The notes under the pieces are model-generated. The model searched no databases. It saw only the letters and a program-made list of their open reading frames with translations, and was not told the origin of the DNA. Shown piece by piece: positions 1 through 64,000 of a stretch of 64,000 bases of DNA. The translations under genes were made by a program, and so were the position numbers. The stretch covers positions 620,001-684,000 of the forward strand of contig CANXME010000233.1 of assembly GCA_948144175.1 (NCBI GenBank), read 5' to 3'. Position 1 is the stretch's first letter. The number at the start of each line of letters is the position of its first letter. Source of the stretch: Closterium sp. NIES-65 (lineage: Eukaryota; Streptophyta; Zygnematophyceae; Desmidiales; Closteriaceae).

Positions 1-719
1 ATCATCCACACTCATCATCCACACTCATCATCCACACTCATCATCCACACACATCATCCACACTCATCATCCACTCCACACTCATCATCCACACTCATCA
101 TCCACACACATCATCCACACTCATCATCCACTCCACACTCATCATCCACACTCATCATCCACACTCATCATCCACACTCATCATCCACTCCACACTCATC
201 ATCCACACTCATCATCCACACTCATCATCCACACTCATCATCCACACTCATCATCCACTCCACACTCATCATCCACACTCATCATCCACACTCATCATCC
301 ACACTCATCATCCACACTCATCATCCACACTCATCATCCACACTCATCATCCACACTCATCATCCACACTCATCATCCACACTCATCATCCACACTCATC
401 ATCCACTCCACACTCATCATCCACACTCATCATCCACACTCATCATCCACTCCACACTCATCATCCACACTCATCATCCACACTCATCATCCACACTCAT
501 CATCCACACTCATCATCCACACTCATCATCCACACTCATCATCCACACTCATCATCCACACTCATCATCCACACTCATCATCCACACTCATCATCCACAC
601 TCATCATCCACACTCATCATCCACACTCATCATCCACACTCATCATCCACACTCATCATCCACACTCATCATCCACACACATCATCCACACTCATCATCC
701 ACACTCATCATCCACACAC
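1..719. repeat. 13-bp minisatellite array
   Basis: Tandem array of the unit CATCATCCACACT (13 bp). An 18-bp variant carrying an extra CCACT is interspersed at irregular intervals, and a few units end in CACACA. The array starts at the window edge and probably continues beyond it. No coding potential is inferred. Confidence 0.97.
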
Positions 720-937
720 AACAAACGTCATCTGTGCCACCCCTCCCCTTCACACCCTCTTTTTTCTTTTATGTTTTTCCTGATGCTGCATCACCAAGGT
801 CTTCCAATTCTCTGCTGTGGCTTCCAAATCCTTTCCCTTCACCTCCCCTCCGGTACCCTCTGTCCGCTCACCTGCCCTGCCATCAGAACCTGTGTGTGAC
901 GGCAACCTCTCAGCGCATGAAGGAGAGTCCCAAGCAA

Positions 938-1034
938 GAGGAGCAGGAGAAGGGGAGGAGCAGGAGAAGGGGAGGAGCAGGAGAAGGGGAGGAGCAGGAG
1001 AAGGGGAGGAGCAGGAGAAGGGGAGGAGCAGGAG
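938..1034. repeat. 18-bp purine-rich tandem repeat
   Basis: About five and a half near-perfect copies of an 18-bp unit, GAGGAGCAGGAGAAGGGG. Long open frames on both strands here come only from the repeat being a multiple of three. Confidence 0.95.
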
Positions 1035-1048
1035 TCGCATAACGAGGT

Positions 1049-1450
1049 GACTCTAATGAACGGCGGCACTGTACCAAACTCCGCTGTCGTAAGCGGCACT
1101 GTAACGAGTGGTCATGGATGCGTGACAGTTCAGAGTGTGTGACTGCTGGTGTGATCATGTGATGTGCAGGAGAGAGACACGCGGGCAGGAGTGCACTGGT
1201 GCAGGGCGGGCATGAATATCAGGCGGTGGTGCTGGCAGCCGCAGAAGTGGTGGTGGCGGTGGTGAGTGGGTGGTATAGCCCCTACTTCCCCGGCAACAAG
1301 GAAAAGCCCTCCTACTTGCTGTGATTGGATGCTGACGTGTTGCAAACAGGGAAAGCGCTCGTACTATGCTTGCTCGGACACGATCGAGTGGCTCCCATGG
1401 ATTCTGCACTTGACTGCATTTCTTGCTGCAACTCGCTGCTTCTTGTTGCT
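1049..1450. repeat. Diverged dispersed repeat, copy 1
   Basis: Two blocks recur in the window. The block near 1108-1165 (CAGAGTGTGTGACTGC and following) resembles 2238-2300 and 7698-7770. The block near 1305-1385, including GTTGCAAACAG and GCTTGCTC, resembles 2795-2875. A GC-rich block at 1196-1262 resembles 8060-8130. The copies are diverged and interrupted by indels, so this is an old duplication. Its nature (host gene family or decayed transposon) cannot be told by eye. Confidence 0.6.
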
Positions 1451-1599
1451 GTTTGGTTCTTTCCACTCAAGTTAGCCAATGATTGTTTATCCATTCCACC
1501 ATTCCTTCAGGCAGGCCTATACGACGGAGGTATTGCCTTGAATAAATGATTTGGCTTGCACTCCCTCACTCACTGTTTCGCATTAGCACCCAATTGTCG

Positions 1600-1816
1600 C
1601 ACATTGCCATAGATTATCACTGTTTGTTACACATTGCTTACCCATTGCCACAGATTATCACTGTTTGTTACACATTGTTTACCCATTGCCACAGATTATC
1701 GCTGTTTGTTACACATTGTTTACCCATTGCCACAGATTATCACTGTTTGTCACACATTGTTTACCCATTGCCACAGATTATCACTGTTTGTTGCACATAG
1801 TTTACCCATTGCCACG
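1600..1816. repeat. 41-bp tandem repeat
   Basis: Five copies of a 41-bp unit beginning GATTATCACTGTTTGTTACA, starting at 1612, 1653, 1694, 1735 and 1776. The spacing is exactly 41 bp. The array passes into a degenerate CACATTGTCACAC-rich stretch that extends to about 2075. Confidence 0.95.
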
Positions 1817-2079
1817 GAGTGTCACACTTCGTTCCTCATTTTTCACCCGTTGTCACTGAATGTCACACAATGTGTTAATTTGTCTCAAATTCTCTCACAT
1901 TGTCACATGGTGCCATTATCTCACATCGCATAATGTCACACATTTTCACGCATTGTCACACATTGTCACACTTCGTCACTCTCTGTCATGCCTTTGTCTC
2001 TCATCGTCACACATCATCCCAGTTGTGTCGCGTTGTCTCAATTCTCTCACATTGTCACATGGTTACTACTGCCCATGAG

Positions 2080-2900
2080 TTCTGATCGAGCAGAACGTGG
2101 TGAAGGGTTGTGCCATTGGCAGCGGTGCTGTGAAGGGGGGAGAGCGTGAGCGGATTGCAGCACGGAGGAAGACGAAGGTCGCATGGAACTCCGCTGTGGT
2201 AAGCTTGGGTAGAGCGAGTGAGTTATGATTCAGTGCATGACATCTCAGAGCGTGTGACTGCAGATGGTGTGGCAGAGGCGAATGTGAGCTGCAGGGAAGA
2301 TGCACGAGCAGACGAGGTGGAGAGCGGAGAAGAGGTGGAGGGGGAGACCAGAGAGGGAGAGAGTGGAGTGAGAGAGGGAGCGGGGATGACAGCAGCAGCG
2401 TCGAGCATGGATGGAGGAGAGGCCGAAGAATCAGGGGCGTATGGGGTTGAAGCTAGTGGGGGTGAAAGTGACGCACAGGGGGTGGGAGAGAGGGACTGAG
2501 AGGGCTGCAGGGGATGCTAGAGCTACAGTTGCGTGGATAGAGCTGCACCGGATCGAGCTGCACTGGATAGAGCTGCACCGGATAGAGCTGCACCCGATTC
2601 TGCAATCGTCTCCCTTGCCCTTACAGCGTCTTTATCCTCCAATCAGCCGAGGACAGCTGGTGCGAGAGCAATGGTGCAGGCCAGTCAGGAGTAGCAGGAG
2701 CCTTTATGGCATTGGAAGCGGCAACGGTGGTAGACGCGTGGTAACAAATGTAGGGGTGTGGCTTCAGGCAACAAATGAGGCGCCATGATAAGGAGAGATC
2801 TGCGTACTTGCTCTGATACGAAGCTGAAGCGTTGCAAACAGAGAAAGTTGGTGTACTTTGCTTGCTCTGACATGCTCGTGCATCTCGAAGAAATCCTGCT
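2080..2900. repeat. Diverged dispersed repeat, copy 2
   Basis: Second copy of the dispersed sequence described at 1049. It shares the CAGAGCGTGTGACTGC block (about 2245), a GAGCATGGATGGAGGAG block (about 2403) also seen near 7868, and the GTTGCAAACAG block (about 2833). It contains a short 15-bp tandem repeat, given separately. Confidence 0.6.
2533..2596. repeat. 15-bp tandem repeat
   Basis: About four copies of a 15-bp unit resembling CGGATAGAGCTGCAC, with single-base differences between copies. Confidence 0.85.
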
Positions 2901-3500
2901 GTGATACCGGCATGCAGCATTACCATCGCATGCAGAAACCTCACCCGGTGATGCTCGCATCATGCTGAATGAAACTTCTGAAAGATTGATCAAAAGCCTC
3001 AGGTAGTTATATTGACGTTTAATATGGGTGGAAGTGGCTCCACTATACCATGCTGGCAGGCAGGCATAGTCATTTGGTAATTTGGCACGTACTATGTCTC
3101 TGTTCAGGCAAACAAGGTTTAAAACTAATTCCACATATAAATAGCATGCAGGTAGTACATGGATAACTACATTCTAAGAACTCAGCTAACTAAGCAGCAC
3201 ACAACCGGCACCAGCAGCATCATCCCATGACAAGCCTCGGTCATCACATGGCCCAGCCTCAGACTCATTGGAGAGCACGTGAGCAGCTTCAGTCATATAA
3301 GCGTCTCCCACAATCCAGCCTCCATGCTCCAATCCACCATCCAGTTGCTGCAACACCCTAACCAGCAGGGCGCAAAAAAAGTTTCCAGCCTTCCTCCCCA
3401 CTCTCCCCCATCCCGTGCCTTCACCAGGTGTACCTTTGGCTGCCCTCTGCTCTCTCCAATCAAACCCCACCATTCCACTCTCCACCTCACACTGCACCTC
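2901..3500. other. No recognised feature
   Basis: Unique-looking, moderately AT-rich sequence downstream (in the minus orientation) of the candidate gene ending at 3501. I see no repeat, RNA gene or convincing ORF here. Confidence 0.5.
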
Positions 3501-4544
3501 TCACGGCCTCCAAGGAGGCCTTGATGCTGCTGCTGTTGCCTTACTTGCCCTGATAGGCCGCCTTCCCCTGCATCCCGCACCGTCATCCCTCCTCTCCTGC
3601 TGCTGCCTTGTGCTGCTGCTTGCTGCGACTACAGGACGGGTTACCACAGCATCGGCCGTCCCTGAGCTCGCCACCGCAGCAGGTGCAGTCTTGGCTGACC
3701 GTGGCTTGGGAATGAAGGACGGCGGCAGGCATGCACTTGCTGCTGCCGGCCTCGTCCCACGCTTCACAGCACCTCCTGCACTGCCCTTGCTTGGCTTGGG
3801 GATGCGGGAAGGAATCTCCCTCAGCCTGTCTGCTGCCATTCTCGAAGCTGAACCCTTGACCGCAAAGGACCGACCTGTGCTTGCAGCAGGACCCACTGCA
3901 CCACCCACCACTGCAGTCTCTGCTCTACACGCCACTGCTGCAGTTTCAGCCGTTTTTTTGGGATCACCGTTTCTGCCGTTTTTAAAGGTGTTGAAAACAC
4001 CACCCATCACCTCCCTGGTGACTTGAGCCCACGCCATGGTAAAACCGAAACTGCTGCTGTGATTGTCACCGCTGCAAATTCCGATTTTGGAGATGCTCTC
4101 CTTCTTGGACACGCCACCGTCGCTGCAGCTGCTGCTGCACTCCTCTGCAGCCTCAAGCGGAGCCTCTGCAGTCTCCGTCAGGCCCTCAGCAGCACCAGCA
4201 ACACCTTGTGAGGCTTCAGGAGCGTACGTTACAGGTTCATAAGACGTCTCTTCCGAACTGTCCTCAGCACCAGCAGAATAATCTTGTGAGGCTTCAGAAG
4301 AGTACCTTGCAGCCTCATAAGTCGCCTCTGCCGTCACAGAGGAGCCTTCTGGAGCCTCGGAAGACTCCTCTGCAGCAGAAGAGGAGTCCCACGCGGAGTC
4401 GTTCCACGAGTCCTTTTCCTCCGCAGCCAGATACAGAGGTGTGGATGTCGGGACTTGCAGCACTGATTGCGTGAGTGCGTCCCTGATCCTAAATAAGGCT
4501 AACGCTTCATAGAAGGTTGGATAACCAGCCGAATAATCAGCCAT
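3501..4544 (-). CDS. Hypothetical low-complexity protein, candidate host gene
   Basis: A 347-codon frame opening at the ATG at 4544. It is the longest frame in the first 8 kb and the only one there not explained by a simple repeat. The N-terminus (about residues 1-40) is of ordinary composition. Residues 40-140 are acidic and Ser/Ala/Glu-rich, with loose repeats around Glu-Ala-Ser-Gln. A short region near 150-185 looks more ordered, and the rest to the C-terminus is basic and Ala/Pro/Arg-rich. No domain, signal peptide or membrane segment was recognised, and I do not know its function. An intron in the middle cannot be excluded, because the composition changes sharply near residue 145. A diverged copy of the part encoding its C-terminal region lies at 8235-8345. 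It could also be a chance frame in GC-rich DNA. Confidence 0.4.
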   Translation of the reverse strand: MADYSAGYPTFYEALALFRIRDALTQSVLQVPTSTPLYLAAEEKDSWNDSAWDSSSAAEESSEAPEGSSVTAEATYEAARYSSEASQDYSAGAEDSSEETSYEPVTYAPEASQGVAGAAEGLTETAEAPLEAAEECSSSCSDGGVSKKESISKIGICSGDNHSSSFGFTMAWAQVTREVMGGVFNTFKNGRNGDPKKTAETAAVACRAETAVVGGAVGPAASTGRSFAVKGSASRMAADRLREIPSRIPKPSKGSAGGAVKRGTRPAAASACLPPSFIPKPRSAKTAPAAVASSGTADAVVTRPVVAASSSTRQQQERRDDGAGCRGRRPIRASKATAAASRPPWRP

Positions 4545-7500
4545 TGTTGATTCAAAGTCAGAACGGTAAACGAGAAGCTACAGCCCTTGAAAGCGGAGCT
4601 TAATGGTAGAGAATTCTGGTAACAATAACGAGGGTAGGCTAAGGGTGCTGGTAATCTGAGAAGTATGCTCTGAGAATGACTAGTGGGTTGCGGTAATGAG
4701 AATTTGGATGAGGCATGAGGCAGAGCAGAGGGAGGGTTGTGGGAGGAGCAGCCGAGGGAACGAAATGGGAGGAACGAGAGCCTCCTGGAAGTGCTGCCGA
4801 ACCGGCAGGGTCCGGGAATCCCTGAGCTCTGTGCTGGCATGCTGCCCGGGTCAAAATAATCAATTAGGGCATTCTTTGAAACAAATTGGTTGGCTAATCG
4901 ACTCTCACGGGGGATTCGGACAAGAACGGCGAGAAAAAATTGCGTTCCGCTGCCCTCTTTGAGCTCGAGATTTCTGCCTCGGAAGAAAACCGAGCCTCCT
5001 TGCGAGAGATCCGGCGGCTCGTGGCGAGGTGAACGCAGCGCACACCCCGAGCTTCATTTTCTCCGAGAAAATGAAAATCTGGGCAGAAACCTGCTCTAGG
5101 TTTGGCAACGAGTAAATGAAAATCTGGGCAGAAACCTGCTCTAGGTTTGGCAACGCCTGGCAGACTTGCTAGGTCCAGAAACACACGCGGCAATTCAGTG
5201 CCCGAGGAGTTGTCTAGGGTCGTGGTATGGTAGCGACAACACGAGCAGCCAAGCAAACTCTCCGTGAGCGGTGGTGCCTAGGAGATTATCGAGGGAACAT
5301 AGCGGTGTTCCAAGATTTAGAAGCTGTACTCGTTAGAGAGGTTCTCGTGACTTCTATTTACGAAGTCAAATGTATACCGTTTCCATGTCGCGGTGCAAAT
5401 CATCTCAGCAAAACTCATATCCTTGCGCTTTCATTAGGGTGTTGAATTGGGATTGTGCTTCATGTAAACACCCTCCGTTCAGTCAGGAGAGCCCCCAACA
5501 GACCCTGAACATCACGTAAGTGTTTTCGTTATTGAAAGAATTGGAGATTCCGCTGTGAACGTTGTCGTCTTCTTGCTAACCTCAAGAGGACCCTATTTTG
5601 AGGGTAAACTGACAGCACTTACATCTCTCGGGTCTAGCTCCTGAGATCGATGACTCCCGATATTTCTCCCAGACTCAGATCACGCTTTTTGTCATCCTTC
5701 ACCTTACTCATCCTCACCCCACGACTCCCCAGCCATTTCCTACATTTTCAGCTACGTGGTGATTAGCATAGTGCGATCGACGGCGCAGTTTGAGTCATTC
5801 TGCCTCGAACATCGCATGCATTCGTTTTGCTTTTCTTTGCTTTGTTTTTGTTTTCGTCGCTGCTTCGTTGGCATGTCGCATAGTCCGAGCCATCTCATGC
5901 CCATAGGTCCTTCACCAGCAACGGAACCGACCAGCCCGCAAGCTCGAGAATAGCTTCTTCGGGAATCCCGCGCTTATTCGGGTTGCAGTTTCGATCGCCT
6001 CGCGCTCCTCGTGCATCAATTTCGCCGCGTGCTTCCGCTCGTCAATGCATCCAAGTCGTCTCCGTTATCGAGTATTCGTTCCACGTAGCACAGCCAAGTG
6101 ACACGCGTAGTGGGTGTCGGATATGAGTGAGCTTGAAGGGATGATCCGAACGCCTTCCTCACTCGGTGTGTTGCGCGCACGCGGCATGGCTGATGGAGCG
6201 ATGAGGGTCGTCGATCGTGACGGGCGATGAGCACGTGGCAGGGCGCTGGGCGTTGTGAGTGAGTGGCGCGTTGGGCGTGTGGCTGGTGAGCTCGTCGGGC
6301 GTCGCGCTGGAATGCGATTGTGACTGTTGGTGCTGGAAATGCGATCGCACATGTTGAGATGAGCGTGCGATGTGGGTTCATGACATAAACTCTATGTGCG
6401 AGCGTGCTGCTGAAGCCGTGACCCAGTAGCTGAGTCTCATTTGCCAACCAATTCTGGTGCTATAGTCTAAACGCCCCCACTTCCCAACACCATGCACACA
6501 ACTCCCATTTCCCACACCCCCACTACGTCTCTCCACTTCCCAGCCATGATGTCATGTTGTCATGCTTATCCCATGCTGCCATGATGCCATACTGGCGTCA
6601 GGCTTTGAAGTGTGATGGTTCAAGGGCACGTGCACGAGGCAGCGAGCTCACAGCAGAGGGCAGCCGAGGGCAGCAGATGTAGTACAAACCGTCAACACCC
6701 CAAACTCACACCAGATGTAACACATGCCAAAGGCAGCACGCCCATTCCGTCGCAGGCCAGTTGGCTGCCGCACACACTCACAACGTGCACTTGTTCCTCG
6801 ACTCACCTTCCTCACCTCACTTTCTCACTTTCTGCTGGAAGCCCCCAATGCTCATGAGGCTGATGACCGTGGAATAGTGCTGGTTTGGTGCCCACATCTC
6901 TCATCACATCCTCATAAGGCTTTGCAGCGGGCGTCACACACAGGTCGCTTCACAGGGGCTGCAAGGAGCTACCAGCTTGCATCAGAAGAAGAGACATGCG
7001 TGAGTCAAAGTGCTTGTGGCTGGGGTGGTGGGTGCAGCAGCTGTTTCAGGTGGGAGCAAGCTAGTTCAGAATGGCCGTTGCTGCATTGTCAGTCCACCCA
7101 CCTCTACCCACCACCACCCATCCTTAACTCACCTTTACCCACTTCAACCCTCCTCAACCCACCTCTACCCGTTTTCTCACTGGGCACCCAGGGAGCTCTC
7201 AAGGAAAAAAAAAATTATGGTGCAGGTGGATGCGGCCACGTATGCAAGTAGGTGCAGCCACGTGTGCACTCACTGACACACGTTTGTCACCCATTGTGTT
7301 GCATTTCACATCTTCACATGGTGTCATTTTCTTCCATGGTTACAAGCAGCGCCCTAGTTTTCATTGTTTTTCTGTGCCGGCCTCTCTATCTTACACTCTG
7401 CCTGCTCACCTTCGTTTCTGCTTTCCTACCTGCCTAGCACAGCCTGGTGACATACAGCCATACCACAGGGTGTGCTACGTACGCCTGCACTCATACTCCC

Positions 7501-7549
7501 TCGCTTCCTCCGTCGCACTGCATGGCACAGGGAGGTGGTGATGGTGGTG
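4545..7549. other. Intergenic or unrecognised sequence
   Basis: No retrotransposon or RNA gene was recognised. A 143-codon minus frame (6016-6447) and several shorter frames are open, but none shows a known domain or convincing composition. Near 7085-7175 there is a degenerate CCCACCTCTACCCAC-type repeat. The stretch upstream of 4544 could hold the promoter of the candidate gene, but no clear TATA element was found. Confidence 0.4.
5071..5155. repeat. 45-bp direct duplication
   Basis: A 40-base segment beginning ATGAAAATCTGGGCAGAAAC occurs at 5071-5110 and again, identically, at 5116-5155. The offset is 45 bp. Confidence 0.95.
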
Positions 7550-8345
7550 CCGAGACCCGAGGGCTCAACAACGGTCGGGCTGAAGCGAAGAGAGATAATG
7601 GAAGCCATTGCATACAGAACTCTCAAGTGGCTGCCTTCTCCCAGCTTGCTTGCTCTGGCCTGGCTCCTTGTTCTCGCTGCCCATGTGATGAGTGGCGTTC
7701 AGAGAGCGTGACTGCCGATGCTGTGAGTGAAAGGAATGTGAGTGCAATGATTGTGCAGGAAAGATGCCTGGTCAGGTGAGATGGAGAGCAGAGAGAAGGT
7801 GAAATATTGGGATGAGTGTAGTGGGTGTATGAGAGGGACAGGTGGTAACAGAGGGAGCAGGAGGTGGAGCATGGATGGAGGAGGTTCAGAGGAATTGCGG
7901 ATGGATGGGGGTGAAGCTGAAGCAGCGTAGGCTGGGAGCGACAGGGAGAGCCGGAATGTGCGGAATGAGCGACAATGCTGCAGTGGCAGGATCGGAGGGG
8001 GGACAAGGGAGGAAGTCGCGACAGAGGAGGGGACAGGCGAGAAAGGGGGGGACAGTGAGTGCTGTGCTGGCAAGGCAGGTTCAGACGGTGCTGCTGGCAG
8101 CGGCAGCGATGGTGCTGGCAGTGGTAACCGTGTGTTATGGCTGCGGCCAATAACGGTGGCAGCTGTGCGGGCAGCGAAGCTGCAGACGGTGGGGGGCAGC
8201 ACCGGGATGGCGGAGCAGATACAGCAATGCAACGAGCTGCATGTTGCCTTGTGCTGCTGCTTGCTGCGATTTCAGTCTGGTTACCACAGCATCATCAGCT
8301 CGGCATTCCCTGATGTCTCCACAACCAGCTGCTGACTTAGCTTTC
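7550..8345. repeat. Diverged dispersed repeat, copy 3, with a gene-fragment copy
   Basis: Third copy of the dispersed sequence (compare 1049 and 2080). It includes CAGAGAGCGTGACTGC near 7698, GGAAAGATGC near 7758 and GAGCATGGATGGAGGAG near 7868. Its right end, 8235-8345, matches 3597-3690, which encodes the C-terminal region of the candidate gene on the minus strand. The shared run includes CCTTGTGCTGCTGCTTGCTG and GGTTACCACAGCATC. This copy is a fragment with an altered frame. Confidence 0.6.
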
Positions 8346-9782
8346 AAATTGCAGGTGGTATTGGAAACACGATTTTGTATCAAGGCTGCCGCCGTCGTGA
8401 CACAAAATAAACCTTATGTATGGTGTAGGAATATGCACTGTTTCCATTATGACATGCACTTTACCCACCACGGTTTGCACTAACAAGTACCGTCTTTACC
8501 CGGCTAATAGACCCGGGGGTCTAATGCTATACCGGGAAAAGGGGGGGGGTGGGGGGGGTTCTATTAACTGGGGGGGATTTTAATAGACCCGGGGTCCAAT
8601 CCTACATCTTATTTTTTTCTGAAAGTCATGTGAAACACTCTTTTACGACATCACTCGTCACCATTCCGATATCGCATCATGAGAAAATTGACCAAGCGCT
8701 GACGCGAGACAGACATGTGCAGGGCTCTCGTTATCAGACTAATTTAGTCTGTTGGTCTAGATTTCAGTCGCATTTTTTGTTGTTCATATGTTCTCGCATA
8801 CAAAAAAAATGTGGCTCATATGAGAGCCCAGATAAGCTGTATATACTCATGTTTTTTCAGAACACAGGTTTAATTCGTAAGAGTTTCTAGACAGCGAGGA
8901 TACATCTGTTTAATAACCTAAGGGAAAACAGAGATGCCTGAGAATCCCCTCACAAGAGTCGTCCCCCTACCCGCCGGAACCCGCGTGCAAATCAAACCAA
9001 CTGCGCCATCCACACAAATTTATTTGAACTTAAAATATTTGATATCATTTTACAGACAGCCTTCAATATTTCATCTGAAAATCAGATCACCCAGAATCAG
9101 GCCCTCAGATATCAGCGTAAAACACACTGATTACGCTGATTTTGTAGCTGTGATTTTCGTTTTCCCTGAATATTCAGCATATGCTTCAATTTTGCACTGA
9201 AATTTCAGTATATCCTACCTTGTCACACTGACCATTTTGTGTGTTTCTTTACGAGAAACACTGACGAATCAGTATAGTGACATGACCATTTTGGGTGATA
9301 GGGTATGCATATACAATCTGTACCGTCATACCCCGGATATGCCCCCATGGGGGGCACTAATAAAACGTGTTTTTTTTAGGGGGTGGGCTTATAATATAGT
9401 AATTTTATAAGCGCCGGGGCTTATACAATGACATATATGAAATCTAGTTGTTTTCAATTCAAAATGTTCATCTTGTCATTGCGATTTCAATCAAGTCAAG
9501 ATCATAGTGGGTGTGAAGAATGATCTCGCGTAAGTTGGCAAACTGCCAACACACACAGTCAGAATGAGTCATTTCGCCCCATGACAGCTCATTCTGCTGG
9601 ACGTGCAGTCAGTTGAGTCGCGCGAGGGTAAAGGGTCGAAATTTTATCAAGTGAGGATGCAAATAGTGTGTTTCGCTACAGAGATTCCAGTAACTTCATA
9701 AAAACTAATACAAATGGTGGCTCTTATAATACGTAAGCCTTCAGGGGGTGCGCATATAATCGAGCACCGGATATAAGCGCCA

Positions 9783-9908
9783 TGTCAGAATATTATCTTA
9801 TTGTTCTAGCCTGTAGTGGGGTGCTCTATAGCGAGTACAACCCTTCTAGGGTTTGCTATTTGTATCCTCATTCTTGCTAGTTCAATCCTCTTTCTTCAAA
9901 CTTTGACA
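9783..9908 (+). repeat. Copia-A 5' LTR
   Basis: Starts TGTCAGAATATT and ends CTTTGACA. It is identical to 11197-11322. It contains the LTR core shared across the window (TGTAGTGGGGTGCTCTATAG, then GAGTACA) and a reversed telo-box, AGGGTTT. Confidence 0.95.
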
Positions 9909-9981
9909 TGGTATCAGAGCAGGTCGATCCCCTTGGATTGATCCTGTGGGTGTGTCCCCACCTTGCTTCCGCTGCTACTTT
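9909..9981 (+). promoter_or_regulatory. Copia-A PBS plus antisense initiator-tRNA-like leader
   Basis: TGGTATCAGAGC (9909-9920) is the exact complement of the 3' end of plant initiator tRNA-Met and primes minus-strand DNA. What follows keeps the order of the antisense tRNA: a hairpin at the T-arm position (9922-9944), then CTGTGGGT, CCCACC (anticodon stem) and GCTTCCGCTGC (9965-9975, D-arm). The comparison uses the plant tRNA sequence from memory. Confidence 0.8.
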
Positions 9982-10480
9982 TTCATCCCGCCGTGCGCCC
10001 CGAGGCGCGCGGCGGTTTTCTGCCCGCCGTGCGCCCCGAGGCGCGCGGCGGTTCATTGCCCGCTGTGCGCCCCGGGGCGCGCGGCGGGCTTCTCCTCTAC
10101 GTCGCGGCCCCGCCCCGGCCCGTCGCCGCCCGTGCGCCTGCCCGGCTCGGCCCCGCCCTTCGTCGCGGCCCCGCCCCGGCCCGTCGCCGCCCGTGCGCCT
10201 GCCCGGCTTGGCCCCGCCCTACCTGTCGCGGTCCCGCCCCTCCGTCGCGGCCCCGCCCCGACCGTCGCGGCCCCGCCCCTCGTCGCGGCCCCGCCCCTGC
10301 GTCGCGGCCCCGCCCCTCGAAGCGGCCCCGCCCTACGTCGCGGCCCCGCCCCGGACCCTATGCGGCCCCGCCCTACCTTCGCGGCCCCGACCTGTCGCGG
10401 CCCCACCCTACCGTCGCGGCCCCGCCCCTTGTCGCGGCCCCGCCCTCCCCTCAGGTCCGTGGTGGGCCCCCCCCCCTTTC
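9982..10480 (+). repeat. Copia-A leader tandem repeats
   Basis: About three copies of a roughly 45-bp unit built on CGTGCGCCCCGAGGCGCGCG, then many units of CGCGGCCCCGCCC with variable spacers. Extremely GC-rich. It occupies the place between PBS and gag in pol-bearing relatives. Confidence 0.9.
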
Positions 10481-11196
10481 TCCCCTTCCCCCATTTCCCG
10501 TCGCCCGTCGCGGCTCCTTCGGGGGCCGCAAGCGGCCCCCTCAGGTCGCCACGACGGACGACGGGAGGGGCGAGCTGTGGGGTGGCGGGTATGGGGGTGG
10601 CCGGTGTGCCTTCCTCCCTTTCTCCTCCTCCTTCGTCTCCCACTGCTGCAGCTGTCGCTGAGGGGGGTGGTTGTGTGGGAGACTGGGGTTTAGGGTTTTA
10701 GGGGGGTGCGTGGGAGTAGAGCTAGTGGTGTAGCAGTGGGTGTGTATCAGGGGGGTGGGACTGTGTGCGGGAGGATGAGCGGAGGTTGCCAGTTTGTCGT
10801 CAGCAGCACCTGTAGTCCGGGGCGCTGTCCCGGTAGCCCAGTCGTAGCCAGCTGTGCCAGCCGCCCGTGGGTCCGTTGCCCGTCCGCCGCTATTTGAGCC
10901 GCGGGGCCTGTTACCCCTGTAGTCCGGGCGCTGTCCGGTAGCCGCTGTGCCAGTCTGCCTCCTGTTGCCCGTGTGTCTGCAGCTTCAGCCGTCGCCTCCT
11001 GTCTCCTCTCCCCTCACTCTCCCTCCTCCTCCTCACTTGCCCGTTGTGACTACCACTAGCTTTGCTTATAATTGTAAACTCTAAACTATTTCTTCTTGAA
11101 CTTGTGCTCAGAATGTGTGGTGACATTGTGATCCACCCTGAGCTTGTTTTGCTTTGCCTGCTCTGCTGATTACACCCCACTTTGGCTATGGGGGTG

Positions 11197-11322
11197 TGTC
11201 AGAATATTATCTTATTGTTCTAGCCTGTAGTGGGGTGCTCTATAGCGAGTACAACCCTTCTAGGGTTTGCTATTTGTATCCTCATTCTTGCTAGTTCAAT
11301 CCTCTTTCTTCAAACTTTGACA
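11197..11322 (+). repeat. Copia-A 3' LTR
   Basis: Identical to 9783-9908. It is preceded by the polypurine tract CTATGGGGGTG and followed by the target duplication CGCCA. Confidence 0.95.
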
Positions 11323-11578
11323 CGCCACACGCCAATTAAAAGCGCCAGGCGCTTATCCGCGGGTGGCGCTTATATCCGGGGTATGACGGTACCTTCCCGT
11401 GATTCCTGAGACCCCACCCACACACTTGGCATTTTTTCGCATGCACTACACAGATATCAGGTGCGCGCCGAAGTGGTTAGCCTCGCTGGAACCTATCACA
11501 GCAACAACACCACACACCTTGTACTGGGGTTTCAGCTATCAGCAATGTTAGCAAGAGCCTTGGACGTGTGGTCAGTAA

Positions 11579-11796
11579 TGTTAGAATATGTTGTTTGTGT
11601 AGCCTGCAGTGGGGCACTCAATAGTGAGTACAGCCCCTCAGGGTTTGCTATTTGTATCCTGCTGCTTGCTACTTGAATCTTTCCCTTCTCAATTCCATTC
11701 CTACACACAACCTAGCTCGTACTTGGCGCCTCATTGCTCTAGTCCTACTGTGGCCTAGGCTACTAAGCCTAGGCCGTGCTCCTACTATATCTGACA
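11579..11796 (+). repeat. Copia-B 5' LTR
   Basis: Starts TGTTAGAATATG and ends ATATCTGACA. It contains a palindrome, GCCTAGGCTACTAAGCC followed by TAGGC, near the 3' end. A reversed telo-box, AGGGTTT, lies in the middle. Confidence 0.93.
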
Positions 11797-11866
11797 TGGT
11801 ATCAGAGGGCGGCATGTCTGCCGCCTTCCTGTGTATGGGCCCACCACCTGCTTCCGCTGCCCTACC
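11797..11866 (+). promoter_or_regulatory. Copia-B PBS plus antisense initiator-tRNA-like leader
   Basis: PBS TGGTATCAGAG, then a perfect 7-bp hairpin GGCGGCA/TGCCGCC with loop TGTC (11808-11825), then CCTGTGTATGGGCCCACCAC (11828-11847) and GCTTCCGCTGC (11850-11860). The last two match the reverse complement of the anticodon arm and D-arm of plant initiator tRNA-Met, in the correct order. Confidence 0.8.
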
Positions 11867-11899
11867 GTGCGCCGCGCGCCCCGTGGTGCGCGGCGGCGA

Positions 11900-12440
11900 A
11901 ACCCTGATTTCTGCCCGTCGCGCACTCGGGGCGCCTGGCGGGTTTCCCATCCGTGGTGCCCGTCGTGGTGCCCTTGGGGGGGCCTCCACGGTCCCCTCTC
12001 GTCGAAGCGCCCGTCGAGGCGCTCTCGGGGACCCGCGCGGCCTTCCCTCCCGTCGCCCGTCGAGGCGACCTCGGGGACCCGCGCGGCCTCCCCTCCCGTC
12101 GCCCGTCGTGGCGACCACGGGGGCCGTCCGCGGCGCCCTCCCCGTCGCCCGTCGTGGCGACCACGGGAGCCGTGCGCGGCGCCCTCCCCGTCGCCCGTCG
12201 AGGCGACTTCGGGGGCCGTGCGCGGCTCTCCCCGTCGCCCGTCGTGGCGACTTCGGGGGGCCCGCACGGCGCCCTCCCCGTCGCACGTCGAGGCGACTTC
12301 GGGGGGCCTGCGCGGCGCCCTCCCCGTCGCCCGTCGAGGCGGCTCTGGAGGCCCGTCGCGGCGCCCTCTCTAGTGCCCGTCGTGGCGCCCCCGGGGGGGG
12401 GCCGCGCGGCTCCTTTCTCGTCGCCCCTAGGGGCGCCCCT
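11900..12440 (+). repeat. Copia-B leader tandem repeats
   Basis: About ten imperfect copies of a unit of roughly 45-48 bp built on CCGTCGCCCGTCGAGGCGAC followed by TTCGGGGG and a CGCGGCGCCCTC segment. Long frames on both strands are repeat artefacts. Confidence 0.9.
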
Positions 12441-12696
12441 CCCTTCTCCTCCCTCCTCCTCACTTTCACCTGCAGCGGCCACCCCTGGAGCCGCCCATCT
12501 CTACAGCAGCAGCTCCTGGAGCCGCCCACAGCTTGCAGCAGCCGTCCCAGGACCCCTGCAGCAGCCCGCGGCCCGCCCCTGCAGCTCCTCGTGATGTCGT
12601 CCCTGCACCCCCCCCCCCCCCCCCGTGCTGCCCATTCTCCCGTTCTACCGTGTGTTCCGCGGTGGTTGGGGGGTGGGGTGGCGAGCATGGGGGTGA

Positions 12697-12828
12697 TGTC
12701 AAACATTATATATGTTGTGTTAGTTTAGGCTACAGTGGGTTAGCCTATAGGGGGTACACAATTTTAGGGTTAGGTACTTGTACTCATTTCACTGCTAGTT
12801 CATCCATTCCTGTTCAGTGATTCCAACA
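12697..12828 (+). repeat. Copia-C 5' LTR
   Basis: TGTCAAACATTATA to GATTCCAACA. Identical to 19394-19525. Contains GGCTACAGTGGGTTAGCCTA and TTAGGGTTAGG. Confidence 0.96.
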
Positions 12829-12877
12829 TGGTATAGAGCAGGTCCTTCCTAGGACCGAAATTTTCTAAGGGCCCACC
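12829..12877 (+). promoter_or_regulatory. Copia-C PBS, hairpin and GGGCCCACC motif
   Basis: The PBS TGGTATAGAGC lacks one C relative to the usual site. Then comes a perfect 5-bp hairpin, GGTCC/GGACC (12841-12856), and GGGCCCACC (12869-12877), the complement of the initiator tRNA anticodon 5' stem. Confidence 0.75.
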
Positions 12878-12899
12878 ACTACGTAACTACCTACCTACC

Positions 12900-13520
12900 T
12901 ACCTACCTGTGCCCTAGGGCGCCTCGGCGTGTCACGCCCCTAGAGGCCCCTCTTGACGGCCCCGCGCTAGCCCCGTTCAGGCCCCGTCGGCCCCACGCCC
13001 GCTCTCCCTAGCGGCCCCGTTCAGGCCCCGTTCAGGCCCCGCGCTAGCCCCGTCGGCCCCGTTTCAGGCCCCGTCGGCCCCGCGCTAGCCCCTCTCAGGC
13101 CCCGTCGGCCCGCGCTAGCCCCGATTCAGGCCCCGTCGGCCCCGTTTCAGGCCCCGTCGGCCCCGCGCTAGCCCCTCTCAGGCCTCGTCGGCCCGCGCTA
13201 GCCCCGTTTCAGGCCCCGTTGGCCCCGTTTCAGGCCCCGTCGGCCCCGCGCTAGCCCCTCTCAGGCCCCGTCGGCCCGCGCTAGCCCCGTTTCAGGCCCC
13301 GTCGGCCCCGCGCTAGCCCCTCTCAGGCCCCGTCGGCCCCGCGCTAGCCCCATTCAGGCCCCGATCGGGCCAGCGCTAGCCCCGTTTCAGGCCCCGTCGG
13401 CCCCGTTTCAGGCCCCGTTGGCCCCGCGCTAGCCCCGTTCAGGCCCCGTCGGCCCCTTGCTAGCCCCGTCAAGGCCCCGTTTGGCCCCGCGCTAGCCCCG
13501 CTCAGGCCCCGATCGGCCCC
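12900..13520 (+). repeat. Copia-C leader tandem repeats
   Basis: Irregular array of GGCCCCGTCGGCCCCG, CGCTAGCCCC and GTTTCAGGCCCC modules. GC-rich and non-coding. Confidence 0.9.
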
Positions 13521-13824
13521 GCGCTCGCCCCTCTAGGGCCCCAACCGGCCCCGTGCCGACCTCGCCGACCCGTGCCCACCACCTAGAGGCCCCGGGCGGC
13601 CCGTTCCCGCCGCAGCACACGAGGGAGAGCGGGCGGCCCGTCCCCGCCGTGACCCGAGCCGCGCGACCCGAGCCGCGCGCCCCGAGCCGAGCCGCGCGCC
13701 CTGAACCGAGCCGCGCCACCTAGCCGAGCCGCGACCCGACCTGAACCGAGCCGCGCCGCCCTGCCCTACCTGGTTCGTCCTACCTGCTTCTCCTACTGCT
13801 ACTGCTGCTATTTCTACTATTCCT

Positions 13825-16419
13825 ATGGCTAGCCCAGAGGTTCTCGTGCTCGATGCTGAGGGCCGCCCTGTGAAGTTTGACACCTGGCTCGATGACCTGC
13901 ACCTCTACCTACAGCTCACAGCCAAGGATGACATCTCACTGTACGATCACGTCCTAGGCCATGTCACTGCCCCTGCTGCTACTGCTGACAGCACTGCTCG
14001 CTCACAGTGGCAGACTCGTGATGCCCACGCTCGCTTCGCAATTCGCAACTCCCTGCCGATAGACGAACGCGAGCACTTTGGTCAGCACAAGACTGCGCAG
14101 GCACTGTACACAGCTGTAGTTGCTCGCTACTCCTCACCTGCCTCTGCCGCACTAGGCCGTCTCTCCCTCCCCTACCTGTTTCCCGACCTGGCCTCCTTTC
14201 ACATAGTCGCTGACGGCGGACGCCGCAGCGGCAAGGGAAAAGGGGGCAAGGGTGGTGGCGGTGACGGCGGGGGAGGCGGCGGTGGGGGCGGTGGAGGCAG
14301 TGGGGGTGGTGGCTCGGCTGGAGGGGCGAGTGGTAGCGGTGGGGGTGGTGGCGGCAGCGGCGGGGGAGGTGGCAGGAGTGGAGGCGGCGGTTGGGGTGGC
14401 GGTGGACGAGGCGGCGGCAGGGGTTGGGGTGGTCGAGGAGGTGGCAGCGGTGGTGGTGGCCGTGGAGGCACTGGCGGTGGCCAGGGCCAGCAGCACACTC
14501 CCTCGCCCCAGGAGGTCCGTGAGTGGTACTCTCAGCACGGGGGTGGGGGTGGTCTTAGCTGCACGTACGTCATTCGCACTGGTGACCGCACTGGTCAGCA
14601 GTGTGGACGACCGCACGCCACACAGCGCTGCTTCTCTCGTCTCGACGACGCTTGGCGTGTTCAGTTCCCTCAGGCCACTAAGCTGCCCCGCTGGCTTGAT
14701 CTCCTGAAGAAGGGGATTGATATCTATGCTCTAGACTTTGATGCTATTCTATCTGCCATGTATGTGATGTCTACTAGTGGAGAGGGTGCTGAGTACTTGT
14801 GTGTGCCGCCCGACCCGGGCATTAGGGCCAGTGCGTCTGCCGCTCCAGGTACTCGCGTGTCGGCTACCCCAGGTGCTGGTGAGGCTGCTGCTCTAGGTGC
14901 TCGTGTGTCTCCCCCCCTTGCTACTGCGTCGACTGCCGCAGTGCACACCTTCACACTGGACTCAGGTGCTTCTCGCTGCTTCTTTCGTGACCGCACTGCC
15001 CTTGAGCCGCTTGCTCGGCCAGTTGCTGTCTCCCTTGCTGACCCCTCTGGGGGTCCGGTCATTGCGACCTCTTCCACTGTCCTTCCCTGCCCTGCGGTCC
15101 CGTCGGGCACACTGTCAGGTCTCCACCTCCCCTCGTTCTCTACGAACTTGGTGGCAGGATGTGCACTCCAGGACGGGGGTGTTCACCAGTTCACCCCTGC
15201 CTACGAGCGCGTGACACACTGCACGTGTGCTCGTACGGGCCGTCACTTGGCTACCTTCACTCGGCAGCCGGGGTCGGACCTGTACACACTGACTACTGAG
15301 TCCCCTCAGGTTGCTGCGACTGCGTCCGCATCCGCGTCAGGTCAGCTGTCCGCCCCCTGCTCGTGTCGCTCTTTGGCACACGAGACTGTCCTCTGGCACC
15401 ACCGCCTTGGCCACCCGTGTGTGCAGCGGCTTCGTGCCATGCACTCCCGGTACCTTGTCTCTGGCCTGCCCAGGGTCCTTCCTGCCCTCCCACCCTCGCC
15501 TGCTCCTACCTGTCTCCCCTGTGTCGAGGGACGGCAGCGCGCCGCTCCTCACTCCTCCTCGTTCCCCCCGACGACTGCTCCCTTGCAGACACTCCACATG
15601 GACGTGTGGGGCCCAGCCCGCGTCCGTGGTCAGGGTCAGGAGAGGTACTTTCTGATAGTTGTTGATGACTACTCGCGCTACACCTCGGTCTTCCCCTTGC
15701 GCACCAAGGGTGAGGTCCGTGATGTCTTGATCCCTTGGATCCGCAGAGCCTGTCTCCAGCTCAGCGAGCGTTTTCACTCGGACTTTCCTGTCATGCGCTT
15801 GCACTCTGACAGAGGTGGTGAGTTCTCCTCCGACCTCTTGGCATCCTACTGTGCTGAGCTCGGCATTGAGCAGTCGTTCACGCTTCCGGCTTCTCCACAG
15901 ACGAATGGGGTTGCGGAGCGCCGCATTGGCCTGGTCATGGAGGTCGCTCGTACCTCCTTGATCCATGCGGCTGCCCCCCAATTTCTGTGGCCGTTTGCGG
16001 TCCGGTACGCTGCGCATCAGCTCAACCTCTGGCCCCGTGTCTCCTTGCCGGAGACCTCGCCCACGCTGCTGTGGATGGGGGAGGTTGGCGATGCGTCGCG
16101 TTTGCGGGTCTGGGGGTCTCGAGCTTTTGTCCGCGATTCGTCTGCGGACAAGCTCTCCTCCCGTGCTGTTCCCTGCGTCTTCCTCGGCTTTGTCCCGGAC
16201 GCGTCTGGTTGGCAGTTTTACCACGCCACCTCGCGCCGAGTCTTGCCCTCCCAGGACGTCACTTTTGACGAGTCACTTTTGAGCTTGGGGGTGTGGAGCC
16301 TCGTGGTGCTGAGCTGCGGAGTCCGGAGTCTGGGGGTTCTGAGTGTGGAGGTACTAGGCCTGGGAGTCCTGCACCTGGAGGAGCCCTCTCCTCGGAGCAG
16401 CTGCGTGCGTGGTACTTAG
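13825..16419 (+). CDS. Copia-C Gag-protease-integrase
   Basis: The 864-codon frame starts at the ATG matching the conserved Gag start of the other copias here. The Gag core is short: about 100 residues present in Copia-G and H after 'FPDL' are missing, and the frame runs straight into a Gly-rich stretch (about 140-220). A variant zinc knuckle CX13CX3HX4C follows (Cys246, Cys260, His264, Cys269). The protease motif Asp-Ser-Gly-Ala-Ser is at 379. Integrase has the HHCC domain (His525-Cys566) and a D,D35E core (Asp593, Asp662, Glu698). After the 'VTFDES' block (about 820) the frame enters an out-of-frame reading of the linker and ends, so the deletion and frame change near 16290 separate it from reverse transcriptase. 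Acts in cytoplasmic virus-like particles and the nucleus. The Gag deletion makes function in cis doubtful. Confidence 0.9.
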   Translation: MASPEVLVLDAEGRPVKFDTWLDDLHLYLQLTAKDDISLYDHVLGHVTAPAATADSTARSQWQTRDAHARFAIRNSLPIDEREHFGQHKTAQALYTAVVARYSSPASAALGRLSLPYLFPDLASFHIVADGGRRSGKGKGGKGGGGDGGGGGGGGGGGSGGGGSAGGASGSGGGGGGSGGGGGRSGGGGWGGGGRGGGRGWGGRGGGSGGGGRGGTGGGQGQQHTPSPQEVREWYSQHGGGGGLSCTYVIRTGDRTGQQCGRPHATQRCFSRLDDAWRVQFPQATKLPRWLDLLKKGIDIYALDFDAILSAMYVMSTSGEGAEYLCVPPDPGIRASASAAPGTRVSATPGAGEAAALGARVSPPLATASTAAVHTFTLDSGASRCFFRDRTALEPLARPVAVSLADPSGGPVIATSSTVLPCPAVPSGTLSGLHLPSFSTNLVAGCALQDGGVHQFTPAYERVTHCTCARTGRHLATFTRQPGSDLYTLTTESPQVAATASASASGQLSAPCSCRSLAHETVLWHHRLGHPCVQRLRAMHSRYLVSGLPRVLPALPPSPAPTCLPCVEGRQRAAPHSSSFPPTTAPLQTLHMDVWGPARVRGQGQERYFLIVVDDYSRYTSVFPLRTKGEVRDVLIPWIRRACLQLSERFHSDFPVMRLHSDRGGEFSSDLLASYCAELGIEQSFTLPASPQTNGVAERRIGLVMEVARTSLIHAAAPQFLWPFAVRYAAHQLNLWPRVSLPETSPTLLWMGEVGDASRLRVWGSRAFVRDSSADKLSSRAVPCVFLGFVPDASGWQFYHATSRRVLPSQDVTFDESLLSLGVWSLVVLSCGVRSLGVLSVEVLGLGVLHLEEPSPRSSCVRGT

Positions 16420-19160
16420 AGTACTACAGCCTCCGGAGAGTTACAGCTCGAGCCGGACGTACTACTGGGACTGGTGCTAGTGCTTCTTCTCCCGTTTGGG
16501 AGCTCCCCTCCCGCGAGCGGATCCGTGAGTGGTACGAGCGGCGCTGCACTCTTCGGAGTGGCGTGCCTCGTGTTCCGGACCCCGCTGCTGTTGGAGCTGC
16601 TGCTGGTGCTGAGGACCCGGGCGTTGGAGCTGCTGCTGGTGCTGAGGACCCGGGCGTTGGAGCCGCTGCTGGTGCTGAGGACCCGGGCGTTGGAGCTGCT
16701 GCTGGTGCTGAGGACCCAGGCATTGGAGCTGCCGCTGGTGCTGCGGACCCGGGCGTTGGAGCTGCTACTAGTGCTGAGGACCCAGGCGTTGGAGCTGCCG
16801 CTGGTGCAGAGGACGTGGGCGCTGGAGCTGCTGCTGGTGCTGCGGACCCTGGTGCGGGTGTCCCTGCTGGCTGTGGTGTCGCTGCTCGGTCTCGGCCGTA
16901 CTTTGTTCCGCTCCTTCAGCAGGTTCTTGGTCAGCTTCCTCCTCCTTTTCCTCCTCCCTTCTTAGCGTGTCCTCCGCCTGTCCAGCTGCACTCGTCGTTA
17001 CCGTCTGCCTCCTCTCTCCCTGGTCCTGCTCCTTACACTGGTCCGACTGGAGGTCTTACTGAGCGGCGTGAGCCTGCGTCTCGTCCTGCATCGCCTAAGT
17101 CTCGTCCTGAGTCGCCTGTCCGCACTGCTCTCTCTAGTAGTCGAGTCCAGCGTCAGCGTCTTCCTGCTGTCCCAGGCACTCACCGGATGGCGCTTCGTCC
17201 GTCCACTGCTCCACAGCGTGTCCCACTGCCGTCTCCTCCTGCTTCCTCTCTTCCTGCTCTTGCTGACCCTGGGTCAGACTCTCTTCGTGCTACCAGTCCT
17301 ACTGTCACGCGTCTCCTGGCTACTGTTGTCACTGACCCTTCCTTTGAGTCTGCTGCTGCGTCTGCCTTAGTTGCTGAGCTTGTCGACTTTGTTGCTCGCT
17401 GTCGTCTAGACTACGCTGCTAGCCTAGTTGCTGAGTCTGAGTGTGTCTGTCCTCCGTCCGTCGGGGGTGAGTGTGCTCTTGGCACTGACGTCCTTGAGGA
17501 CAGGCAGGAGGAGTTTGAGTGCTTTGCTGCCGCTTTGCCCCATCTCTTGTCCATGCTTGTTGCCCCTGAGGGAGACCCGGATGCACCAGACATCCCGACC
17601 CCACGCTCTTACGCAGAGGCGATGGCCGGTCCCTACTCCTCTCAGTGGCAGTCAGCCATGGACACAGAGATGGCTTCCTGGAAGTCCACAGGCAGCTACG
17701 TCGACGAGGTTCCCCCACCTGGGGCGAACATCGTCAGTGGCATGTGGATTTTCAGGGTGAAGCGGCCGCCGGGCTCTCCGCCTGTCTTCAAGGCGCGTTA
17801 CGTTGCACGAGGCTTCAGTCAGCGAGAGGGAGTTGACTTCTTCCAGACCTTCTCCTCGACCCCGAAGATGACCACTCTTCGGGTTCTGCTGCACGTCGCC
17901 GCTCAGCGTGACTACGAGCTCCACTCGCTTGACTTCAGCACTGCTTTCCTGCAGGGCAGCCTGCACGAGGAGATCTCGCTGCGCCATCCACCTGGCTTCA
18001 CTGGGTCGTTCCCTCCTCGTACCCAGTGGAGCCTCCGACGGCCAGTCTACGGTCTCCGCCAGGCGCCTCGTGAGTGGCACGACACACTGAGGACTACGCT
18101 TGCGGCTCTTGGGTTCGCGCATTCTACTGCTGACCCGTCGCTGTTTCTACGCACCGACACCTCACTGCCGCCGTTCTACGTCCTTGTGTACGTCGACGAC
18201 TTGGTCTTTGCTACTGCTGACACTGTGGCACTCGCCCACGTGAAGTCGGAGCTGCAGAACAGACACACGTGCACAGACCTGGGTGAACTGACAAGCTATC
18301 TTGGCTTGCGGATCACCCGGGAAAGAGCACGCCGCACCATCACCTTGACTCAGTCACACATGGTGCAGCAGGTCCTTCAGCGCTTCCGCTTCACGTACTC
18401 CTCGCCTCAGCCCACTCCTCTGCCTACCGGTCACTCGCTCTCAGCTCTGCCTTCGGATGAGTCCGTAGAGCCGAGTGGCCCGTATCCAGAGCTTGTGGGT
18501 TGCCTCATGTACCTGATGAGCTGCACTCGACCAGACCTTGCATACCCTCTCTGCATTCTTGCACGCTATGTCGCTCCCGGCCGTCACCGGAAGGAGCACA
18601 TGGATGCAGCTAAGAGGGTGTTGCGCTACTTGTGCAGTACGTCGGGCATGGGGCTAGTGCTTGGAGGGCGAGTCCCAGTTGTTCTCACTGGGCACTCGGA
18701 CGCTTCTTGGGCAGACGACCAGGCTACTCAGCGGTCGTCTCAGGGTTACTCCTTCAGTCTTGGCTCTGGTTCTGTTTCTTGGCGTTCTACTCGCTCTTCT
18801 TCTGTTCTCAGCTCCAGTTGTGAGGCTGAGATCTACGCCACAGCCATGGCGGCCCAGGAGCTACGCTGGCTCACCTACTTGCTGACCGACCTTGGAGAGC
18901 CGCCTCGTTCTCCTCCAGTGCTGTACGTCGACAACAAGGCAGCCATTGCCTTGTGTGAGGAGCACAGAACGAAGCACATTGCTCTGCGTTACTTCCTTGC
19001 TCGAGAGCTGCAGCAGCGTGGTCAGCTTCGCCTGCGTTACGTGGCCTCTGAGGCCAACACTGCTGATGTGTTCACCAAGGCGCTTCAGCCTTGTGACCAT
19101 CAGCGCTTTTGCACTCTTCTAGGCCTTGTGCCTACTGGACCTCACTTGCTTACTTCTTGA
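16293..19160 (+). CDS. Copia-C reverse transcriptase-RNase H
   Basis: The 955-codon frame is in a different phase from the preceding frame and overlaps it by 127 bases. Its ATG may be fortuitous: the frame is the downstream half of Pol. Residues 100-190 are about nine 11-residue repeats of the type GAAAGAEDPGV, a linker with no known fold. Reverse transcriptase starts near 450. The first catalytic Asp is in LHSLDFSTAFL (about 547) and the YVDD box is at 633-636. RNase H has the Asp in TGHSDASW, Glu in SCEAEIYA, Asp in YVDNKA, and the terminal ADVFTKAL motif. Four residues present in Copia-H (before HRTKHIAL) are missing. Catalytic residues are intact, but without fusion to Gag or integrase it probably depends on a helper. 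Confidence 0.9.
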   Translation: MEPRGAELRSPESGGSECGGTRPGSPAPGGALSSEQLRAWYLEYYSLRRVTARAGRTTGTGASASSPVWELPSRERIREWYERRCTLRSGVPRVPDPAAVGAAAGAEDPGVGAAAGAEDPGVGAAAGAEDPGVGAAAGAEDPGIGAAAGAADPGVGAATSAEDPGVGAAAGAEDVGAGAAAGAADPGAGVPAGCGVAARSRPYFVPLLQQVLGQLPPPFPPPFLACPPPVQLHSSLPSASSLPGPAPYTGPTGGLTERREPASRPASPKSRPESPVRTALSSSRVQRQRLPAVPGTHRMALRPSTAPQRVPLPSPPASSLPALADPGSDSLRATSPTVTRLLATVVTDPSFESAAASALVAELVDFVARCRLDYAASLVAESECVCPPSVGGECALGTDVLEDRQEEFECFAAALPHLLSMLVAPEGDPDAPDIPTPRSYAEAMAGPYSSQWQSAMDTEMASWKSTGSYVDEVPPPGANIVSGMWIFRVKRPPGSPPVFKARYVARGFSQREGVDFFQTFSSTPKMTTLRVLLHVAAQRDYELHSLDFSTAFLQGSLHEEISLRHPPGFTGSFPPRTQWSLRRPVYGLRQAPREWHDTLRTTLAALGFAHSTADPSLFLRTDTSLPPFYVLVYVDDLVFATADTVALAHVKSELQNRHTCTDLGELTSYLGLRITRERARRTITLTQSHMVQQVLQRFRFTYSSPQPTPLPTGHSLSALPSDESVEPSGPYPELVGCLMYLMSCTRPDLAYPLCILARYVAPGRHRKEHMDAAKRVLRYLCSTSGMGLVLGGRVPVVLTGHSDASWADDQATQRSSQGYSFSLGSGSVSWRSTRSSSVLSSSCEAEIYATAMAAQELRWLTYLLTDLGEPPRSPPVLYVDNKAAIALCEEHRTKHIALRYFLARELQQRGQLRLRYVASEANTADVFTKALQPCDHQRFCTLLGLVPTGPHLLTS
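16570..16862 (+). repeat. 33-bp coding tandem repeat in Copia-C linker
   Basis: About nine copies of a 33-bp unit based on GGAGCTGCTGCTGGTGCTGA followed by GGACCCGGGCGTT, encoding the 11-residue linker repeat between integrase and reverse transcriptase. Confidence 0.93.
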
Positions 19161-19393
19161 GTCTGTTTGTACTGTGATCTCTATATATATACCTGCATGT
19201 TTACTCTTGTTAGGTTGTGATCATTGTACCTTTTGCTCTATTATAAACCTGCATGTGAACTGGTCTTGTGACCACTTGCTTGTGCTCGGAATTTGTGTGG
19301 TATCCTTGAGATCCACCCTGAGCTTGTTTTGCCTTGCTTTGCCTTGACTGGTCTTGTGACCCCTAGTTCTCCCCCACTTTGCCTATGGGGGTG

Positions 19394-19525
19394 TGTCAAA
19401 CATTATATATGTTGTGTTAGTTTAGGCTACAGTGGGTTAGCCTATAGGGGGTACACAATTTTAGGGTTAGGTACTTGTACTCATTTCACTGCTAGTTCAT
19501 CCATTCCTGTTCAGTGATTCCAACA
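19394..19525 (+). repeat. Copia-C 3' LTR
   Basis: Identical to the 5' LTR at 12697. Preceded by GCCTATGGGGGTG and followed by the target duplication GGTGA. Confidence 0.96.
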
Positions 19526-20119
19526 GGTGAGCGGTGTGGGTTCTCCCCTCCTCCTTTTTCATCTCCCACTGCTGCAGCTGCCGCTGAGGGGGGTGGAGGT
19601 GTGGGAGCTGTGGGGAGTGGAGCTATGGGGGTCATGTGGGAGTGGAGCTAGGGGTGAAACTGGGGGTGTGTGTAGGGGGGTGTGGGACTGTTTGGGGAGG
19701 CTGAGAGGAGGCTGCCGTCTAGTCGTCCGCAGCACCTGTAGTCCGGGGCGCTGTCCTGGTAGCCTAGAGAGCCTGCTGCGCCTGTCGCCCGTGGGTCCGT
19801 TGCTCCTGTAGCTCGTCGTAGCCCGTGAGCCAGTTACTCCAGTAGTCCGGGGCGCTGTCCCGGTAGCCACTGTGCCAGCCGCTCCTGTAGCCCGTGTGTC
19901 TACAGCTTCAGCCGTCGTCTCCTATCTTCTCTCCTCTCACAGTCCCTCCTCCTCCTCACTTGCCCGCCGTGACTACCACTAGCTTTGCTCATAATTGTGA
20001 ACTTTAAACTGTTGCTTCTTGTAATTGTGCTCAGAATGTGTGGTGACATTGTGATCCACCCTGAGCTTGTTCTGCTTTGCTTACTGTGCTGATTACACCC
20101 CACTTTGGCTATGGGGGTG

Positions 20120-20337
20120 TGTCAGAATATGTTGTTTGTGTAGCCTGCAGTGGGGCACTCAATAGTGAGTACAGCCCCTATGGGTTTGCTATTTGTATCC
20201 TGCTGCTTGCTAGTTCAATCATTGCCTTCTCAATTCCATTCCTGCACACAACCTAGCTCGTACTTGGCGCCTCATTGCTCTAGTCCTACTGTGGCCTAGG
20301 CTACTAAGCCTAGGCCGTGCTCCTACTATATCTGACA
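20120..20337 (+). repeat. Copia-B 3' LTR
   Basis: Partner of 11579-11796, with the same length and about 8 substitutions. Preceded by CTATGGGGGTG. Confidence 0.93.
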
Positions 20338-20747
20338 AGTAATCCAGTCAAATCAGTGAATTTCGCTACCCTGATATGATATGTCTCGCTACAGTTTCGT
20401 GGAATTTGAGCTTTCTGCACTAGGGGGGGTCTAATCCTGAATGCATTACAAAAAGGGGGGCCTAATAGCATTAGACCCGCCCCCATTTAACGACCCGGGG
20501 GGCTATAATTTTGGGGGGTCCATTAGCCGGGTAAATACGGTACGTATTTCCCTTTCGTAAGAAATCCAACTGCTTGTTATGAAAGTAAAATACATTTTTA
20601 GTATATCCTAGAGTGCCCGTTAGTGTCAAAATCCCAGCTCCAATAAGCACATCCTCCCTCCATTTGGAAATAGCTCGTTGGCCAGTACATTATCCTTGCT
20701 CCCTTTTCCCTTGGTAAACACCACTGTGGCCAGCAGTTGACCTCCGG

Positions 20748-21390
20748 TGTCAAATGGTATAGCCTTTAGTGGCTCATGCTATATGGGGTACAAACAGTTA
20801 GGGTTAGGTACTTGTACCCCAACACAATTAATGCAACTCATTCCACCGTAGCCACTTTCTGAGATGGTATCAGCTAGGTTCCTCGCTCCTAGGCCCTAGG
20901 TTAGTTCCCTAGCTCGCCAGACACGCCAGCGCACTGAGTCCTAAGCCGCCAGCCAGCTAGCTGCCCCCTAGCACGCCATGCCGGCGGCGACCTGCAGCGC
21001 GACCCGTCCCCTAATTACCGCGCCAACCTCCCGTAGGCCCGCATGTCGCGCTGCCTGTAGGCCTGCCCGTAGGCCCGCGCGTCGCGCTGCCCGTAGGCCC
21101 GCGCGTCGCGTCGCCTAGCCGCGCAGCCCGGCCGTAGGCCCGCCCGTCGCCTCACCCGCGCGTAGGCCTGCCCGTCGCCTCGCCCGCCCGTATGCCCGCC
21201 CGTCGCCTATAACGCCCATAGGCCCGCCCGTCGGCCCGCCTGTCGCCTCGCCGCGCAGCCCGCCCGTCGACCCGCCGCACTTCCCGTAGGCCCGCGCGCC
21301 GCGTCGCCTGTCCGTCGACCAGCTGCGCAGCCCGCCCGTCGACTCGCCGCACCGCCCACCACCCAGTACTACGCTTGCACTGAGGACTAG
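20748..21390 (+). mobile_element. Copia-M, 5' end fragment
   Basis: An LTR-like segment, 20748-20864, starts TGTCAAATGG, carries the shared core GGTACAAACAGTTAGGGTTA, and ends TCTGAGA (expected TGACA). It is followed by a primer site, TGGTATCAG (20865), and a leader of CCCGTAGGCCCGC-type repeats up to about 21370. No gag or pol follows: Gypsy-N begins at 21391. The 200 bp between 20543 and 20747 shows no feature. Confidence 0.75.
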
Positions 21391-21759
21391 TGTGAGAGTA
21401 CGACGGCTTATGCCAGCTATGCTTGCTTGTCTTTACTTTATCATGCTATTTCTAGCATATGATAATCATATGCATGCATGAATTGCTTGATTTCCTAGGC
21501 TAGGTGCTTTCGTATATTTTATTATAGTTATAGCACCGAGCTAGGTTACGTGCACTGAATTCTGGCCTTTTCGGTTGCCAGCGAATTGCCTTCTACTGAA
21601 TTCGGTAAGGGTCTGTTCGGGACGCTACGTGGCCCGCAGAACCTTCGCGTAACACCTGGTTATGGGGCCTTGTGTCGAGCCTATATATAGCCTCGTGTTG
21701 TACCCAGGTGATCATTCAATTCAAACTCTCTTTTCTGAGCTCGATCCTAGATCCTCACA
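21391..21759 (+). repeat. Gypsy-N 5' LTR
   Basis: Starts TGTGAGAGTA and ends ATCCTCACA, so its ends form the inverted repeat TGTGAG/CTCACA. It contains a TATA-like CTATATATAG (about 21680). The primer site TGGTAATCAGAGCC follows at 21762. Confidence 0.8.
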
Positions 21760-21920
21760 CTTGGTAATCAGAGCCCGTTTACACGCGAAGTTCTTTCGAC
21801 CGCTAAAAAACCAGTCTTAAAAAAGCCGCGGGGGCGACGCAGTCAAACATCGATTTCGGGTACGTAAAACCGGTTCCGTGTTTTTTGCTCCCCCTCGATT
21901 CGGTTTTTTCGGACGCGTTG

Positions 21921-22849
21921 ATGTCAGGCATGGAGGGCCACGGCGACAACTACGCGACTACGAGCGACATCGCGAGCCTCCGCACGGACATGGAGCAGAC
22001 GCAGGCGACGCTTCGTCGACTTGAGGCTTTTCTGACAAGCCAACCAGGGTTCGCCACCGCAGCAGCAGCGACCGCAGCGAATGCAGCACCGACAACTCCA
22101 GCAGCAGTGGCAACACCGACATTTCACGGACCGATGGCACCACTGTCGCCGAACCTCGAAGCGCGAAGGGATCCGACGTCCGGCGATTTGTGGCCACCCT
22201 CAAAATTTACTTCGAGGCCATTGGCTGTTCGACCCCGCAACACGACGCAGCAAGGATTCGGCTCGCAGCGACACTGTTACGTGGACCGGCTCTCGAATGG
22301 ATTTACTACACCGACGTAGCCCGCGGGGAGAAAACGTGGCAGCAGTTTCGGGCATATTTAATCGAGCGTTTCGAACCAATTAATACAACCTTCATGGCGC
22401 GGCAGCAAATACACCGACACAAGCAATACAGTAGTGTAACACAGTATACGCAGCAGATGGAGTTATTGTTCAACCGCATCACCGACCTGACCGAAGGCGA
22501 AAAAATCCAGGCGTACAACGAAGGGTTGAAAATGGAGATTCGGCGGCAGGTGATTGCGGCGAATTACAACAGCTATAGAGACATAGTGCGTGCTGCCGAG
22601 CGATACGACGCGCTGACTCGAGGTCAACCCGAAACACGACGTTTCACTCCGAACCGTACATTCGGCACGGAGCGATCGGCACCCCCCACGTTCGTCGAAC
22701 CGATGGATATCGACAAATACGACGCGAAGCAGCAGCCGACAAAATGTGAATTTTGCGGCGCAGCAGGACATCAGATTTTGTCGTGCTACAAAATGAAGAA
22801 AGCACGTACGGCACTCCGGGACGGAAACAGTGGAGCACCCCCGAAGTAA
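21921..22849 (+). pseudogene. Gypsy-N gag (frameshifted)
   Basis: The N-terminal part (from the ATG at 21921) is a short coiled-coil-like segment followed by Ala/Thr/Pro-rich sequence. The retrotransposon gag core continues in another phase (22190-22849), with LKIYFEAIG and the LLRGPALEWIYY region, ending in a canonical zinc knuckle CX2CX4HX4C (CEFCGAAGHQILSC). A frameshift near 22100-22170 separates the two. Gag packages the RNA and forms the particle. This copy would be truncated. Confidence 0.85.
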
Positions 22850-23223
22850 AAAAACGGGAATCGCCAGTAGCCGCGGATCGACCTGGCGATCGCGTAAAGA
22901 TCCGAAAAGCAGAAAAAGGCGACGACGTGGCGACTTCGGAGCGGGTGAAAAAAATGAGAAAATGATGGCGCGAATTTAAAACGTCACGACCGGCCGGCAT
23001 CAGGGGAAATCGCCGAGGCAAATGGAGGCTCCGCGAAAAAAGACTCTGCACCGGTCGGGAAACTCCAGCCGAACACCCACGAAAGTAAGAATTCGTTAAA
23101 AGTATCCTATAAAGATGCTCTAACGAAGAATATTGCTCCTCGTGGTTTTCAAGCCTTAAAAAATTCAAGGGAGGTTTAGAGGCCAAGAAAAGGCCTTTAG
23201 AAATTATTCAGGCACCTGAGAAG

Positions 23224-24502
23224 TTGGGCAAAGTACTACGAAGCGTAGAAAAGGGTCGTGCGTTCCGTCGAGTTAATATTCTCTCCCCGCAGCACAGTGT
23301 TAAGGCTCCCCGTTGCCCACAGGTGAAGCCTACACAGCTGCCAAGGCTTAGAGGAGACATCCAGGCTAAGGAGAAATTATACAAGCCTCGGAAAAATCCT
23401 CCTACCCCCCAGATGAAGTTGGAAAGCGCTAAGTCAGGTATAGGAAAAAGGGAAGGTATTAAGTTTGATGTACCCTATGATCCTATTAACAAGACCCTCT
23501 TTGGCTACTCAGCGCAACAGAAACCACTACTCCTCGAGGTGTTATGCAATGGGCGACTCCTCGAGGCACTGGTGGACAGCGGTGCATCTCACTCGGTGTG
23601 TGACCGCGGAGCATTGGAGAAAATTGGAGAGAAGGCGGAAGAGACCCAGATTTCAGCAACCATGGTGGACGGTACGAAGCATCCTATCCACGGCGAAGCA
23701 TCACTGCACCTGCATATAGGTGCGTTGAGGTGGAAGCTGAAGCTACCAGTCACCAACATCAAAGGATTAGATTTCATCTTGGGGCGAGATTTTCTGAAGC
23801 GGTTCAACCCCGAGATTGATTGGGTCAACAGCAAAGTGTGCATCTACAACAACGGGAAGCGGATAGCACTGCGAAGCTGGATGGATACAGGGGACGTACC
23901 TGAAACGACACAGGCACGGTTCCAACAGACGGTGAATGAGAGTAACACGAGTTACCTAGCACTGGTCATGACAGCAGCAGAGGAGGAGAAGCCGAATTCC
24001 AAGCTCCCTGCAGTAGTAAAGGAGGTCTTGGGGCAGTACAAAGATATAATGCCCGACGACCTACCTACAGGCGTACCTCCAGCACGCACCCACGAGCACG
24101 AGATCGTGGAGGAACCAGGTGCGAAACCCGTCTCACGTGCACCATACCGACTGAGTCCGACTGAACTGACAGACATGAAGAAACAGATAGAGTATCTACT
24201 GGTCAGACAACTGATCCGCCCATCCACCTCTCCCTACGGTGCACCAGTTCTCTTCACTCCAAAACCAGACGGCAGTCTACGGATGTGCATCCACTAATGC
24301 GCACTAAACAAACAGACAGTCAAAAACAAATATCCCATATCGCGCATAGACGACCTACTCGATAAACAACGTGGAGCAATAGTCTTCTCAAAGCTGGACC
24401 TACGGTCGGGTTACTGGCAGATCAAGATGGCGGACAACTCGATCCACAAGACGGCGTTCCGTACCAGATACGGCTCCTACGAATACTTGGTGATGCCGTT
24501 CG
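23224..24502 (+). pseudogene. Gypsy-N protease and reverse transcriptase, truncated
   Basis: The frame holds an aspartic protease with VDSGASHSVC (about residue 116) and a second conserved LDFILGRDFL block, then the start of reverse transcriptase (PVSRAPYRLSPTELTDMKKQ, APVLFTPKPDGSLRMCI). A TAA stop at 24295-24297 interrupts the conserved C-I-D-Y-R-A-L-N region. The same frame then continues through [25 protein letters not shown] and [13 protein letters not shown], until the Copia-D LTR cuts it at 24503, before the catalytic aspartate pair. The 22850-23223 interval is poorly preserved. Confidence 0.9.
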
Positions 24503-24624
24503 TGTCAAATTATAATATTGTGTAGGATATAGTGGGGTAGTCTATATGGGGTACATATTTCTAGGGTTGCATATTTGTATCACTTCCATTCCTTAGTCAA
24601 TCCATTCTCGTTCTACTTTTCTCA
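24503..24624 (+). repeat. Copia-D 5' LTR
   Basis: TGTCAAATTATAATATTG to TTTTCTCA. It contains the shared core GATATAGTGGGGTAGTCTAT and GGGGTACATATTTCTAGGG. Confidence 0.85.
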
Positions 24625-24670
24625 TGGTATCGAGCAGGTTCCCCCTTGGGAACTGTGCCTAGGGCCCACC
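24625..24670 (+). promoter_or_regulatory. Copia-D PBS, hairpin and GGGCCCACC motif
   Basis: PBS TGGTATCGAGC, a perfect hairpin GTTCCC/GGGAAC with loop CCTT (24638-24653), ACTGTG, then GGGCCCACC (24662-24670). The order matches the antisense of initiator tRNA-Met from acceptor to anticodon arm. Confidence 0.75.
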
Positions 24671-24719
24671 ACATTGAGTTTCATTTTTTTTTTTCTCCTG
24701 CCCGAAGCGCGCTCCGCCC

Positions 24720-25370
24720 GAGTCGCGCTCCGGGCTCTCACCTCGCCGAGCCGCCCTAGCGGCCCCTACGACCTAGCGACCCTATCGCCCTAGCGGCCCT
24801 ATCGCCCTATCGCCCTAGCGGCCCCTTCCCCTAGCGGCCTCGCCGCCCGTCACAACGGCCCCGTCGCCCTTCTCAGCGGCCCCGTCGCCGCGCATTGCGG
24901 CCCCGCTGCCCGTCTCCGCGGCCCCGCCGCCCGTCTCCGCGGCCTCGCCGCCCCTTGCTGCGGCCCCGCCGCCCTACTCAGCGGCCCCGCCGCCCTTCTC
25001 CTCAGCGGCCCCGCCGCCCTACTCAGCGGCCCCGCCGCCCTTCTCCTCAGCGGCCCCGCCGCCCTACTCAGCGGCCCCGCCGCCCTACTCAGCGGCCCCG
25101 CCGCCCTTCCGCAGCGGCCTCGCCGCCCTTCTCAGCGGCCCAGCCGCCCCTCGCACCAGCGGCCCTGCTGCCCTACACCGCCCGCGCCGCCCGAGCCGCC
25201 CGAACCGCCCGAGCCTCCCGAGCCGCCCGACCTGCCCGAGCTGCCCGAGCCGCCCGAGCCGCCCGACTCTCCTTAGCCGCCCGAGCCGCCCGACCAGCCC
25301 GAGCCGCCCGAGCCGCCCGAGCCGCCCGAGCCACCCAAGCCGCCTGAGCCGCCCGAGCCGCCTGAGGAGC
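24720..25370 (+). repeat. Copia-D leader tandem repeats
   Basis: First CGGCCCCGCCGCCCTACTCA-type units (about 24780-25160), then CCCGAGCCGCCCGAGCCGCC-type 9-mers (about 25180-25370). GC-rich and presumed untranslated. Confidence 0.9.
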
Positions 25371-25538
25371 CGAGCCACTGGTGCCACGGAGCCGCAGTTG
25401 CTGCTGTGCCGTCCGAGCAGTCGTGTTGCCTTGCTGCTGTACCGCTGAGCTGCCCAACCCGCCCTGCCTGGTGAGAACAGCGCTTCTGTCACTGCACTGC
25501 CCCTGTCCTACAGTTGGTACTGCTAGTCCACTGCTGTC

Positions 25539-28500
25539 ATGGCTACCCCCAGTGTTCTCGCTTTTGACGCTGAGGGTCGAGCCATTGACTTTGAGGTTTG
25601 GGTGGATGACCTGCAGCTTTTCCTAAAGTGCGATAGGGCAGACGGTCTTTCCCTCTTTGACCTCACCTCTGGTGCTTCCCCTGCCCCTACTGCCGATGCC
25701 GACGCCGCTGTTCGCTCCCAGTGGGCCACTCGCGATGCTGCTGCACGTCTTGCTGTGCGTCGCCACCTGCCTACCACTGAGCGCACGCACTTTAGTCAGT
25801 ACAAGAGTGCTCAGACCTTGTACGACGTTGTAGTTGCACGCTACTCTTCCCCTGCCACTGCTGCACTGAGCCGCCTCATGCTACCGTACCTCTTTCCTGA
25901 CCTTGCTGCCTTTCCCACAGTCGCTGACCTCATTACGCACCTCCGCACTAGTGACACTCGCTACCGCGCCGCGCTTCCTCCTGAGTTCTGCGCCAAGAAC
26001 ACCCCCCCCCTTGTACATCACTCTCTATTATATAGTCACCCGCCTCCCTTACTCCCTTCGAGTAGTCAGGGACCACTTCTTCTCAGCCTGTCCCACCACT
26101 CTCACTGTTGACCTCCTAGAGAAGGCCCTCCTAGCAGCGGAGAAGAGCATAGTCGTTGTAGGAGCCTCTCGTGGTGACCCTCGCACCCCCATCTTTGAGG
26201 GGTGTTCCCCTTCCCCCCTGTTGCCCTCTGTCGCCTCTGCTGCTGCGGCCGACCTCGTTGGTCTTGAGTCGGTCGGTGCGGCGTCTGCCCCTAGCGGGAG
26301 ACGCCGCTCTGGCAAGGGCAAGGGGGGCAAGGGCGCGGGTGGAGCTAGCGGGGGTGGTGGAGGTGGCGGTGGAGGCTGCGGAGGGAGTGGGGGTGGCGGT
26401 GGGAGTGGTGGCGGGGGTGGAGGTGGCGGTGGCAGCAGCGGAGGCGGAGGCGGCGGTGGCGGTAGCGGTGGGAGCGGAGGCGGCGGTGGTGGCGGAGGTG
26501 GAGGTGGCGGTGGTGGAGGAGGTGGAGCTGGTCGGGGTGGTGCTTCGCAGCAGAGCGGCTCCGGGGGTGGTCAGCGCCAGCAGCAGCAGCAGCAGCAGCA
26601 GCGTTCTCGGGACATCCCCCCTCCTCAGCAGCTCCGTGAGTGGTACACGCAGCGTCAGCATGGTGGGGGGTTTGGCCCGTGTACCTACGACCTTCGCTCC
26701 GACGACCGCGCGGGTGAGCAGTGTGGGGGTGCTCACCCCACCCAGCGCTGCTTTGGCCGACTGACGGACGCTTGGCGTCAGCAGTTCCCGGAGGCTAGTG
26801 AGATCCCCCGCTGGGGAGAGCTGTCTAGGGCAGGCGTAGCTATCTTTGATCTTGACTTTGATGCTATCCTTGCTGCCATGTATGCTGTGACAATTAGTGA
26901 CGAGGGTGACTGTTACCGGTGTTTCCCGCCCGACCCGGGCATTGGTACTGCTGCTCTAGGTGCTGGTGAGGCTGCTGCTCTAGGTGCCAGTGCGTCCGCG
27001 CCCTCAGGTGCTGGTGAGTCTGCGCTCTCAGGTACCACGTCGGCTTTGGCCTCCCTCACCTTCACACTTGACTCAGGGGCTTCTCGCTCCTTCTTTTGAG
27101 ACCGCACCACACTCACGCCGCTTGGTCGGCCAGTTGCAGTCTCCCTGGCAGACCCCTCTGGGGGTCCTGTCCTCTCTCACTTCTCCACTGTCCTCCCGTG
27201 TCCGGCTGCCCCCTCTGGCACCTTGTCTGGTCTTTACCTCCCCTCGTTCTCTACAAACTTGGTGAGTGGTGCTGACCTACAGGATACGGGGGTTCACCAG
27301 TTCACTCCTGCGAGTCAGCGGGTGACCCACTGCACGGACGCTCGGACAGGCCGACACCTGGCCACGTTTACACGTCGCTCGGGGTCGAGCCTGTACACAC
27401 TGACCACTGCGTCTCCTCCTGTCACTGCGTCTGGTCAGGTAGCTGCGTCGGGTCAGGTGTTTGCTGCAGCGTCCAGGTCTGGTCCTGAGTCTGCCCCCTG
27501 CTCGTGTCGCCTCTTGTCTCACGAGACTCTCCTCTGGCACCACCGTCTTGGTCACCCCTCCCTGCCTCGTCTTCGAGGCATGGCTTCCCGTGTCCTTGTC
27601 TCTGGTCTTCCCTGGTCCCTCCCTCCCCTTCCTCCGGGGCCTGGTCCTTCCTGCGTCCCCTGTGTCGAGGGGCGGCTCCGAGCTGCCCCTCACTCCTCTC
27701 AGTTTCCCCCGACAGAGGCCCGTTATAGACGCTTCACATGGACGTGTGGGGCCCTGCCCGCGTCCGTGGACAGGGTCACGAGCGCTACTTCCTGCTGGTG
27801 GTTGACGACTACTCGCGTTACACCTCAGTCTTCCCCTTGCGCAGCAAGAGTGATGTCGCTGAGGTGTTGATCGACTGGATCCGCGCAGCTCGTCTTCAGC
27901 TCAGGAGGAGCTTCGGCTCGGACTTTCCTGTTCTGCGTCTGCAGTCTGACCGAGGCGGAGAGTTCTCCTCTGGCCTTCTGCGAGCCTACTGTCGTGCGCG
28001 AGGCATCCGCCAGACCTTTACGCTACCGGACTCTCCACAGCAAAATGGGATTGCTGAGCGCCGCATTGGCATGGTCATGGACGTCGCTCGTACGTCCATG
28101 ATGCATGCGGCTGCCCCCCATTTTCTGTGGCCGTTTGCGGTTCAGTACGCGGCGCATCAGATCAACCTTCACCCCAGGGTCTCCAGGCCGGAGACCTCCC
28201 CAGCCTTGCTGTGGACGGGGAAGATCGGCGATGCGTCTGCGTTCCGTGTCTAGGGATCTCGGGCGTTTGTCCGCGACTTGTCTGCGGACTAGCTGTCCCC
28301 TCTTGCTGCTCCTTGTGTCTTCCTTGGCTTCCCCTTTGACGCCCCTATGTGGCAGTTCTACCACCCCACCTCTCGTCGTGTTCTGTCTTCCCAGGACGTC
28401 ACGTTCGACGAGTCAGTCCCCTACTACCGCCTCTTCCCCTACCGCACTCCTTCCCCCCCCCCCACCACCGCACTTCCTTGTGCCAGGTCCCCCCCCGGTA

Positions 28501-29333
28501 GACCCCCTCCCCCCTCAGGGTCCTGCCCCTTTAGGTGTGTCCCAGGTAGACGCAGTCGAGCCGGTCGAGGTTGCTGGTGACTCTGGTACTGCTGCGGGTG
28601 CTGAGCGTGGGGGTGCTGACTCTGGGGGTGCTGCGCGCGTGGGTGCTGAGCCTGGGGGTGCTGAGTCTGGGGGTGCTGCGACTGGGGGTGCTGAGCCTGG
28701 GGGTGCTACGACTGGGGGTGCTGAGCCTGGGGTTCCTGCAACTGGGGGTGCTGAGCCCGGGGGTGCTACGACTGGGGGTGCTGGGCCTGGGGGTGCTGCG
28801 CCTGGAGCTACTGAGCCTGGTGGTGCGGAGCCAGCGGCCGCTGGACCTACCCGTGTGGCGTCTGGCGGTGCTGGGCCTGGAGTTTCTCCGGGTGCTTCGT
28901 CTCGGCGGGAGCCGCTCTCTCCACAGGAGCTGCGCGAGTGGTTTGCCCGGCGCTGGAGGCGTACTGCTGGAGCTGGTGCTTCTTCGGCTGCTGAGGGTGC
29001 TGGTGCAGCCGGTCTCGGAGGTGCTAGCTCTGGGAGTGCTGGAGCTGCTGGGCCTGCGAGTGCGACTGGAGTCGGAGGTGCTGCGGGTGTTGGGGCTGAG
29101 GCTACTGCTGTCAGTCCTAGCGGCGGTCCTGCTGCGGGTGCTGCTGGTGCTCCTGGAGGTACTGGAGCTGGAGGTGCTATTGGCGCTGGTGCTGCCACTG
29201 GGGGTGCTGGTGCTGTCCCTGCTGTGTCTGGAGTCGCCGCGCGGCCTCGGCCGTACTTTGTTCCGCTCTTTCAGCAGGTTCTTGGTCTTCCTCCTCCCTT
29301 AGAGTGTCCAACGCCTGTCCAGTCACAGTCCAA
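25539..29333 (+). pseudogene. Copia-D gag-pro-int, inactivated
   Basis: Close relative of the Copia-H polyprotein, broken in several places. There is a frameshift in a C-run near 26000. The protease is followed by TGA at 27097-27099 where relatives have CGA (just after LDSGASRSFF). Another frameshift near 27725 precedes MDVWGP of integrase. TAG at 28251-28253 replaces the Trp codon of RVWGSRAF, and TAG near 28289 replaces a Lys codon. A frame change near 28450 precedes the linker. Recognisable domains: Gag, poly-Gly tract, CX13CX3HX4C knuckle, protease DSGAS, integrase HHCC and D,D,E core. It ends at the PVQSQ block before reverse transcriptase. Confidence 0.9.
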
Positions 29334-29474
29334 CCGATAAACTGGCCTGTTTGTTAAGACCGTTCCAACGCGTACCTGCTCATAGTTTAAGGTTACGTGA
29401 GCTGCAAGCAATGTTCCGTCGAAGTCGGCGAACTTAATCTCTTGTACGCTCTCCAGATTCACGCGCTTTTCATC
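29334..29474. other. Filler DNA at a head-to-head copia junction
   Basis: About 140 bp that match neither Copia-D nor Copia-E. On the minus strand a frame of about 47 codons is open across the filler (it includes ESVQEIKFADFDGTLLAAHV) and looks protein-like, but I do not recognise it. It could be a captured fragment from another element or gene. Confidence 0.5.
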
Positions 29475-30025
29475 ATGGTCATCTTCGGGGTGGGGGCGAA
29501 GGTCTGGAAGAAGTCAACTCCCTCTCGTTGACTGAAGCCTCGAGCAAGGTAACGAGCCTTGAAGACAGGCGGAGAACCTGGCGGCCGCTTCACCCTGAAA
29601 ATCCACATGCCGTCGACGATGTTCGCCCCGGGAGGGGGAACCTCATCGACGTAGGTGCCTGTGGACTTCCAGGATGCCATCTCTGCGTCCATGGCTGTCT
29701 GCCACTTAGAAGAGTACTCACCTGCGATAGCCTTAGCGTAAGAGCGCGGGGTCGGGATGTTTGGTGCATCTGGGTCTCCCTCTGGGGCAAGCAGCATTGC
29801 CACGAGATGAGGCGCAGCGGCCGCAAGACACTCAAGGTCCTCGTGGCTGTCCTCAAGGACGTCCGTGCTAAGAGCACCCTCACCCTCGACGAACGGAGGA
29901 TAGAGAGACTCGGACTCAGCAACAAGACTAGCAGCGTAGTCTAGACAACAGGCAGCAACAAAGTCCACAAGCTGAGCGACTAGGGCAGACGCAGCAGTGG
30001 ACTCAAACGACGGGTCAATGACCAC
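29475..30025 (-). pseudogene. Copia-E N-terminal reverse transcriptase fragment
   Basis: Open frame covering the conserved pre-RT region (LVDFVAACCLDYAASLVAES, DVLEDSHEDLECLAA) and the beginning of reverse transcriptase (GMWIFRVKRPPGSPPVFKAR, GVDFFQTFAPTPKMT). It is cut off before the first catalytic aspartate. The first Met at 30025 is internal to the domain. The adjoining open frame 30068-31051 is mostly an out-of-phase reading of the Gly/Ala/Glu linker. Confidence 0.8.
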
Positions 30026-31041
30026 AGTGACTAACAGACACGTGACGGTAGGGTGCTCAGTATGAAACTAGTCAGACTCAGGGTCCGCAATGGCAGGCAG
30101 AGAGGACGCAGGGGGGGAAGGCAGAAGAACACGCTGCCGAGGAGAGGAAGGACGACGGACTGATGCGGACAGCCGGCTGACGTGGACGAGGAACACGATG
30201 TCCTGAACGACCAGAATGGACAGGCAAGACAGGACGCGACGCAGGCTCACGACGCTCAGCAAGGCCCCCTGTCTGCTGAGTGTAAGGAGAAGGAGCAGGC
30301 AGTGGCGAGCCAGGCTGTAACGGAAGACCAGTAGACGGAGGGAGAGTGAGAACCTGGCGAAGCGCAGAGTCAGATGGTGGCTGAGTCGTTGGAGACGGCG
30401 GAGCGAAGAACAGGCGCGGCTGTGCAGTGCCAACAGCACCAGCAGCTCCAGCACCTCTAGTAGTTCCAATACCCTCAGCAGCTCCAACACCTCCAGCAGC
30501 TCCAGAACCCTCAGTAGCTCCAGCACCTCCAGCAGCTCTAGTACCCTCAGCAGCTCCAGCAGCTCCACCAGCTGCAGCACCCCCAGAACCGGCACCTCCA
30601 GGCCTAGGGTCTCCAGTAGTAGCACCCTCAGACACAGTTCCTCCACCCCCAGTAGCTCCAGTACCTCTAGTACGAGCACCTCACGGACCAGCGACTCCAG
30701 CACCTCTAGTAGACAAAGGACCAGCACCACCCCATGCTCCAAAGACGTCAGCAGATTTACCTCCAGTAGCAGAGCCCCGAGCTCCAGAAGCGCGACCCTT
30801 ATGGCGACCGTACCAGTCGTGCAGCTACTGTGAGGTGAGAGGCACACGCGGACGAAGGCGGCTACTCCAAGGAGACCGCGCAGCAGCAGACTCAGAACCC
30901 TCAAACGTCGCACCCCCAAACTCAGTACCCCCAGGCTCCTCACGCCTGGGCTCAGCACCTCCAGAGACAGCACCCCCAGGCTCAGGACCTCCAGACTCCT
31001 CACGTGCAGGCTCAGCACCTCCTGGCTCCTCACGCTCAAGC

Positions 31042-31500
31042 TTAGCGGCAACGTGCAGCGTAGTCTAGACGACAGGTAGCAGCAAAGTCAACAAGCTCAG
31101 AGACTAAGGGAGACGCAGCAGCAGACTCAAACGACGGGTCAGTGACAACAGTGGCGACCAGATGCGTGAAAGTAGGGTGAGCAGCACGAACCAGGTCAGA
31201 CTCAGTGTCCTGAACATCAGGCAGAGAAGATGCGGGAGGAGACGGTAGGGGAACACGCTGTGGAACAGAGGAAGGACGAAGTGCCATAGCATGCGTGCCA
31301 AGGATAGGAGGCGGACGCTCACGAAGAACACGACGACCAGTGCGACGCACGCGAACGGGTGAGGCAGGACGAGACGCAGGCTCACGACGCTCTGTAAGCG
31401 AGTCTGTTTCCTCTGTGTAAGGAGAAGGAGCAGGCAGTTGTGCGCCGGGCTGTAATGGGAGGCCAGTAGAAGACGGGAGGCTAAGAACCTGGCAAAGCAC
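31042..31500 (-). pseudogene. Copia-E duplicated pre-RT segment
   Basis: A second, diverged copy of the region preceding reverse transcriptase (ERREPASRPASPVRVRR, LVDFAATCRLDYAA). It breaks off at 31070 and is followed by another linker and another pre-RT copy (30240-29900). This indicates an internal duplication or recombination between two related elements. Confidence 0.75.
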
Positions 31501-31548
31501 AGAGTCAGGCGGTGGTAGAGACGACAGTGACGCCGGAGCAAAAAACAG

Positions 31549-32697
31549 TCACGACGGTGCAGTGCCACCAGTACCAGTAGCTCCAGCGCCTCCAGCAGCA
31601 GCACCTCCAGCTCCAGCGCCTCTAGCAGCTCCAGAACCTCCAGCTCCTGCGCCTCCAGCAACAGCACCTCCAGCTCTAGGGACTCCAGCAGTAGTACCTC
31701 TAGCTCCAGCGCCTCTAGCAGCTCCAGAAACCCCAGCTCCAGCGCCACCAGTAGCAGCACCCCCAGAACCGGCACCTCCAGCTCCAGGGTCTCCAACGCC
31801 AGGGTCGACAGCACCAGCTCCAGGGCCTCCAGCCCCAGTATCTCCAGCAGCAGCACCCCCAGAGCCGACACCTCCAGCTCCAGGAGTAGTACCAGTCCCG
31901 ACAGCTCCAGTACCTCCAGTACAAGCACCTCCAGGACCAGAGACACCAGCACTCCCAGCGCCTCTATGACAAGCAGCTCTAGCAGCACGACTCCTTAGAC
32001 GGGTACGCGACGCAAGCCACTCTTGGGCCTGCTGTGGTGAGACAGGCCCGCGTCGTGAAACGAGACCCAGAGGAACGCCAGAAGACTCAGCATCCCCAGC
32101 ACCAGGGTCAACAGCACCAGCTCCAGGGCCTCCAGCCCCAGTACCTCTAGCAGCAGCACCCCCAGAACCGGCACCTCTAGCTCCAGGGTCTCCAACTCCA
32201 GGGTCGACACCACATGCTCCAGGGCCTCCAGCCCTAGTACCTCCAGCAGCAGCACCCCTAGAACCAACACCTCCAGCTATAGGAGCAGCACAAGTCCCGG
32301 CAGCTCCAGTACCTCTAGTACGAGCACCTTTAGAACCAGAGACACCAACACCCCTAGCGCCTCCACGACAAGCAGCTCCAGCAGCACGGCTCCTCGGGCG
32401 GGTACGCGACGCAAGCCACTCTCGTGCCTGGTGTGGTGAGACAGGCCCGCGTCGTGAAACGAGACCTAGAGGAACGCCGGCAGACTCAGCACCCCCAGGC
32501 TCCGCACCCCCCGGCACCTCACGGACGGGCTCAGCACCCCCAGACTCCGCAGCCGCAGGCTCAGCACCCCCAGGCTCCGCACTCCCCAGCACCTCACGCG
32601 CAGGCTCAGCACCCCCAGCAGGACCTCCCGCAGCAGCACCTGAGTCGCAAGTGACCTCTACAGGCTCAGCCAAGGGGGGCGGGTCTACCTGAGACAC
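31549..32697 (-). pseudogene. Copia-E integrase-RT linker with 400-bp internal duplication
   Basis: 382-codon Gly/Ala/Pro-rich frame. The block GVPLGLVSRRGPVSPHQARE followed by WLASRTR occurs twice (DNA near 32400-32480 and 32000-32080, about 400 bp apart) with small differences. Its low-complexity repeats correspond to the linker between integrase and reverse transcriptase in Copia-H. No enzymatic domain. Confidence 0.7.
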
Positions 32698-32820
32698 ACC
32701 TGAAGGAGCAGGACCCTGAGGGGGGAGGGGGTCTACCGGAGGGGGACCTAGAGGGAGGAAAAGCGGCAGGGGAGGGAGAGGGGCAGTGCGGTAGGGGAAG
32801 AGACGGTAGAAAGTAACCGA

Positions 32821-33984
32821 CTAATCAAAGTTGACGTCGTGGGAGGGGAAGACATGGCGTGAGGTGGGGTGGTAAAACTGCCAGCCAGGCGTGTCAGAGA
32901 CAAAGCCGAGGAAGACGCAGGGAATGGCGCGGGAGGAGAGCTTATCTGCGGACGTATCGCGGACAAGGGCACGAGCACCCGAGACCCGGAAAGGAGATGC
33001 ATCGCCAACCTCCCCCGTCCAACGCAGTGTGGGCGAGGTCTCTGGCAAGGAGACACGGGGCCAGAAGTTGAGCTGCTGCGCGTCGTACTGGACCGCAAAT
33101 GGCCACAGAATATGGGGAGCCACCGCATGAATCAAGGAGGTACGAGCGACCTCCATGACTAAGCCAATGCGGCGCTTAGCAACCCCATTCTGCTGTGGTG
33201 AGGCCAGAAGCGTGAACGACTGCTCGATGCCCTCCCCCTGATCAAAGGCCCGCAAGAGGTCGGAGGTGAACTCACCACCACTGTCAGAGTGCAGACGCAG
33301 GACAGGAAGGTCCTGGCGGAACCTGCGGTGGAGCCGGCGACTAACTGCTCGGATCCAAGGGATCAGGACAGCAGGGACCTCACCCTTGGTGCGCAAGGGG
33401 AAGACCTTGGTGTACCGCAAGTAGTCGTCGTCAACCAGCAGAAAGTGCCGCTCACCGCCTTGTCCACGAACGCGGGCTGGGCCCCACACGTCCAGGTGGA
33501 GGGTCTGCAGAGGAGCCTCTGTCGGGGGAAACGAGGAGGAGTGAGGAGCGGCGCGCTGCCGCCCCTCGACACAAGGAAGGCAGGGCGGCGCAGGCGAGGC
33601 AGGGAGGGGAGGGAGAGTCCTGGGAAGACCAGACACAGGGAAGGCGCTGGCGCAGGGCAGGGCGCTTGCGCAGGGCAGGGCGCGGGCGCAGGGCAGGGCG
33701 CTGGCGTAGGGCAGGGCGACAGCGCGCTCAGGGCAGGGCGCTGGCGCAGGCTGCAGCAGTGCGTGACGCGAAGGGCAGCAGAGCGCGACGCGACTGGCTG
33801 CCTTAGGGCGCGACGCGTGGGCTGCAATAGAGCGCGACGCATGAGGCAGCAGCGCGCGACTCGTGGGCTGCCTTAGGGCGCAACGCGCGGGCTGCAGCAG
33901 AGCGCGACGTGCGAGGCAGCAGTGCGCGACGCGCGGGCTGCCGTAGGGCGCAGCGCACAGGGCTGCAGTGCGGGCGTAGGGCAA
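32821..33984 (-). pseudogene. Copia-E leader-integrase fusion frame
   Basis: The first 120 or so codons are the translated GC-rich leader. The frame then joins integrase at the FPVSGLPRTLPPLP block, so gag, protease and the histidines of the HHCC domain are gone while the CLPC pair remains. The core has the first Asp (LHLDVWGP) and second Asp (LHSDSGGEF), but the catalytic Glu is replaced: the motif reads QNGVAKRRIG where relatives have QNGVAERRIG. It ends at the DVNFD block. Integrase activity is not expected. Confidence 0.85.
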
Positions 33985-34150
33985 GGCGCAGGTGCAGGCA
34001 GGGCGCTGGCGCAGGGCAGGGCGCTCGCGCAGGGCAGGGCGCTGGCGCAGGGCAGGGCGCCGGCGTAGGGCAGGGCGCTGGCACAGGGTGACGCCAGGCA
34101 GGGCAGGGCAGGGCGTGTGCGAGGCAGTGTGACGCGGGGCAAGGTAGGGT
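33640..34150 (-). repeat. Copia-E leader tandem repeats
   Basis: 18-bp units of the type GCAGGGCAGGGCGCTGGC on the plus strand, plus longer GCGCGACGCGTGGGCTGC units between 33760 and 33960. Confidence 0.9.
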
Positions 34151-34189
34151 GTGCATGGGGCAGCGCAATGCAGGGTAGTGGGGTAACGC

Positions 34190-34264
34190 GGTAATCGCAG
34201 TCGGAAGCCAAGTATGGTGGGCCCGAAAGAAAAACGGTCCTACGGACCTACTACTCTGAAACCA
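34190..34264 (-). promoter_or_regulatory. Copia-E PBS, hairpin, GGGCCCACC and D-arm match
   Basis: Read on the minus strand from 34264: TGGTTTCAGAG, a perfect hairpin GGTCC/GGACC (34236-34248), GGGCCCACC (34216-34224), then GGCTTCCGACTGCG (about 34194-34207), which differs from the antisense tRNA D-arm GCTTCCGCTGCG by one inserted base. Confidence 0.7.
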
Positions 34265-34397
34265 TGTTAAGATAGCAAGCAGGAATGGTTGCATTGAATG
34301 AAATGTGGGCACAAGTACCAACCCTAACTTCGGGTTGTACCCCATATGAGCTACTCCACTATAGCCTACACAGAACTAACACATATATAGTTTGACA
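34265..34397 (-). repeat. Copia-E 5' LTR
   Basis: On the minus strand it starts TGTCAAACTATATATG and ends TATCTTAACA. It contains the shared core GTAGGCTATAGTGGAGTAGC. It abuts Copia-F directly. Confidence 0.85.
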
Positions 34398-34505
34398 TCA
34401 AATGTTGTAGCCGGTAGTGAGGCTTGTCTTGTGAGGTACAAATGTTAGGGTTAGGCATATGTACCCCAACCCACATCAGTGCAACACACAATTCAGTTTC
34501 TGACA
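34398..34505 (+). repeat. Copia-F 5' LTR
   Basis: Starts TCAAATGTTGTAGCC (initial TG missing) and ends TTTCTGACA. Followed by primer site TGGTATCACC and the hairpin GGATCC-TGTA-GGATCC (34523-34538). No GGGCCCACC motif was found here. Confidence 0.85.
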
Positions 34506-35009
34506 TGGTATCACCAAGGTTAGGATCCTGTAGGATCCCGTTCCTCTTGCTCGAGCCTCCCGAGCCTCACGCGCCTCACCCGTCCTGTCTCGTAGCGCTA
34601 CAGTAGCGCCCTTTCGTACGCCCGTCCGCCGCCCGCCAGCAGGTTTGCCTTTAGCGCCCGCCGCGCGCCTACCCTTAGCGCCCGCCGCACGCCTGCCCTT
34701 AACGCCCGTCGCGTCTGCCCTTAGCGCCCACCGCGCCTGACCCTTGCGCTCGCCGCGCGCCTGCCCTTTGCGCCCGTCACGTCTGCCCTTAGCACCCGCC
34801 GCGCCTGCCCTGAGTGCCCGCCAGCGGGCTGGCCCTAAGCGCTTGCAGCGCCTGCCCTGCGTGCCCGCCCGCGTCTCTACACACTTCACACTAGCCCCCA
34901 AGAGCAGTAGCAACAGCACCAGCAGCAGCAGCTACTGCACCCGACCCCAGTCAATGTCCCCCGTCAGGTTCCCGCGTCTCACCAGGTTGCCCCATCTCCT
35001 CAGGTAGCT

Positions 35010-38000
35010 GTGTCTGGTCCAGTTCCGGTGTCTGGTCCAGTTGCTGCGTCGTGCTCCTGCCGGTCACTTGCCCACCCCACCGTTCTGTGGCACCACCGGA
35101 TGGGGCACCCGTCCATTCCTCGCCTGCGCACTATGTCTAGTCAGCGTCTTGTCTTAGGCCTCTCGCAAGTCTTGCCGTCTCTGCTGCCTTCGCTTGCACC
35201 ACCTTGAGGTCCCTGCGTTGAGGGTCAGCTGCGCGCCACCCCTCACTCCTCCTCCCTTCGTCCGGCCACCGAGCCCTTCAAGACTCTCCACTTGGACGTC
35301 TGGGGCCCCGCCCCTTGCCCTGGCCTTGAGCGAGAGAGTTTCTTTCTGGTGGTCGTTGACGACTAATCTTGGTACACCACAGTGTTCCCCCTGGCGAAGA
35401 AGTCTGAGGTGACTTCTACACTAATCTGGTGGTTACTTACCACTGCGGACACTCGTGGTCGTCGTGTTAGCTGTCTTCGCTACGACGGTAGGCTTGAGTT
35501 TCGCTCTGGCATTCTCGCTGGATTCTGTCGCGAGCAGGGCATCCGTCAGTCTTGGACGCTTCCAGAGTCCCCATAGCAGAATGGGGTCGCTGAGCCCCGC
35601 ATAGGCTTGGTCATAGAGATTGCACGTACCTACATGATCCACGCTCGTGCGCCCCATTTTCTGTGGCCCTACGCGGCTCGGTACGCTGCTCACCAGTTGA
35701 ACCTCTGGCCACGTGTCTCTCGCCCAGAGGCTTCACCGACCAGTCTTTGGGCTAGGTCCCTTGGTGCTGCGTCGCGTTTTCGTGTCTGGGGTTGCTTGGC
35801 GCTTGTTCGCGACACCTCCGCGGATAAGCTCTCCCCTCGCGCCCTTCCCTGTGTCTTCCTTGGTTTCCCCGTGGACTCCTCTGACTTCACCTTTTACCAC
35901 CCTCCCCTTCACCAGTTCTTTGACTCCCGCGACGTTCGTTTTGTCGAGTCGGTCCCCTACTACACCCGGTACCCCTGTCGAGGTCTCTCTGTTCCTCCTC
36001 CTTCTCTTCCTGTCTTCAGCTCCCCCTCTTGCTCCCCCGGTACAGCCTCCCCCCCCTGGTCCCGCCCCATCAGGTGTGTCCCACGCTACCCCTTCCCTCT
36101 CGGTAGCCCCTCAGGTGCAACCTCCTTCCCCTACCTCCTCCCAGCCTATAGCAGACCCTGCGGGAGCCGGTTTTTGTGGCGAGGGCCCTGGAGGTGCTAG
36201 CTCTAGAGGTGCTGGAGTTGGAGCAGAGAGCGTACCTGTGTGAGGTCCTGGTTCTGGGGGTGCTGGAGTTGGAGCTGAGCCTGTGCTTGTAGGAAACTCT
36301 AGTCTTTGGAGAGCTGGTGTTAGTGGAGCTGTCCTTGTGGGTGCTACGGCTGGGGGTGCACCCTCTGCTGGACCTGGAGAGCGTGGGACGGGCCCTGTCA
36401 CAATTGGTGGTGCTGGCTCTGGGGGTGGTGTGACTGGTTCTTTGGAGAGCGGTCCTGGGGCTACCACCGCTCTAGACACTACTCCTCCCCCCCACCCGTA
36501 CTCGACCCAGCACCAGGCCCGTGTTTGCCGTGCATGTGAGGAGTAGCTGGAGTTGGAGCGAGAGGAGAGAGAGTTGGAGCGGCAGCAGCTGGAGCTACAG
36601 CGGCTGGAGGAGCAGCAGTAGCAGCAGCAGCAGCAGCCGGAGCAGGAGTAGTGGCAGCAGTAGCAGTAGCAACAGCCGGAGCAAGAGCAGCCGCAGCAAC
36701 AGGAGCAGCAGCAGCCACCGCATTTGGAGGAGCAGCAGTTTCTCCCTCTCCTCCCTCCTCCCCCTCTCCTCCCGTCTCTGGTCCTCCGCTTCCTCCTCCT
36801 GACCCCTCCCCAGCTGTTTTCCCTCCTTCTCTGCCTCTGTTGTCCCCTCCTCTTTCTCACACTTGGCCTTCGCGTTGCTCTCCTCGTGCTCGTCCCTCGT
36901 CCCCTGATCCCTTCTCTGACCTTCGTACTGCCCATCTTCGTTCAAGTCTGCCTTGTCCGTCTCCTTCTGTACTTCCTTCTCCTCTTGAGTCGGCTTTCAC
37001 TGCTTCCCTCTCTACTCCTGTCACGGACTACTACAGCATGCACCGTCCTGTTCTCTCTCGTGTTGTCGCCTCTATTGTTGCCAACATACGTCCCTCTCTG
37101 TCCTCTGTCTCCGCTCTTACTTCTGCAGGCACTGATTTTGTCTCTACTTGCCGCCTTGACTACGCCACCAGTCTTGTGGCTGCTCTTCCTACCAGTCCTC
37201 TGGCCGTCATGGGTGAGTCTCTAGAGGATAGGCAGTTTGAGCTAGAGTTCATGGCAGCCACTTCCCCTCATCTCTGTGCCATGCTGCTCGCTTCTGAGGG
37301 AAACCCCGACGCCCTTGACATACCGACTCCTCGCACTTATGTTGAGGCAGTGTCACGGCCTTGGGCCTCTTAGTGGAGAGCTGCCATGGACTCAGAGATG
37401 GCCTCCTAGACATCCACAGGCACTTCCATCGACAAGGTTCCCCCCCCTGAGGCGAACGTAGTCGATGACATGTGGATCTTCAGGGTAAGCGGCCACCGGA
37501 ATCTCCTCTGGTCTTCAATGCGTGCTATGTGGCTAGAGGTTTCAGTCAGCGCAAGGGAGTTGACTTCTTTTAGACCATCGCACCTACCCCGAATATGACC
37601 ACTCTTCGGGTGTTACTGCACGTAGCAGCACAGAGAGACTTCTTGTAGCAGCACATACCACGTAGCGTGCTATGTGGCTAGAGGTTTCAGTCAGCGCAAG
37701 GGAGTTGACTTCTTTCAGACCTTCGCACCTACCCCGAATATGACCACTCTTCGGGTGTTACTGCACGTAGCAGCACAGAGAGAATACGAGCTACACTCTC
37801 TCGACTTCTCCACTGCCTTCCTTCAGTATAGCCTACATGAGGAGGTCTGGTTGCGTCGTCCCTCTCCCTTCACTGGTACTTTCCCTCTTGGGACCCAGTG
37901 GAGGCTGAGGCGACCAGTCTACGGTCTCCGTCAGGCTCCTTGTGAGTGGCACGACACCCTTCGTTCTACCCTATGTGACCTCGGTTTGTTTGTCGTGACT

Positions 38001-38998
38001 CCACACCGTTCTTTGTACTGGTCTACGTCGACAACCTTGTTTTCGCCACTACTGACAGGGTTGCCTTGGCTGACGTGAAGCGCGAACTGCAAAAGAGAGA
38101 CATGTGCACTGACCTTGGTGAGGTACGCCACTACCTTGGCCTGTAGATCACTAGGGACAGAGCCGCTCGCACCATTACACTCTCACAGTCACAAATGGTG
38201 TAGTAGGTCCTTTAGTGGTTTGAGCTTCAGTACTCCACAGTACAGCGCACACCTCTTGCTGTTGACCACAGACTTACTGGTCCCTTTCCTGACGAGCCGT
38301 TTTAGCATTGTGGTCCCTACGCAGAGCTTGTGGGCTGCCTCATGTACCTGATGACTTATACTCGCCCGGACCTCGCCTACCCTATGAGCATCCTTGCTCG
38401 CTTTGTTGCGCCAAGGAGACATCGTCCTATTCACTGGACCGCTGCTGTGAGGGTGGCGAAGTACCTAGCGATGACATCAGGCATGGGGTTAGTACTTGGA
38501 GGGATAAAGCCGCTCGTCCTTAATTGGCCACTGTGACTCTTCTTACGCTGACGGCGCCGAGACCCACATGTCTACTCAGGGTTACTGTTTCAGCCTGGGC
38601 TCTGGAGCTGTTTCGTGAAGGTCCACGCGCTCCTCCTCGGTCTCGACCTCTACCGATGAGGTTGAGATCTACGCCGGAGCCATGGCTGCACAGGAGCTGC
38701 GTTGGTTGACTTTCTTGCTCACAGACCTTGGTGAGCGGCCGGGCTCTGCACCGACCTTGTTCACTGACAACAAGGCGGCGATTCTTCTCTGTCGGGAGCC
38801 TCGACTGGAGAGCAGAGTGAAGCACATCAACGTCAGGTACTTTCTCCTACAAGAGTTGTAGAGGCGTGGACAGGCTTGCTTGGACTTTGTGGAGTCCGAG
38901 GCCAACACTGCAGACATCTTCGCCAAGGCGCTTCCGCCTTGTGACCACCACAGGTGTTGTGTGCAGTTAGGTCTCCTTAACTGTTGTTCTCGTCTTGT
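35010..38998 (+). pseudogene. Copia-F pol, heavily mutated
   Basis: Fragments in order: pre-integrase (VLWHHRMGHPSIPRLR, about 35080), integrase core (LHLDVWGP near 35285, then QNGVAEPRIG near 35580) with stops including TAA after VVVDD and TAG before QNGVAE. Next comes a long Gln/Ser codon-repeat linker (about 36540-36720), then pre-RT, reverse transcriptase and RNase H to the AEANTADIFAKAL-like end (about 38900). The catalytic YVDD box is altered to YVDN (about 38025). There are more than ten stops or frameshifts. Gag and protease are not recognisable. Confidence 0.85.
37521..37786 (+). repeat. 145-bp tandem duplication inside Copia-F reverse transcriptase
   Basis: About 120 bases beginning CGTGCTATGTGGCTAGAGGT at 37521 are repeated from 37666 with two or three differences. 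The duplicated part covers the FSQRKGVDFF to MTTLRVLLHVAAQRE region. Confidence 0.93.
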
Positions 38999-39197
38999 GT
39001 AGACGTTGCTAGTTTTTGTTGTACCCATTGCTTATACACTTGTAAACTCTTGAACTGGCCTTGCGGCCATTCTGCTTGTGCTCGGAATGTGTGGTTACAT
39101 TGTGATCCGCCCTGAGCTTTGTTTCTTCGTGACTGGTCTTGTGACCGTACTCTTTTGGTTTTTTTGCTTGACATACCTCACTTAGGCTATGGGGGTG

Positions 39198-39307
39198 TGT
39201 CAAATGTTGTAGCCTATAGTGAGGCTTGTCTTGTGGGGTACAAATGTTAGGGTTATGCATATGTACCCCAACCCATACCAATGCAACACACAATTCAGTT
39301 TCTGACA
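39198..39307 (+). repeat. Copia-F 3' LTR
   Basis: TGTCAAATGTTGTAGCC to TTTCTGACA, 110 bp. Partner of 34398-34505. Confidence 0.9.
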
Positions 39308-39512
39308 GTCACGCCCTCATCTTCATCAGCACTAGCAGTAGAGGGCTCCTGCGCTTCGAAGTCTGGGACCCCCCAGGTGAGCTTGCGCGTGTTTTCCGAC
39401 TCCAAAAGCCAATCTGCCAGGCCTGCAACCCCACGGCAGCAGGTGGTCTCTGCATACAGCATCTCCAGCCCAGTGCCACGCCGACCTCTCTGACTCCCTC
39501 GGCCTGCAGCGC

Positions 39513-39592
39513 CTCCTCCTCCTCCTCCTCCTCCTCCTCCTCCTCCTCCTCCTCCTCCTCCTCCTCCTCCTCCTCCTCCTCCTCCTCCTCCC
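39513..39592. repeat. (CTC)n microsatellite
   Basis: About 26 uninterrupted CTC triplets. Poly-Ser and poly-Gly frames across it are artefacts. Confidence 0.98.
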
Positions 39593-39659
39593 CCTCTGCC
39601 TGCGGTGGCTGTCGTGTGGGGAAGCGGTAACGCGTCTACTCGAAGTGCTCTCTGCTGCA

Positions 39660-40910
39660 ATCGTTTTGTTGAAGAACCAAGGGCCAACTTTGTACGATGT
39701 GGTGACCTCGTTCATATCTCAATTTCTAGTCCGGGTGTGGGCAAACATCATGGCCGAGCTGAATCAGCTCAACCGACGGTTCTAGCAACTAGATGTTAGT
39801 AACACTTGGGTTTATGTGGGTTGTATGTATGGAACCACACTAGAACTAAGAACAATTTCTAAAGTGACTAATGTGTGTCGCAGGTGGGCGTGACCTTGGT
39901 GGTGCACCTTGTGGAGCAAACCCGGATGCGCCTCAAGCATCGCTTCATCCATGCCCCCTCAGGACACGGATTCGGCCATGGTAACAAGCTGCACCTGCCC
40001 GACTTTATTGCTACACATGTAGCAGCAGATAAGTGTCAGATACGGGTCGAGGGGGTCGATCGCGAGGGAATCCCCGCCCTGCACATGTTTTATTGGCATG
40101 AACATCTTCTTCCTGAGCATGACACGACGTGACGGCATGCCATGGGATTTATTTGAAGTTCGTTAGAGCTGTTGACCACCTCAAAGAAAAGTGGATTCAC
40201 GACCTGGCAATCCTCGAGGGATCAAAACTCTTCCTCTCCTCAACATACCTCCCAGATGATGACAAGCGCCTCGCAATCTTCAAGCGGTGGCTGGGTTAGC
40301 TCCACCTTCTCTTCCATGAGTCTCTTTTGGGAAATGTGCAATCTGCTGGATTTTACACCCTACCAACGTGACCGTCTCTATCTATTGTTTGTTGTTGAGT
40401 ACGGCATGCATCTCTAGATCTTTATCCTGTCAATCGTTTATCCCTCCCCCCCCCCCCCCCTCTCCCTCCCCCCCCCCTCTACTTGTCGAGTCCTCCTCTC
40501 CCTTGAGGTTTCCCCGCCTTCAACTATAGCAAGGCTGTAGCCGAGCTGCTAATATTCACGCCGACCATGCATTTACAGCACCACAACGAGGACTTCCATC
40601 AGGCGCTAACAAACACTCTGCATGACGACCAGTGGAACATTCCTACCCCAACATCATGAAGCTATGGCAAGCAGTCGCTGTGCTTCCTCTTAGCACTATA
40701 GAGTGCGAGAGGGGCTTCAGCAAGAAAAACATATTTAAATCGTAGGGCCACAAAAGAATCACCGACACCAGTTTGGGACACCTTATGTGCTAAGGATTGG
40801 TTTGAAGTTGCCAGCGTGTTCCAAGGCAAGAGTACCAAACGGCTGATCTGCAACTTTGCCGGCAACAACCCTGACATCGACACAGTTCAATCTTGCGGCT
40901 GTTAAGACAC
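39660..40910 (+). pseudogene. hAT-type transposase relic with an intron
   Basis: A conceptual exon (about 39670-39794: PTLYDVVTSFISQFLVRVWA then NIMAELNQLNRRF) is followed by an 89-bp candidate intron (39795-39883, GT...CAG) and a second exon (to about 40131). A third piece, near 40230, reads LEGSKLFLSSTYLPDDDKRL. The C-terminal dimerisation-type block near 40660-40740 reads VLPLSTIECERGFSKKN. The S-x-x-x-E-R-x-F-S pattern is characteristic of hAT transposases and of host genes derived from them. Several stops (39783, 40297, 40744) and frameshifts make it non-functional. A C-rich tract lies at about 40447-40480. No terminal inverted repeats were identified. A domesticated host gene that later decayed is also possible. 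Confidence 0.6.
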
Positions 40911-41287
40911 CGGCTAGTGCAAAGGCTTCCTTTGCTGAGAATGTCAGTGTCTAGATTGTTAAGAGCGTAGAGAGACTAGCATATTGGCAAAGTTGTTTAG
41001 AGTTGATCAAGATGTTTCTTTGTACTTGGGGGAATTTTGAAAACACCCTTACAATAATAGGATACGAGGCTAAACATTCTAATTTGCCTTGGGTAAAAAA
41101 TAATCAACCTTAACTATCAGGCGAGGGGGCTTTGGGACCGTGACACGTCAAGGTACCCAAATCCCAAATTCGAGCCCTGGGTATAGCCCATTTGCATTCT
41201 CCAATGGCGCAAGGACCAATAATTCTGCGACCAGCAAGTAGTGTCTCGCTGGTGCTGGTCGCGCCCCAATATATATGCAATAGAGGA
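40911..41287. other. Unique flank left of Copia-G
   Basis: No gene. The last part (about 41265-41287) includes AATATATATGCAATAGAGGA, a TATA-like sequence. It may continue across Copia-G into 48813 onwards as the LTR of element L (see findings). Confidence 0.4.
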
Positions 41288-41292
41288 GACAC

Positions 41293-41426
41293 TGTGAAGA
41301 AGTGAACCAGAGAATGTGTGAACTATGAACGAAGTGAGTACAAAAAGGAAACCCTAACTGGGTTGTACCCCCTATGGGATACCCCACTATAGCCTACACA
41401 AATAAGTAAGCTATAATGTTCTGACA
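41293..41426 (-). repeat. Copia-G 3' LTR
   Basis: On the plus strand, TGTGAAGAAGTGAACC to ATGTTCTGACA. Adjacent CACCCCCATAGGC is the complement of the polypurine tract. Confidence 0.95.
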
Positions 41427-41769
41427 CACCCCCATAGGCAGAGTGGGGGAGAACAAGGGGTCACAAGACCAGTCAAGCAAAGCAAAGCAAAGCTCAGGGT
41501 GGATCACAAAGTCACCACACATTCCGAGCACAAGTTCAAGGGCCACAAGGCCAGTTCACATGCAAGATCATATATATAGAGATATACAAGAGTCAAGCAA
41601 GCAAGAGCAAGACTATATATATGTGACGGTACAAGGAAGGTCAAGAAGTGAGCAAGTGAGGCAAGACAGACACAAGACCCAGCTGCGTGCAGCAACGCTG
41701 ATGATCACAAGGCGCAAGTGCCTTGGTGAACACATCAGGAGTGTTGGCCTCAGAGGCCACGTACGCAAG

Positions 41770-44109
41770 TCACAACTGTCCACGCTGCTGTAGCTCACGA
41801 GCAAGAAAGTAGCGGAGAGCAATGTGCTTTGTCCTGTGCTCCAGTCTCTGCTCTCGACACAAGGCCAGCATGGCCTTGTTGTCTACGTACAGGACTGGAG
41901 GAGAACGAGGCTGCTCTCCAAGGTCGGTCAGCAGGTAGGTGAGCCAGCGTAACTCCTGTGCAGCCATAGCCCCAGCGTAGATCTCAGCCTCACAACTGGA
42001 GCCGAGAACAGAAGACGAGCGGGTAGCCCGCCACGAAACAGAGCCGGAGTCAAGGCTGAAGGTGTAACCCTGTGACGACCGCTGCGTAGCCTGGTCGTCA
42101 GCCCAAGAAGCGTCTGCGTGCCCAGTGAGAACCACTGGACTGCGCCCTCCAAGCACTAGCCCCATGCCTGACGTACTGCACAAGTAGCGCAACACCCTCT
42201 TCGCTGCAGCCATGTGCTCTGGTCGGTGTCTCCCAGGAGCAACATAGCGTGCGAGAATGCTAAGAGGGTATGCAAGGTCAGGTCGAGTGCAGGTCATCAG
42301 GTACATGAGGCAGCCAACAAGCTCTGCATACGGGCCACTCGACTCTACGGACTCATCCGAAGGCAGAGCTGAGAGCGAGTGGCGAGTAGGCAGAGGAGTG
42401 GCCTGAGGCGAGGAGTACGTGAAGCCGAAGCGCTGAAGGACCTGCTGCACCATGTGTGACTGAGTCAGGGTAATGGTGCGGCGTGCTCTGTCCCGGGTGA
42501 TCTGCAAGCCAAGGTAGCTGCGCAGTTCACCCAGGTCAGTGCACGTGTGTCTCTTCTGCAGCTCGGACTTCACGTAGGCGAGTCCAGCAGTGTCAGCTGT
42601 GGCAAAGACCAAGTCGTCGACGTACACGAGGATGTAGAACGGCGGCAGAGAGGTGTCGGTGCGCAGAAACAGCGACGGGTCGGCAGTAGACGGAGCAAAC
42701 CCAAGTGCCGCGAGCGTAGTCCTCAGTGTGTCGTGCCACTCACGTGGCGCCTGGCGGAGACCGTAGACTGGACGCCGGAGACTCCATTGGGTACCAGGAG
42801 GGAAAGACCCAGTGAAGCCAGGTGGGCGGCGCAGCCAGATCTCCTCGTGCAGACTGCCCTGCAAGAAAGCTGTGCTGAAGTCGAGAGAGTGCAGCTCGTA
42901 GTCACGGTGAGCAGCAACGTGCAGCAGAACCCGAAAAGTGGTCATCTTCGGGGTGGGGGAGAAGGTCTGAAAGTAGTCAACCCCCTGCCGCTGACTGAAG
43001 CCACGAGCCACGTAACGCGCCTTGAAGACAGGCGGAGAACCCGGCGGCCGCTTCACCCTGAAAATCCACATGCCACTGACGATGTTCCCCCCAGGAGGGG
43101 GGACAGCGTCGACGTAGGTGCCTGTGGACTTCCAGGAAGCCATCTCTACGTCCATAGCTGCCTGCCACTGAGAGGAGTAGGGACCCTCTATCGCCTCCGC
43201 GTAAGAGCGCGGAGTCGGGATGTCTGGTGCATCCGGGTCTCCCTCAGGGGCTAGCAGTACAGACGCGTGATGGGGTGAAGCGGCGGCCAGACACTGGAAC
43301 TCCTCCTGCCTGTCCTCTAGGACGTCCGTGCCGAGGGCACACTCACCCCCGACGGACGGAGGACAGGCAGACGCAGACTCAGCGACAAGACTGGCAGCGT
43401 AGTCTAGACGACAGCGCGCAGCAAAGTCGACAAGCTCAGTGACAAGGGCAGACGCAGCAGACGACTCGAAGGAAGGTTCAGTGACAGCAGTAGCAAGGAG
43501 ACGCGTGACAGTAGGACTGGCAGCACGAAGAGAGTCAGACTCCGGGTCGGCAAGAGCAGGAAGAGAGGAAGCAGGAGGAGAAGGCAAAGGGGCACGCAGA
43601 GGAGCAGTGGACGGACGCAGAGACATCCGGTGCGTGCCAGGGACAGGAGGAGGACGCTGACGCGAACCGCGACCACTAGCGCGCTCTGGACGAACAGGCG
43701 ACGCAGGACGAGACGCAGGCTCACGACGCTCAGTAAGACCTCCAGTCGGACCAGTGTAGGGAGAAGGAGCAGGCAAAGGGGAGGCAGGCTGTAGCTGTGG
43801 CTGTGACTGGACAGGCTGTGGACCCTCTAAGGGAGGAGGAGGTGTAAGACCAAGAACCTGCTGCAGGAGCGGAACGAAGTACGGTCGGGGCCGCGCGGCG
43901 ACTCCAGAAACAGCAGGAACAGCACCAGCACTCTCGGCAGGAGCACCCACTCCAGTAGCACCTCCAGCAGCACCACCAGAAGCTCCAGAACCTCCAGCAG
44001 CAGCACCAGGAGCACTGTCAGTCGGACCGCCAGCAGCAGGCTCAGCGCCAACGCCCTCAGCAGCACCAGCTCCAGGAGAACTCGCAGACCCAACAGCTCC
44101 AGCACCCAC
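41770..44109 (-). CDS. Copia-G reverse transcriptase-RNase H
   Basis: 779-codon frame in a different phase from the upstream Gag-integrase frame. It carries the Pro/Ser-rich pre-RT region, reverse transcriptase with LHSLDFSTAFL and the YVDD box, and RNase H with TGHADASW, SCEAEIYA and YVDNKA. The frame ends after LARELQQRGQL because TGA (41770-41772) replaces the CGA found in Copia-H. The original stop matches 41641-41643, so about 42 residues, including the ADVFTKAL motif, are lost. The ATG at 44109 is probably internal rather than a genuine start. Confidence 0.9.
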   Translation of the reverse strand: MGAGAVGSASSPGAGAAEGVGAEPAAGGPTDSAPGAAAGGSGASGGAAGGATGVGAPAESAGAVPAVSGVAARPRPYFVPLLQQVLGLTPPPPLEGPQPVQSQPQLQPASPLPAPSPYTGPTGGLTERREPASRPASPVRPERASGRGSRQRPPPVPGTHRMSLRPSTAPLRAPLPSPPASSLPALADPESDSLRAASPTVTRLLATAVTEPSFESSAASALVTELVDFAARCRLDYAASLVAESASACPPSVGGECALGTDVLEDRQEEFQCLAAASPHHASVLLAPEGDPDAPDIPTPRSYAEAIEGPYSSQWQAAMDVEMASWKSTGTYVDAVPPPGGNIVSGMWIFRVKRPPGSPPVFKARYVARGFSQRQGVDYFQTFSPTPKMTTFRVLLHVAAHRDYELHSLDFSTAFLQGSLHEEIWLRRPPGFTGSFPPGTQWSLRRPVYGLRQAPREWHDTLRTTLAALGFAPSTADPSLFLRTDTSLPPFYILVYVDDLVFATADTAGLAYVKSELQKRHTCTDLGELRSYLGLQITRDRARRTITLTQSHMVQQVLQRFGFTYSSPQATPLPTRHSLSALPSDESVESSGPYAELVGCLMYLMTCTRPDLAYPLSILARYVAPGRHRPEHMAAAKRVLRYLCSTSGMGLVLGGRSPVVLTGHADASWADDQATQRSSQGYTFSLDSGSVSWRATRSSSVLGSSCEAEIYAGAMAAQELRWLTYLLTDLGEQPRSPPVLYVDNKAMLALCREQRLEHRTKHIALRYFLARELQQRGQL

Positions 44110-46470
44110 AGGACGACACCGCCGGGACGCGCGGTAGCAGTGCCCTCTGCAGCCGAAGAACCACCAGCACTAGCAGCACGCCTCCAGCGCCTGGCAAACC
44201 ACTCACGCAGCTCCTGTGGGGAGAGTGGCTCCCGGCGAGACGAAGCACCCCCAGGCTCAGCACCCCCAGGCACAGCAGTCCCAGGCACAGCACCCCCAGG
44301 CACAGCACCTCCAGGCTCAGCACCCCCAGGCTCAGCACCCCCAAGCTCAGCACCCCCAGACTCAGCACCCCCAGACTCCGCACCCCTAGACTCCGCACCC
44401 CCAGGCTCAGCACCCCCAGACTCCGCACCCCCAGGCTCAGCACCCCCAGACTCTGCACCCCCAGGCTCAGCTCCCGCAGCAGCACCAGAGTCACCAGTGA
44501 CCTCGACAGGCACGACCGCGTCTACCTGGGACACACCTGACGGGGCAGGACCCTGAGGGGGGAGGGGGTCTACCGGGGGGGGACCTGGTACCAGGAAAAG
44601 CGGGGGCGGGGGGAGGGACGGAGTGCGGTAGGGGAAGAGGCGGTAGTAGGGTACCGACTCGTCGAACGTGACGTCCTGGGAGGACAGAACACGTCGAGAG
44701 GTGGGGTGGTAGAACTGCCACCCAGGGGCGTCGAGGGGGAACCCCAGGAAGACGCAGGGAGCAGCGCGAGGGGACAGCTTGTCCGCAGACAAGTCGCGGA
44801 CAAACGCCCGAGATCCCCAGACCCGGAACGGCGACGCATCGCCAACCTTCCCCGTCCACAGCAGGGCTGGGGAGGTCTCCGGCCTGGAGACCCTGGGGTG
44901 GAGGTTGATCTGATGCGCTGCGTACCTGACCGCAAACGGCCACAGAAAATGGGGGGCAGCCGCATGCATCATGGACGTACGGGCGACGTCCATGACCATG
45001 CCAATGCGGCGCTCAGCAATCCCATTTTGCTGTGGGGAGTCCGGAAGCGTGAAGGACTGGCGGATGCCTCGCGCTCGACAGTAGGCACGAAGAAGGCCAG
45101 AGGAGAACTCTCCGCCTCTGTCAGAGTGCAGACGCAACACAGGAAAGTCGGAGCCAAAGCTCTGCCTGAGCTGAAGACGAGCTGCGCGGATCCAGTCGAT
45201 CAGCACCTCAGTAACCTCACCCTTGCTGCGCAAGGGGAAGACTGTGGTGTAACGCGAGTAGTCGTCAACAACGAGCAGGAAGTAGCGCTCCTGACCCTGT
45301 CCAAGGATGCGGGCCGGGCCCCACACGTCCATGTGAAGTGTCTGCAGCGGGGCCTCTGTCGGAGGAAACTGGGAGGAGTGAGGGGCAGCACGCTGGCGCC
45401 CCTCGACACAGGGGACACAGGCAGGGCCAGGGCCCTGAGGAAGGGGAGGTAGGGACCGGGGGAGACCAGACACAAGAAGACGGGAGGCCATGCCTCTGAG
45501 CCGAAGCAGAGAGGGGTGGCCAAGGCGGTGGTGCCAGAGGAGGGTCTCGTGAGACAGACGACGACACGAACAGGGGGAAGACTCAGGACCAGACCTGGAC
45601 GCTGCTGCAAACACCTGACCAGACGAAGGGACCGTACCAGACTCAGTACCTGGAGGAGAAGAAGTGGTCAGTGTGTACAGGCTCGACCCTGGCCGACGTG
45701 TAAACGTAGCCAGGTGGCGTCCCGTGCTAGCCTCCGTGCAGTGGGTCACCCGCTGACGAGCAGGAGTGAACTGGTGGACACCCGCATCCTGTAGGTCAGC
45801 ACCACTCACCAGGTTCGTCGAGAACGAGGGGAGGTAGAGACCAGACAGGGTGCCAGAGGGGGCCGCCGGACACGGAAGTACCGTGGAGAAGCGAGACAGG
45901 ACAGGCCCCCCAGAGGGGTCAGCCAGGGACACCGCAACCGGCCGACTCAGCGGCGTGAGAGTAGTGCGGTCCCGAAAGAAGGAGCGAGACGCTCCTGAGT
46001 CAAGTGTGAAGGTGTGAGAGGCCGAAGCCGACACAGTACCTGAGAGGGCAGACTCACCAGTACCTGAGAGCTCAGACGCACTGGCACCTAGAGCAGCAGC
46101 CTCACTAGTACCTGACACAGCAGTACCAATGCCCGGGTCGGGCGGGAAACACCGGTAACAATCATCCTCATCACTACCAGTCACAACATACATAGCAGAA
46201 AGAATAGCATCAAAGTCAAGATCATAAATGGCTACACTAGCCCTAGACAGCTCCCCCCAGCGGGGGATCTCAGCGGCCTCCGGAAACTGCTGACGCCAGG
46301 CGTCGGTTAGGCGGCCAAAGCAGCGGCGGGCCGTGTGGGTGCCTCCACACCTCTCCCCCGCACGGTCGCCGGTGCGAAGAACGTAGGGGCAGGGACCAAA
46401 CGCACCACCACGCTGACGCTGCAAGTACCACTCACGGAGCTGCTGAGGGGCGGGGACGGTGCGAGAGCGT

Positions 46471-46511
<41 letters not shown>

Positions 46512-47573
46512 CTGACCACCCCCAGAGCTGCTGCGCTGGGACGAGACACTCCGACCCCCGCCGCCACCGCCACTCCCGCCTCCACCACCGCCCCCGTCTC
46601 CACCGCCACCGCCCCCACTGGTACCCTCGCCCCCGCCTCCTCCGCTACCGCCCCCGCCGCCACCTCCGCCTCCACCGCCTCCACCAGTACCTCCACTCCC
46701 GCCACCACCTCCACCGCCACCCCCACTCCCCCCGCCACCCCCACCTCCTCCGCCACTGCCCCCTCTAGCTCCACCCGCTCCCTTGCCCCCCTTGCCCTTG
46801 CCAGAGCGGCGTCTACCGCTGGGGGCAGACGCCGCACCGACCGACTCAAAACCAGCGAGGTCGGCCGCAGCGGCAGAGGCGACAGAGGGCAGCAGGGGGG
46901 AAGGAGAACACCCCTCAAAGATGGGGGTGCGAGGGTCACCCCGAGAGGCCCCTACAGCGACTATGCTCTTCTCAGCCGCTAGCAGGGACTCCTCAAGGAG
47001 GTCGACAGTGAGGGTGGTGGGACAGACAGAGAGAAACTGGTCCCTAACGACACGGAGGGACTCAGGGAGACGGGTGACAAGAAAGTAGAGAGTGATGTAC
47101 ATGGGAGGAGGGTTGGCGGCGCGGAACTCAGCAGGAAGGGCAGCGCGGTAGCGAGCGTCACTAGCGCGGAGGTGGGTAATGAGGTCAGCGACAGTGGGAA
47201 AGGCAGCGAGGTCAGGGAAGAGAAAATGTAGCATGAGGCGGCTCAGCGTAGCGGAGGAAGGGGAGGAGTAGCGTGCAACTACAGCGTCGTACAAGGCCTG
47301 AGCGGTCTTGCACTGACTAAAGTGGGCACGCTCGGAGGAAGGGAGGTGGCGACGCACAGCAAGACGTGCAGCAGCATCGCGGGTCGCCCACTTGGAGCGA
47401 ACGGCGGAATCAGCATCAGGAGGAGGGGCAGGGACAGCGCCAGAGACAAAGTCAAAGAGAGAGACCTCATCGACCGCATCACACAGTAAGTACAGCTGCA
47501 GGTCCTCAATCCAGACTGCAAAGTCAATGGCTCTACCCTCAGCGTCAAAAGCTAGGACATTGGGGGTGGCCAT
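43827..47573 (-). CDS. Copia-G Gag-protease-integrase
   Basis: The start was chosen at the ATG of MATPNVLAFDAEG, which aligns with Gag starts in C, D and H; a further in-frame ATG at 47594 adds seven codons. Full-length Gag core, then a basic Lys/Gly patch (SGKGKGGKG), a Gly-rich tract of about 80 residues, a poly-Gln run (a CAG repeat near 46480-46510), the CX13CX3HX4C knuckle (CPYVLRTGDRAGERC...H...C), protease (LDSGASRSFF), HHCC, and the D,D35E integrase (HMDVWGP, LHSDRGGEF, QNGIAERRIG). After the linker repeats (GGAESGGAEPGG type) the phase changes near 44120, giving a spurious Leu-rich tail to 43827. All integrase and protease catalytic residues are present. Confidence 0.92.
44250..44500 (-). 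repeat. Copia-G coding repeat in integrase-RT linker
   Basis: About sixteen 15-bp units of the CAGCACCCCCAGGCT type on the plus strand, encoding the Gly-Gly-Ala-Glu-Pro linker repeat on the minus strand. Confidence 0.9.
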
Positions 47574-47689
47574 GACAGCAGCTGACAGTCTCACCGGGCA
47601 GGAAGAGTCGGGTAGGTCAGCGGCGCAGGTACACAGCCCAGGAGCAGCAGTAGCCCGACAGGAGCAGGAGAGCAGCTCCTCTGGCGGCT

Positions 47690-48610
47690 CGGGCAGCTCG
47701 GGCGGCTCGGGCGGCTCGGGCGGCTCGGGCTGCGCGGGCGGCTCGGGCGGCTAGGGCGGCGCGGGCGGCTCGGGTGGCTAGGGCGGCGCGGGCGGCCCGA
47801 GCGGCTCGGGCGGCTCAGGCGGCTCGGGCGGCGGCACGGGCGGCTGGGGCAGCTCGGTGGCTGCTCACGGGCGGCTGGGACGGCGCGCGGGGAGCTCACG
47901 GGCGGCTGGGCGGGCGGCCAGGGCGGCTCACGGGCGGCGGCGGCGGCGTCGGCGGCTCACGGGCGACGGCGGCTCACGGGCGGCGGCGGCGGCGTCGGCG
48001 GCTCACGGGCGGCGGCGGCGGCGTCGGCGGCTCACGGGCGACGGCAGCGGCAGCGGCGTCGGCGGCTCACGGGCGGCGTCGGCGGCGTCGGCGGCTCAGG
48101 TGGCGGCGGCGGCGTCGGCTGCTCACGGGCGGCGTCGGCAGCTCACGGGCGGGCTGAAGGCCCACGGGTGGGCGGTTCGCGGGCAGCGCCGGCTCACAGG
48201 CGGGCGGCGTGACGGGCGGGCGGCGGGACGGGCGGCGGCGTCACGGGGGGGGGGGGCCGACGGGACGGGCGGCGGCGTCACGGGCGGCGGCGTCACGGGC
48301 GGCGGTTCACGGGCGGCTGCGTCACGGGCGGCGCTCACGGGCGGCGCTAAAGGGTGGCGACGGGCGGCGGCTCACGGGCGGCGCTACGGGCGGCGGCTCA
48401 CGGGGGGGGGCGCTACGGGCGGCCGCACGGGCGGCGCTAACGGGCGGCCGCATGGGCGGCGCTACGGGCTGCGCAAAGGGCGGCGCGAACGGGCAGCCGC
48501 ACGGACGGCGCTAACGGGCGGCGCTAACGGGCGGCGCGAACGGGCGGCTCGAAAGGGCGGGCGCTAGGGCGGGCGCTAGGGCGGGCACTAGGGCGGGCGC
48601 CAGGGCAGAA
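47690..48610 (-). repeat. Copia-G leader tandem repeats
   Basis: On the plus strand: GGCGGCTCGGGCGGCTCGGG units (47690-47830), then CGGCGGCTCACGGGCGGCGG units to about 48540, then GCTAGGGCGGGC units. Long open frames here are repeat-driven. Confidence 0.92.
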
Positions 48611-48626
48611 ACAAAAAGTTCTAGGT

Positions 48627-48673
48627 GGTGGGCCCGAAGCACAGTTCCCACAGGGGAACCTGCTCTGATTCCA
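48627..48673 (-). promoter_or_regulatory. Copia-G PBS, hairpin and GGGCCCACC motif
   Basis: Minus strand from 48673: TGGAATCAGAGC, a perfect hairpin GTTCCC/GGGAAC (48644-48659), ACTGTG, then GGGCCCACC (48627-48635). It corresponds in order to the antisense of initiator tRNA-Met. Confidence 0.78.
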
Positions 48674-48807
48674 TGTGAAGAAGTGAACGAGAGAATGTGT
48701 GAACTATGAACAAAGTGAGTACAAAAAGGAAACCCTAACTGGGTTGTACCCCCTATGGGATACCCCACTATAGCCTACACAAATAAGTAAGCTATAATGT
48801 TCTGACA
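48674..48807 (-). repeat. Copia-G 5' LTR
   Basis: Partner of 41293-41426 (2 differences). It carries the telo-box AAACCCTAA and the core CCCCCTATGGGATACCCCAC followed by TATAGCCTACA. Confidence 0.95.
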
Positions 48808-48812
48808 GACAC

Positions 48813-49088
48813 TCTACTATTTGTTCCTCGGTAAGCGTAGCCAAGGCTTGTGTATCCTAGTGTCCTTGTTGCGGGCCAAAAGCTGTGAGCTTTATACACT
48901 ATAAACATGCTATTATGGCAGTTCAAGGGGGCTATACATCATTAATTGGATTCTTTGAACTATATGGTTTACTGTCATTAGTCAGACATCATCATGATGA
49001 CTGGTTATCAAGCATCGACTGACCGCAACCTTCTCTTCCTAGGTCTCTGCCAAGCTTGGCCCTTGTTCATGAGTAGGCCCTAATTATA
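48813..49088 (+). other. Upstream region of element L
   Basis: No ORF. It contains a weak primer-site-like TGGTTATCAAGC at 49002-49013. The region may be part of the LTR and leader of element L, interrupted by Copia-G. Confidence 0.35.
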
Positions 49089-50939
49089 TGTTCAGCCCAC
49101 TAGCAACGACTAATGCCCCATCAGCGGTGACCTCTGTCAGCGCCGCATTCGTTGAGCAACTCATTGCTCGCATCAACGCTCTTAAGAGGCATCAGGCCAT
49201 GAGCATCGATGGCTCAAGCTACGCAAGAGGAGTTGCTGGACTTCCTCTCCCTGGAGAAGACCGCCGCGTCAACTCGGAGAGATCCTTTACCCTTGACAAC
49301 CGTCAAGCTTCAGCTCCTCCGCAAGACAGTCAACAACGCACGCAATCAGAAGCAATTGCAACAATGTAAACAACCCAAAGCTGAAGACTTCAATCCCATT
49401 TGACCGCAAGGATTTCTACACGTGGAGCTTCGAATTTGAGCTCCTTGCAACAACCGCGCAGATCTGGATGTACTATGACGGGAGCTTACATTTCCCGACG
49501 GAAGGAACCATCCAGGAGAAGAGCCTGTATTATCACGAGTCCCTTCTTGCGTACACCAATCTTAACCAAAATCTCTCCCCCATCGAGCAGCTTGGCATCC
49601 GCTCCTACAAATCGGAGTGAGCACCAGCGCAAGTGTCTTGGGAGCACCTCCGCAATTTATACATGGCAACAGATCCAACTATCATGAGTCGCCTGCTCAG
49701 CCAACTGACTCAGTCAAAGTGCAACAAGGGGAGAAGGCTATGTCGTGTATCAATCGGTGCCGCAATCTGCGTGACCACATCAAGAATTGCGGCGGAACCG
49801 TCCCGGATGACATTCTCATCTCGATGGTCCTCTCTGGACTAGGACCCGATTGGCGTCAATGCCAGTCGTTGCTCCGCGCTCGAGAAACTATTTCCGAGTC
49901 CACTCTCTGCGCCACAGTCCTCTTCGAACAGAAGGAGATTGATATGTACAACGAGAAGAACAACAAGAGGGAGAAGTTGTTGTTATTCACTAGAGCAACT
50001 GAAAGGGAACGACACGGAAAGAAGGGAACCTTTTGCAAGTACTGAAAGAAACCGGGTCACACCATAGACCGGTGCTACAAACGACAGGCCGCTGATGAAA
50101 GGCGCAACAACTCATCTGGTCAATAGGCCTCGGCACCCTCTACAACTCCAGCCACGACAGCGACCGTATCGCCACCCTCCTTCGCAAGCACCTCTCAAAC
50201 TCTTGCACGGATTTCATCAAAGAACCAAGGAAAAGGGCCGACCTTGAACTGCATGGTGGGTCGCAGAGGCATTTGCTACCTCAACGACATCAATTTTCCA
50301 ATCGACCCGATCACACCAAACTCAAACTATGATCCTACGGTCAACATCTGGGGCGAAACAATAAATCTCCTACCTGACTTCGAACTGCCATCGAGCACAC
50401 CGGAGTCTCCCCCCAGCTTCCCCGCAAGAAGCTACATCGACCTCTCGCCATACTCCAGAGACTTCGTCCGCATTGTCACCCCAAAGATTGATGGCGTCGC
50501 GCGTCAGAGCCTTGAGAACTTCAACACTTGGTATCTTGACAGCTGATGTGGGCAACACATGGTGGGATCACCAACATTCATCAGCAATCGAAGGCGCATG
50601 CGATGACTGTGCGAAATCACTGTCACCAATAACAACCGACTGAAAGCGTACGACATTGGAGAATTTTGCCTTGAATTTGTGGACACACGCTTCACCATTC
50701 ACATGAAAGACATGCTAGTCGTTCCCAATCTGCAATACAACTTGCTCTCTTCAACACAACTCATGAGGTGCGAAGTCGATATCCGAAGCAACTGCAAGGA
50801 GAAAAGCATTGAATTGTTCTACAAGGGTACTTACATCGGGAAAGCAATCGACAATGACAGAGTCTTCATACTACACTTCACGGCACATGGAAAAACATGC
50901 GACTCCGAACGAATTCTCCTACTGAAGACGACACTCGCT
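49089..50939 (+). pseudogene. Element L: conventional plant-type copia gag-protease, truncated
   Basis: Unlike the GC-rich copias, this has an ordinary composition. The Gag core includes FDRKDFYTWSFEFELLATTA and VSWEHLRNLYMA, then in another phase NCGGTVPDDILISMVLSGLG. A canonical knuckle follows, CKY-stop-KKPGHTIDRC, in which the second Cys is a stop (50043-50045). The protease region reads WYLDS-stop-CGQHM (50543-50545), where relatives have Gly. Then come VVPNLQYNLLSSTQLM and the pre-integrase start. Cut off at 50940 by the next LTR. Multiple stops (also at 49618) and a frameshift near 49700 make it non-functional. Confidence 0.85.
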
Positions 50940-51157
50940 TGTCAAACTCATATGCTATAGTCTGTGTAGGCTGTAGTGGGGTAGACAATATGGGGTACAA
51001 CACTTCTAGGTTTTCCTACCTGTACCCACCTGCTTGCTAGTTCATACATTCCTCATTCTTCACATGGTATCAGAGCAGACTCGGGTTTGATTCCCGGTGT
51101 GTGCACATGTAGGTCGTTGCCGCTATGCTTAGTCCTGGGCTTCCAATTGTGGGGGGG
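50940..51157 (+). mobile_element. Element O: LTR, primer site and polypurine tract only
   Basis: LTR-like 50940-51064 (TGTCAAACTCATATG to ATTCTTCACA, with the shared core TGTAGGCTGTAGTGGGGTAG), a perfect primer site TGGTATCAGAGC (51065-51076), then only about 80 bases before a polypurine-like GGGGGGGTG ending at 51157. The following TGTCAATAG resembles an LTR start, but the next 340 bases do not match the LTR. Probably a very small internally deleted element whose 3' LTR was lost or replaced. Confidence 0.6.
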
Positions 51158-51500
51158 TGTCAATAGATCTGCACTGTGGATGCCCGATTGATCCTGGAGA
51201 GGGTTACAGGCCCGTTCGCCTGGGGGGTTATGGGCGCACTGACCCGCTGCTAAAACAAGCCCTTTTATCCCAATGGTCTAGTGGTTGGGATTCTGACATC
51301 GCTGAGGCACCGACTTGGTCACATCTTGAGAAAATGGACATCGAGCACCCTGCTTCGGACAGACTTCTTCGCCTGCGCGCCGTTCCGACTACTTCGACCT
51401 CTACTCCTGGCGATGCCGGACCTGCAACGTTGGAACAGGAAGAAGACAGTGGGAGCTTAGCAATTGCAGGACAAACTGACACTGGAGGATAGGAAGTAAC
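51158..51500 (+). other. Unrecognised spacer with a tRNA-Glu-like segment
   Basis: No retrotransposon domain. A 111-codon frame (51157-51492) is open but unrecognised. At 51268-51297 the sequence TCCCAATGGTCTAGTGGTTG, continuing GGATTCTGAC, resembles the 5' half of a eukaryotic tRNA-Glu, including a full A-box. The 3' half is absent. Confidence 0.4.
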
Positions 51501-51969
51501 TGTCAAACTATTATGTTGTGTATTGTGCAGGCTGTAGTGGGGTAGCTCATAAGGGGTACAACCCAATTAGGGTTAGTACTTGTACCCACCTTGTTTCTAG
51601 TTCATTCATTCTCGCCTAGTCTTTTGACATGGTTTCAGAGCAGGTCGTGTTCCAGGACCGTTTTTTTTAGGGCCCACCGAACAGTTCCCTACATGTAGTG
51701 CGTTACCCTGTTCGTAGCCCCCTACCCTGCCTGTCGCGCTGCCCCACCAGTCGCACTGCCATGCCCTGCCTGCGCGCCGCCCTGCTGGCTGCCGCGCCGT
51801 CCTGCCCTGCCCGCGCACCACCCTGCTGGTTGCCGCGCCACCCTGCTGGCCACTCGCCTGCCTGCCTTGCCCGTTGTGTCGCCCTAGGACCGGTGCGACG
51901 CCCTACCCTGCTCGTCGCGTCGCCCTAGGACCCGCGCGACACCCTGCCCTGCCCGTCGCGTCGCCCTGG
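51501..51969 (+). mobile_element. Copia-K, 5' end fragment
   Basis: LTR 51501-51629 (TGTCAAACTATTATG to CTTTTGACA), primer site TGGTTTCAGAGC (51630-51641), a 4-bp hairpin GGTC/GACC, GGGCCCACC (51670-51678), and a leader with CCTGCCCGTCGCGTCGCCCT repeats to 51969. The rest of the element is absent: Gypsy-J sequence starts at 51970. Confidence 0.85.
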
Positions 51970-53863
51970 TTTTCGATGTTGGCCACCGGCACCCAGCTAT
52001 CTTCAATTGGCGTGCGGTCCTTAAAGCGAACAAGGAACTCGATCCTCTTGATGCCTGTGGGGTGTCGAATCCGATGGCTCAGGATTTTTTTGGGCTCAAT
52101 GATCGGCTCCGATGCAGGGTGAGTCATGGATGGCGGGCGGTGACGAGGCAGTTGGCTCGTGGTTGGGATGTAAGGGCGAAATAGGCTGACGTGGAATGAT
52201 GGGCTGATGTACCAGTCCGTCGGCAACAGTAGATGGGCGGTAACTGGGGTGATCATGTGGCTGCTTTGGAATGGTCCACAGTAGTGCGGCCGTAATTTCG
52301 GTGCGACGGGCAGTCTTAAGTTCTATGTGTCGAGAAGTACGTAATCTCCTGACTGGTACGTGACTAGGCGACTGGTGGCGATCAACATTTCTTTTTGCGA
52401 TGACGCTGACTTTTTTAATTGCATCTGCGGCTCTAGTGCAGGCAGCTTGCAGAATCTCGGCAAACTGTTGTGTGCGTAGCGTTGGGTTGTCCGGACTCGG
52501 CGTCATGGGCACTGTTGGGTTTTGCCCATAGTTCAAGTAAAACGAGGACTGTTGCATCGTCGCTGACGTGTCGTTGTATGCGAACTCGATCAGCGGCAAC
52601 TGCTGCTCCCATGTTGTCGGGTCGTCGCACGTGGTGCGGATCAGCTGCTCCATGGTCTGATTGGTCCGCTCCGTTTGACCGTCGGTCTCCGGGCGGTACG
52701 ACGAGCTGAACTGCTTCTAAAGGTTCTTACAGAAGTTGCTGGTAAACTTCGTGTCGCGGTCGCTGATGATTGCGGCTGGTATCTCGTGCAATCTAACGTC
52801 GGTTGCGATGAACATATGAGCGGTTTCTTCAGCTGAGATCGATTTCCTAGACGTAGCAAAGTGAGCCATTTTCGCCAGTGTGTCAACGACGACCATAACT
52901 GCGTCGTTACCCACAGGGTTCAAAGGTAACCCCGTGACGAAATCCATGGTAACCTACTGCCAAGCACGCTCGGGTGGTGGAATCGGCTACAACTGACCTG
53001 CCTTTATTTTTTCGCGAGCTCTTCATCACCTGACACGTAGGACACGAACCCATGTGGTGCTGTACGTCAGTCAACAGCTCCGCTCAGTAGTAATACCGCT
53101 GCAGTTGCTGTCGCGTTTTTTCTACCCCGAAGTGACCCGAGGTAACCCCGTCGTATGCCTCCTGCAGTAACCGTTCCCTCAGTAGTGAGTACGCGGGTAC
53201 CCAAACGCGGTTGGTGCTTGTCTTTATGTAATAGACTCCCTTTGCTTCTGCTAGTTGCTGTGTGAATTTCTGATCATGAAAAATGGATCGGTACTCTATC
53301 CGTGGGTGAATAGGCCTGTTAACAGTAAGTTGGTCTGGGCAAGTGGGATGGCGTGGACTTGGGCGGTAGGGCGGGTGAGTGCGACGGCGATATTTGATGC
53401 GCCTTTTTTGTACATGACAGTGTAGTAGAAGTTGGACTCCAAATAGTCCAACCAGCGGATCTGTCGCGGATTGAGATCCGGTTGGGCGCGGAGGTACCGT
53501 AGTGATCGATAATCTGTCCGTACTGTCACGTCTGCTTCCGTGAGGTAGCATCGCCACACTTTGAACGCGTGCACGATCGCCAGCATTTCGCGGTCGTGTA
53601 TCGGGTAGTTGCGTTCGGGCGGGTGCAGTTTGCGGGACTCGTACGCGATTGGTTGAAGGCCGTTTCCGAAGTCCTGCAACAGTACTACTCCCACGGCGAT
53701 GTCACTTGCGTTGGTGACGAGCTCGAACGGACGGTGCGGATCAGCGATGTGAAGCACAGGTGGCGAGCACAAATTTTTCTTGAGGGCCGAAAAGGCAGCT
53801 TGCTCTTTCTCCCCCCATGTGTACTCAACCCCGTTCCTCAGCAGGTCCGTCAACGGAGCAGTC
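51970..53863 (-). pseudogene. Gypsy-J RNase H, integrase and chromodomain
   Basis: The RNase H region (53296-53853) has FELVTNASDIAVGVVLLQDF and the YPIHDREMLAIVHAFKVWRC block. The first Asp of the usual T-D-A-S motif is Asn. The integrase zinc domain (about 53000-53160) is frameshifted, and the core retains Asp in MDFVTGLPLN, Asp in IISDRDTKF and Glu in the DGQTERTNQ block, with a TAG stop between the last two (about 52716). Near 51975-52110, KILSHRIRHPTGIKRIEFLV to DSWVPVANIEN reads as a chromodomain, defining a chromovirus. In chromoviruses this domain guides integration to heterochromatin marks. The copy is defective. Confidence 0.88.
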
Positions 53864-53991
53864 TGTGAAACTGAAGAACAGGAATGAAATGACTAAGGAA
53901 AGATTGGGTACAAATACAACCCTAGAAACCCCGTACCCCATATGTGCTACCCCACTATAGCCTACAGCAACTATGTCATATAAATCTGACA
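53864..53991 (-). repeat. Copia-H 3' LTR
   Basis: Plus-strand TGTGAAACTGAAGAAC to AAATCTGACA. Identical to 60993-61120. Confidence 0.97.
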
Positions 53992-54199
53992 CACCCCCAT
54001 AGGCAAAGTGGGGGAGAACAAGGGGTCACAAGACCAGTCAAGCAAAGCAAAGCAAGCTCAGGGTGGATCACAAAGTCACCACACAGTCCGAGCACAAGAG
54101 TAGGGCCAGAGGCCAGTTCACATGCAGGAGTACAGACATATATATAAAACTAGACAAGCAAGAGCAGGCATATATATATATGTCACAGTACAAGTGAAG

Positions 54200-57100
54200 T
54201 CAAGAGGAGAGCAAGTGAGGCAAGACAGGCACAAGACCCAACTGGGTGCAAAAGCGCTGATGGTCACAAGGCGCGAGTGCCTTGGTGAACACATCAGCAG
54301 TGTTGGCCTCAGAGGCCACGTACGCAAGTCGCAACTGACCACGCTGCTGTAGCTCACGAGCAAGGAAGTAGCGGAGAGCAATGTGCTTCGTTCTGTGCTC
54401 CAAGCGCTGCTCTCGACACAAGGCCAGCATGGCCTTGTTGTCTACGTACAGCACTGGAGGAGAACGAGGCGGCTCTCCAAGGTCAGTCAGCAGGTAGGTG
54501 AGCCAGCGAAGCTCCTGTGCAGCCATGGCCCCGGCGTAGATCTCAGCCTCACAACTGGAGCCGAGAACCGAAGACGAGCGAGTAGACCGCCACGAGACAG
54601 AGCCAGAACCAAGGCTGAAGGTGTAACCCTGTGACGACCGCTGCGTAGCCTGGTCGTCAGCCCAAGAAGCGTCCGCGTGGCCGGTAAGGACCACTGGACT
54701 CCGCCCTCCAAGCACTAGCCCCATGCCCGACGTACTGCACAGGTAGCGCAATACCCTCTTCGCTGCAGCCATGTGCTCCGGTCTGTGTCTCCCAGGAGCA
54801 ACATAGCGTGCAAGAATGCTCAGAGGGTATGCAAGGTCCGGTCGTGTGCAGGTCATCAGGTACATGAGGCAGCCAACAAGCTCTGCATACGGACCACTCG
54901 ACTCTACGGACTCATCCGAAGGCAGAGCTGAGAGTGAGTGGCGAGTAGGCAGAGGAGTGGCCTGAGGCGAGGAGTACGTGAAGCCGAAGCGCTGAAGGAC
55001 CTGCTGCACCATGTGTGACTGAGTCAAGGTAATGGTGCGGCGTGCTCTGTCCCGGGTGATCTGCAAGCCGAGGTAGCTGCGCAGTTCACCCAGGTCTGTG
55101 CACGTGTGTCTCTTCAGCAGCTCGGACTTCACGTAGGCGAGTCCAGCAGTGTCCGCTGTGGCAAAGACCAAGTCGTCGACGTACACGAGGATGTAGAACG
55201 GCGGCAGGGAAGTGTCGGTGCGAAGAAACAGCGACGGGTCAGCAGTAGAAGGAGCAAACCCAAGAGCCGCAAGTGTAGTCCTCAGTGTGTCGTGCCACTC
55301 ACGCGGTGCCTGGCGGAGACCGTAGACTGGCCGTCGGAGGCTCCACTGGGTGCCAGGAGGGAAAGTCCCAGTGAAGCCAGGTGGACGGCGAAGCCAGATC
55401 TCCTCGTGCAGGCTATCCTGCAAGAACGCAGTGCTGAAGTCGAGAGAGTGAAGCTCGTAGTCGCGCTGAGCGGCTATGTGCAGCAGCACCCAAAGAGTAG
55501 TCATCTTCGGGGTGGGAGAGAAGGTCTGAAAGTAGTCAACTCCCTGCCGCTGACTGAAGCCACGAGCAACGTACCGTGCCTTGAAGACAGGTGGAGAGCC
55601 CGGCGGCCGCTTCACCCTGAAGATCCACATGCCACTGACGATGTTCGCCCCAGGAGGGGGAACCGCGTCAACGTAGGTGCCTGTGGACTTCCAGGAAGCC
55701 ATCTCTGCATCCATAGCTGCCTGCCACTGAGAGGAGTAGGGACCCTCTACGGCCTCCGCGTAAGAACGCGGAGTCGGGATGTCTAGTGCATCCGGGTCTC
55801 CCTCAGGGGCAAGCAGTACAGACGCGAGATGAGGTGAAGCAGCCGCTAGACACTGTAACTCCTCCTGCCTGTCCTCTAGGACGTCCGTGCCAAGAGCACA
55901 CTCACCCCCGACGGACGGAGGACAGACAGACGCAGACTCAGCAACAAGACTAGCAGCGTAGTCGAGACGACAGCGAGCAGCAAAGTCGACGAGCTCAGCG
56001 ACTAGAGCAGACGCAGTAGTGGACTCAAAAGAGGGGTCAGTGACGACAGTAGCAAGCAGACGCGTGACAGTAGGACTGGCAGCACGAAGAGAGTCCGACT
56101 CAGGGTCGGCAAGCGCAGGAAGAGAGGACTCAGGAGGAGAAGGCAAAAGGGCACGCAGAGGAGCAGTGGAAGGACGCAAAGACATCCGGTGCGTGCCAGG
56201 GACAGGAGGAGGACGCTGACGCGAACTGCGACCACTAGCGCGAGCAGCACGAACAGGCGACGCGGGACGAGACGCAGGCTCACGACGCTCAGCAAGACCT
56301 CCAGTAGGACCAGTGTAAGGAGAGGGAGCAGGCAGTGGAGAGGAAGGCTCCAGCAGGGACTGCGACTGGACAGGCGGTGGACCCTCTACTGGAGGAGAAA
56401 GACCAAGAACCTGCTGCAGGAGCGGAACGAAGTACGACCGAGGCCGCGTGGCAGCTCCAGACTCAGCAGGGACAGCACCAGCACCCTCAGCGACAGCACC
56501 AGCGCCACCCACACCTCCAGCGGCAGGACCAACAGCAGCAGGCTCAGCACGAACGCCCTCAGCAGCTCCAGCTCCAGGAGGACCCGCAGGTCCAGCAGCT
56601 CCGGGACCGGCAGCACCCGCACCCTCGACAGTCGAAGAAGCTCCAGCTCCAGCTCCAGCAGTACCTCCAGACTCAGCAGCACGCCTCCAGCGGCGAGCGA
56701 ACCACTCGCGCAGCTCCTGTGGAGAGAGGGGCTCCCGGCGAGACGCAGCAGCAGGAGAAACCCCAGGCTCAGCAGCTCCAGACGCAGCACCCCCAGGCTC
56801 AGCAGCTCCCAGCTCAGCACCCCCAGGCTCAGCAGCTCCCGACCCAGCACCCCCAGACCCAGCACCTCCAGGCACAGCACCTCCCGGCTCAGCACCCCCA
56901 GGCTCCGCACCCACCGCAGTAGCACCCTCAGGCCCAGCACCCCCAGCAGTAGTACCCCCAGGCTCAGCACCCCCGCGCACAGTACCCCCACAGTCAGCAC
57001 TCCCAGGCTCAGCACCCGCAGCAGCACCAGAGTCACCAGTAACCTCGACCGGGTCAACGGCGTCTACCTGGGACACACCTGAGGGGGCAGGAACCTGAGG

Positions 57101-60094
57101 GGGGAGGGGGTCTACTGGGGGGGGAACCGGCACAAGGAAGTCCGGGGGAGGGGGGAGGGAAGGAGTGCAGTAGGGGAAGAGACGGTAGAAGGGGACTGAC
57201 TCGTCGAACGTGACGTCCTGGGAGGACAGAACACGACGAGAGGAGGGGTGGTAAAACTGCCACCCTGGGGCGTCAGTGGGGAAGCCAAGGAAGACACAGG
57301 GAGCAGCACGAGGGGACAGCTTGTCCGCAGACAAGTCGCGGACAAACGCCCTAGATCCCCAGACACGGAACACAGACGCATCGCCAACCTTCCCCGTCCA
57401 CAGCAAGACTGGGGACATCGCAGGCCGAGAGACCCGGGGGTGAAGGTTGAGCTGATGCGCCGCGTACCTCACCGCAAACGGCCACAGAAAATGGGGGGCA
57501 GCCGCATGCATCATGGACGTACGAGCGACATCCATGACCATGCCAATGCGGCGCTCAGCAATCCCATTTTGCTGTGGTGAGTCCGGAAGCGTGAAGGTCT
57601 GGCGGATCCCCCGTGCACGACAGTAGTCTCGCAGAAGGCGAGAAGAGAACTCTCCGCCTCTGTCAGAGTGCAGACGCAGAACAGGAAAGTCCGAGCCGAA
57701 GCTCTTCCTGAGCTGGAGACGAGCCTCGCGGATCCAGTCGATCAGCACCTCAGTGACCGCACCCTTGCTGCGCAAGGGGAGGACTGTGGTGTAACGCGAG
57801 TAGTCGTCAACCACCAACAGGAAGTAGCGCTCGTAACCCTGCCCACGGACGGGGGCAGGGCCCCACACATCCATGTGAAGCGTCTGCAGGGGAGCCTCTG
57901 TCGGGGGGAAGTGGGAGGAGTGAGGAGTAGCCCGGAGGCGACCCTCGACACAGGGGACACAGGAAGGTCCTGGCCCGGAGGGGAGAGGAGGGAGAGACTG
58001 GGGAAGACCGGAGACAAGGACACGGGAAGCCATGCTCCGAAGACGGGGCAAGGAGGGGTGGCCAAGACGGTGGTGCCACAGGAGAGTCTCGTGAGACAGG
58101 AGGCGACAAGAACAGGGGGCAGACTCAGGACCTGACCGGGACGCAGCAGCAAGTACCTGACCCGACGCAGCCACCTGACCAGACGCAGGGACAGGAGGAG
58201 ACTCAACGGTCAGGGTGTAGAGACTCGACCCCGGCCTACGCGAGAACGTGGCCAGGTGTCGGCCTGTGCGTGCCTCCGTGCAGTGGGTCACCCGCTGACT
58301 CGTAGGAGTGAACTGGTGAACACCCCCATCCTGTAGGTCCGCTCCACTCACCAAGTTCGTAGAGAACGAGGGAAGGTACAGACCCGACAGGGTGCCCGAA
58401 GGGGCAGCCGGACACGGGAGGACAGTGGAGAAGTGAGACAGGACAGGACCCCCAGAGGGGTCAGCAAGGGAGACTGCAACCGGCCGGCCGAGCAGCGTAA
58501 GGGTAGTGCGGTCTCGAAAGAAGGAGCGAGAAGCTCCGGAGTCAAGTGTGAAAGTGAGGGAGGACGAGGACGACTCAGTACCTGAGAGCGCAGTCTCACC
58601 AGTACCTGAGAGCGCAGACGCACTGGCACCTAGAGCAGCAGCCTCACAAGCACCTAGCGCAGCAGTACCAATGCCCGGGTCGGGCTGGAAACAGCGGTAA
58701 CCCTCATTCTCCTCACTATAATCCACAACATACATAGCAGTAAGGATAGCATCAAAATCAAGATCAAAGATCGCTACACCAGCCCTGAGAAGCTCATCCC
58801 AGCGAGGGATCTCACTAGCCCCAGGGAACTGCTGACGCCAGGCGTCCGTCAGACGGCCAAAGCAGCGCTGGGTGGCGTGGGCACCCCCACACTGCTTACC
58901 CGCGCGGTCGCCGGAACGAAGAACGTAGGTGCAGGGACCAGTACCCCCACCCCTCTGACGCCCAGCGTACCACTCACGAAGCTGCTGAGGCGAAGGGATG
59001 TCCCGAGAGCGCTGCTGCTGCTGCCGCTGCGAGCGCTGGCCACCACCACCGCCGCTACGCTGCTGGGTACCACCCCGACCAGATCCACCCCCTCCACCAC
59101 CACTGCCTCCTCCGCTGCCGCCTCCACCGCCTCCACCTCCGCCGCCTCCACCTCCGCCGCTGCCTCCACCACCACCGCTGGCACCACCACCACCGTCTCC
59201 GCCGCTGCTGCCACCACCACCACCACCCCCGCCACTAGTCCCGCCGCCACCCCCACTCCCTCCGCCGCCACCGCCACCGCCCCCTCCAGCTCCACCCGCG
59301 CCCTTGCCCCCCTTGCCCTTGCTGGAGCGACGTCTCCCACTAGGGGCAGACGCCGCGCCGACCGACTCAAGACCAAGCAGGTCGGCAGCAGCAGCAGAGG
59401 CAACAGAGGGCAGCAAGGGGGAAGGAGAGCACCCCTCAAAGATGGGGGTGCGAGGGTCACCACGAGAAGCACCTACAGCGACTATGCTCTTCTCCGCTGC
59501 GAGGAGGGCCTTCTCGAGGAGGTCGACGGTGAGGGTGGTGGGACAGACTGCGAGAAAGTGGTCCCTGACGACTCGAAGGGAGTCAGGGAGGCGCGCGACT
59601 ACGTAGTAGAGAGCGATGTACATGGGGGGGGGGTTCTTAGCGCAGAACTCAGCAGGAAGGGCGGCGCGGTAGCGAGTGTCACTAGTGCGGAGGTGCGTAA
59701 TGAGGTCAGCGACAGTGGGAAAGGCAGAGAGGTCAGGAAAGAGGTAGGGAAGCATGAGACGGCTCAGTGCAGCAGTGGCAGGGGAGGAGTAGCGCGCAAC
59801 TACAGCGTCGTACAAGGTCTGAGCACTCTTGTACTGACTGAAGTGCGCACGCTCAGAGGTAGGGAGGTGGCGACGCACAGCAAGACGTGCAGCAGCATCG
59901 CGGGTGGCCCACTTAGAGCGGACAGCGGGATCAGCATCAGCAGCAGGAGCAGGAGAGGCGCCAGAGGTGAGATCAAAGAGAGAAAGGTCGTCAGCCCTGT
60001 CGCACTGTAAGAACAGCTGCAGGTCGTCTAACCAGACCTCAAAATCAATGGCGCGACCCTCAGCGTCAAAAGCTAGGACACTAGGGGTAGCCAT
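54200..60094 (-). CDS. Copia-H Gag-Pol polyprotein, intact
   Basis: 1,964 residues starting at the ATG conserved in C, D and G (an upstream in-frame ATG at 60118 would add eight residues). Order: Gag core 1-240; Lys/Gly patch SSKGKGGKG; Gly-rich tract about 262-350; variant knuckle Cys388, Cys402, His406, Cys411; aspartic protease Asp518 in LDSGASRSF; integrase HHCC (His674/675 to Cys715) and D,D35E core Asp742, Asp811, Glu847; Gly/Ala/Glu linker about 1010-1210; reverse transcriptase about 1450-1690 with first Asp1552 and YVDD 1638-1641; RNase H with Asp1808, Glu1851 and Asp1885, ending with ADVFTKAL. Every catalytic residue I looked for is present. The polyprotein would assemble cytoplasmic virus-like particles, self-cleave, copy the RNA primed by initiator tRNA-Met and integrate the cDNA. 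No Gag-Pol frameshift or stop is used, as is usual for single-frame copias. Confidence 0.97.
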   Translation of the reverse strand: MATPSVLAFDAEGRAIDFEVWLDDLQLFLQCDRADDLSLFDLTSGASPAPAADADPAVRSKWATRDAAARLAVRRHLPTSERAHFSQYKSAQTLYDAVVARYSSPATAALSRLMLPYLFPDLSAFPTVADLITHLRTSDTRYRAALPAEFCAKNPPPMYIALYYVVARLPDSLRVVRDHFLAVCPTTLTVDLLEKALLAAEKSIVAVGASRGDPRTPIFEGCSPSPLLPSVASAAAADLLGLESVGAASAPSGRRRSSKGKGGKGAGGAGGGGGGGGGGSGGGGGTSGGGGGGGGSSGGDGGGGASGGGGGSGGGGGGGGGGGGGGSGGGSGGGGGGSGRGGTQQRSGGGGGQRSQRQQQQRSRDIPSPQQLREWYAGRQRGGGTGPCTYVLRSGDRAGKQCGGAHATQRCFGRLTDAWRQQFPGASEIPRWDELLRAGVAIFDLDFDAILTAMYVVDYSEENEGYRCFQPDPGIGTAALGACEAAALGASASALSGTGETALSGTESSSSSLTFTLDSGASRSFFRDRTTLTLLGRPVAVSLADPSGGPVLSHFSTVLPCPAAPSGTLSGLYLPSFSTNLVSGADLQDGGVHQFTPTSQRVTHCTEARTGRHLATFSRRPGSSLYTLTVESPPVPASGQVAASGQVLAAASRSGPESAPCSCRLLSHETLLWHHRLGHPSLPRLRSMASRVLVSGLPQSLPPLPSGPGPSCVPCVEGRLRATPHSSHFPPTEAPLQTLHMDVWGPAPVRGQGYERYFLLVVDDYSRYTTVLPLRSKGAVTEVLIDWIREARLQLRKSFGSDFPVLRLHSDRGGEFSSRLLRDYCRARGIRQTFTLPDSPQQNGIAERRIGMVMDVARTSMMHAAAPHFLWPFAVRYAAHQLNLHPRVSRPAMSPVLLWTGKVGDASVFRVWGSRAFVRDLSADKLSPRAAPCVFLGFPTDAPGWQFYHPSSRRVLSSQDVTFDESVPFYRLFPYCTPSLPPPPDFLVPVPPPVDPLPPQVPAPSGVSQVDAVDPVEVTGDSGAAAGAEPGSADCGGTVRGGAEPGGTTAGGAGPEGATAVGAEPGGAEPGGAVPGGAGSGGAGSGAAEPGGAELGAAEPGGAASGAAEPGVSPAAASRREPLSPQELREWFARRWRRAAESGGTAGAGAGASSTVEGAGAAGPGAAGPAGPPGAGAAEGVRAEPAAVGPAAGGVGGAGAVAEGAGAVPAESGAATRPRSYFVPLLQQVLGLSPPVEGPPPVQSQSLLEPSSPLPAPSPYTGPTGGLAERREPASRPASPVRAARASGRSSRQRPPPVPGTHRMSLRPSTAPLRALLPSPPESSLPALADPESDSLRAASPTVTRLLATVVTDPSFESTTASALVAELVDFAARCRLDYAASLVAESASVCPPSVGGECALGTDVLEDRQEELQCLAAASPHLASVLLAPEGDPDALDIPTPRSYAEAVEGPYSSQWQAAMDAEMASWKSTGTYVDAVPPPGANIVSGMWIFRVKRPPGSPPVFKARYVARGFSQRQGVDYFQTFSPTPKMTTLWVLLHIAAQRDYELHSLDFSTAFLQDSLHEEIWLRRPPGFTGTFPPGTQWSLRRPVYGLRQAPREWHDTLRTTLAALGFAPSTADPSLFLRTDTSLPPFYILVYVDDLVFATADTAGLAYVKSELLKRHTCTDLGELRSYLGLQITRDRARRTITLTQSHMVQQVLQRFGFTYSSPQATPLPTRHSLSALPSDESVESSGPYAELVGCLMYLMTCTRPDLAYPLSILARYVAPGRHRPEHMAAAKRVLRYLCSTSGMGLVLGGRSPVVLTGHADASWADDQATQRSSQGYTFSLGSGSVSWRSTRSSSVLGSSCEAEIYAGAMAAQELRWLTYLLTDLGEPPRSPPVLYVDNKAMLALCREQRLEHRTKHIALRYFLARELQQRGQLRLAYVASEANTADVFTKALAPCDHQRFCTQLGLVPVLPHLLSS

Positions 60095-60189
60095 GGTGAC
60101 GACAGCAACGCAGTGCAAGCAGTAGGGAGAGAGCTCGCAGTGTCAGTGGGACTGTGCTCACCAGGCAGGGCAGGTCGTGTAGGTATGCA

Positions 60190-60930
60190 GAAAGGCGGCT
60201 CAGCGACTTGGCGGCTCGGGTGCTGGGCGGCTCGGCTGCTGGGCGGCTCGGGCGCAGGGCGGCTCGGCTCCCGGGCGGCTCGACGGCTGGGCGGTTCGGG
60301 TGCAGGGCGGGTCAGGCGCAGGGTCGGCTGCGGCTGGGCGGCTCGGCTGCGGCTGGGCGGCTCGGCGGCTCCTGGGCGGCTCGGCTGCTCCCGGGCGGCT
60401 CGGCGGCTCCGGGCGGCTCGGTTGCTCCGGGCGGCTCGGCTGCTGCTGGGGCCGTGTAGGTAGGGCGGCTGGGCCGCGAAGGTAGGGCGGCGGGCGGGCC
60501 GCTGATAGGGCGGCAGGTGGGCCGCAGGTAGGGCGGCGGCTGGCCGCAAGTAGGGCGGCGAAGGGCCGCGGGTAGGGCGGCGAAGGGCCGCGGGTAGGGC
60601 GGCGGGTGGGCCGCAGATGAGGCGGCGTAGGGCCGCAGGTAGGGCGGCGGGACGGCCGCTGGTAGGGCGGTGGTCGGGCCGCAGAAAGGCGGCGGGGCCG
60701 CGAAGGGATGGCGGGGCCGCGTCGAAGTGGCGGGGCCGCGACTGGGCGGTGGGGCCGCGATCAGAACGGGCGGCGGGGCCGCGACTGGGCGGCGGGGCCG
60801 CGACTGGGTGGCGGGGCCGCGACTGAGTGGCGGGGCCGCGCGAGGGGGTGGCGGGGCCGCGTCTGAAGGGCGGCGGGGCCGCAAGGGGACAGGGCGACTC
60901 GGAGGGTCACAAAAAAAAAGGAATCGCGCG
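60190..60930 (-). repeat. Copia-H leader tandem repeats
   Basis: On the plus strand: CGGCTCGGCTGCTGGGCGGC units (60200-60450), then AGGTAGGGCGGCGGGTGGGC units (60450-60670), then GGCGGGGCCGCGACTGGGTG units (60680-60880). All are GC-rich. Confidence 0.92.
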
Positions 60931-60946
60931 CCTCGGGGCGCGCTTC

Positions 60947-60992
60947 GGTGGGCCCTAGGCGAAGTTCCCACAGGGAACCTGCTCTTATACCA
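60947..60992 (-). promoter_or_regulatory. Copia-H PBS, hairpin and GGGCCCACC motif
   Basis: Minus strand from 60992: TGGTATAAGAGC (one mismatch to the initiator tRNA 3' end), hairpin GTTCCC/GGGAAC with a 3-base loop (60964-60978), then GGGCCCACC (60947-60955). Confidence 0.78.
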
Positions 60993-61120
60993 TGTGAAAC
61001 TGAAGAACAGGAATGAAATGACTAAGGAAAGATTGGGTACAAATACAACCCTAGAAACCCCGTACCCCATATGTGCTACCCCACTATAGCCTACAGCAAC
61101 TATGTCATATAAATCTGACA
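60993..61120 (-). repeat. Copia-H 5' LTR
   Basis: Identical to 53864-53991. It contains AACCCTAGAAACC and the shared core CCCCACTATAGCCTACAGC. Confidence 0.97.
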
Positions 61121-61125
61121 CAGTC

Positions 61126-61870
61126 AACTTCGTTATGTCGGGGATGAATCGGCGCACGTAGTTGACGAACTCCAAAAAACTCTGCAGCTCTGTCAAGTTT
61201 GTCGGCACCTGCCATGCTTCTTGAATCGCTGCGACCTTCTTCGGGTCTATTTCCACTCCATCAGCTGAAATAATGTGTCTTAAAAAACTCTAGTCTGTCT
61301 TGGAAAAGCTCACACTTAGAGGCTTTTGTCAGTAGGCGGTTCTCACTCAGGATTTTAAAAACTGCTTCAATGTCCTGCATGTGCTGTGCACGGTCGGGGT
61401 TGTGAATCAGTATGTCGTCTAAGTGCACAATGACGCACTTATCTAAGAGCGGGCGGAAGGCTTCGTTCATGGTCATTTGAAAAGTGGCGGGGGCGTTGGT
61501 CAGTCCGAATGGCATGACGGTGTATTCGAAGGATCCGTAGCGTGTACGAAAAGTTGTTTTCGGGCAGTCGGGTGGGTTGACGCGGATCTGGTGGTAAGCT
61601 TTGAAAAAACCCGGGCTGTGCGTAGTTGGTCGATCTGTTCGTCGGCTCGTGGTATGGGGTAACGGGACTTGATGGTAACTCTGTTCAGTGCGCGGTAATC
61701 GATGCACATGCAAAAACCCCCATCTTTTTTCGGTGTGAACAGTATCAGTGCTGCGGAGGGTGACAAACTCGGGCGAATGAACTCTTTCTCGAGCAGGTAA
61801 TCCAGCTGCTTCCTCAGTTCATCCAGTTCGGATTGGGTCAGTCGGAATTGTCGCTACTCGGTCAGCTGTA
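61126..61870 (-). pseudogene. Gypsy-J reverse transcriptase
   Basis: From right to left: LDELRKQLDYLLEKEF, LILFTPKKDGGFCMCIDYRA, a deletion/frameshift near 61600, then the AYHQIRVNPPDCPKTTFRTR block, YGSFEYTVMPFGLTNAPATF, and the active site VHLDDILI (His where Tyr or Phe is usual). A stop near 61853 lies upstream of LDELRKQ. The thumb/connection block (EIDPKKVAAIQEAWQVPTNL) runs into the Copia-H insertion at 61125. Confidence 0.88.
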
Positions 61871-61879
61871 CCCCCGGTT

Positions 61880-62640
61880 CTAACTCTATCCTATGATCGT
61901 GCGGTTGCTGAGGTGGCAGTCCTGTCGGCAGATCGTCCGGAAAAGTCCCATTGTACTGCTTCAGGAGTGCTGCCAAGTCCGGTATGCCAACTAGCAGTTT
62001 CTGTAAATCCCCCCCTTTGTCTGCTGCCTCGTCTTCCCGAATGTCGACCGCGTATTATCATGATTGCGTTGACACGCACCGACGAAGACTCAGACGAGCC
62101 CCAGCGAGGTAAGGCGATGTTACCGTTCACTCGCACAGCCGATTCGCGGATTGCGTCATCGCAGCCAATCACGGCCCAGTAAAATGTCAGTTCCGTGTAG
62201 GGTTGTCGCGTACATTTCCTACCTAAGCGTGAAATTACCCCCGCATCAAATACGAACTCGGACCACGCGTTCCGTATCGCCAGTAGCGTGCCGTCAACTA
62301 GTCTTGCGTCGATCTCAGGTAAACATCTGTCTAGTGGCAGTTTCAGCTTCCGTGGTGTGGCAATGTTGATCACGCTGTGGCTGGCTCCCATGTCTACGAA
62401 TATTTGAAGTAAGTCTGTCCCAATTTTTGGTGAGGTTCGGTTGGGTTGGGCGAGCGGCGTGGCCTGTCAGTAGAGGGCCCGTCTGCTACTGACTCCCAGC
62501 GTTTCCCTGCTGCTTGGTCTGTTTCTGCTGCTCAGCTTCCTCCTTTCCCTTTGCGTTTTCCGGCATTCGCTTTTGCGATGTCCCGGCCAATTGCACGCAA
62601 AGCAGCACCCTTTAAACGGTGCGGCAGCGGCATTCGCGGC
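61880..62640 (-). pseudogene. Gypsy-J zinc knuckle and protease
   Basis: Knuckle near 62550-62600, canonical CX2CX4HX4C (CFACNWPGHRKSEC). The protease has VDMGASHSVINIATPRKLKL, with Met where Ser is usual in the D-S-G-A motif, and LVDGTLLAIRN. Frames are discontinuous. The strand and order agree with Gypsy-J. Confidence 0.75.
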
Positions 62641-63657
62641 GACGTCTTATATCATAGCGCCCTCGTTCGTCCCACGAGACCGATATCCCCAGTTGCTGCT
62701 ACTTCCGTAGGATCCCAATCTCAGCCGGCGGAAGAAATCGAGTTTCTCCGCCATAGCGAGAACCTCCTGAAAGTCGGTGACGCCGCGGAGCTGGATTTCC
62801 TGAGCAATTTCGTGCTTCAGGCCGCCGATGTAGTGGTCAATACGCTCACTTTCGTGCATGTAGCCTACCTGCTCACACAATGTCAGAAACTCGCTGGTGT
62901 AATCTTGGATGGAACCGAGTTAGCGCCCAGTGCGGCCCTTCTGACGCATCGCGATCGAAGCAGCATTTGGCTCAAATCGAACGCGCAGACCTGCGCACCT
63001 CGCATCCGACGTGCGATGTTGGGGCACCTCCACGAAATACGACGGCGCCCAGGGTCCGGTTTTTCCTTCCCGTGTCGGTAGAGTCGCGTAGTCCGTCGGC
63101 TTCATGACGATGACGCGCCACCAATCCATGGTGGGTCCTCGCAGCAGTGACACGGCGTAGCGAATTTTCGTCGTATCCTCCGAGACGTAGTTGGCGTCGA
63201 AGAAAACGTTCAACTTCAACAGCCACGCCTGAACGGTAGGACCACCCCGTTGACTCGGGTTAAAGCATGACGGACGCTGCGGCTTCAGTGGCATCGGCGA
63301 CGACAGTGTTGATTCGCCGGCCGGCACAGAAATCGTGACGCGTGGTTGACTCCTGGCCGCATTCGTCGCTTCGGGGTGTGTCGTGACATGGTCGTCGTCT
63401 CCGTCGTTGCGGACGATGCCATCATTGGCCACGCTCGCAGCTTGCCCCACATTTCCGTGCTGCAATGAATGTTGTGCAGGTTGTCCCGGAGTGCCAGGTG
63501 CTTGCGATTGTGCTTGCTGTGCTCGTGCGATGTCATTCTGCCGAGACGTGCGTTCTGCCGTCAGCGCTGCAATTTCTTCAGAGTTCTCTTGGAGTTGCTG
63601 CAGCAGCGCAGTCAAACGTTCCTGCGTAAGCGTTATGACGTCGATATGTTCGGCCAT
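62641..63657 (-). pseudogene. Gypsy-J gag
   Basis: Starts at the ATG at 63657. The N-terminal coiled coil (LTQERLTALLQQLQENSEEI) is followed by a Gln/Pro-rich part and the gag core (QRGGPTVQAWLLKLNVFFDA, LLRGPTMDWWRVIV). A frameshift near 62950 interrupts it, and it resumes at RIDHYIGGLKHEIAQEIQLR. The layout parallels Gypsy-N gag. Confidence 0.85.
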
Positions 63658-63841
63658 GGCGAAGGGCGTCGGCTTAGCTTAGTCTATGCGCAATCGTGGC
63701 TGCACGCGTTTACGAGAGAACGCGATGACAGCGGCTCCTAAGGGCTAAGGGGCGTGAGTCCCTTCGAGTGAAAGATCAAAAGTTGAGTTCCTGGGGTGCG
63801 GAGATGCGCGGTCCGAAAGAAAGTGGCTCTGATAACCAAGT

Positions 63842-64000
63842 GTTACGAGTGTAATGGAACGAGGTAGCGAGGGTTGCACTAAATTGTTCAATGAGTACAA
63901 AGTATGAGCGAAGGCATGAGCGAATACTTATACGCGAAACATGCAAACGCTAACGAGGTGCGTGCGAGCTAGCTAGTGCTACGTTGGCGTCAGGTTCGAA
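63842..64000 (-). repeat. Gypsy-J 5' LTR (partial, runs off window)
   Basis: On the minus strand the LTR ends TACACTCGTAACA, followed by CT and the primer site TGGTTATCAGAGCC (about 63826-63839). The LTR start is beyond the window end. Confidence 0.7.

Follow-up and report, generated by a model that had tools for sequence, protein, structure and literature searches.

Behind the primer-binding site (PBS) of seven retroelements in a 64,000-nt stretch of the Closterium sp. NIES-65 genome (the window; C233:620001-684000) stands a short hairpin with a changing stem, followed by an invariant nonamer, GGGCCCACC, hereafter the box. What is this leader, and what keeps the box in it? The original prediction offered a second contact with the primer tRNA, a site of RNA dimerisation, or both. 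We propose, with a probability of about 0.62, that the leader stems from a captured copy of the primer, initiator tRNA-Met (tRNA-iMet), of which the PBS and the anticodon box would have been kept as a two-part tRNA contact. The proposal is built on sequence comparison within the window and the Closterium assembly searched (G000, 874 Mb), and covers one species, one assembly, one PBS 15-mer, and related element types.

The examined window elements, lettered as in Table 1, are Ty1/copia retrotransposons. In a Pfam scan of elements C and G, rve and gag_pre-integrs were found in ORF 13705-16419 of element C and RVT_2 in its ORF 16269-19160, which is the Ty1/copia order with the integrase upstream; RVT_2 was also found in 41770-44169 of element G. 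The best 120 of 8000 scored protein matches to an RT-bearing ORF all came from Closterium strains. The LTRs are short (about 126-218 bp) and directly adjoin the PBS in the five elements tested (A, B, C, G, and H). A, B, and H also have TG..CA LTR ends and 5-bp target duplications (cgcca, agtaa, and gactg, respectively); in C and G the LTR/PBS border alone is clear, and in D, E, and K a second LTR was not identified. Since the LTRs of the five elements end exactly at the TGG PBS, it is this site that sets the LTR end. Amid the copia elements, positions 22025-24297 hold Ty3/gypsy fragments (Ty3_capsid/Retrotrans_gag, then aspartyl protease). In IMG/VR, a search with the RT piece found no relatives and one with the PBS-gap-box pattern no matches; a tRNA-arm pattern found 11 loci, 8 with tRNA-Met genes and 0 equal to the plant iMet sequence, which serve as controls only.

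The box is present at all seven sites where it had been reported, each, as claimed, within about 55 nt of a PBS: its start lies 37, 38, or 40 nt from the PBS start, and a short stem-loop stands between the two in 7/7 elements (Table 1). The window contains eight matches to GGGCCCACC against 1.3 ± 1.1 expected, with at least eight in 0/100 shuffles; the eighth, at 10461 (-), lies within element A, away from a PBS. Element A indeed has the hairpin without the exact motif, and carries CCCCACC and a complement of the tRNA D-arm. A point missed by the original prediction is that the PBS is imperfect in all seven boxed elements and perfect in element A and at site 51065, both of which are without the exact box. 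A second, GC-rich hairpin (GCGCGCC-CCGA-GGCGCGC, 60926-60943, -) lies a few nucleotides past the box of element H and is strongly conserved in family H; several other families have a similar GC-rich sequence past the box, and it is repeated in element A.

Table 1. Leader features of the window elements, in window positions
Element	Feature	Position	Strand	Remark
H	Anticodon box GGGCCCACC	60947..60955	-	complement of tRNA-iMet nt 25-33
H	Hairpin GGTTCCC-TGT-GGGAACT	60963..60979	-	at place of T-arm/variable-loop complement
H	PBS TGGTATAAGAGC	60981..60992	-	one mismatch to tRNA-iMet 3' end complement
H	5' LTR	60993..61122	-	about 130 bp, CA end directly before PBS
H	3' LTR	53864-53993		130/130 positions identical to 5' LTR; flanking gactg duplicated
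A	PBS, perfect TGGTATCAGAGC	9909..9920	+	
A	LTRs	9783-9908 and 11197-11322		identical to each other
A	Hairpin	9922..9943	+	
A	D-arm complement CTTCCGCTGC	9966..9975	+	
B	PBS	11797..11808	+	
B	Hairpin GGCGGCA...TGCCGCC	11808..11825	+	
B	Anticodon box	11837..11845	+	
B	D-arm complement CTTCCGCTGC	11851..11860	+	
C	PBS position, TGGTATAGAGC	12829..12840	+	one base shorter
C	Hairpin GGTCCT-TCCT-AGGACC	12841..12856	+	
C	Anticodon box	12869..12877	+	
D	PBS position, TGGTATCGAGC	24625..24636	+	one base shorter
D	Hairpin	24637..24654	+	
D	Anticodon box	24662..24670	+	
E	PBS	34253..34264	-	
E	Hairpin GGTCC-GTA-GGACC	34236..34248	-	
E	Anticodon box	34216..34224	-	
G	PBS	48662..48673	-	
G	Hairpin	48643..48660	-	
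G	Anticodon box	48627..48635	-	
K	PBS	51630..51641	+	
K	Hairpin	51643..51659	+	
K	Anticodon box	51670..51678	+	

The exact 15-mer of the LTR/PBS junction, ACATGGTATCAGAGC, occurs at 7145 places in the assembly. GGGCCCACC stands 15-45 nt behind it at 1591 of these and the reverse complement of GGGCCCACC at 46; the latter belong, by eye, to one A-like family (46/46), whose CCTGTGGGTGGGCCC is the tRNA complement minus a few bases. For a motif-blind sample we took the first 100 ACATGGTATCAGAGC places, regardless of the sequence behind them. Fuzzy matching split these into 39 with TRIM sequence on both sides, 9 with TRIM on one side, and 52 with neither. Three of the 52 were dropped as the upstream sequence was not LTR-like, leaving 49 LTR-type sites in 24 clusters, and 31 of the 49 carry the exact box. 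Five more were set aside: L102 and L130 (gag/pol coding sequence behind the PBS), L141 (PBS followed by a glycine-codon-like repeat, behind which stands a piece of antisense pol), and L126 and L158 (by eye not LTR-like). In the resulting 44 leaders of 19 types the box is exact in 31, with one mismatch in 2, two in 9, and three in 2. The window had hinted that the box compensates for an imperfect PBS, an idea that was not borne out: in this genome sample, 31/44 leaders with a perfect PBS have the box, so the coincidence of imperfect PBS and box in the window is no rule.

Counted by representative, the exact box is found in 13/19 leader types, 31-51 nt from the PBS, and is missing from 6/19. It is the most widely common 9-mer among the types: two other exact tRNA complements, CTTCCGCTG and TTCCGCTGC, each reach 5/19, as do several non-tRNA 9-mers (e.g., TTTTTTTTC and AGGACCGTT), and in the adjoining LTR end no 9-mer exceeds 6/19, although the types share ancestry, so that conservation across them is not fully independent.

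The assembly's tRNA-iMet with GGTGGGCCC is represented by six exact copies, each covering nt 1-72 or 1-73, out of 34 hits to plant tRNA-iMet. By sequence it is the primer, the PBS being the 12-nt complement of its 3' end plus CCA. The box was correctly identified as a complement of the anticodon arm: it complements nt 25-33 of the gene sequence without a mismatch (positions 26-34 in standard numbering), and the genome's own tRNA agrees. Furthermore, the leader is colinear with the tRNA-iMet complement, with the PBS corresponding to the 3' end, the hairpin to the T-arm and variable region, GGGCCCACC to the anticodon arm, and in some families CTTCCGCTGC, in the same colinear order, to the D-arm. 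In a whole-tRNA complement the motif would start 42 nt from the CCA complement, compared with 37-40 nt in the window elements. Conserved stretches complementary to the same tRNA beyond the PBS, a feature of the Ty1-type arrangement, are found, but for the anticodon arm and the D-arm rather than the T- and D-arms.

Beyond the PBS, the leaders of A, B, and E matched the tRNA complement better than 1000/1000 shuffles, A without an exact box. The fraction of shuffles reaching the match was 0.001-0.002 for C, D, and G, about 0.01 for K and H, and 0.001 for the unboxed site 20865; sites 21762 and 51065 showed no match beyond the PBS (1000 shuffles). With the exact box masked, A alone among the eight window leaders stays above its shuffles (B 0.225, E 0.189, and C, D, G, H, and K 0.24-0.97), so that, A apart, the tRNA signal of a single window leader comes mostly from the box. 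Summed over the 19 types, local alignment beyond the PBS scored 317.5 against 165 ± 12 (maximum 219, 300 shuffles), and 223.5 against 152 ± 8 (maximum 179.5, 300 shuffles) once the exact box was masked. The sense, reversed, and plain-complement tRNA controls gave 138-158; the complement of another tRNA-Met (L001), which has the same anticodon arm, gave 215, above the shuffle mean of 165 and far under 317.5. Eight-mers of the tRNA complement gave 73 hits in the 19 types (1000 shuffles: mean 2.1, maximum 28), and three other tRNA-Met complements with the same anticodon arm (L001, L003, and L008) gave 42-44. The whole leader resembles a degraded antisense tRNA, which the original prediction did not see, and hairpin and box would thereby be of one origin. 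An antisense-tRNA origin of the leader is well supported.

That the stem changes while its pairing is kept was borne out by covariation in the two gapless leader families tested. The A-like set comprised 28 distinct sequences (26 distinct of the 46 listed, window element A, and L106), with a 9-bp stem in which 93.3% of cells are paired and one pair, C-G/U-A, is changed on both sides. The AGGT(T/C)CCC set comprised 22 distinct sequences (20 of the 26 distinct listed 26-nt linkers, hand-picked for a common stem register, and window elements D and G), with a 6-bp stem 94.7% paired. Paired cells, both-side cells, and covariation score were each reached by 2/500 shuffles in the first family and by 0/500 in the second, and the number of pairs with both-side changes was not above chance in either (363/500 and 151/500), counts that are not probabilities since the rows of each set are related. 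Sliding the partner strand lowers the pairing to at most 52% and 64%, respectively. Among 74 distinct PBS-box linkers (from 100 listed of the 1591), the mean z was -1.57 relative to shuffles, and 38/74 individually reach the 5% level set by their own shuffles; the six distinct 19-nt linkers showed no hairpin beyond shuffles. The stems GGTTCCC/GGGAAC and GGTCC/GGACC, and GGTTCC/GGGACC of L032, lie at the place of the complement of the T-arm and variable region.

Less decayed tRNA copies are also present. Two of the 34 tRNA-iMet hits, L032 and L033, include the complement of CCA, and the other 32 are without it. L032 holds antisense tRNA nt 26-75 (50 nt at 90%, including TGG for CCA) and L033 antisense nt 14-75 at 81%. 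The order in L032 is LTR-like sequence, PBS, the 50 nt of antisense tRNA, and then, within 22 nt, a pol frame whose match lies downstream of the RVT_2 part. The tRNA copy in L032 stops just short of position 26, which in plant initiator tRNA we take to be m2,2G, with m1A at position 58. A T-to-C change in L032 may reflect miscopying of m1A58; hairpin pairing accounts for it equally well. L132 and two listed boxed leaders retain ATCCTAGGACC and CATGGGCCCACC as intermediate stages, and together with L032 and L033 they form a gradient from a nearly full tRNA copy to PBS-hairpin-box. A nearly contiguous PBS and tRNA complement is found in few of the listed leaders only (L032 and L033); in most, the tRNA complement does not directly adjoin the PBS, and a changed hairpin stands between. 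In L130 the LTR and PBS are followed directly by pol, and in L102 gag coding sequence begins 8 nt past the PBS; like L032, both look like the outcome of a jump of plus strong-stop DNA to a site inside an element.

The same PBS is shared by a second class of element. A class of 46 of the 100 ACATGGTATCAGAGC sites was first read as a SINE, a reading we rejected, these being TRIM where looked at. The TRIM (L064, L067, L076, L084, and others) is, to judge from 11 full-type loci, very roughly 360-380 bp long, and consists of an LTR of about 140 bp (TGTCAG...TGACA), the PBS, an inside of about 65-85 nt, a G-run, and a 3' LTR, of which no copy is visible in L067. A tRNA-like stretch straddles its LTR/PBS junction: A-box-like sequence lies in the LTR end, LTR end and PBS form an anticodon-arm-like hairpin, and the B box GGGTTCGAATCCC lies directly behind the PBS. 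It is reminiscent of Helenus/TRIMp3, where the tRNA-like part is within the LTR (PMC10886601). Chimeras joined at the PBS also occur. L073 and L081 have a copia-like 5' LTR and a TRIM inside, L072 has a TRIM LTR and then a copia leader with box, and in the window (50940-51150, site 51065) an LTR-like stretch about 77% similar to the K LTR is followed by a TRIM inside. Such chimeras point to strand transfer from one element to another at the PBS they have in common.

How might such a leader have arisen, and what might it do? Normal plus-strand strong-stop synthesis copies the 3' end of the tRNA only, giving the PBS. Sometimes, we propose, synthesis ran on into tRNA-iMet, and the element took up the additional stretch. 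The captured copy would then have decayed unevenly, the 12-nt PBS and the 9-nt anticodon-arm complement GGGCCCACC being kept, along with the D-arm complement CTTCCGCTGC in some families, while the T-arm/variable complement between PBS and box would have become a freely evolving yet paired hairpin. Base pairs would form at two places in the genomic RNA, between the PBS and the 3' strand of the tRNA acceptor and between the box and the 5' side of the anticodon arm. The two duplexes would be bridged by the leader hairpin and the T-arm of the tRNA, both still folded, and a contact in two parts would serve to choose the primer and hold it in place. We infer the capture step, the RNA pairing, and the benefit of pairing.

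Of the functions originally offered for the box, the second primer-tRNA contact is the one favoured, by the exact complement, the colinear order, the rough spacing, and the further tRNA matches, the pairing itself being a prediction. Predicted energies, which ignore tRNA modifications, are -20.1 kcal/mol for box:tRNA and -19.9 kcal/mol for PBS:tRNA. The inexact boxes in the set of 44 leaders hold 26 substitutions, of which 16 still allow a G-U pair with the tRNA and 10 abolish pairing; many of the 26 share descent, and they lean only weakly toward RNA pairing. Family H was sampled with a gag query blind to the leader (150 scored places, 30 loci taken). A fuzzy PBS search found the leader in 29/30 loci, with the PBS lacking one base in 29/29, the box intact in 29/29, and two main hairpin types (GGTTCC... 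in 8, GGTCCT... in 21). A PBS defect so stable means that tRNA sequence is not rewritten each cycle in H, and the box is then probably held by selection. The box is probably a second grip on the primer tRNA. The first 147 aa of the family H gag are 100% protein-identical in all 150 scored copies (39150 first-look candidates), and H perhaps represents a recent large burst with exchangeable leaders.

The alternatives, whose likelihoods are not mutually exclusive, place the constraint elsewhere. Unlikely, though of some weight, is a role at the DNA level, in which the leader would be the acceptor for over-extended plus-strand strong-stop DNA: read-through DNA would end at modified tRNA positions such as 26, its 3' end would have to agree with the leader for the second strand transfer, and the box would be the landing site. 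A comparable primer over-extension sequence is on record for lentiviruses and spumaviruses (PMC13191261). The tRNA copy of L032 ends just before position 26, which is the 3' border of the box, and the junctions of L102 and L130, like the copia/TRIM chimeras, point to jumps at the PBS or close to it. However, the short leader types repeatedly show the box with an A-to-G change (GGGCCCGCC-like), which keeps G-U pairing in RNA but would leave a DNA copy mismatched, and the persistently imperfect PBS of H argues that tRNA-derived DNA is not inherited there.

We consider it improbable that the box is a passive relic, captured with the tRNA in an ancestor and persisting by shared descent without function. 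Such a history would fit the tRNA homology that the 19 types, pooled, show beyond the box itself, the relatedness of the types, and the lack of special constraint on the box in the young family H, where 29/142 nine-column windows are as substitution-free as the box (40 copies, in a test that lacks power). The box is, however, shared by 13/19 types against 6/19 for the best 9-mers of the adjoining LTR end, and the sequence between PBS and box has been largely replaced with its pairing kept.

RNA dimerisation, the other function originally suggested, gains no specific support and is very unlikely. In this model the GGGCCC palindrome beside the hairpin would start the kissing of two genomic RNAs; it is self-complementary, with a predicted duplex energy of -12.5 kcal/mol, and is kept in 7/13 leaders with an inexact box. 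Yet conservation extends to the ACC outside the palindrome, the palindrome is already given by the tRNA sequence, the tRNA duplex is predicted to be stronger, and the box lies outside the hairpin in folded linkers. Very little probability, likewise, attaches to the box being a second PBS for the 5' half of tRNA-iMet, a reading invited by its complementarity to the anticodon region and by the half-tRNA-Met used in Osser, Bryco, and some Gymco-II copia elements (PMC6317226). In A, B, C, G, and H the LTR stops at the TGG PBS and the box follows about 38 nt later, so that priming at the box would give wrong LTR ends. A transcription-factor site is scarcely credible: GGGCCCAC fits the class I TCP consensus GGNCCCAC, a fit of sequence only, but the box stands almost always in one orientation (1591 vs 46) and 31-51 nt from the PBS, the tRNA match runs on past the site, and GGGCCCGCC variants would lose the TCP fit.

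Our preferred reading, a captured tRNA copy pared down to a two-part contact, has a broader and more tentative form, which we regard as possible but doubtful: read-through plus-strand DNA might repeatedly write antisense tRNA-iMet into copia leaders, stopping at modified positions, with selection carving out the two-part site, a link between full- and half-tRNA priming. The half-tRNA site of Osser, Bryco, and Gymco-II presumably covers the same anticodon stretch as the box. As the box would then also be the pairing place of moss and algal half-tRNA PBSs, the Closterium leaders might be the missing link for the switch between full- and half-tRNA priming. What is known of how retroelements gain, extend, and change their primer-tRNA sites comes mostly from yeast and retroviruses. 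In Closterium, natural junctions number in the thousands, with leaders from nearly full antisense tRNA to a minimal PBS-hairpin-box, which would allow comparative tests of how extended primer contacts arise and are selected. If the pairing is real, the copia superfamily would have an anticodon-arm contact besides those with the T- and D-arms, and this in an alga related to land plants.

Among the open-licence papers listed on Closterium and zygnematophyte elements, on primer contacts and anticodon stems, and on read-through or captured tRNA cDNA in leaders, we recognised no such leader, and the closest known systems each share part of it. Sireviruses show that a short tRNA-Met PBS occurs in plant copia elements; there conservation is lost right after 9 nt (PMC2829016), whereas in Closterium it resumes at the anticodon box. 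The lentiviral and spumaviral sequence past the PBS is identical to the tRNA complement and lies directly behind the PBS at T-loop positions (PMC13191261), whereas the Closterium match extends as far as the anticodon and D-arm, about 40-60 nt past the PBS start and beyond a hairpin. The half-tRNA copia elements (Osser, Bryco, and some Gymco-II) share the complement of the tRNA-Met anticodon region, but a half-tRNA complement defines their PBS (PMC6317226), and the Closterium LTR end carries the full-tRNA PBS (A, B, C, G, and H). Closest, along with the lentiviral sequence, is Ty1, which combines a short PBS with regions of the genomic RNA complementary to the T- and D-arms of tRNA-iMet (PMC4974528, PMC5371799); it has in common with Closterium the Ty1/copia superfamily, tRNA-iMet, a short acceptor PBS, and further tRNA-complementary stretches 3' of the PBS. 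The main conserved stretch in Closterium differs in matching the anticodon arm and in lying behind a hairpin in the leader before gag, and the whole leader is colinear with the tRNA.
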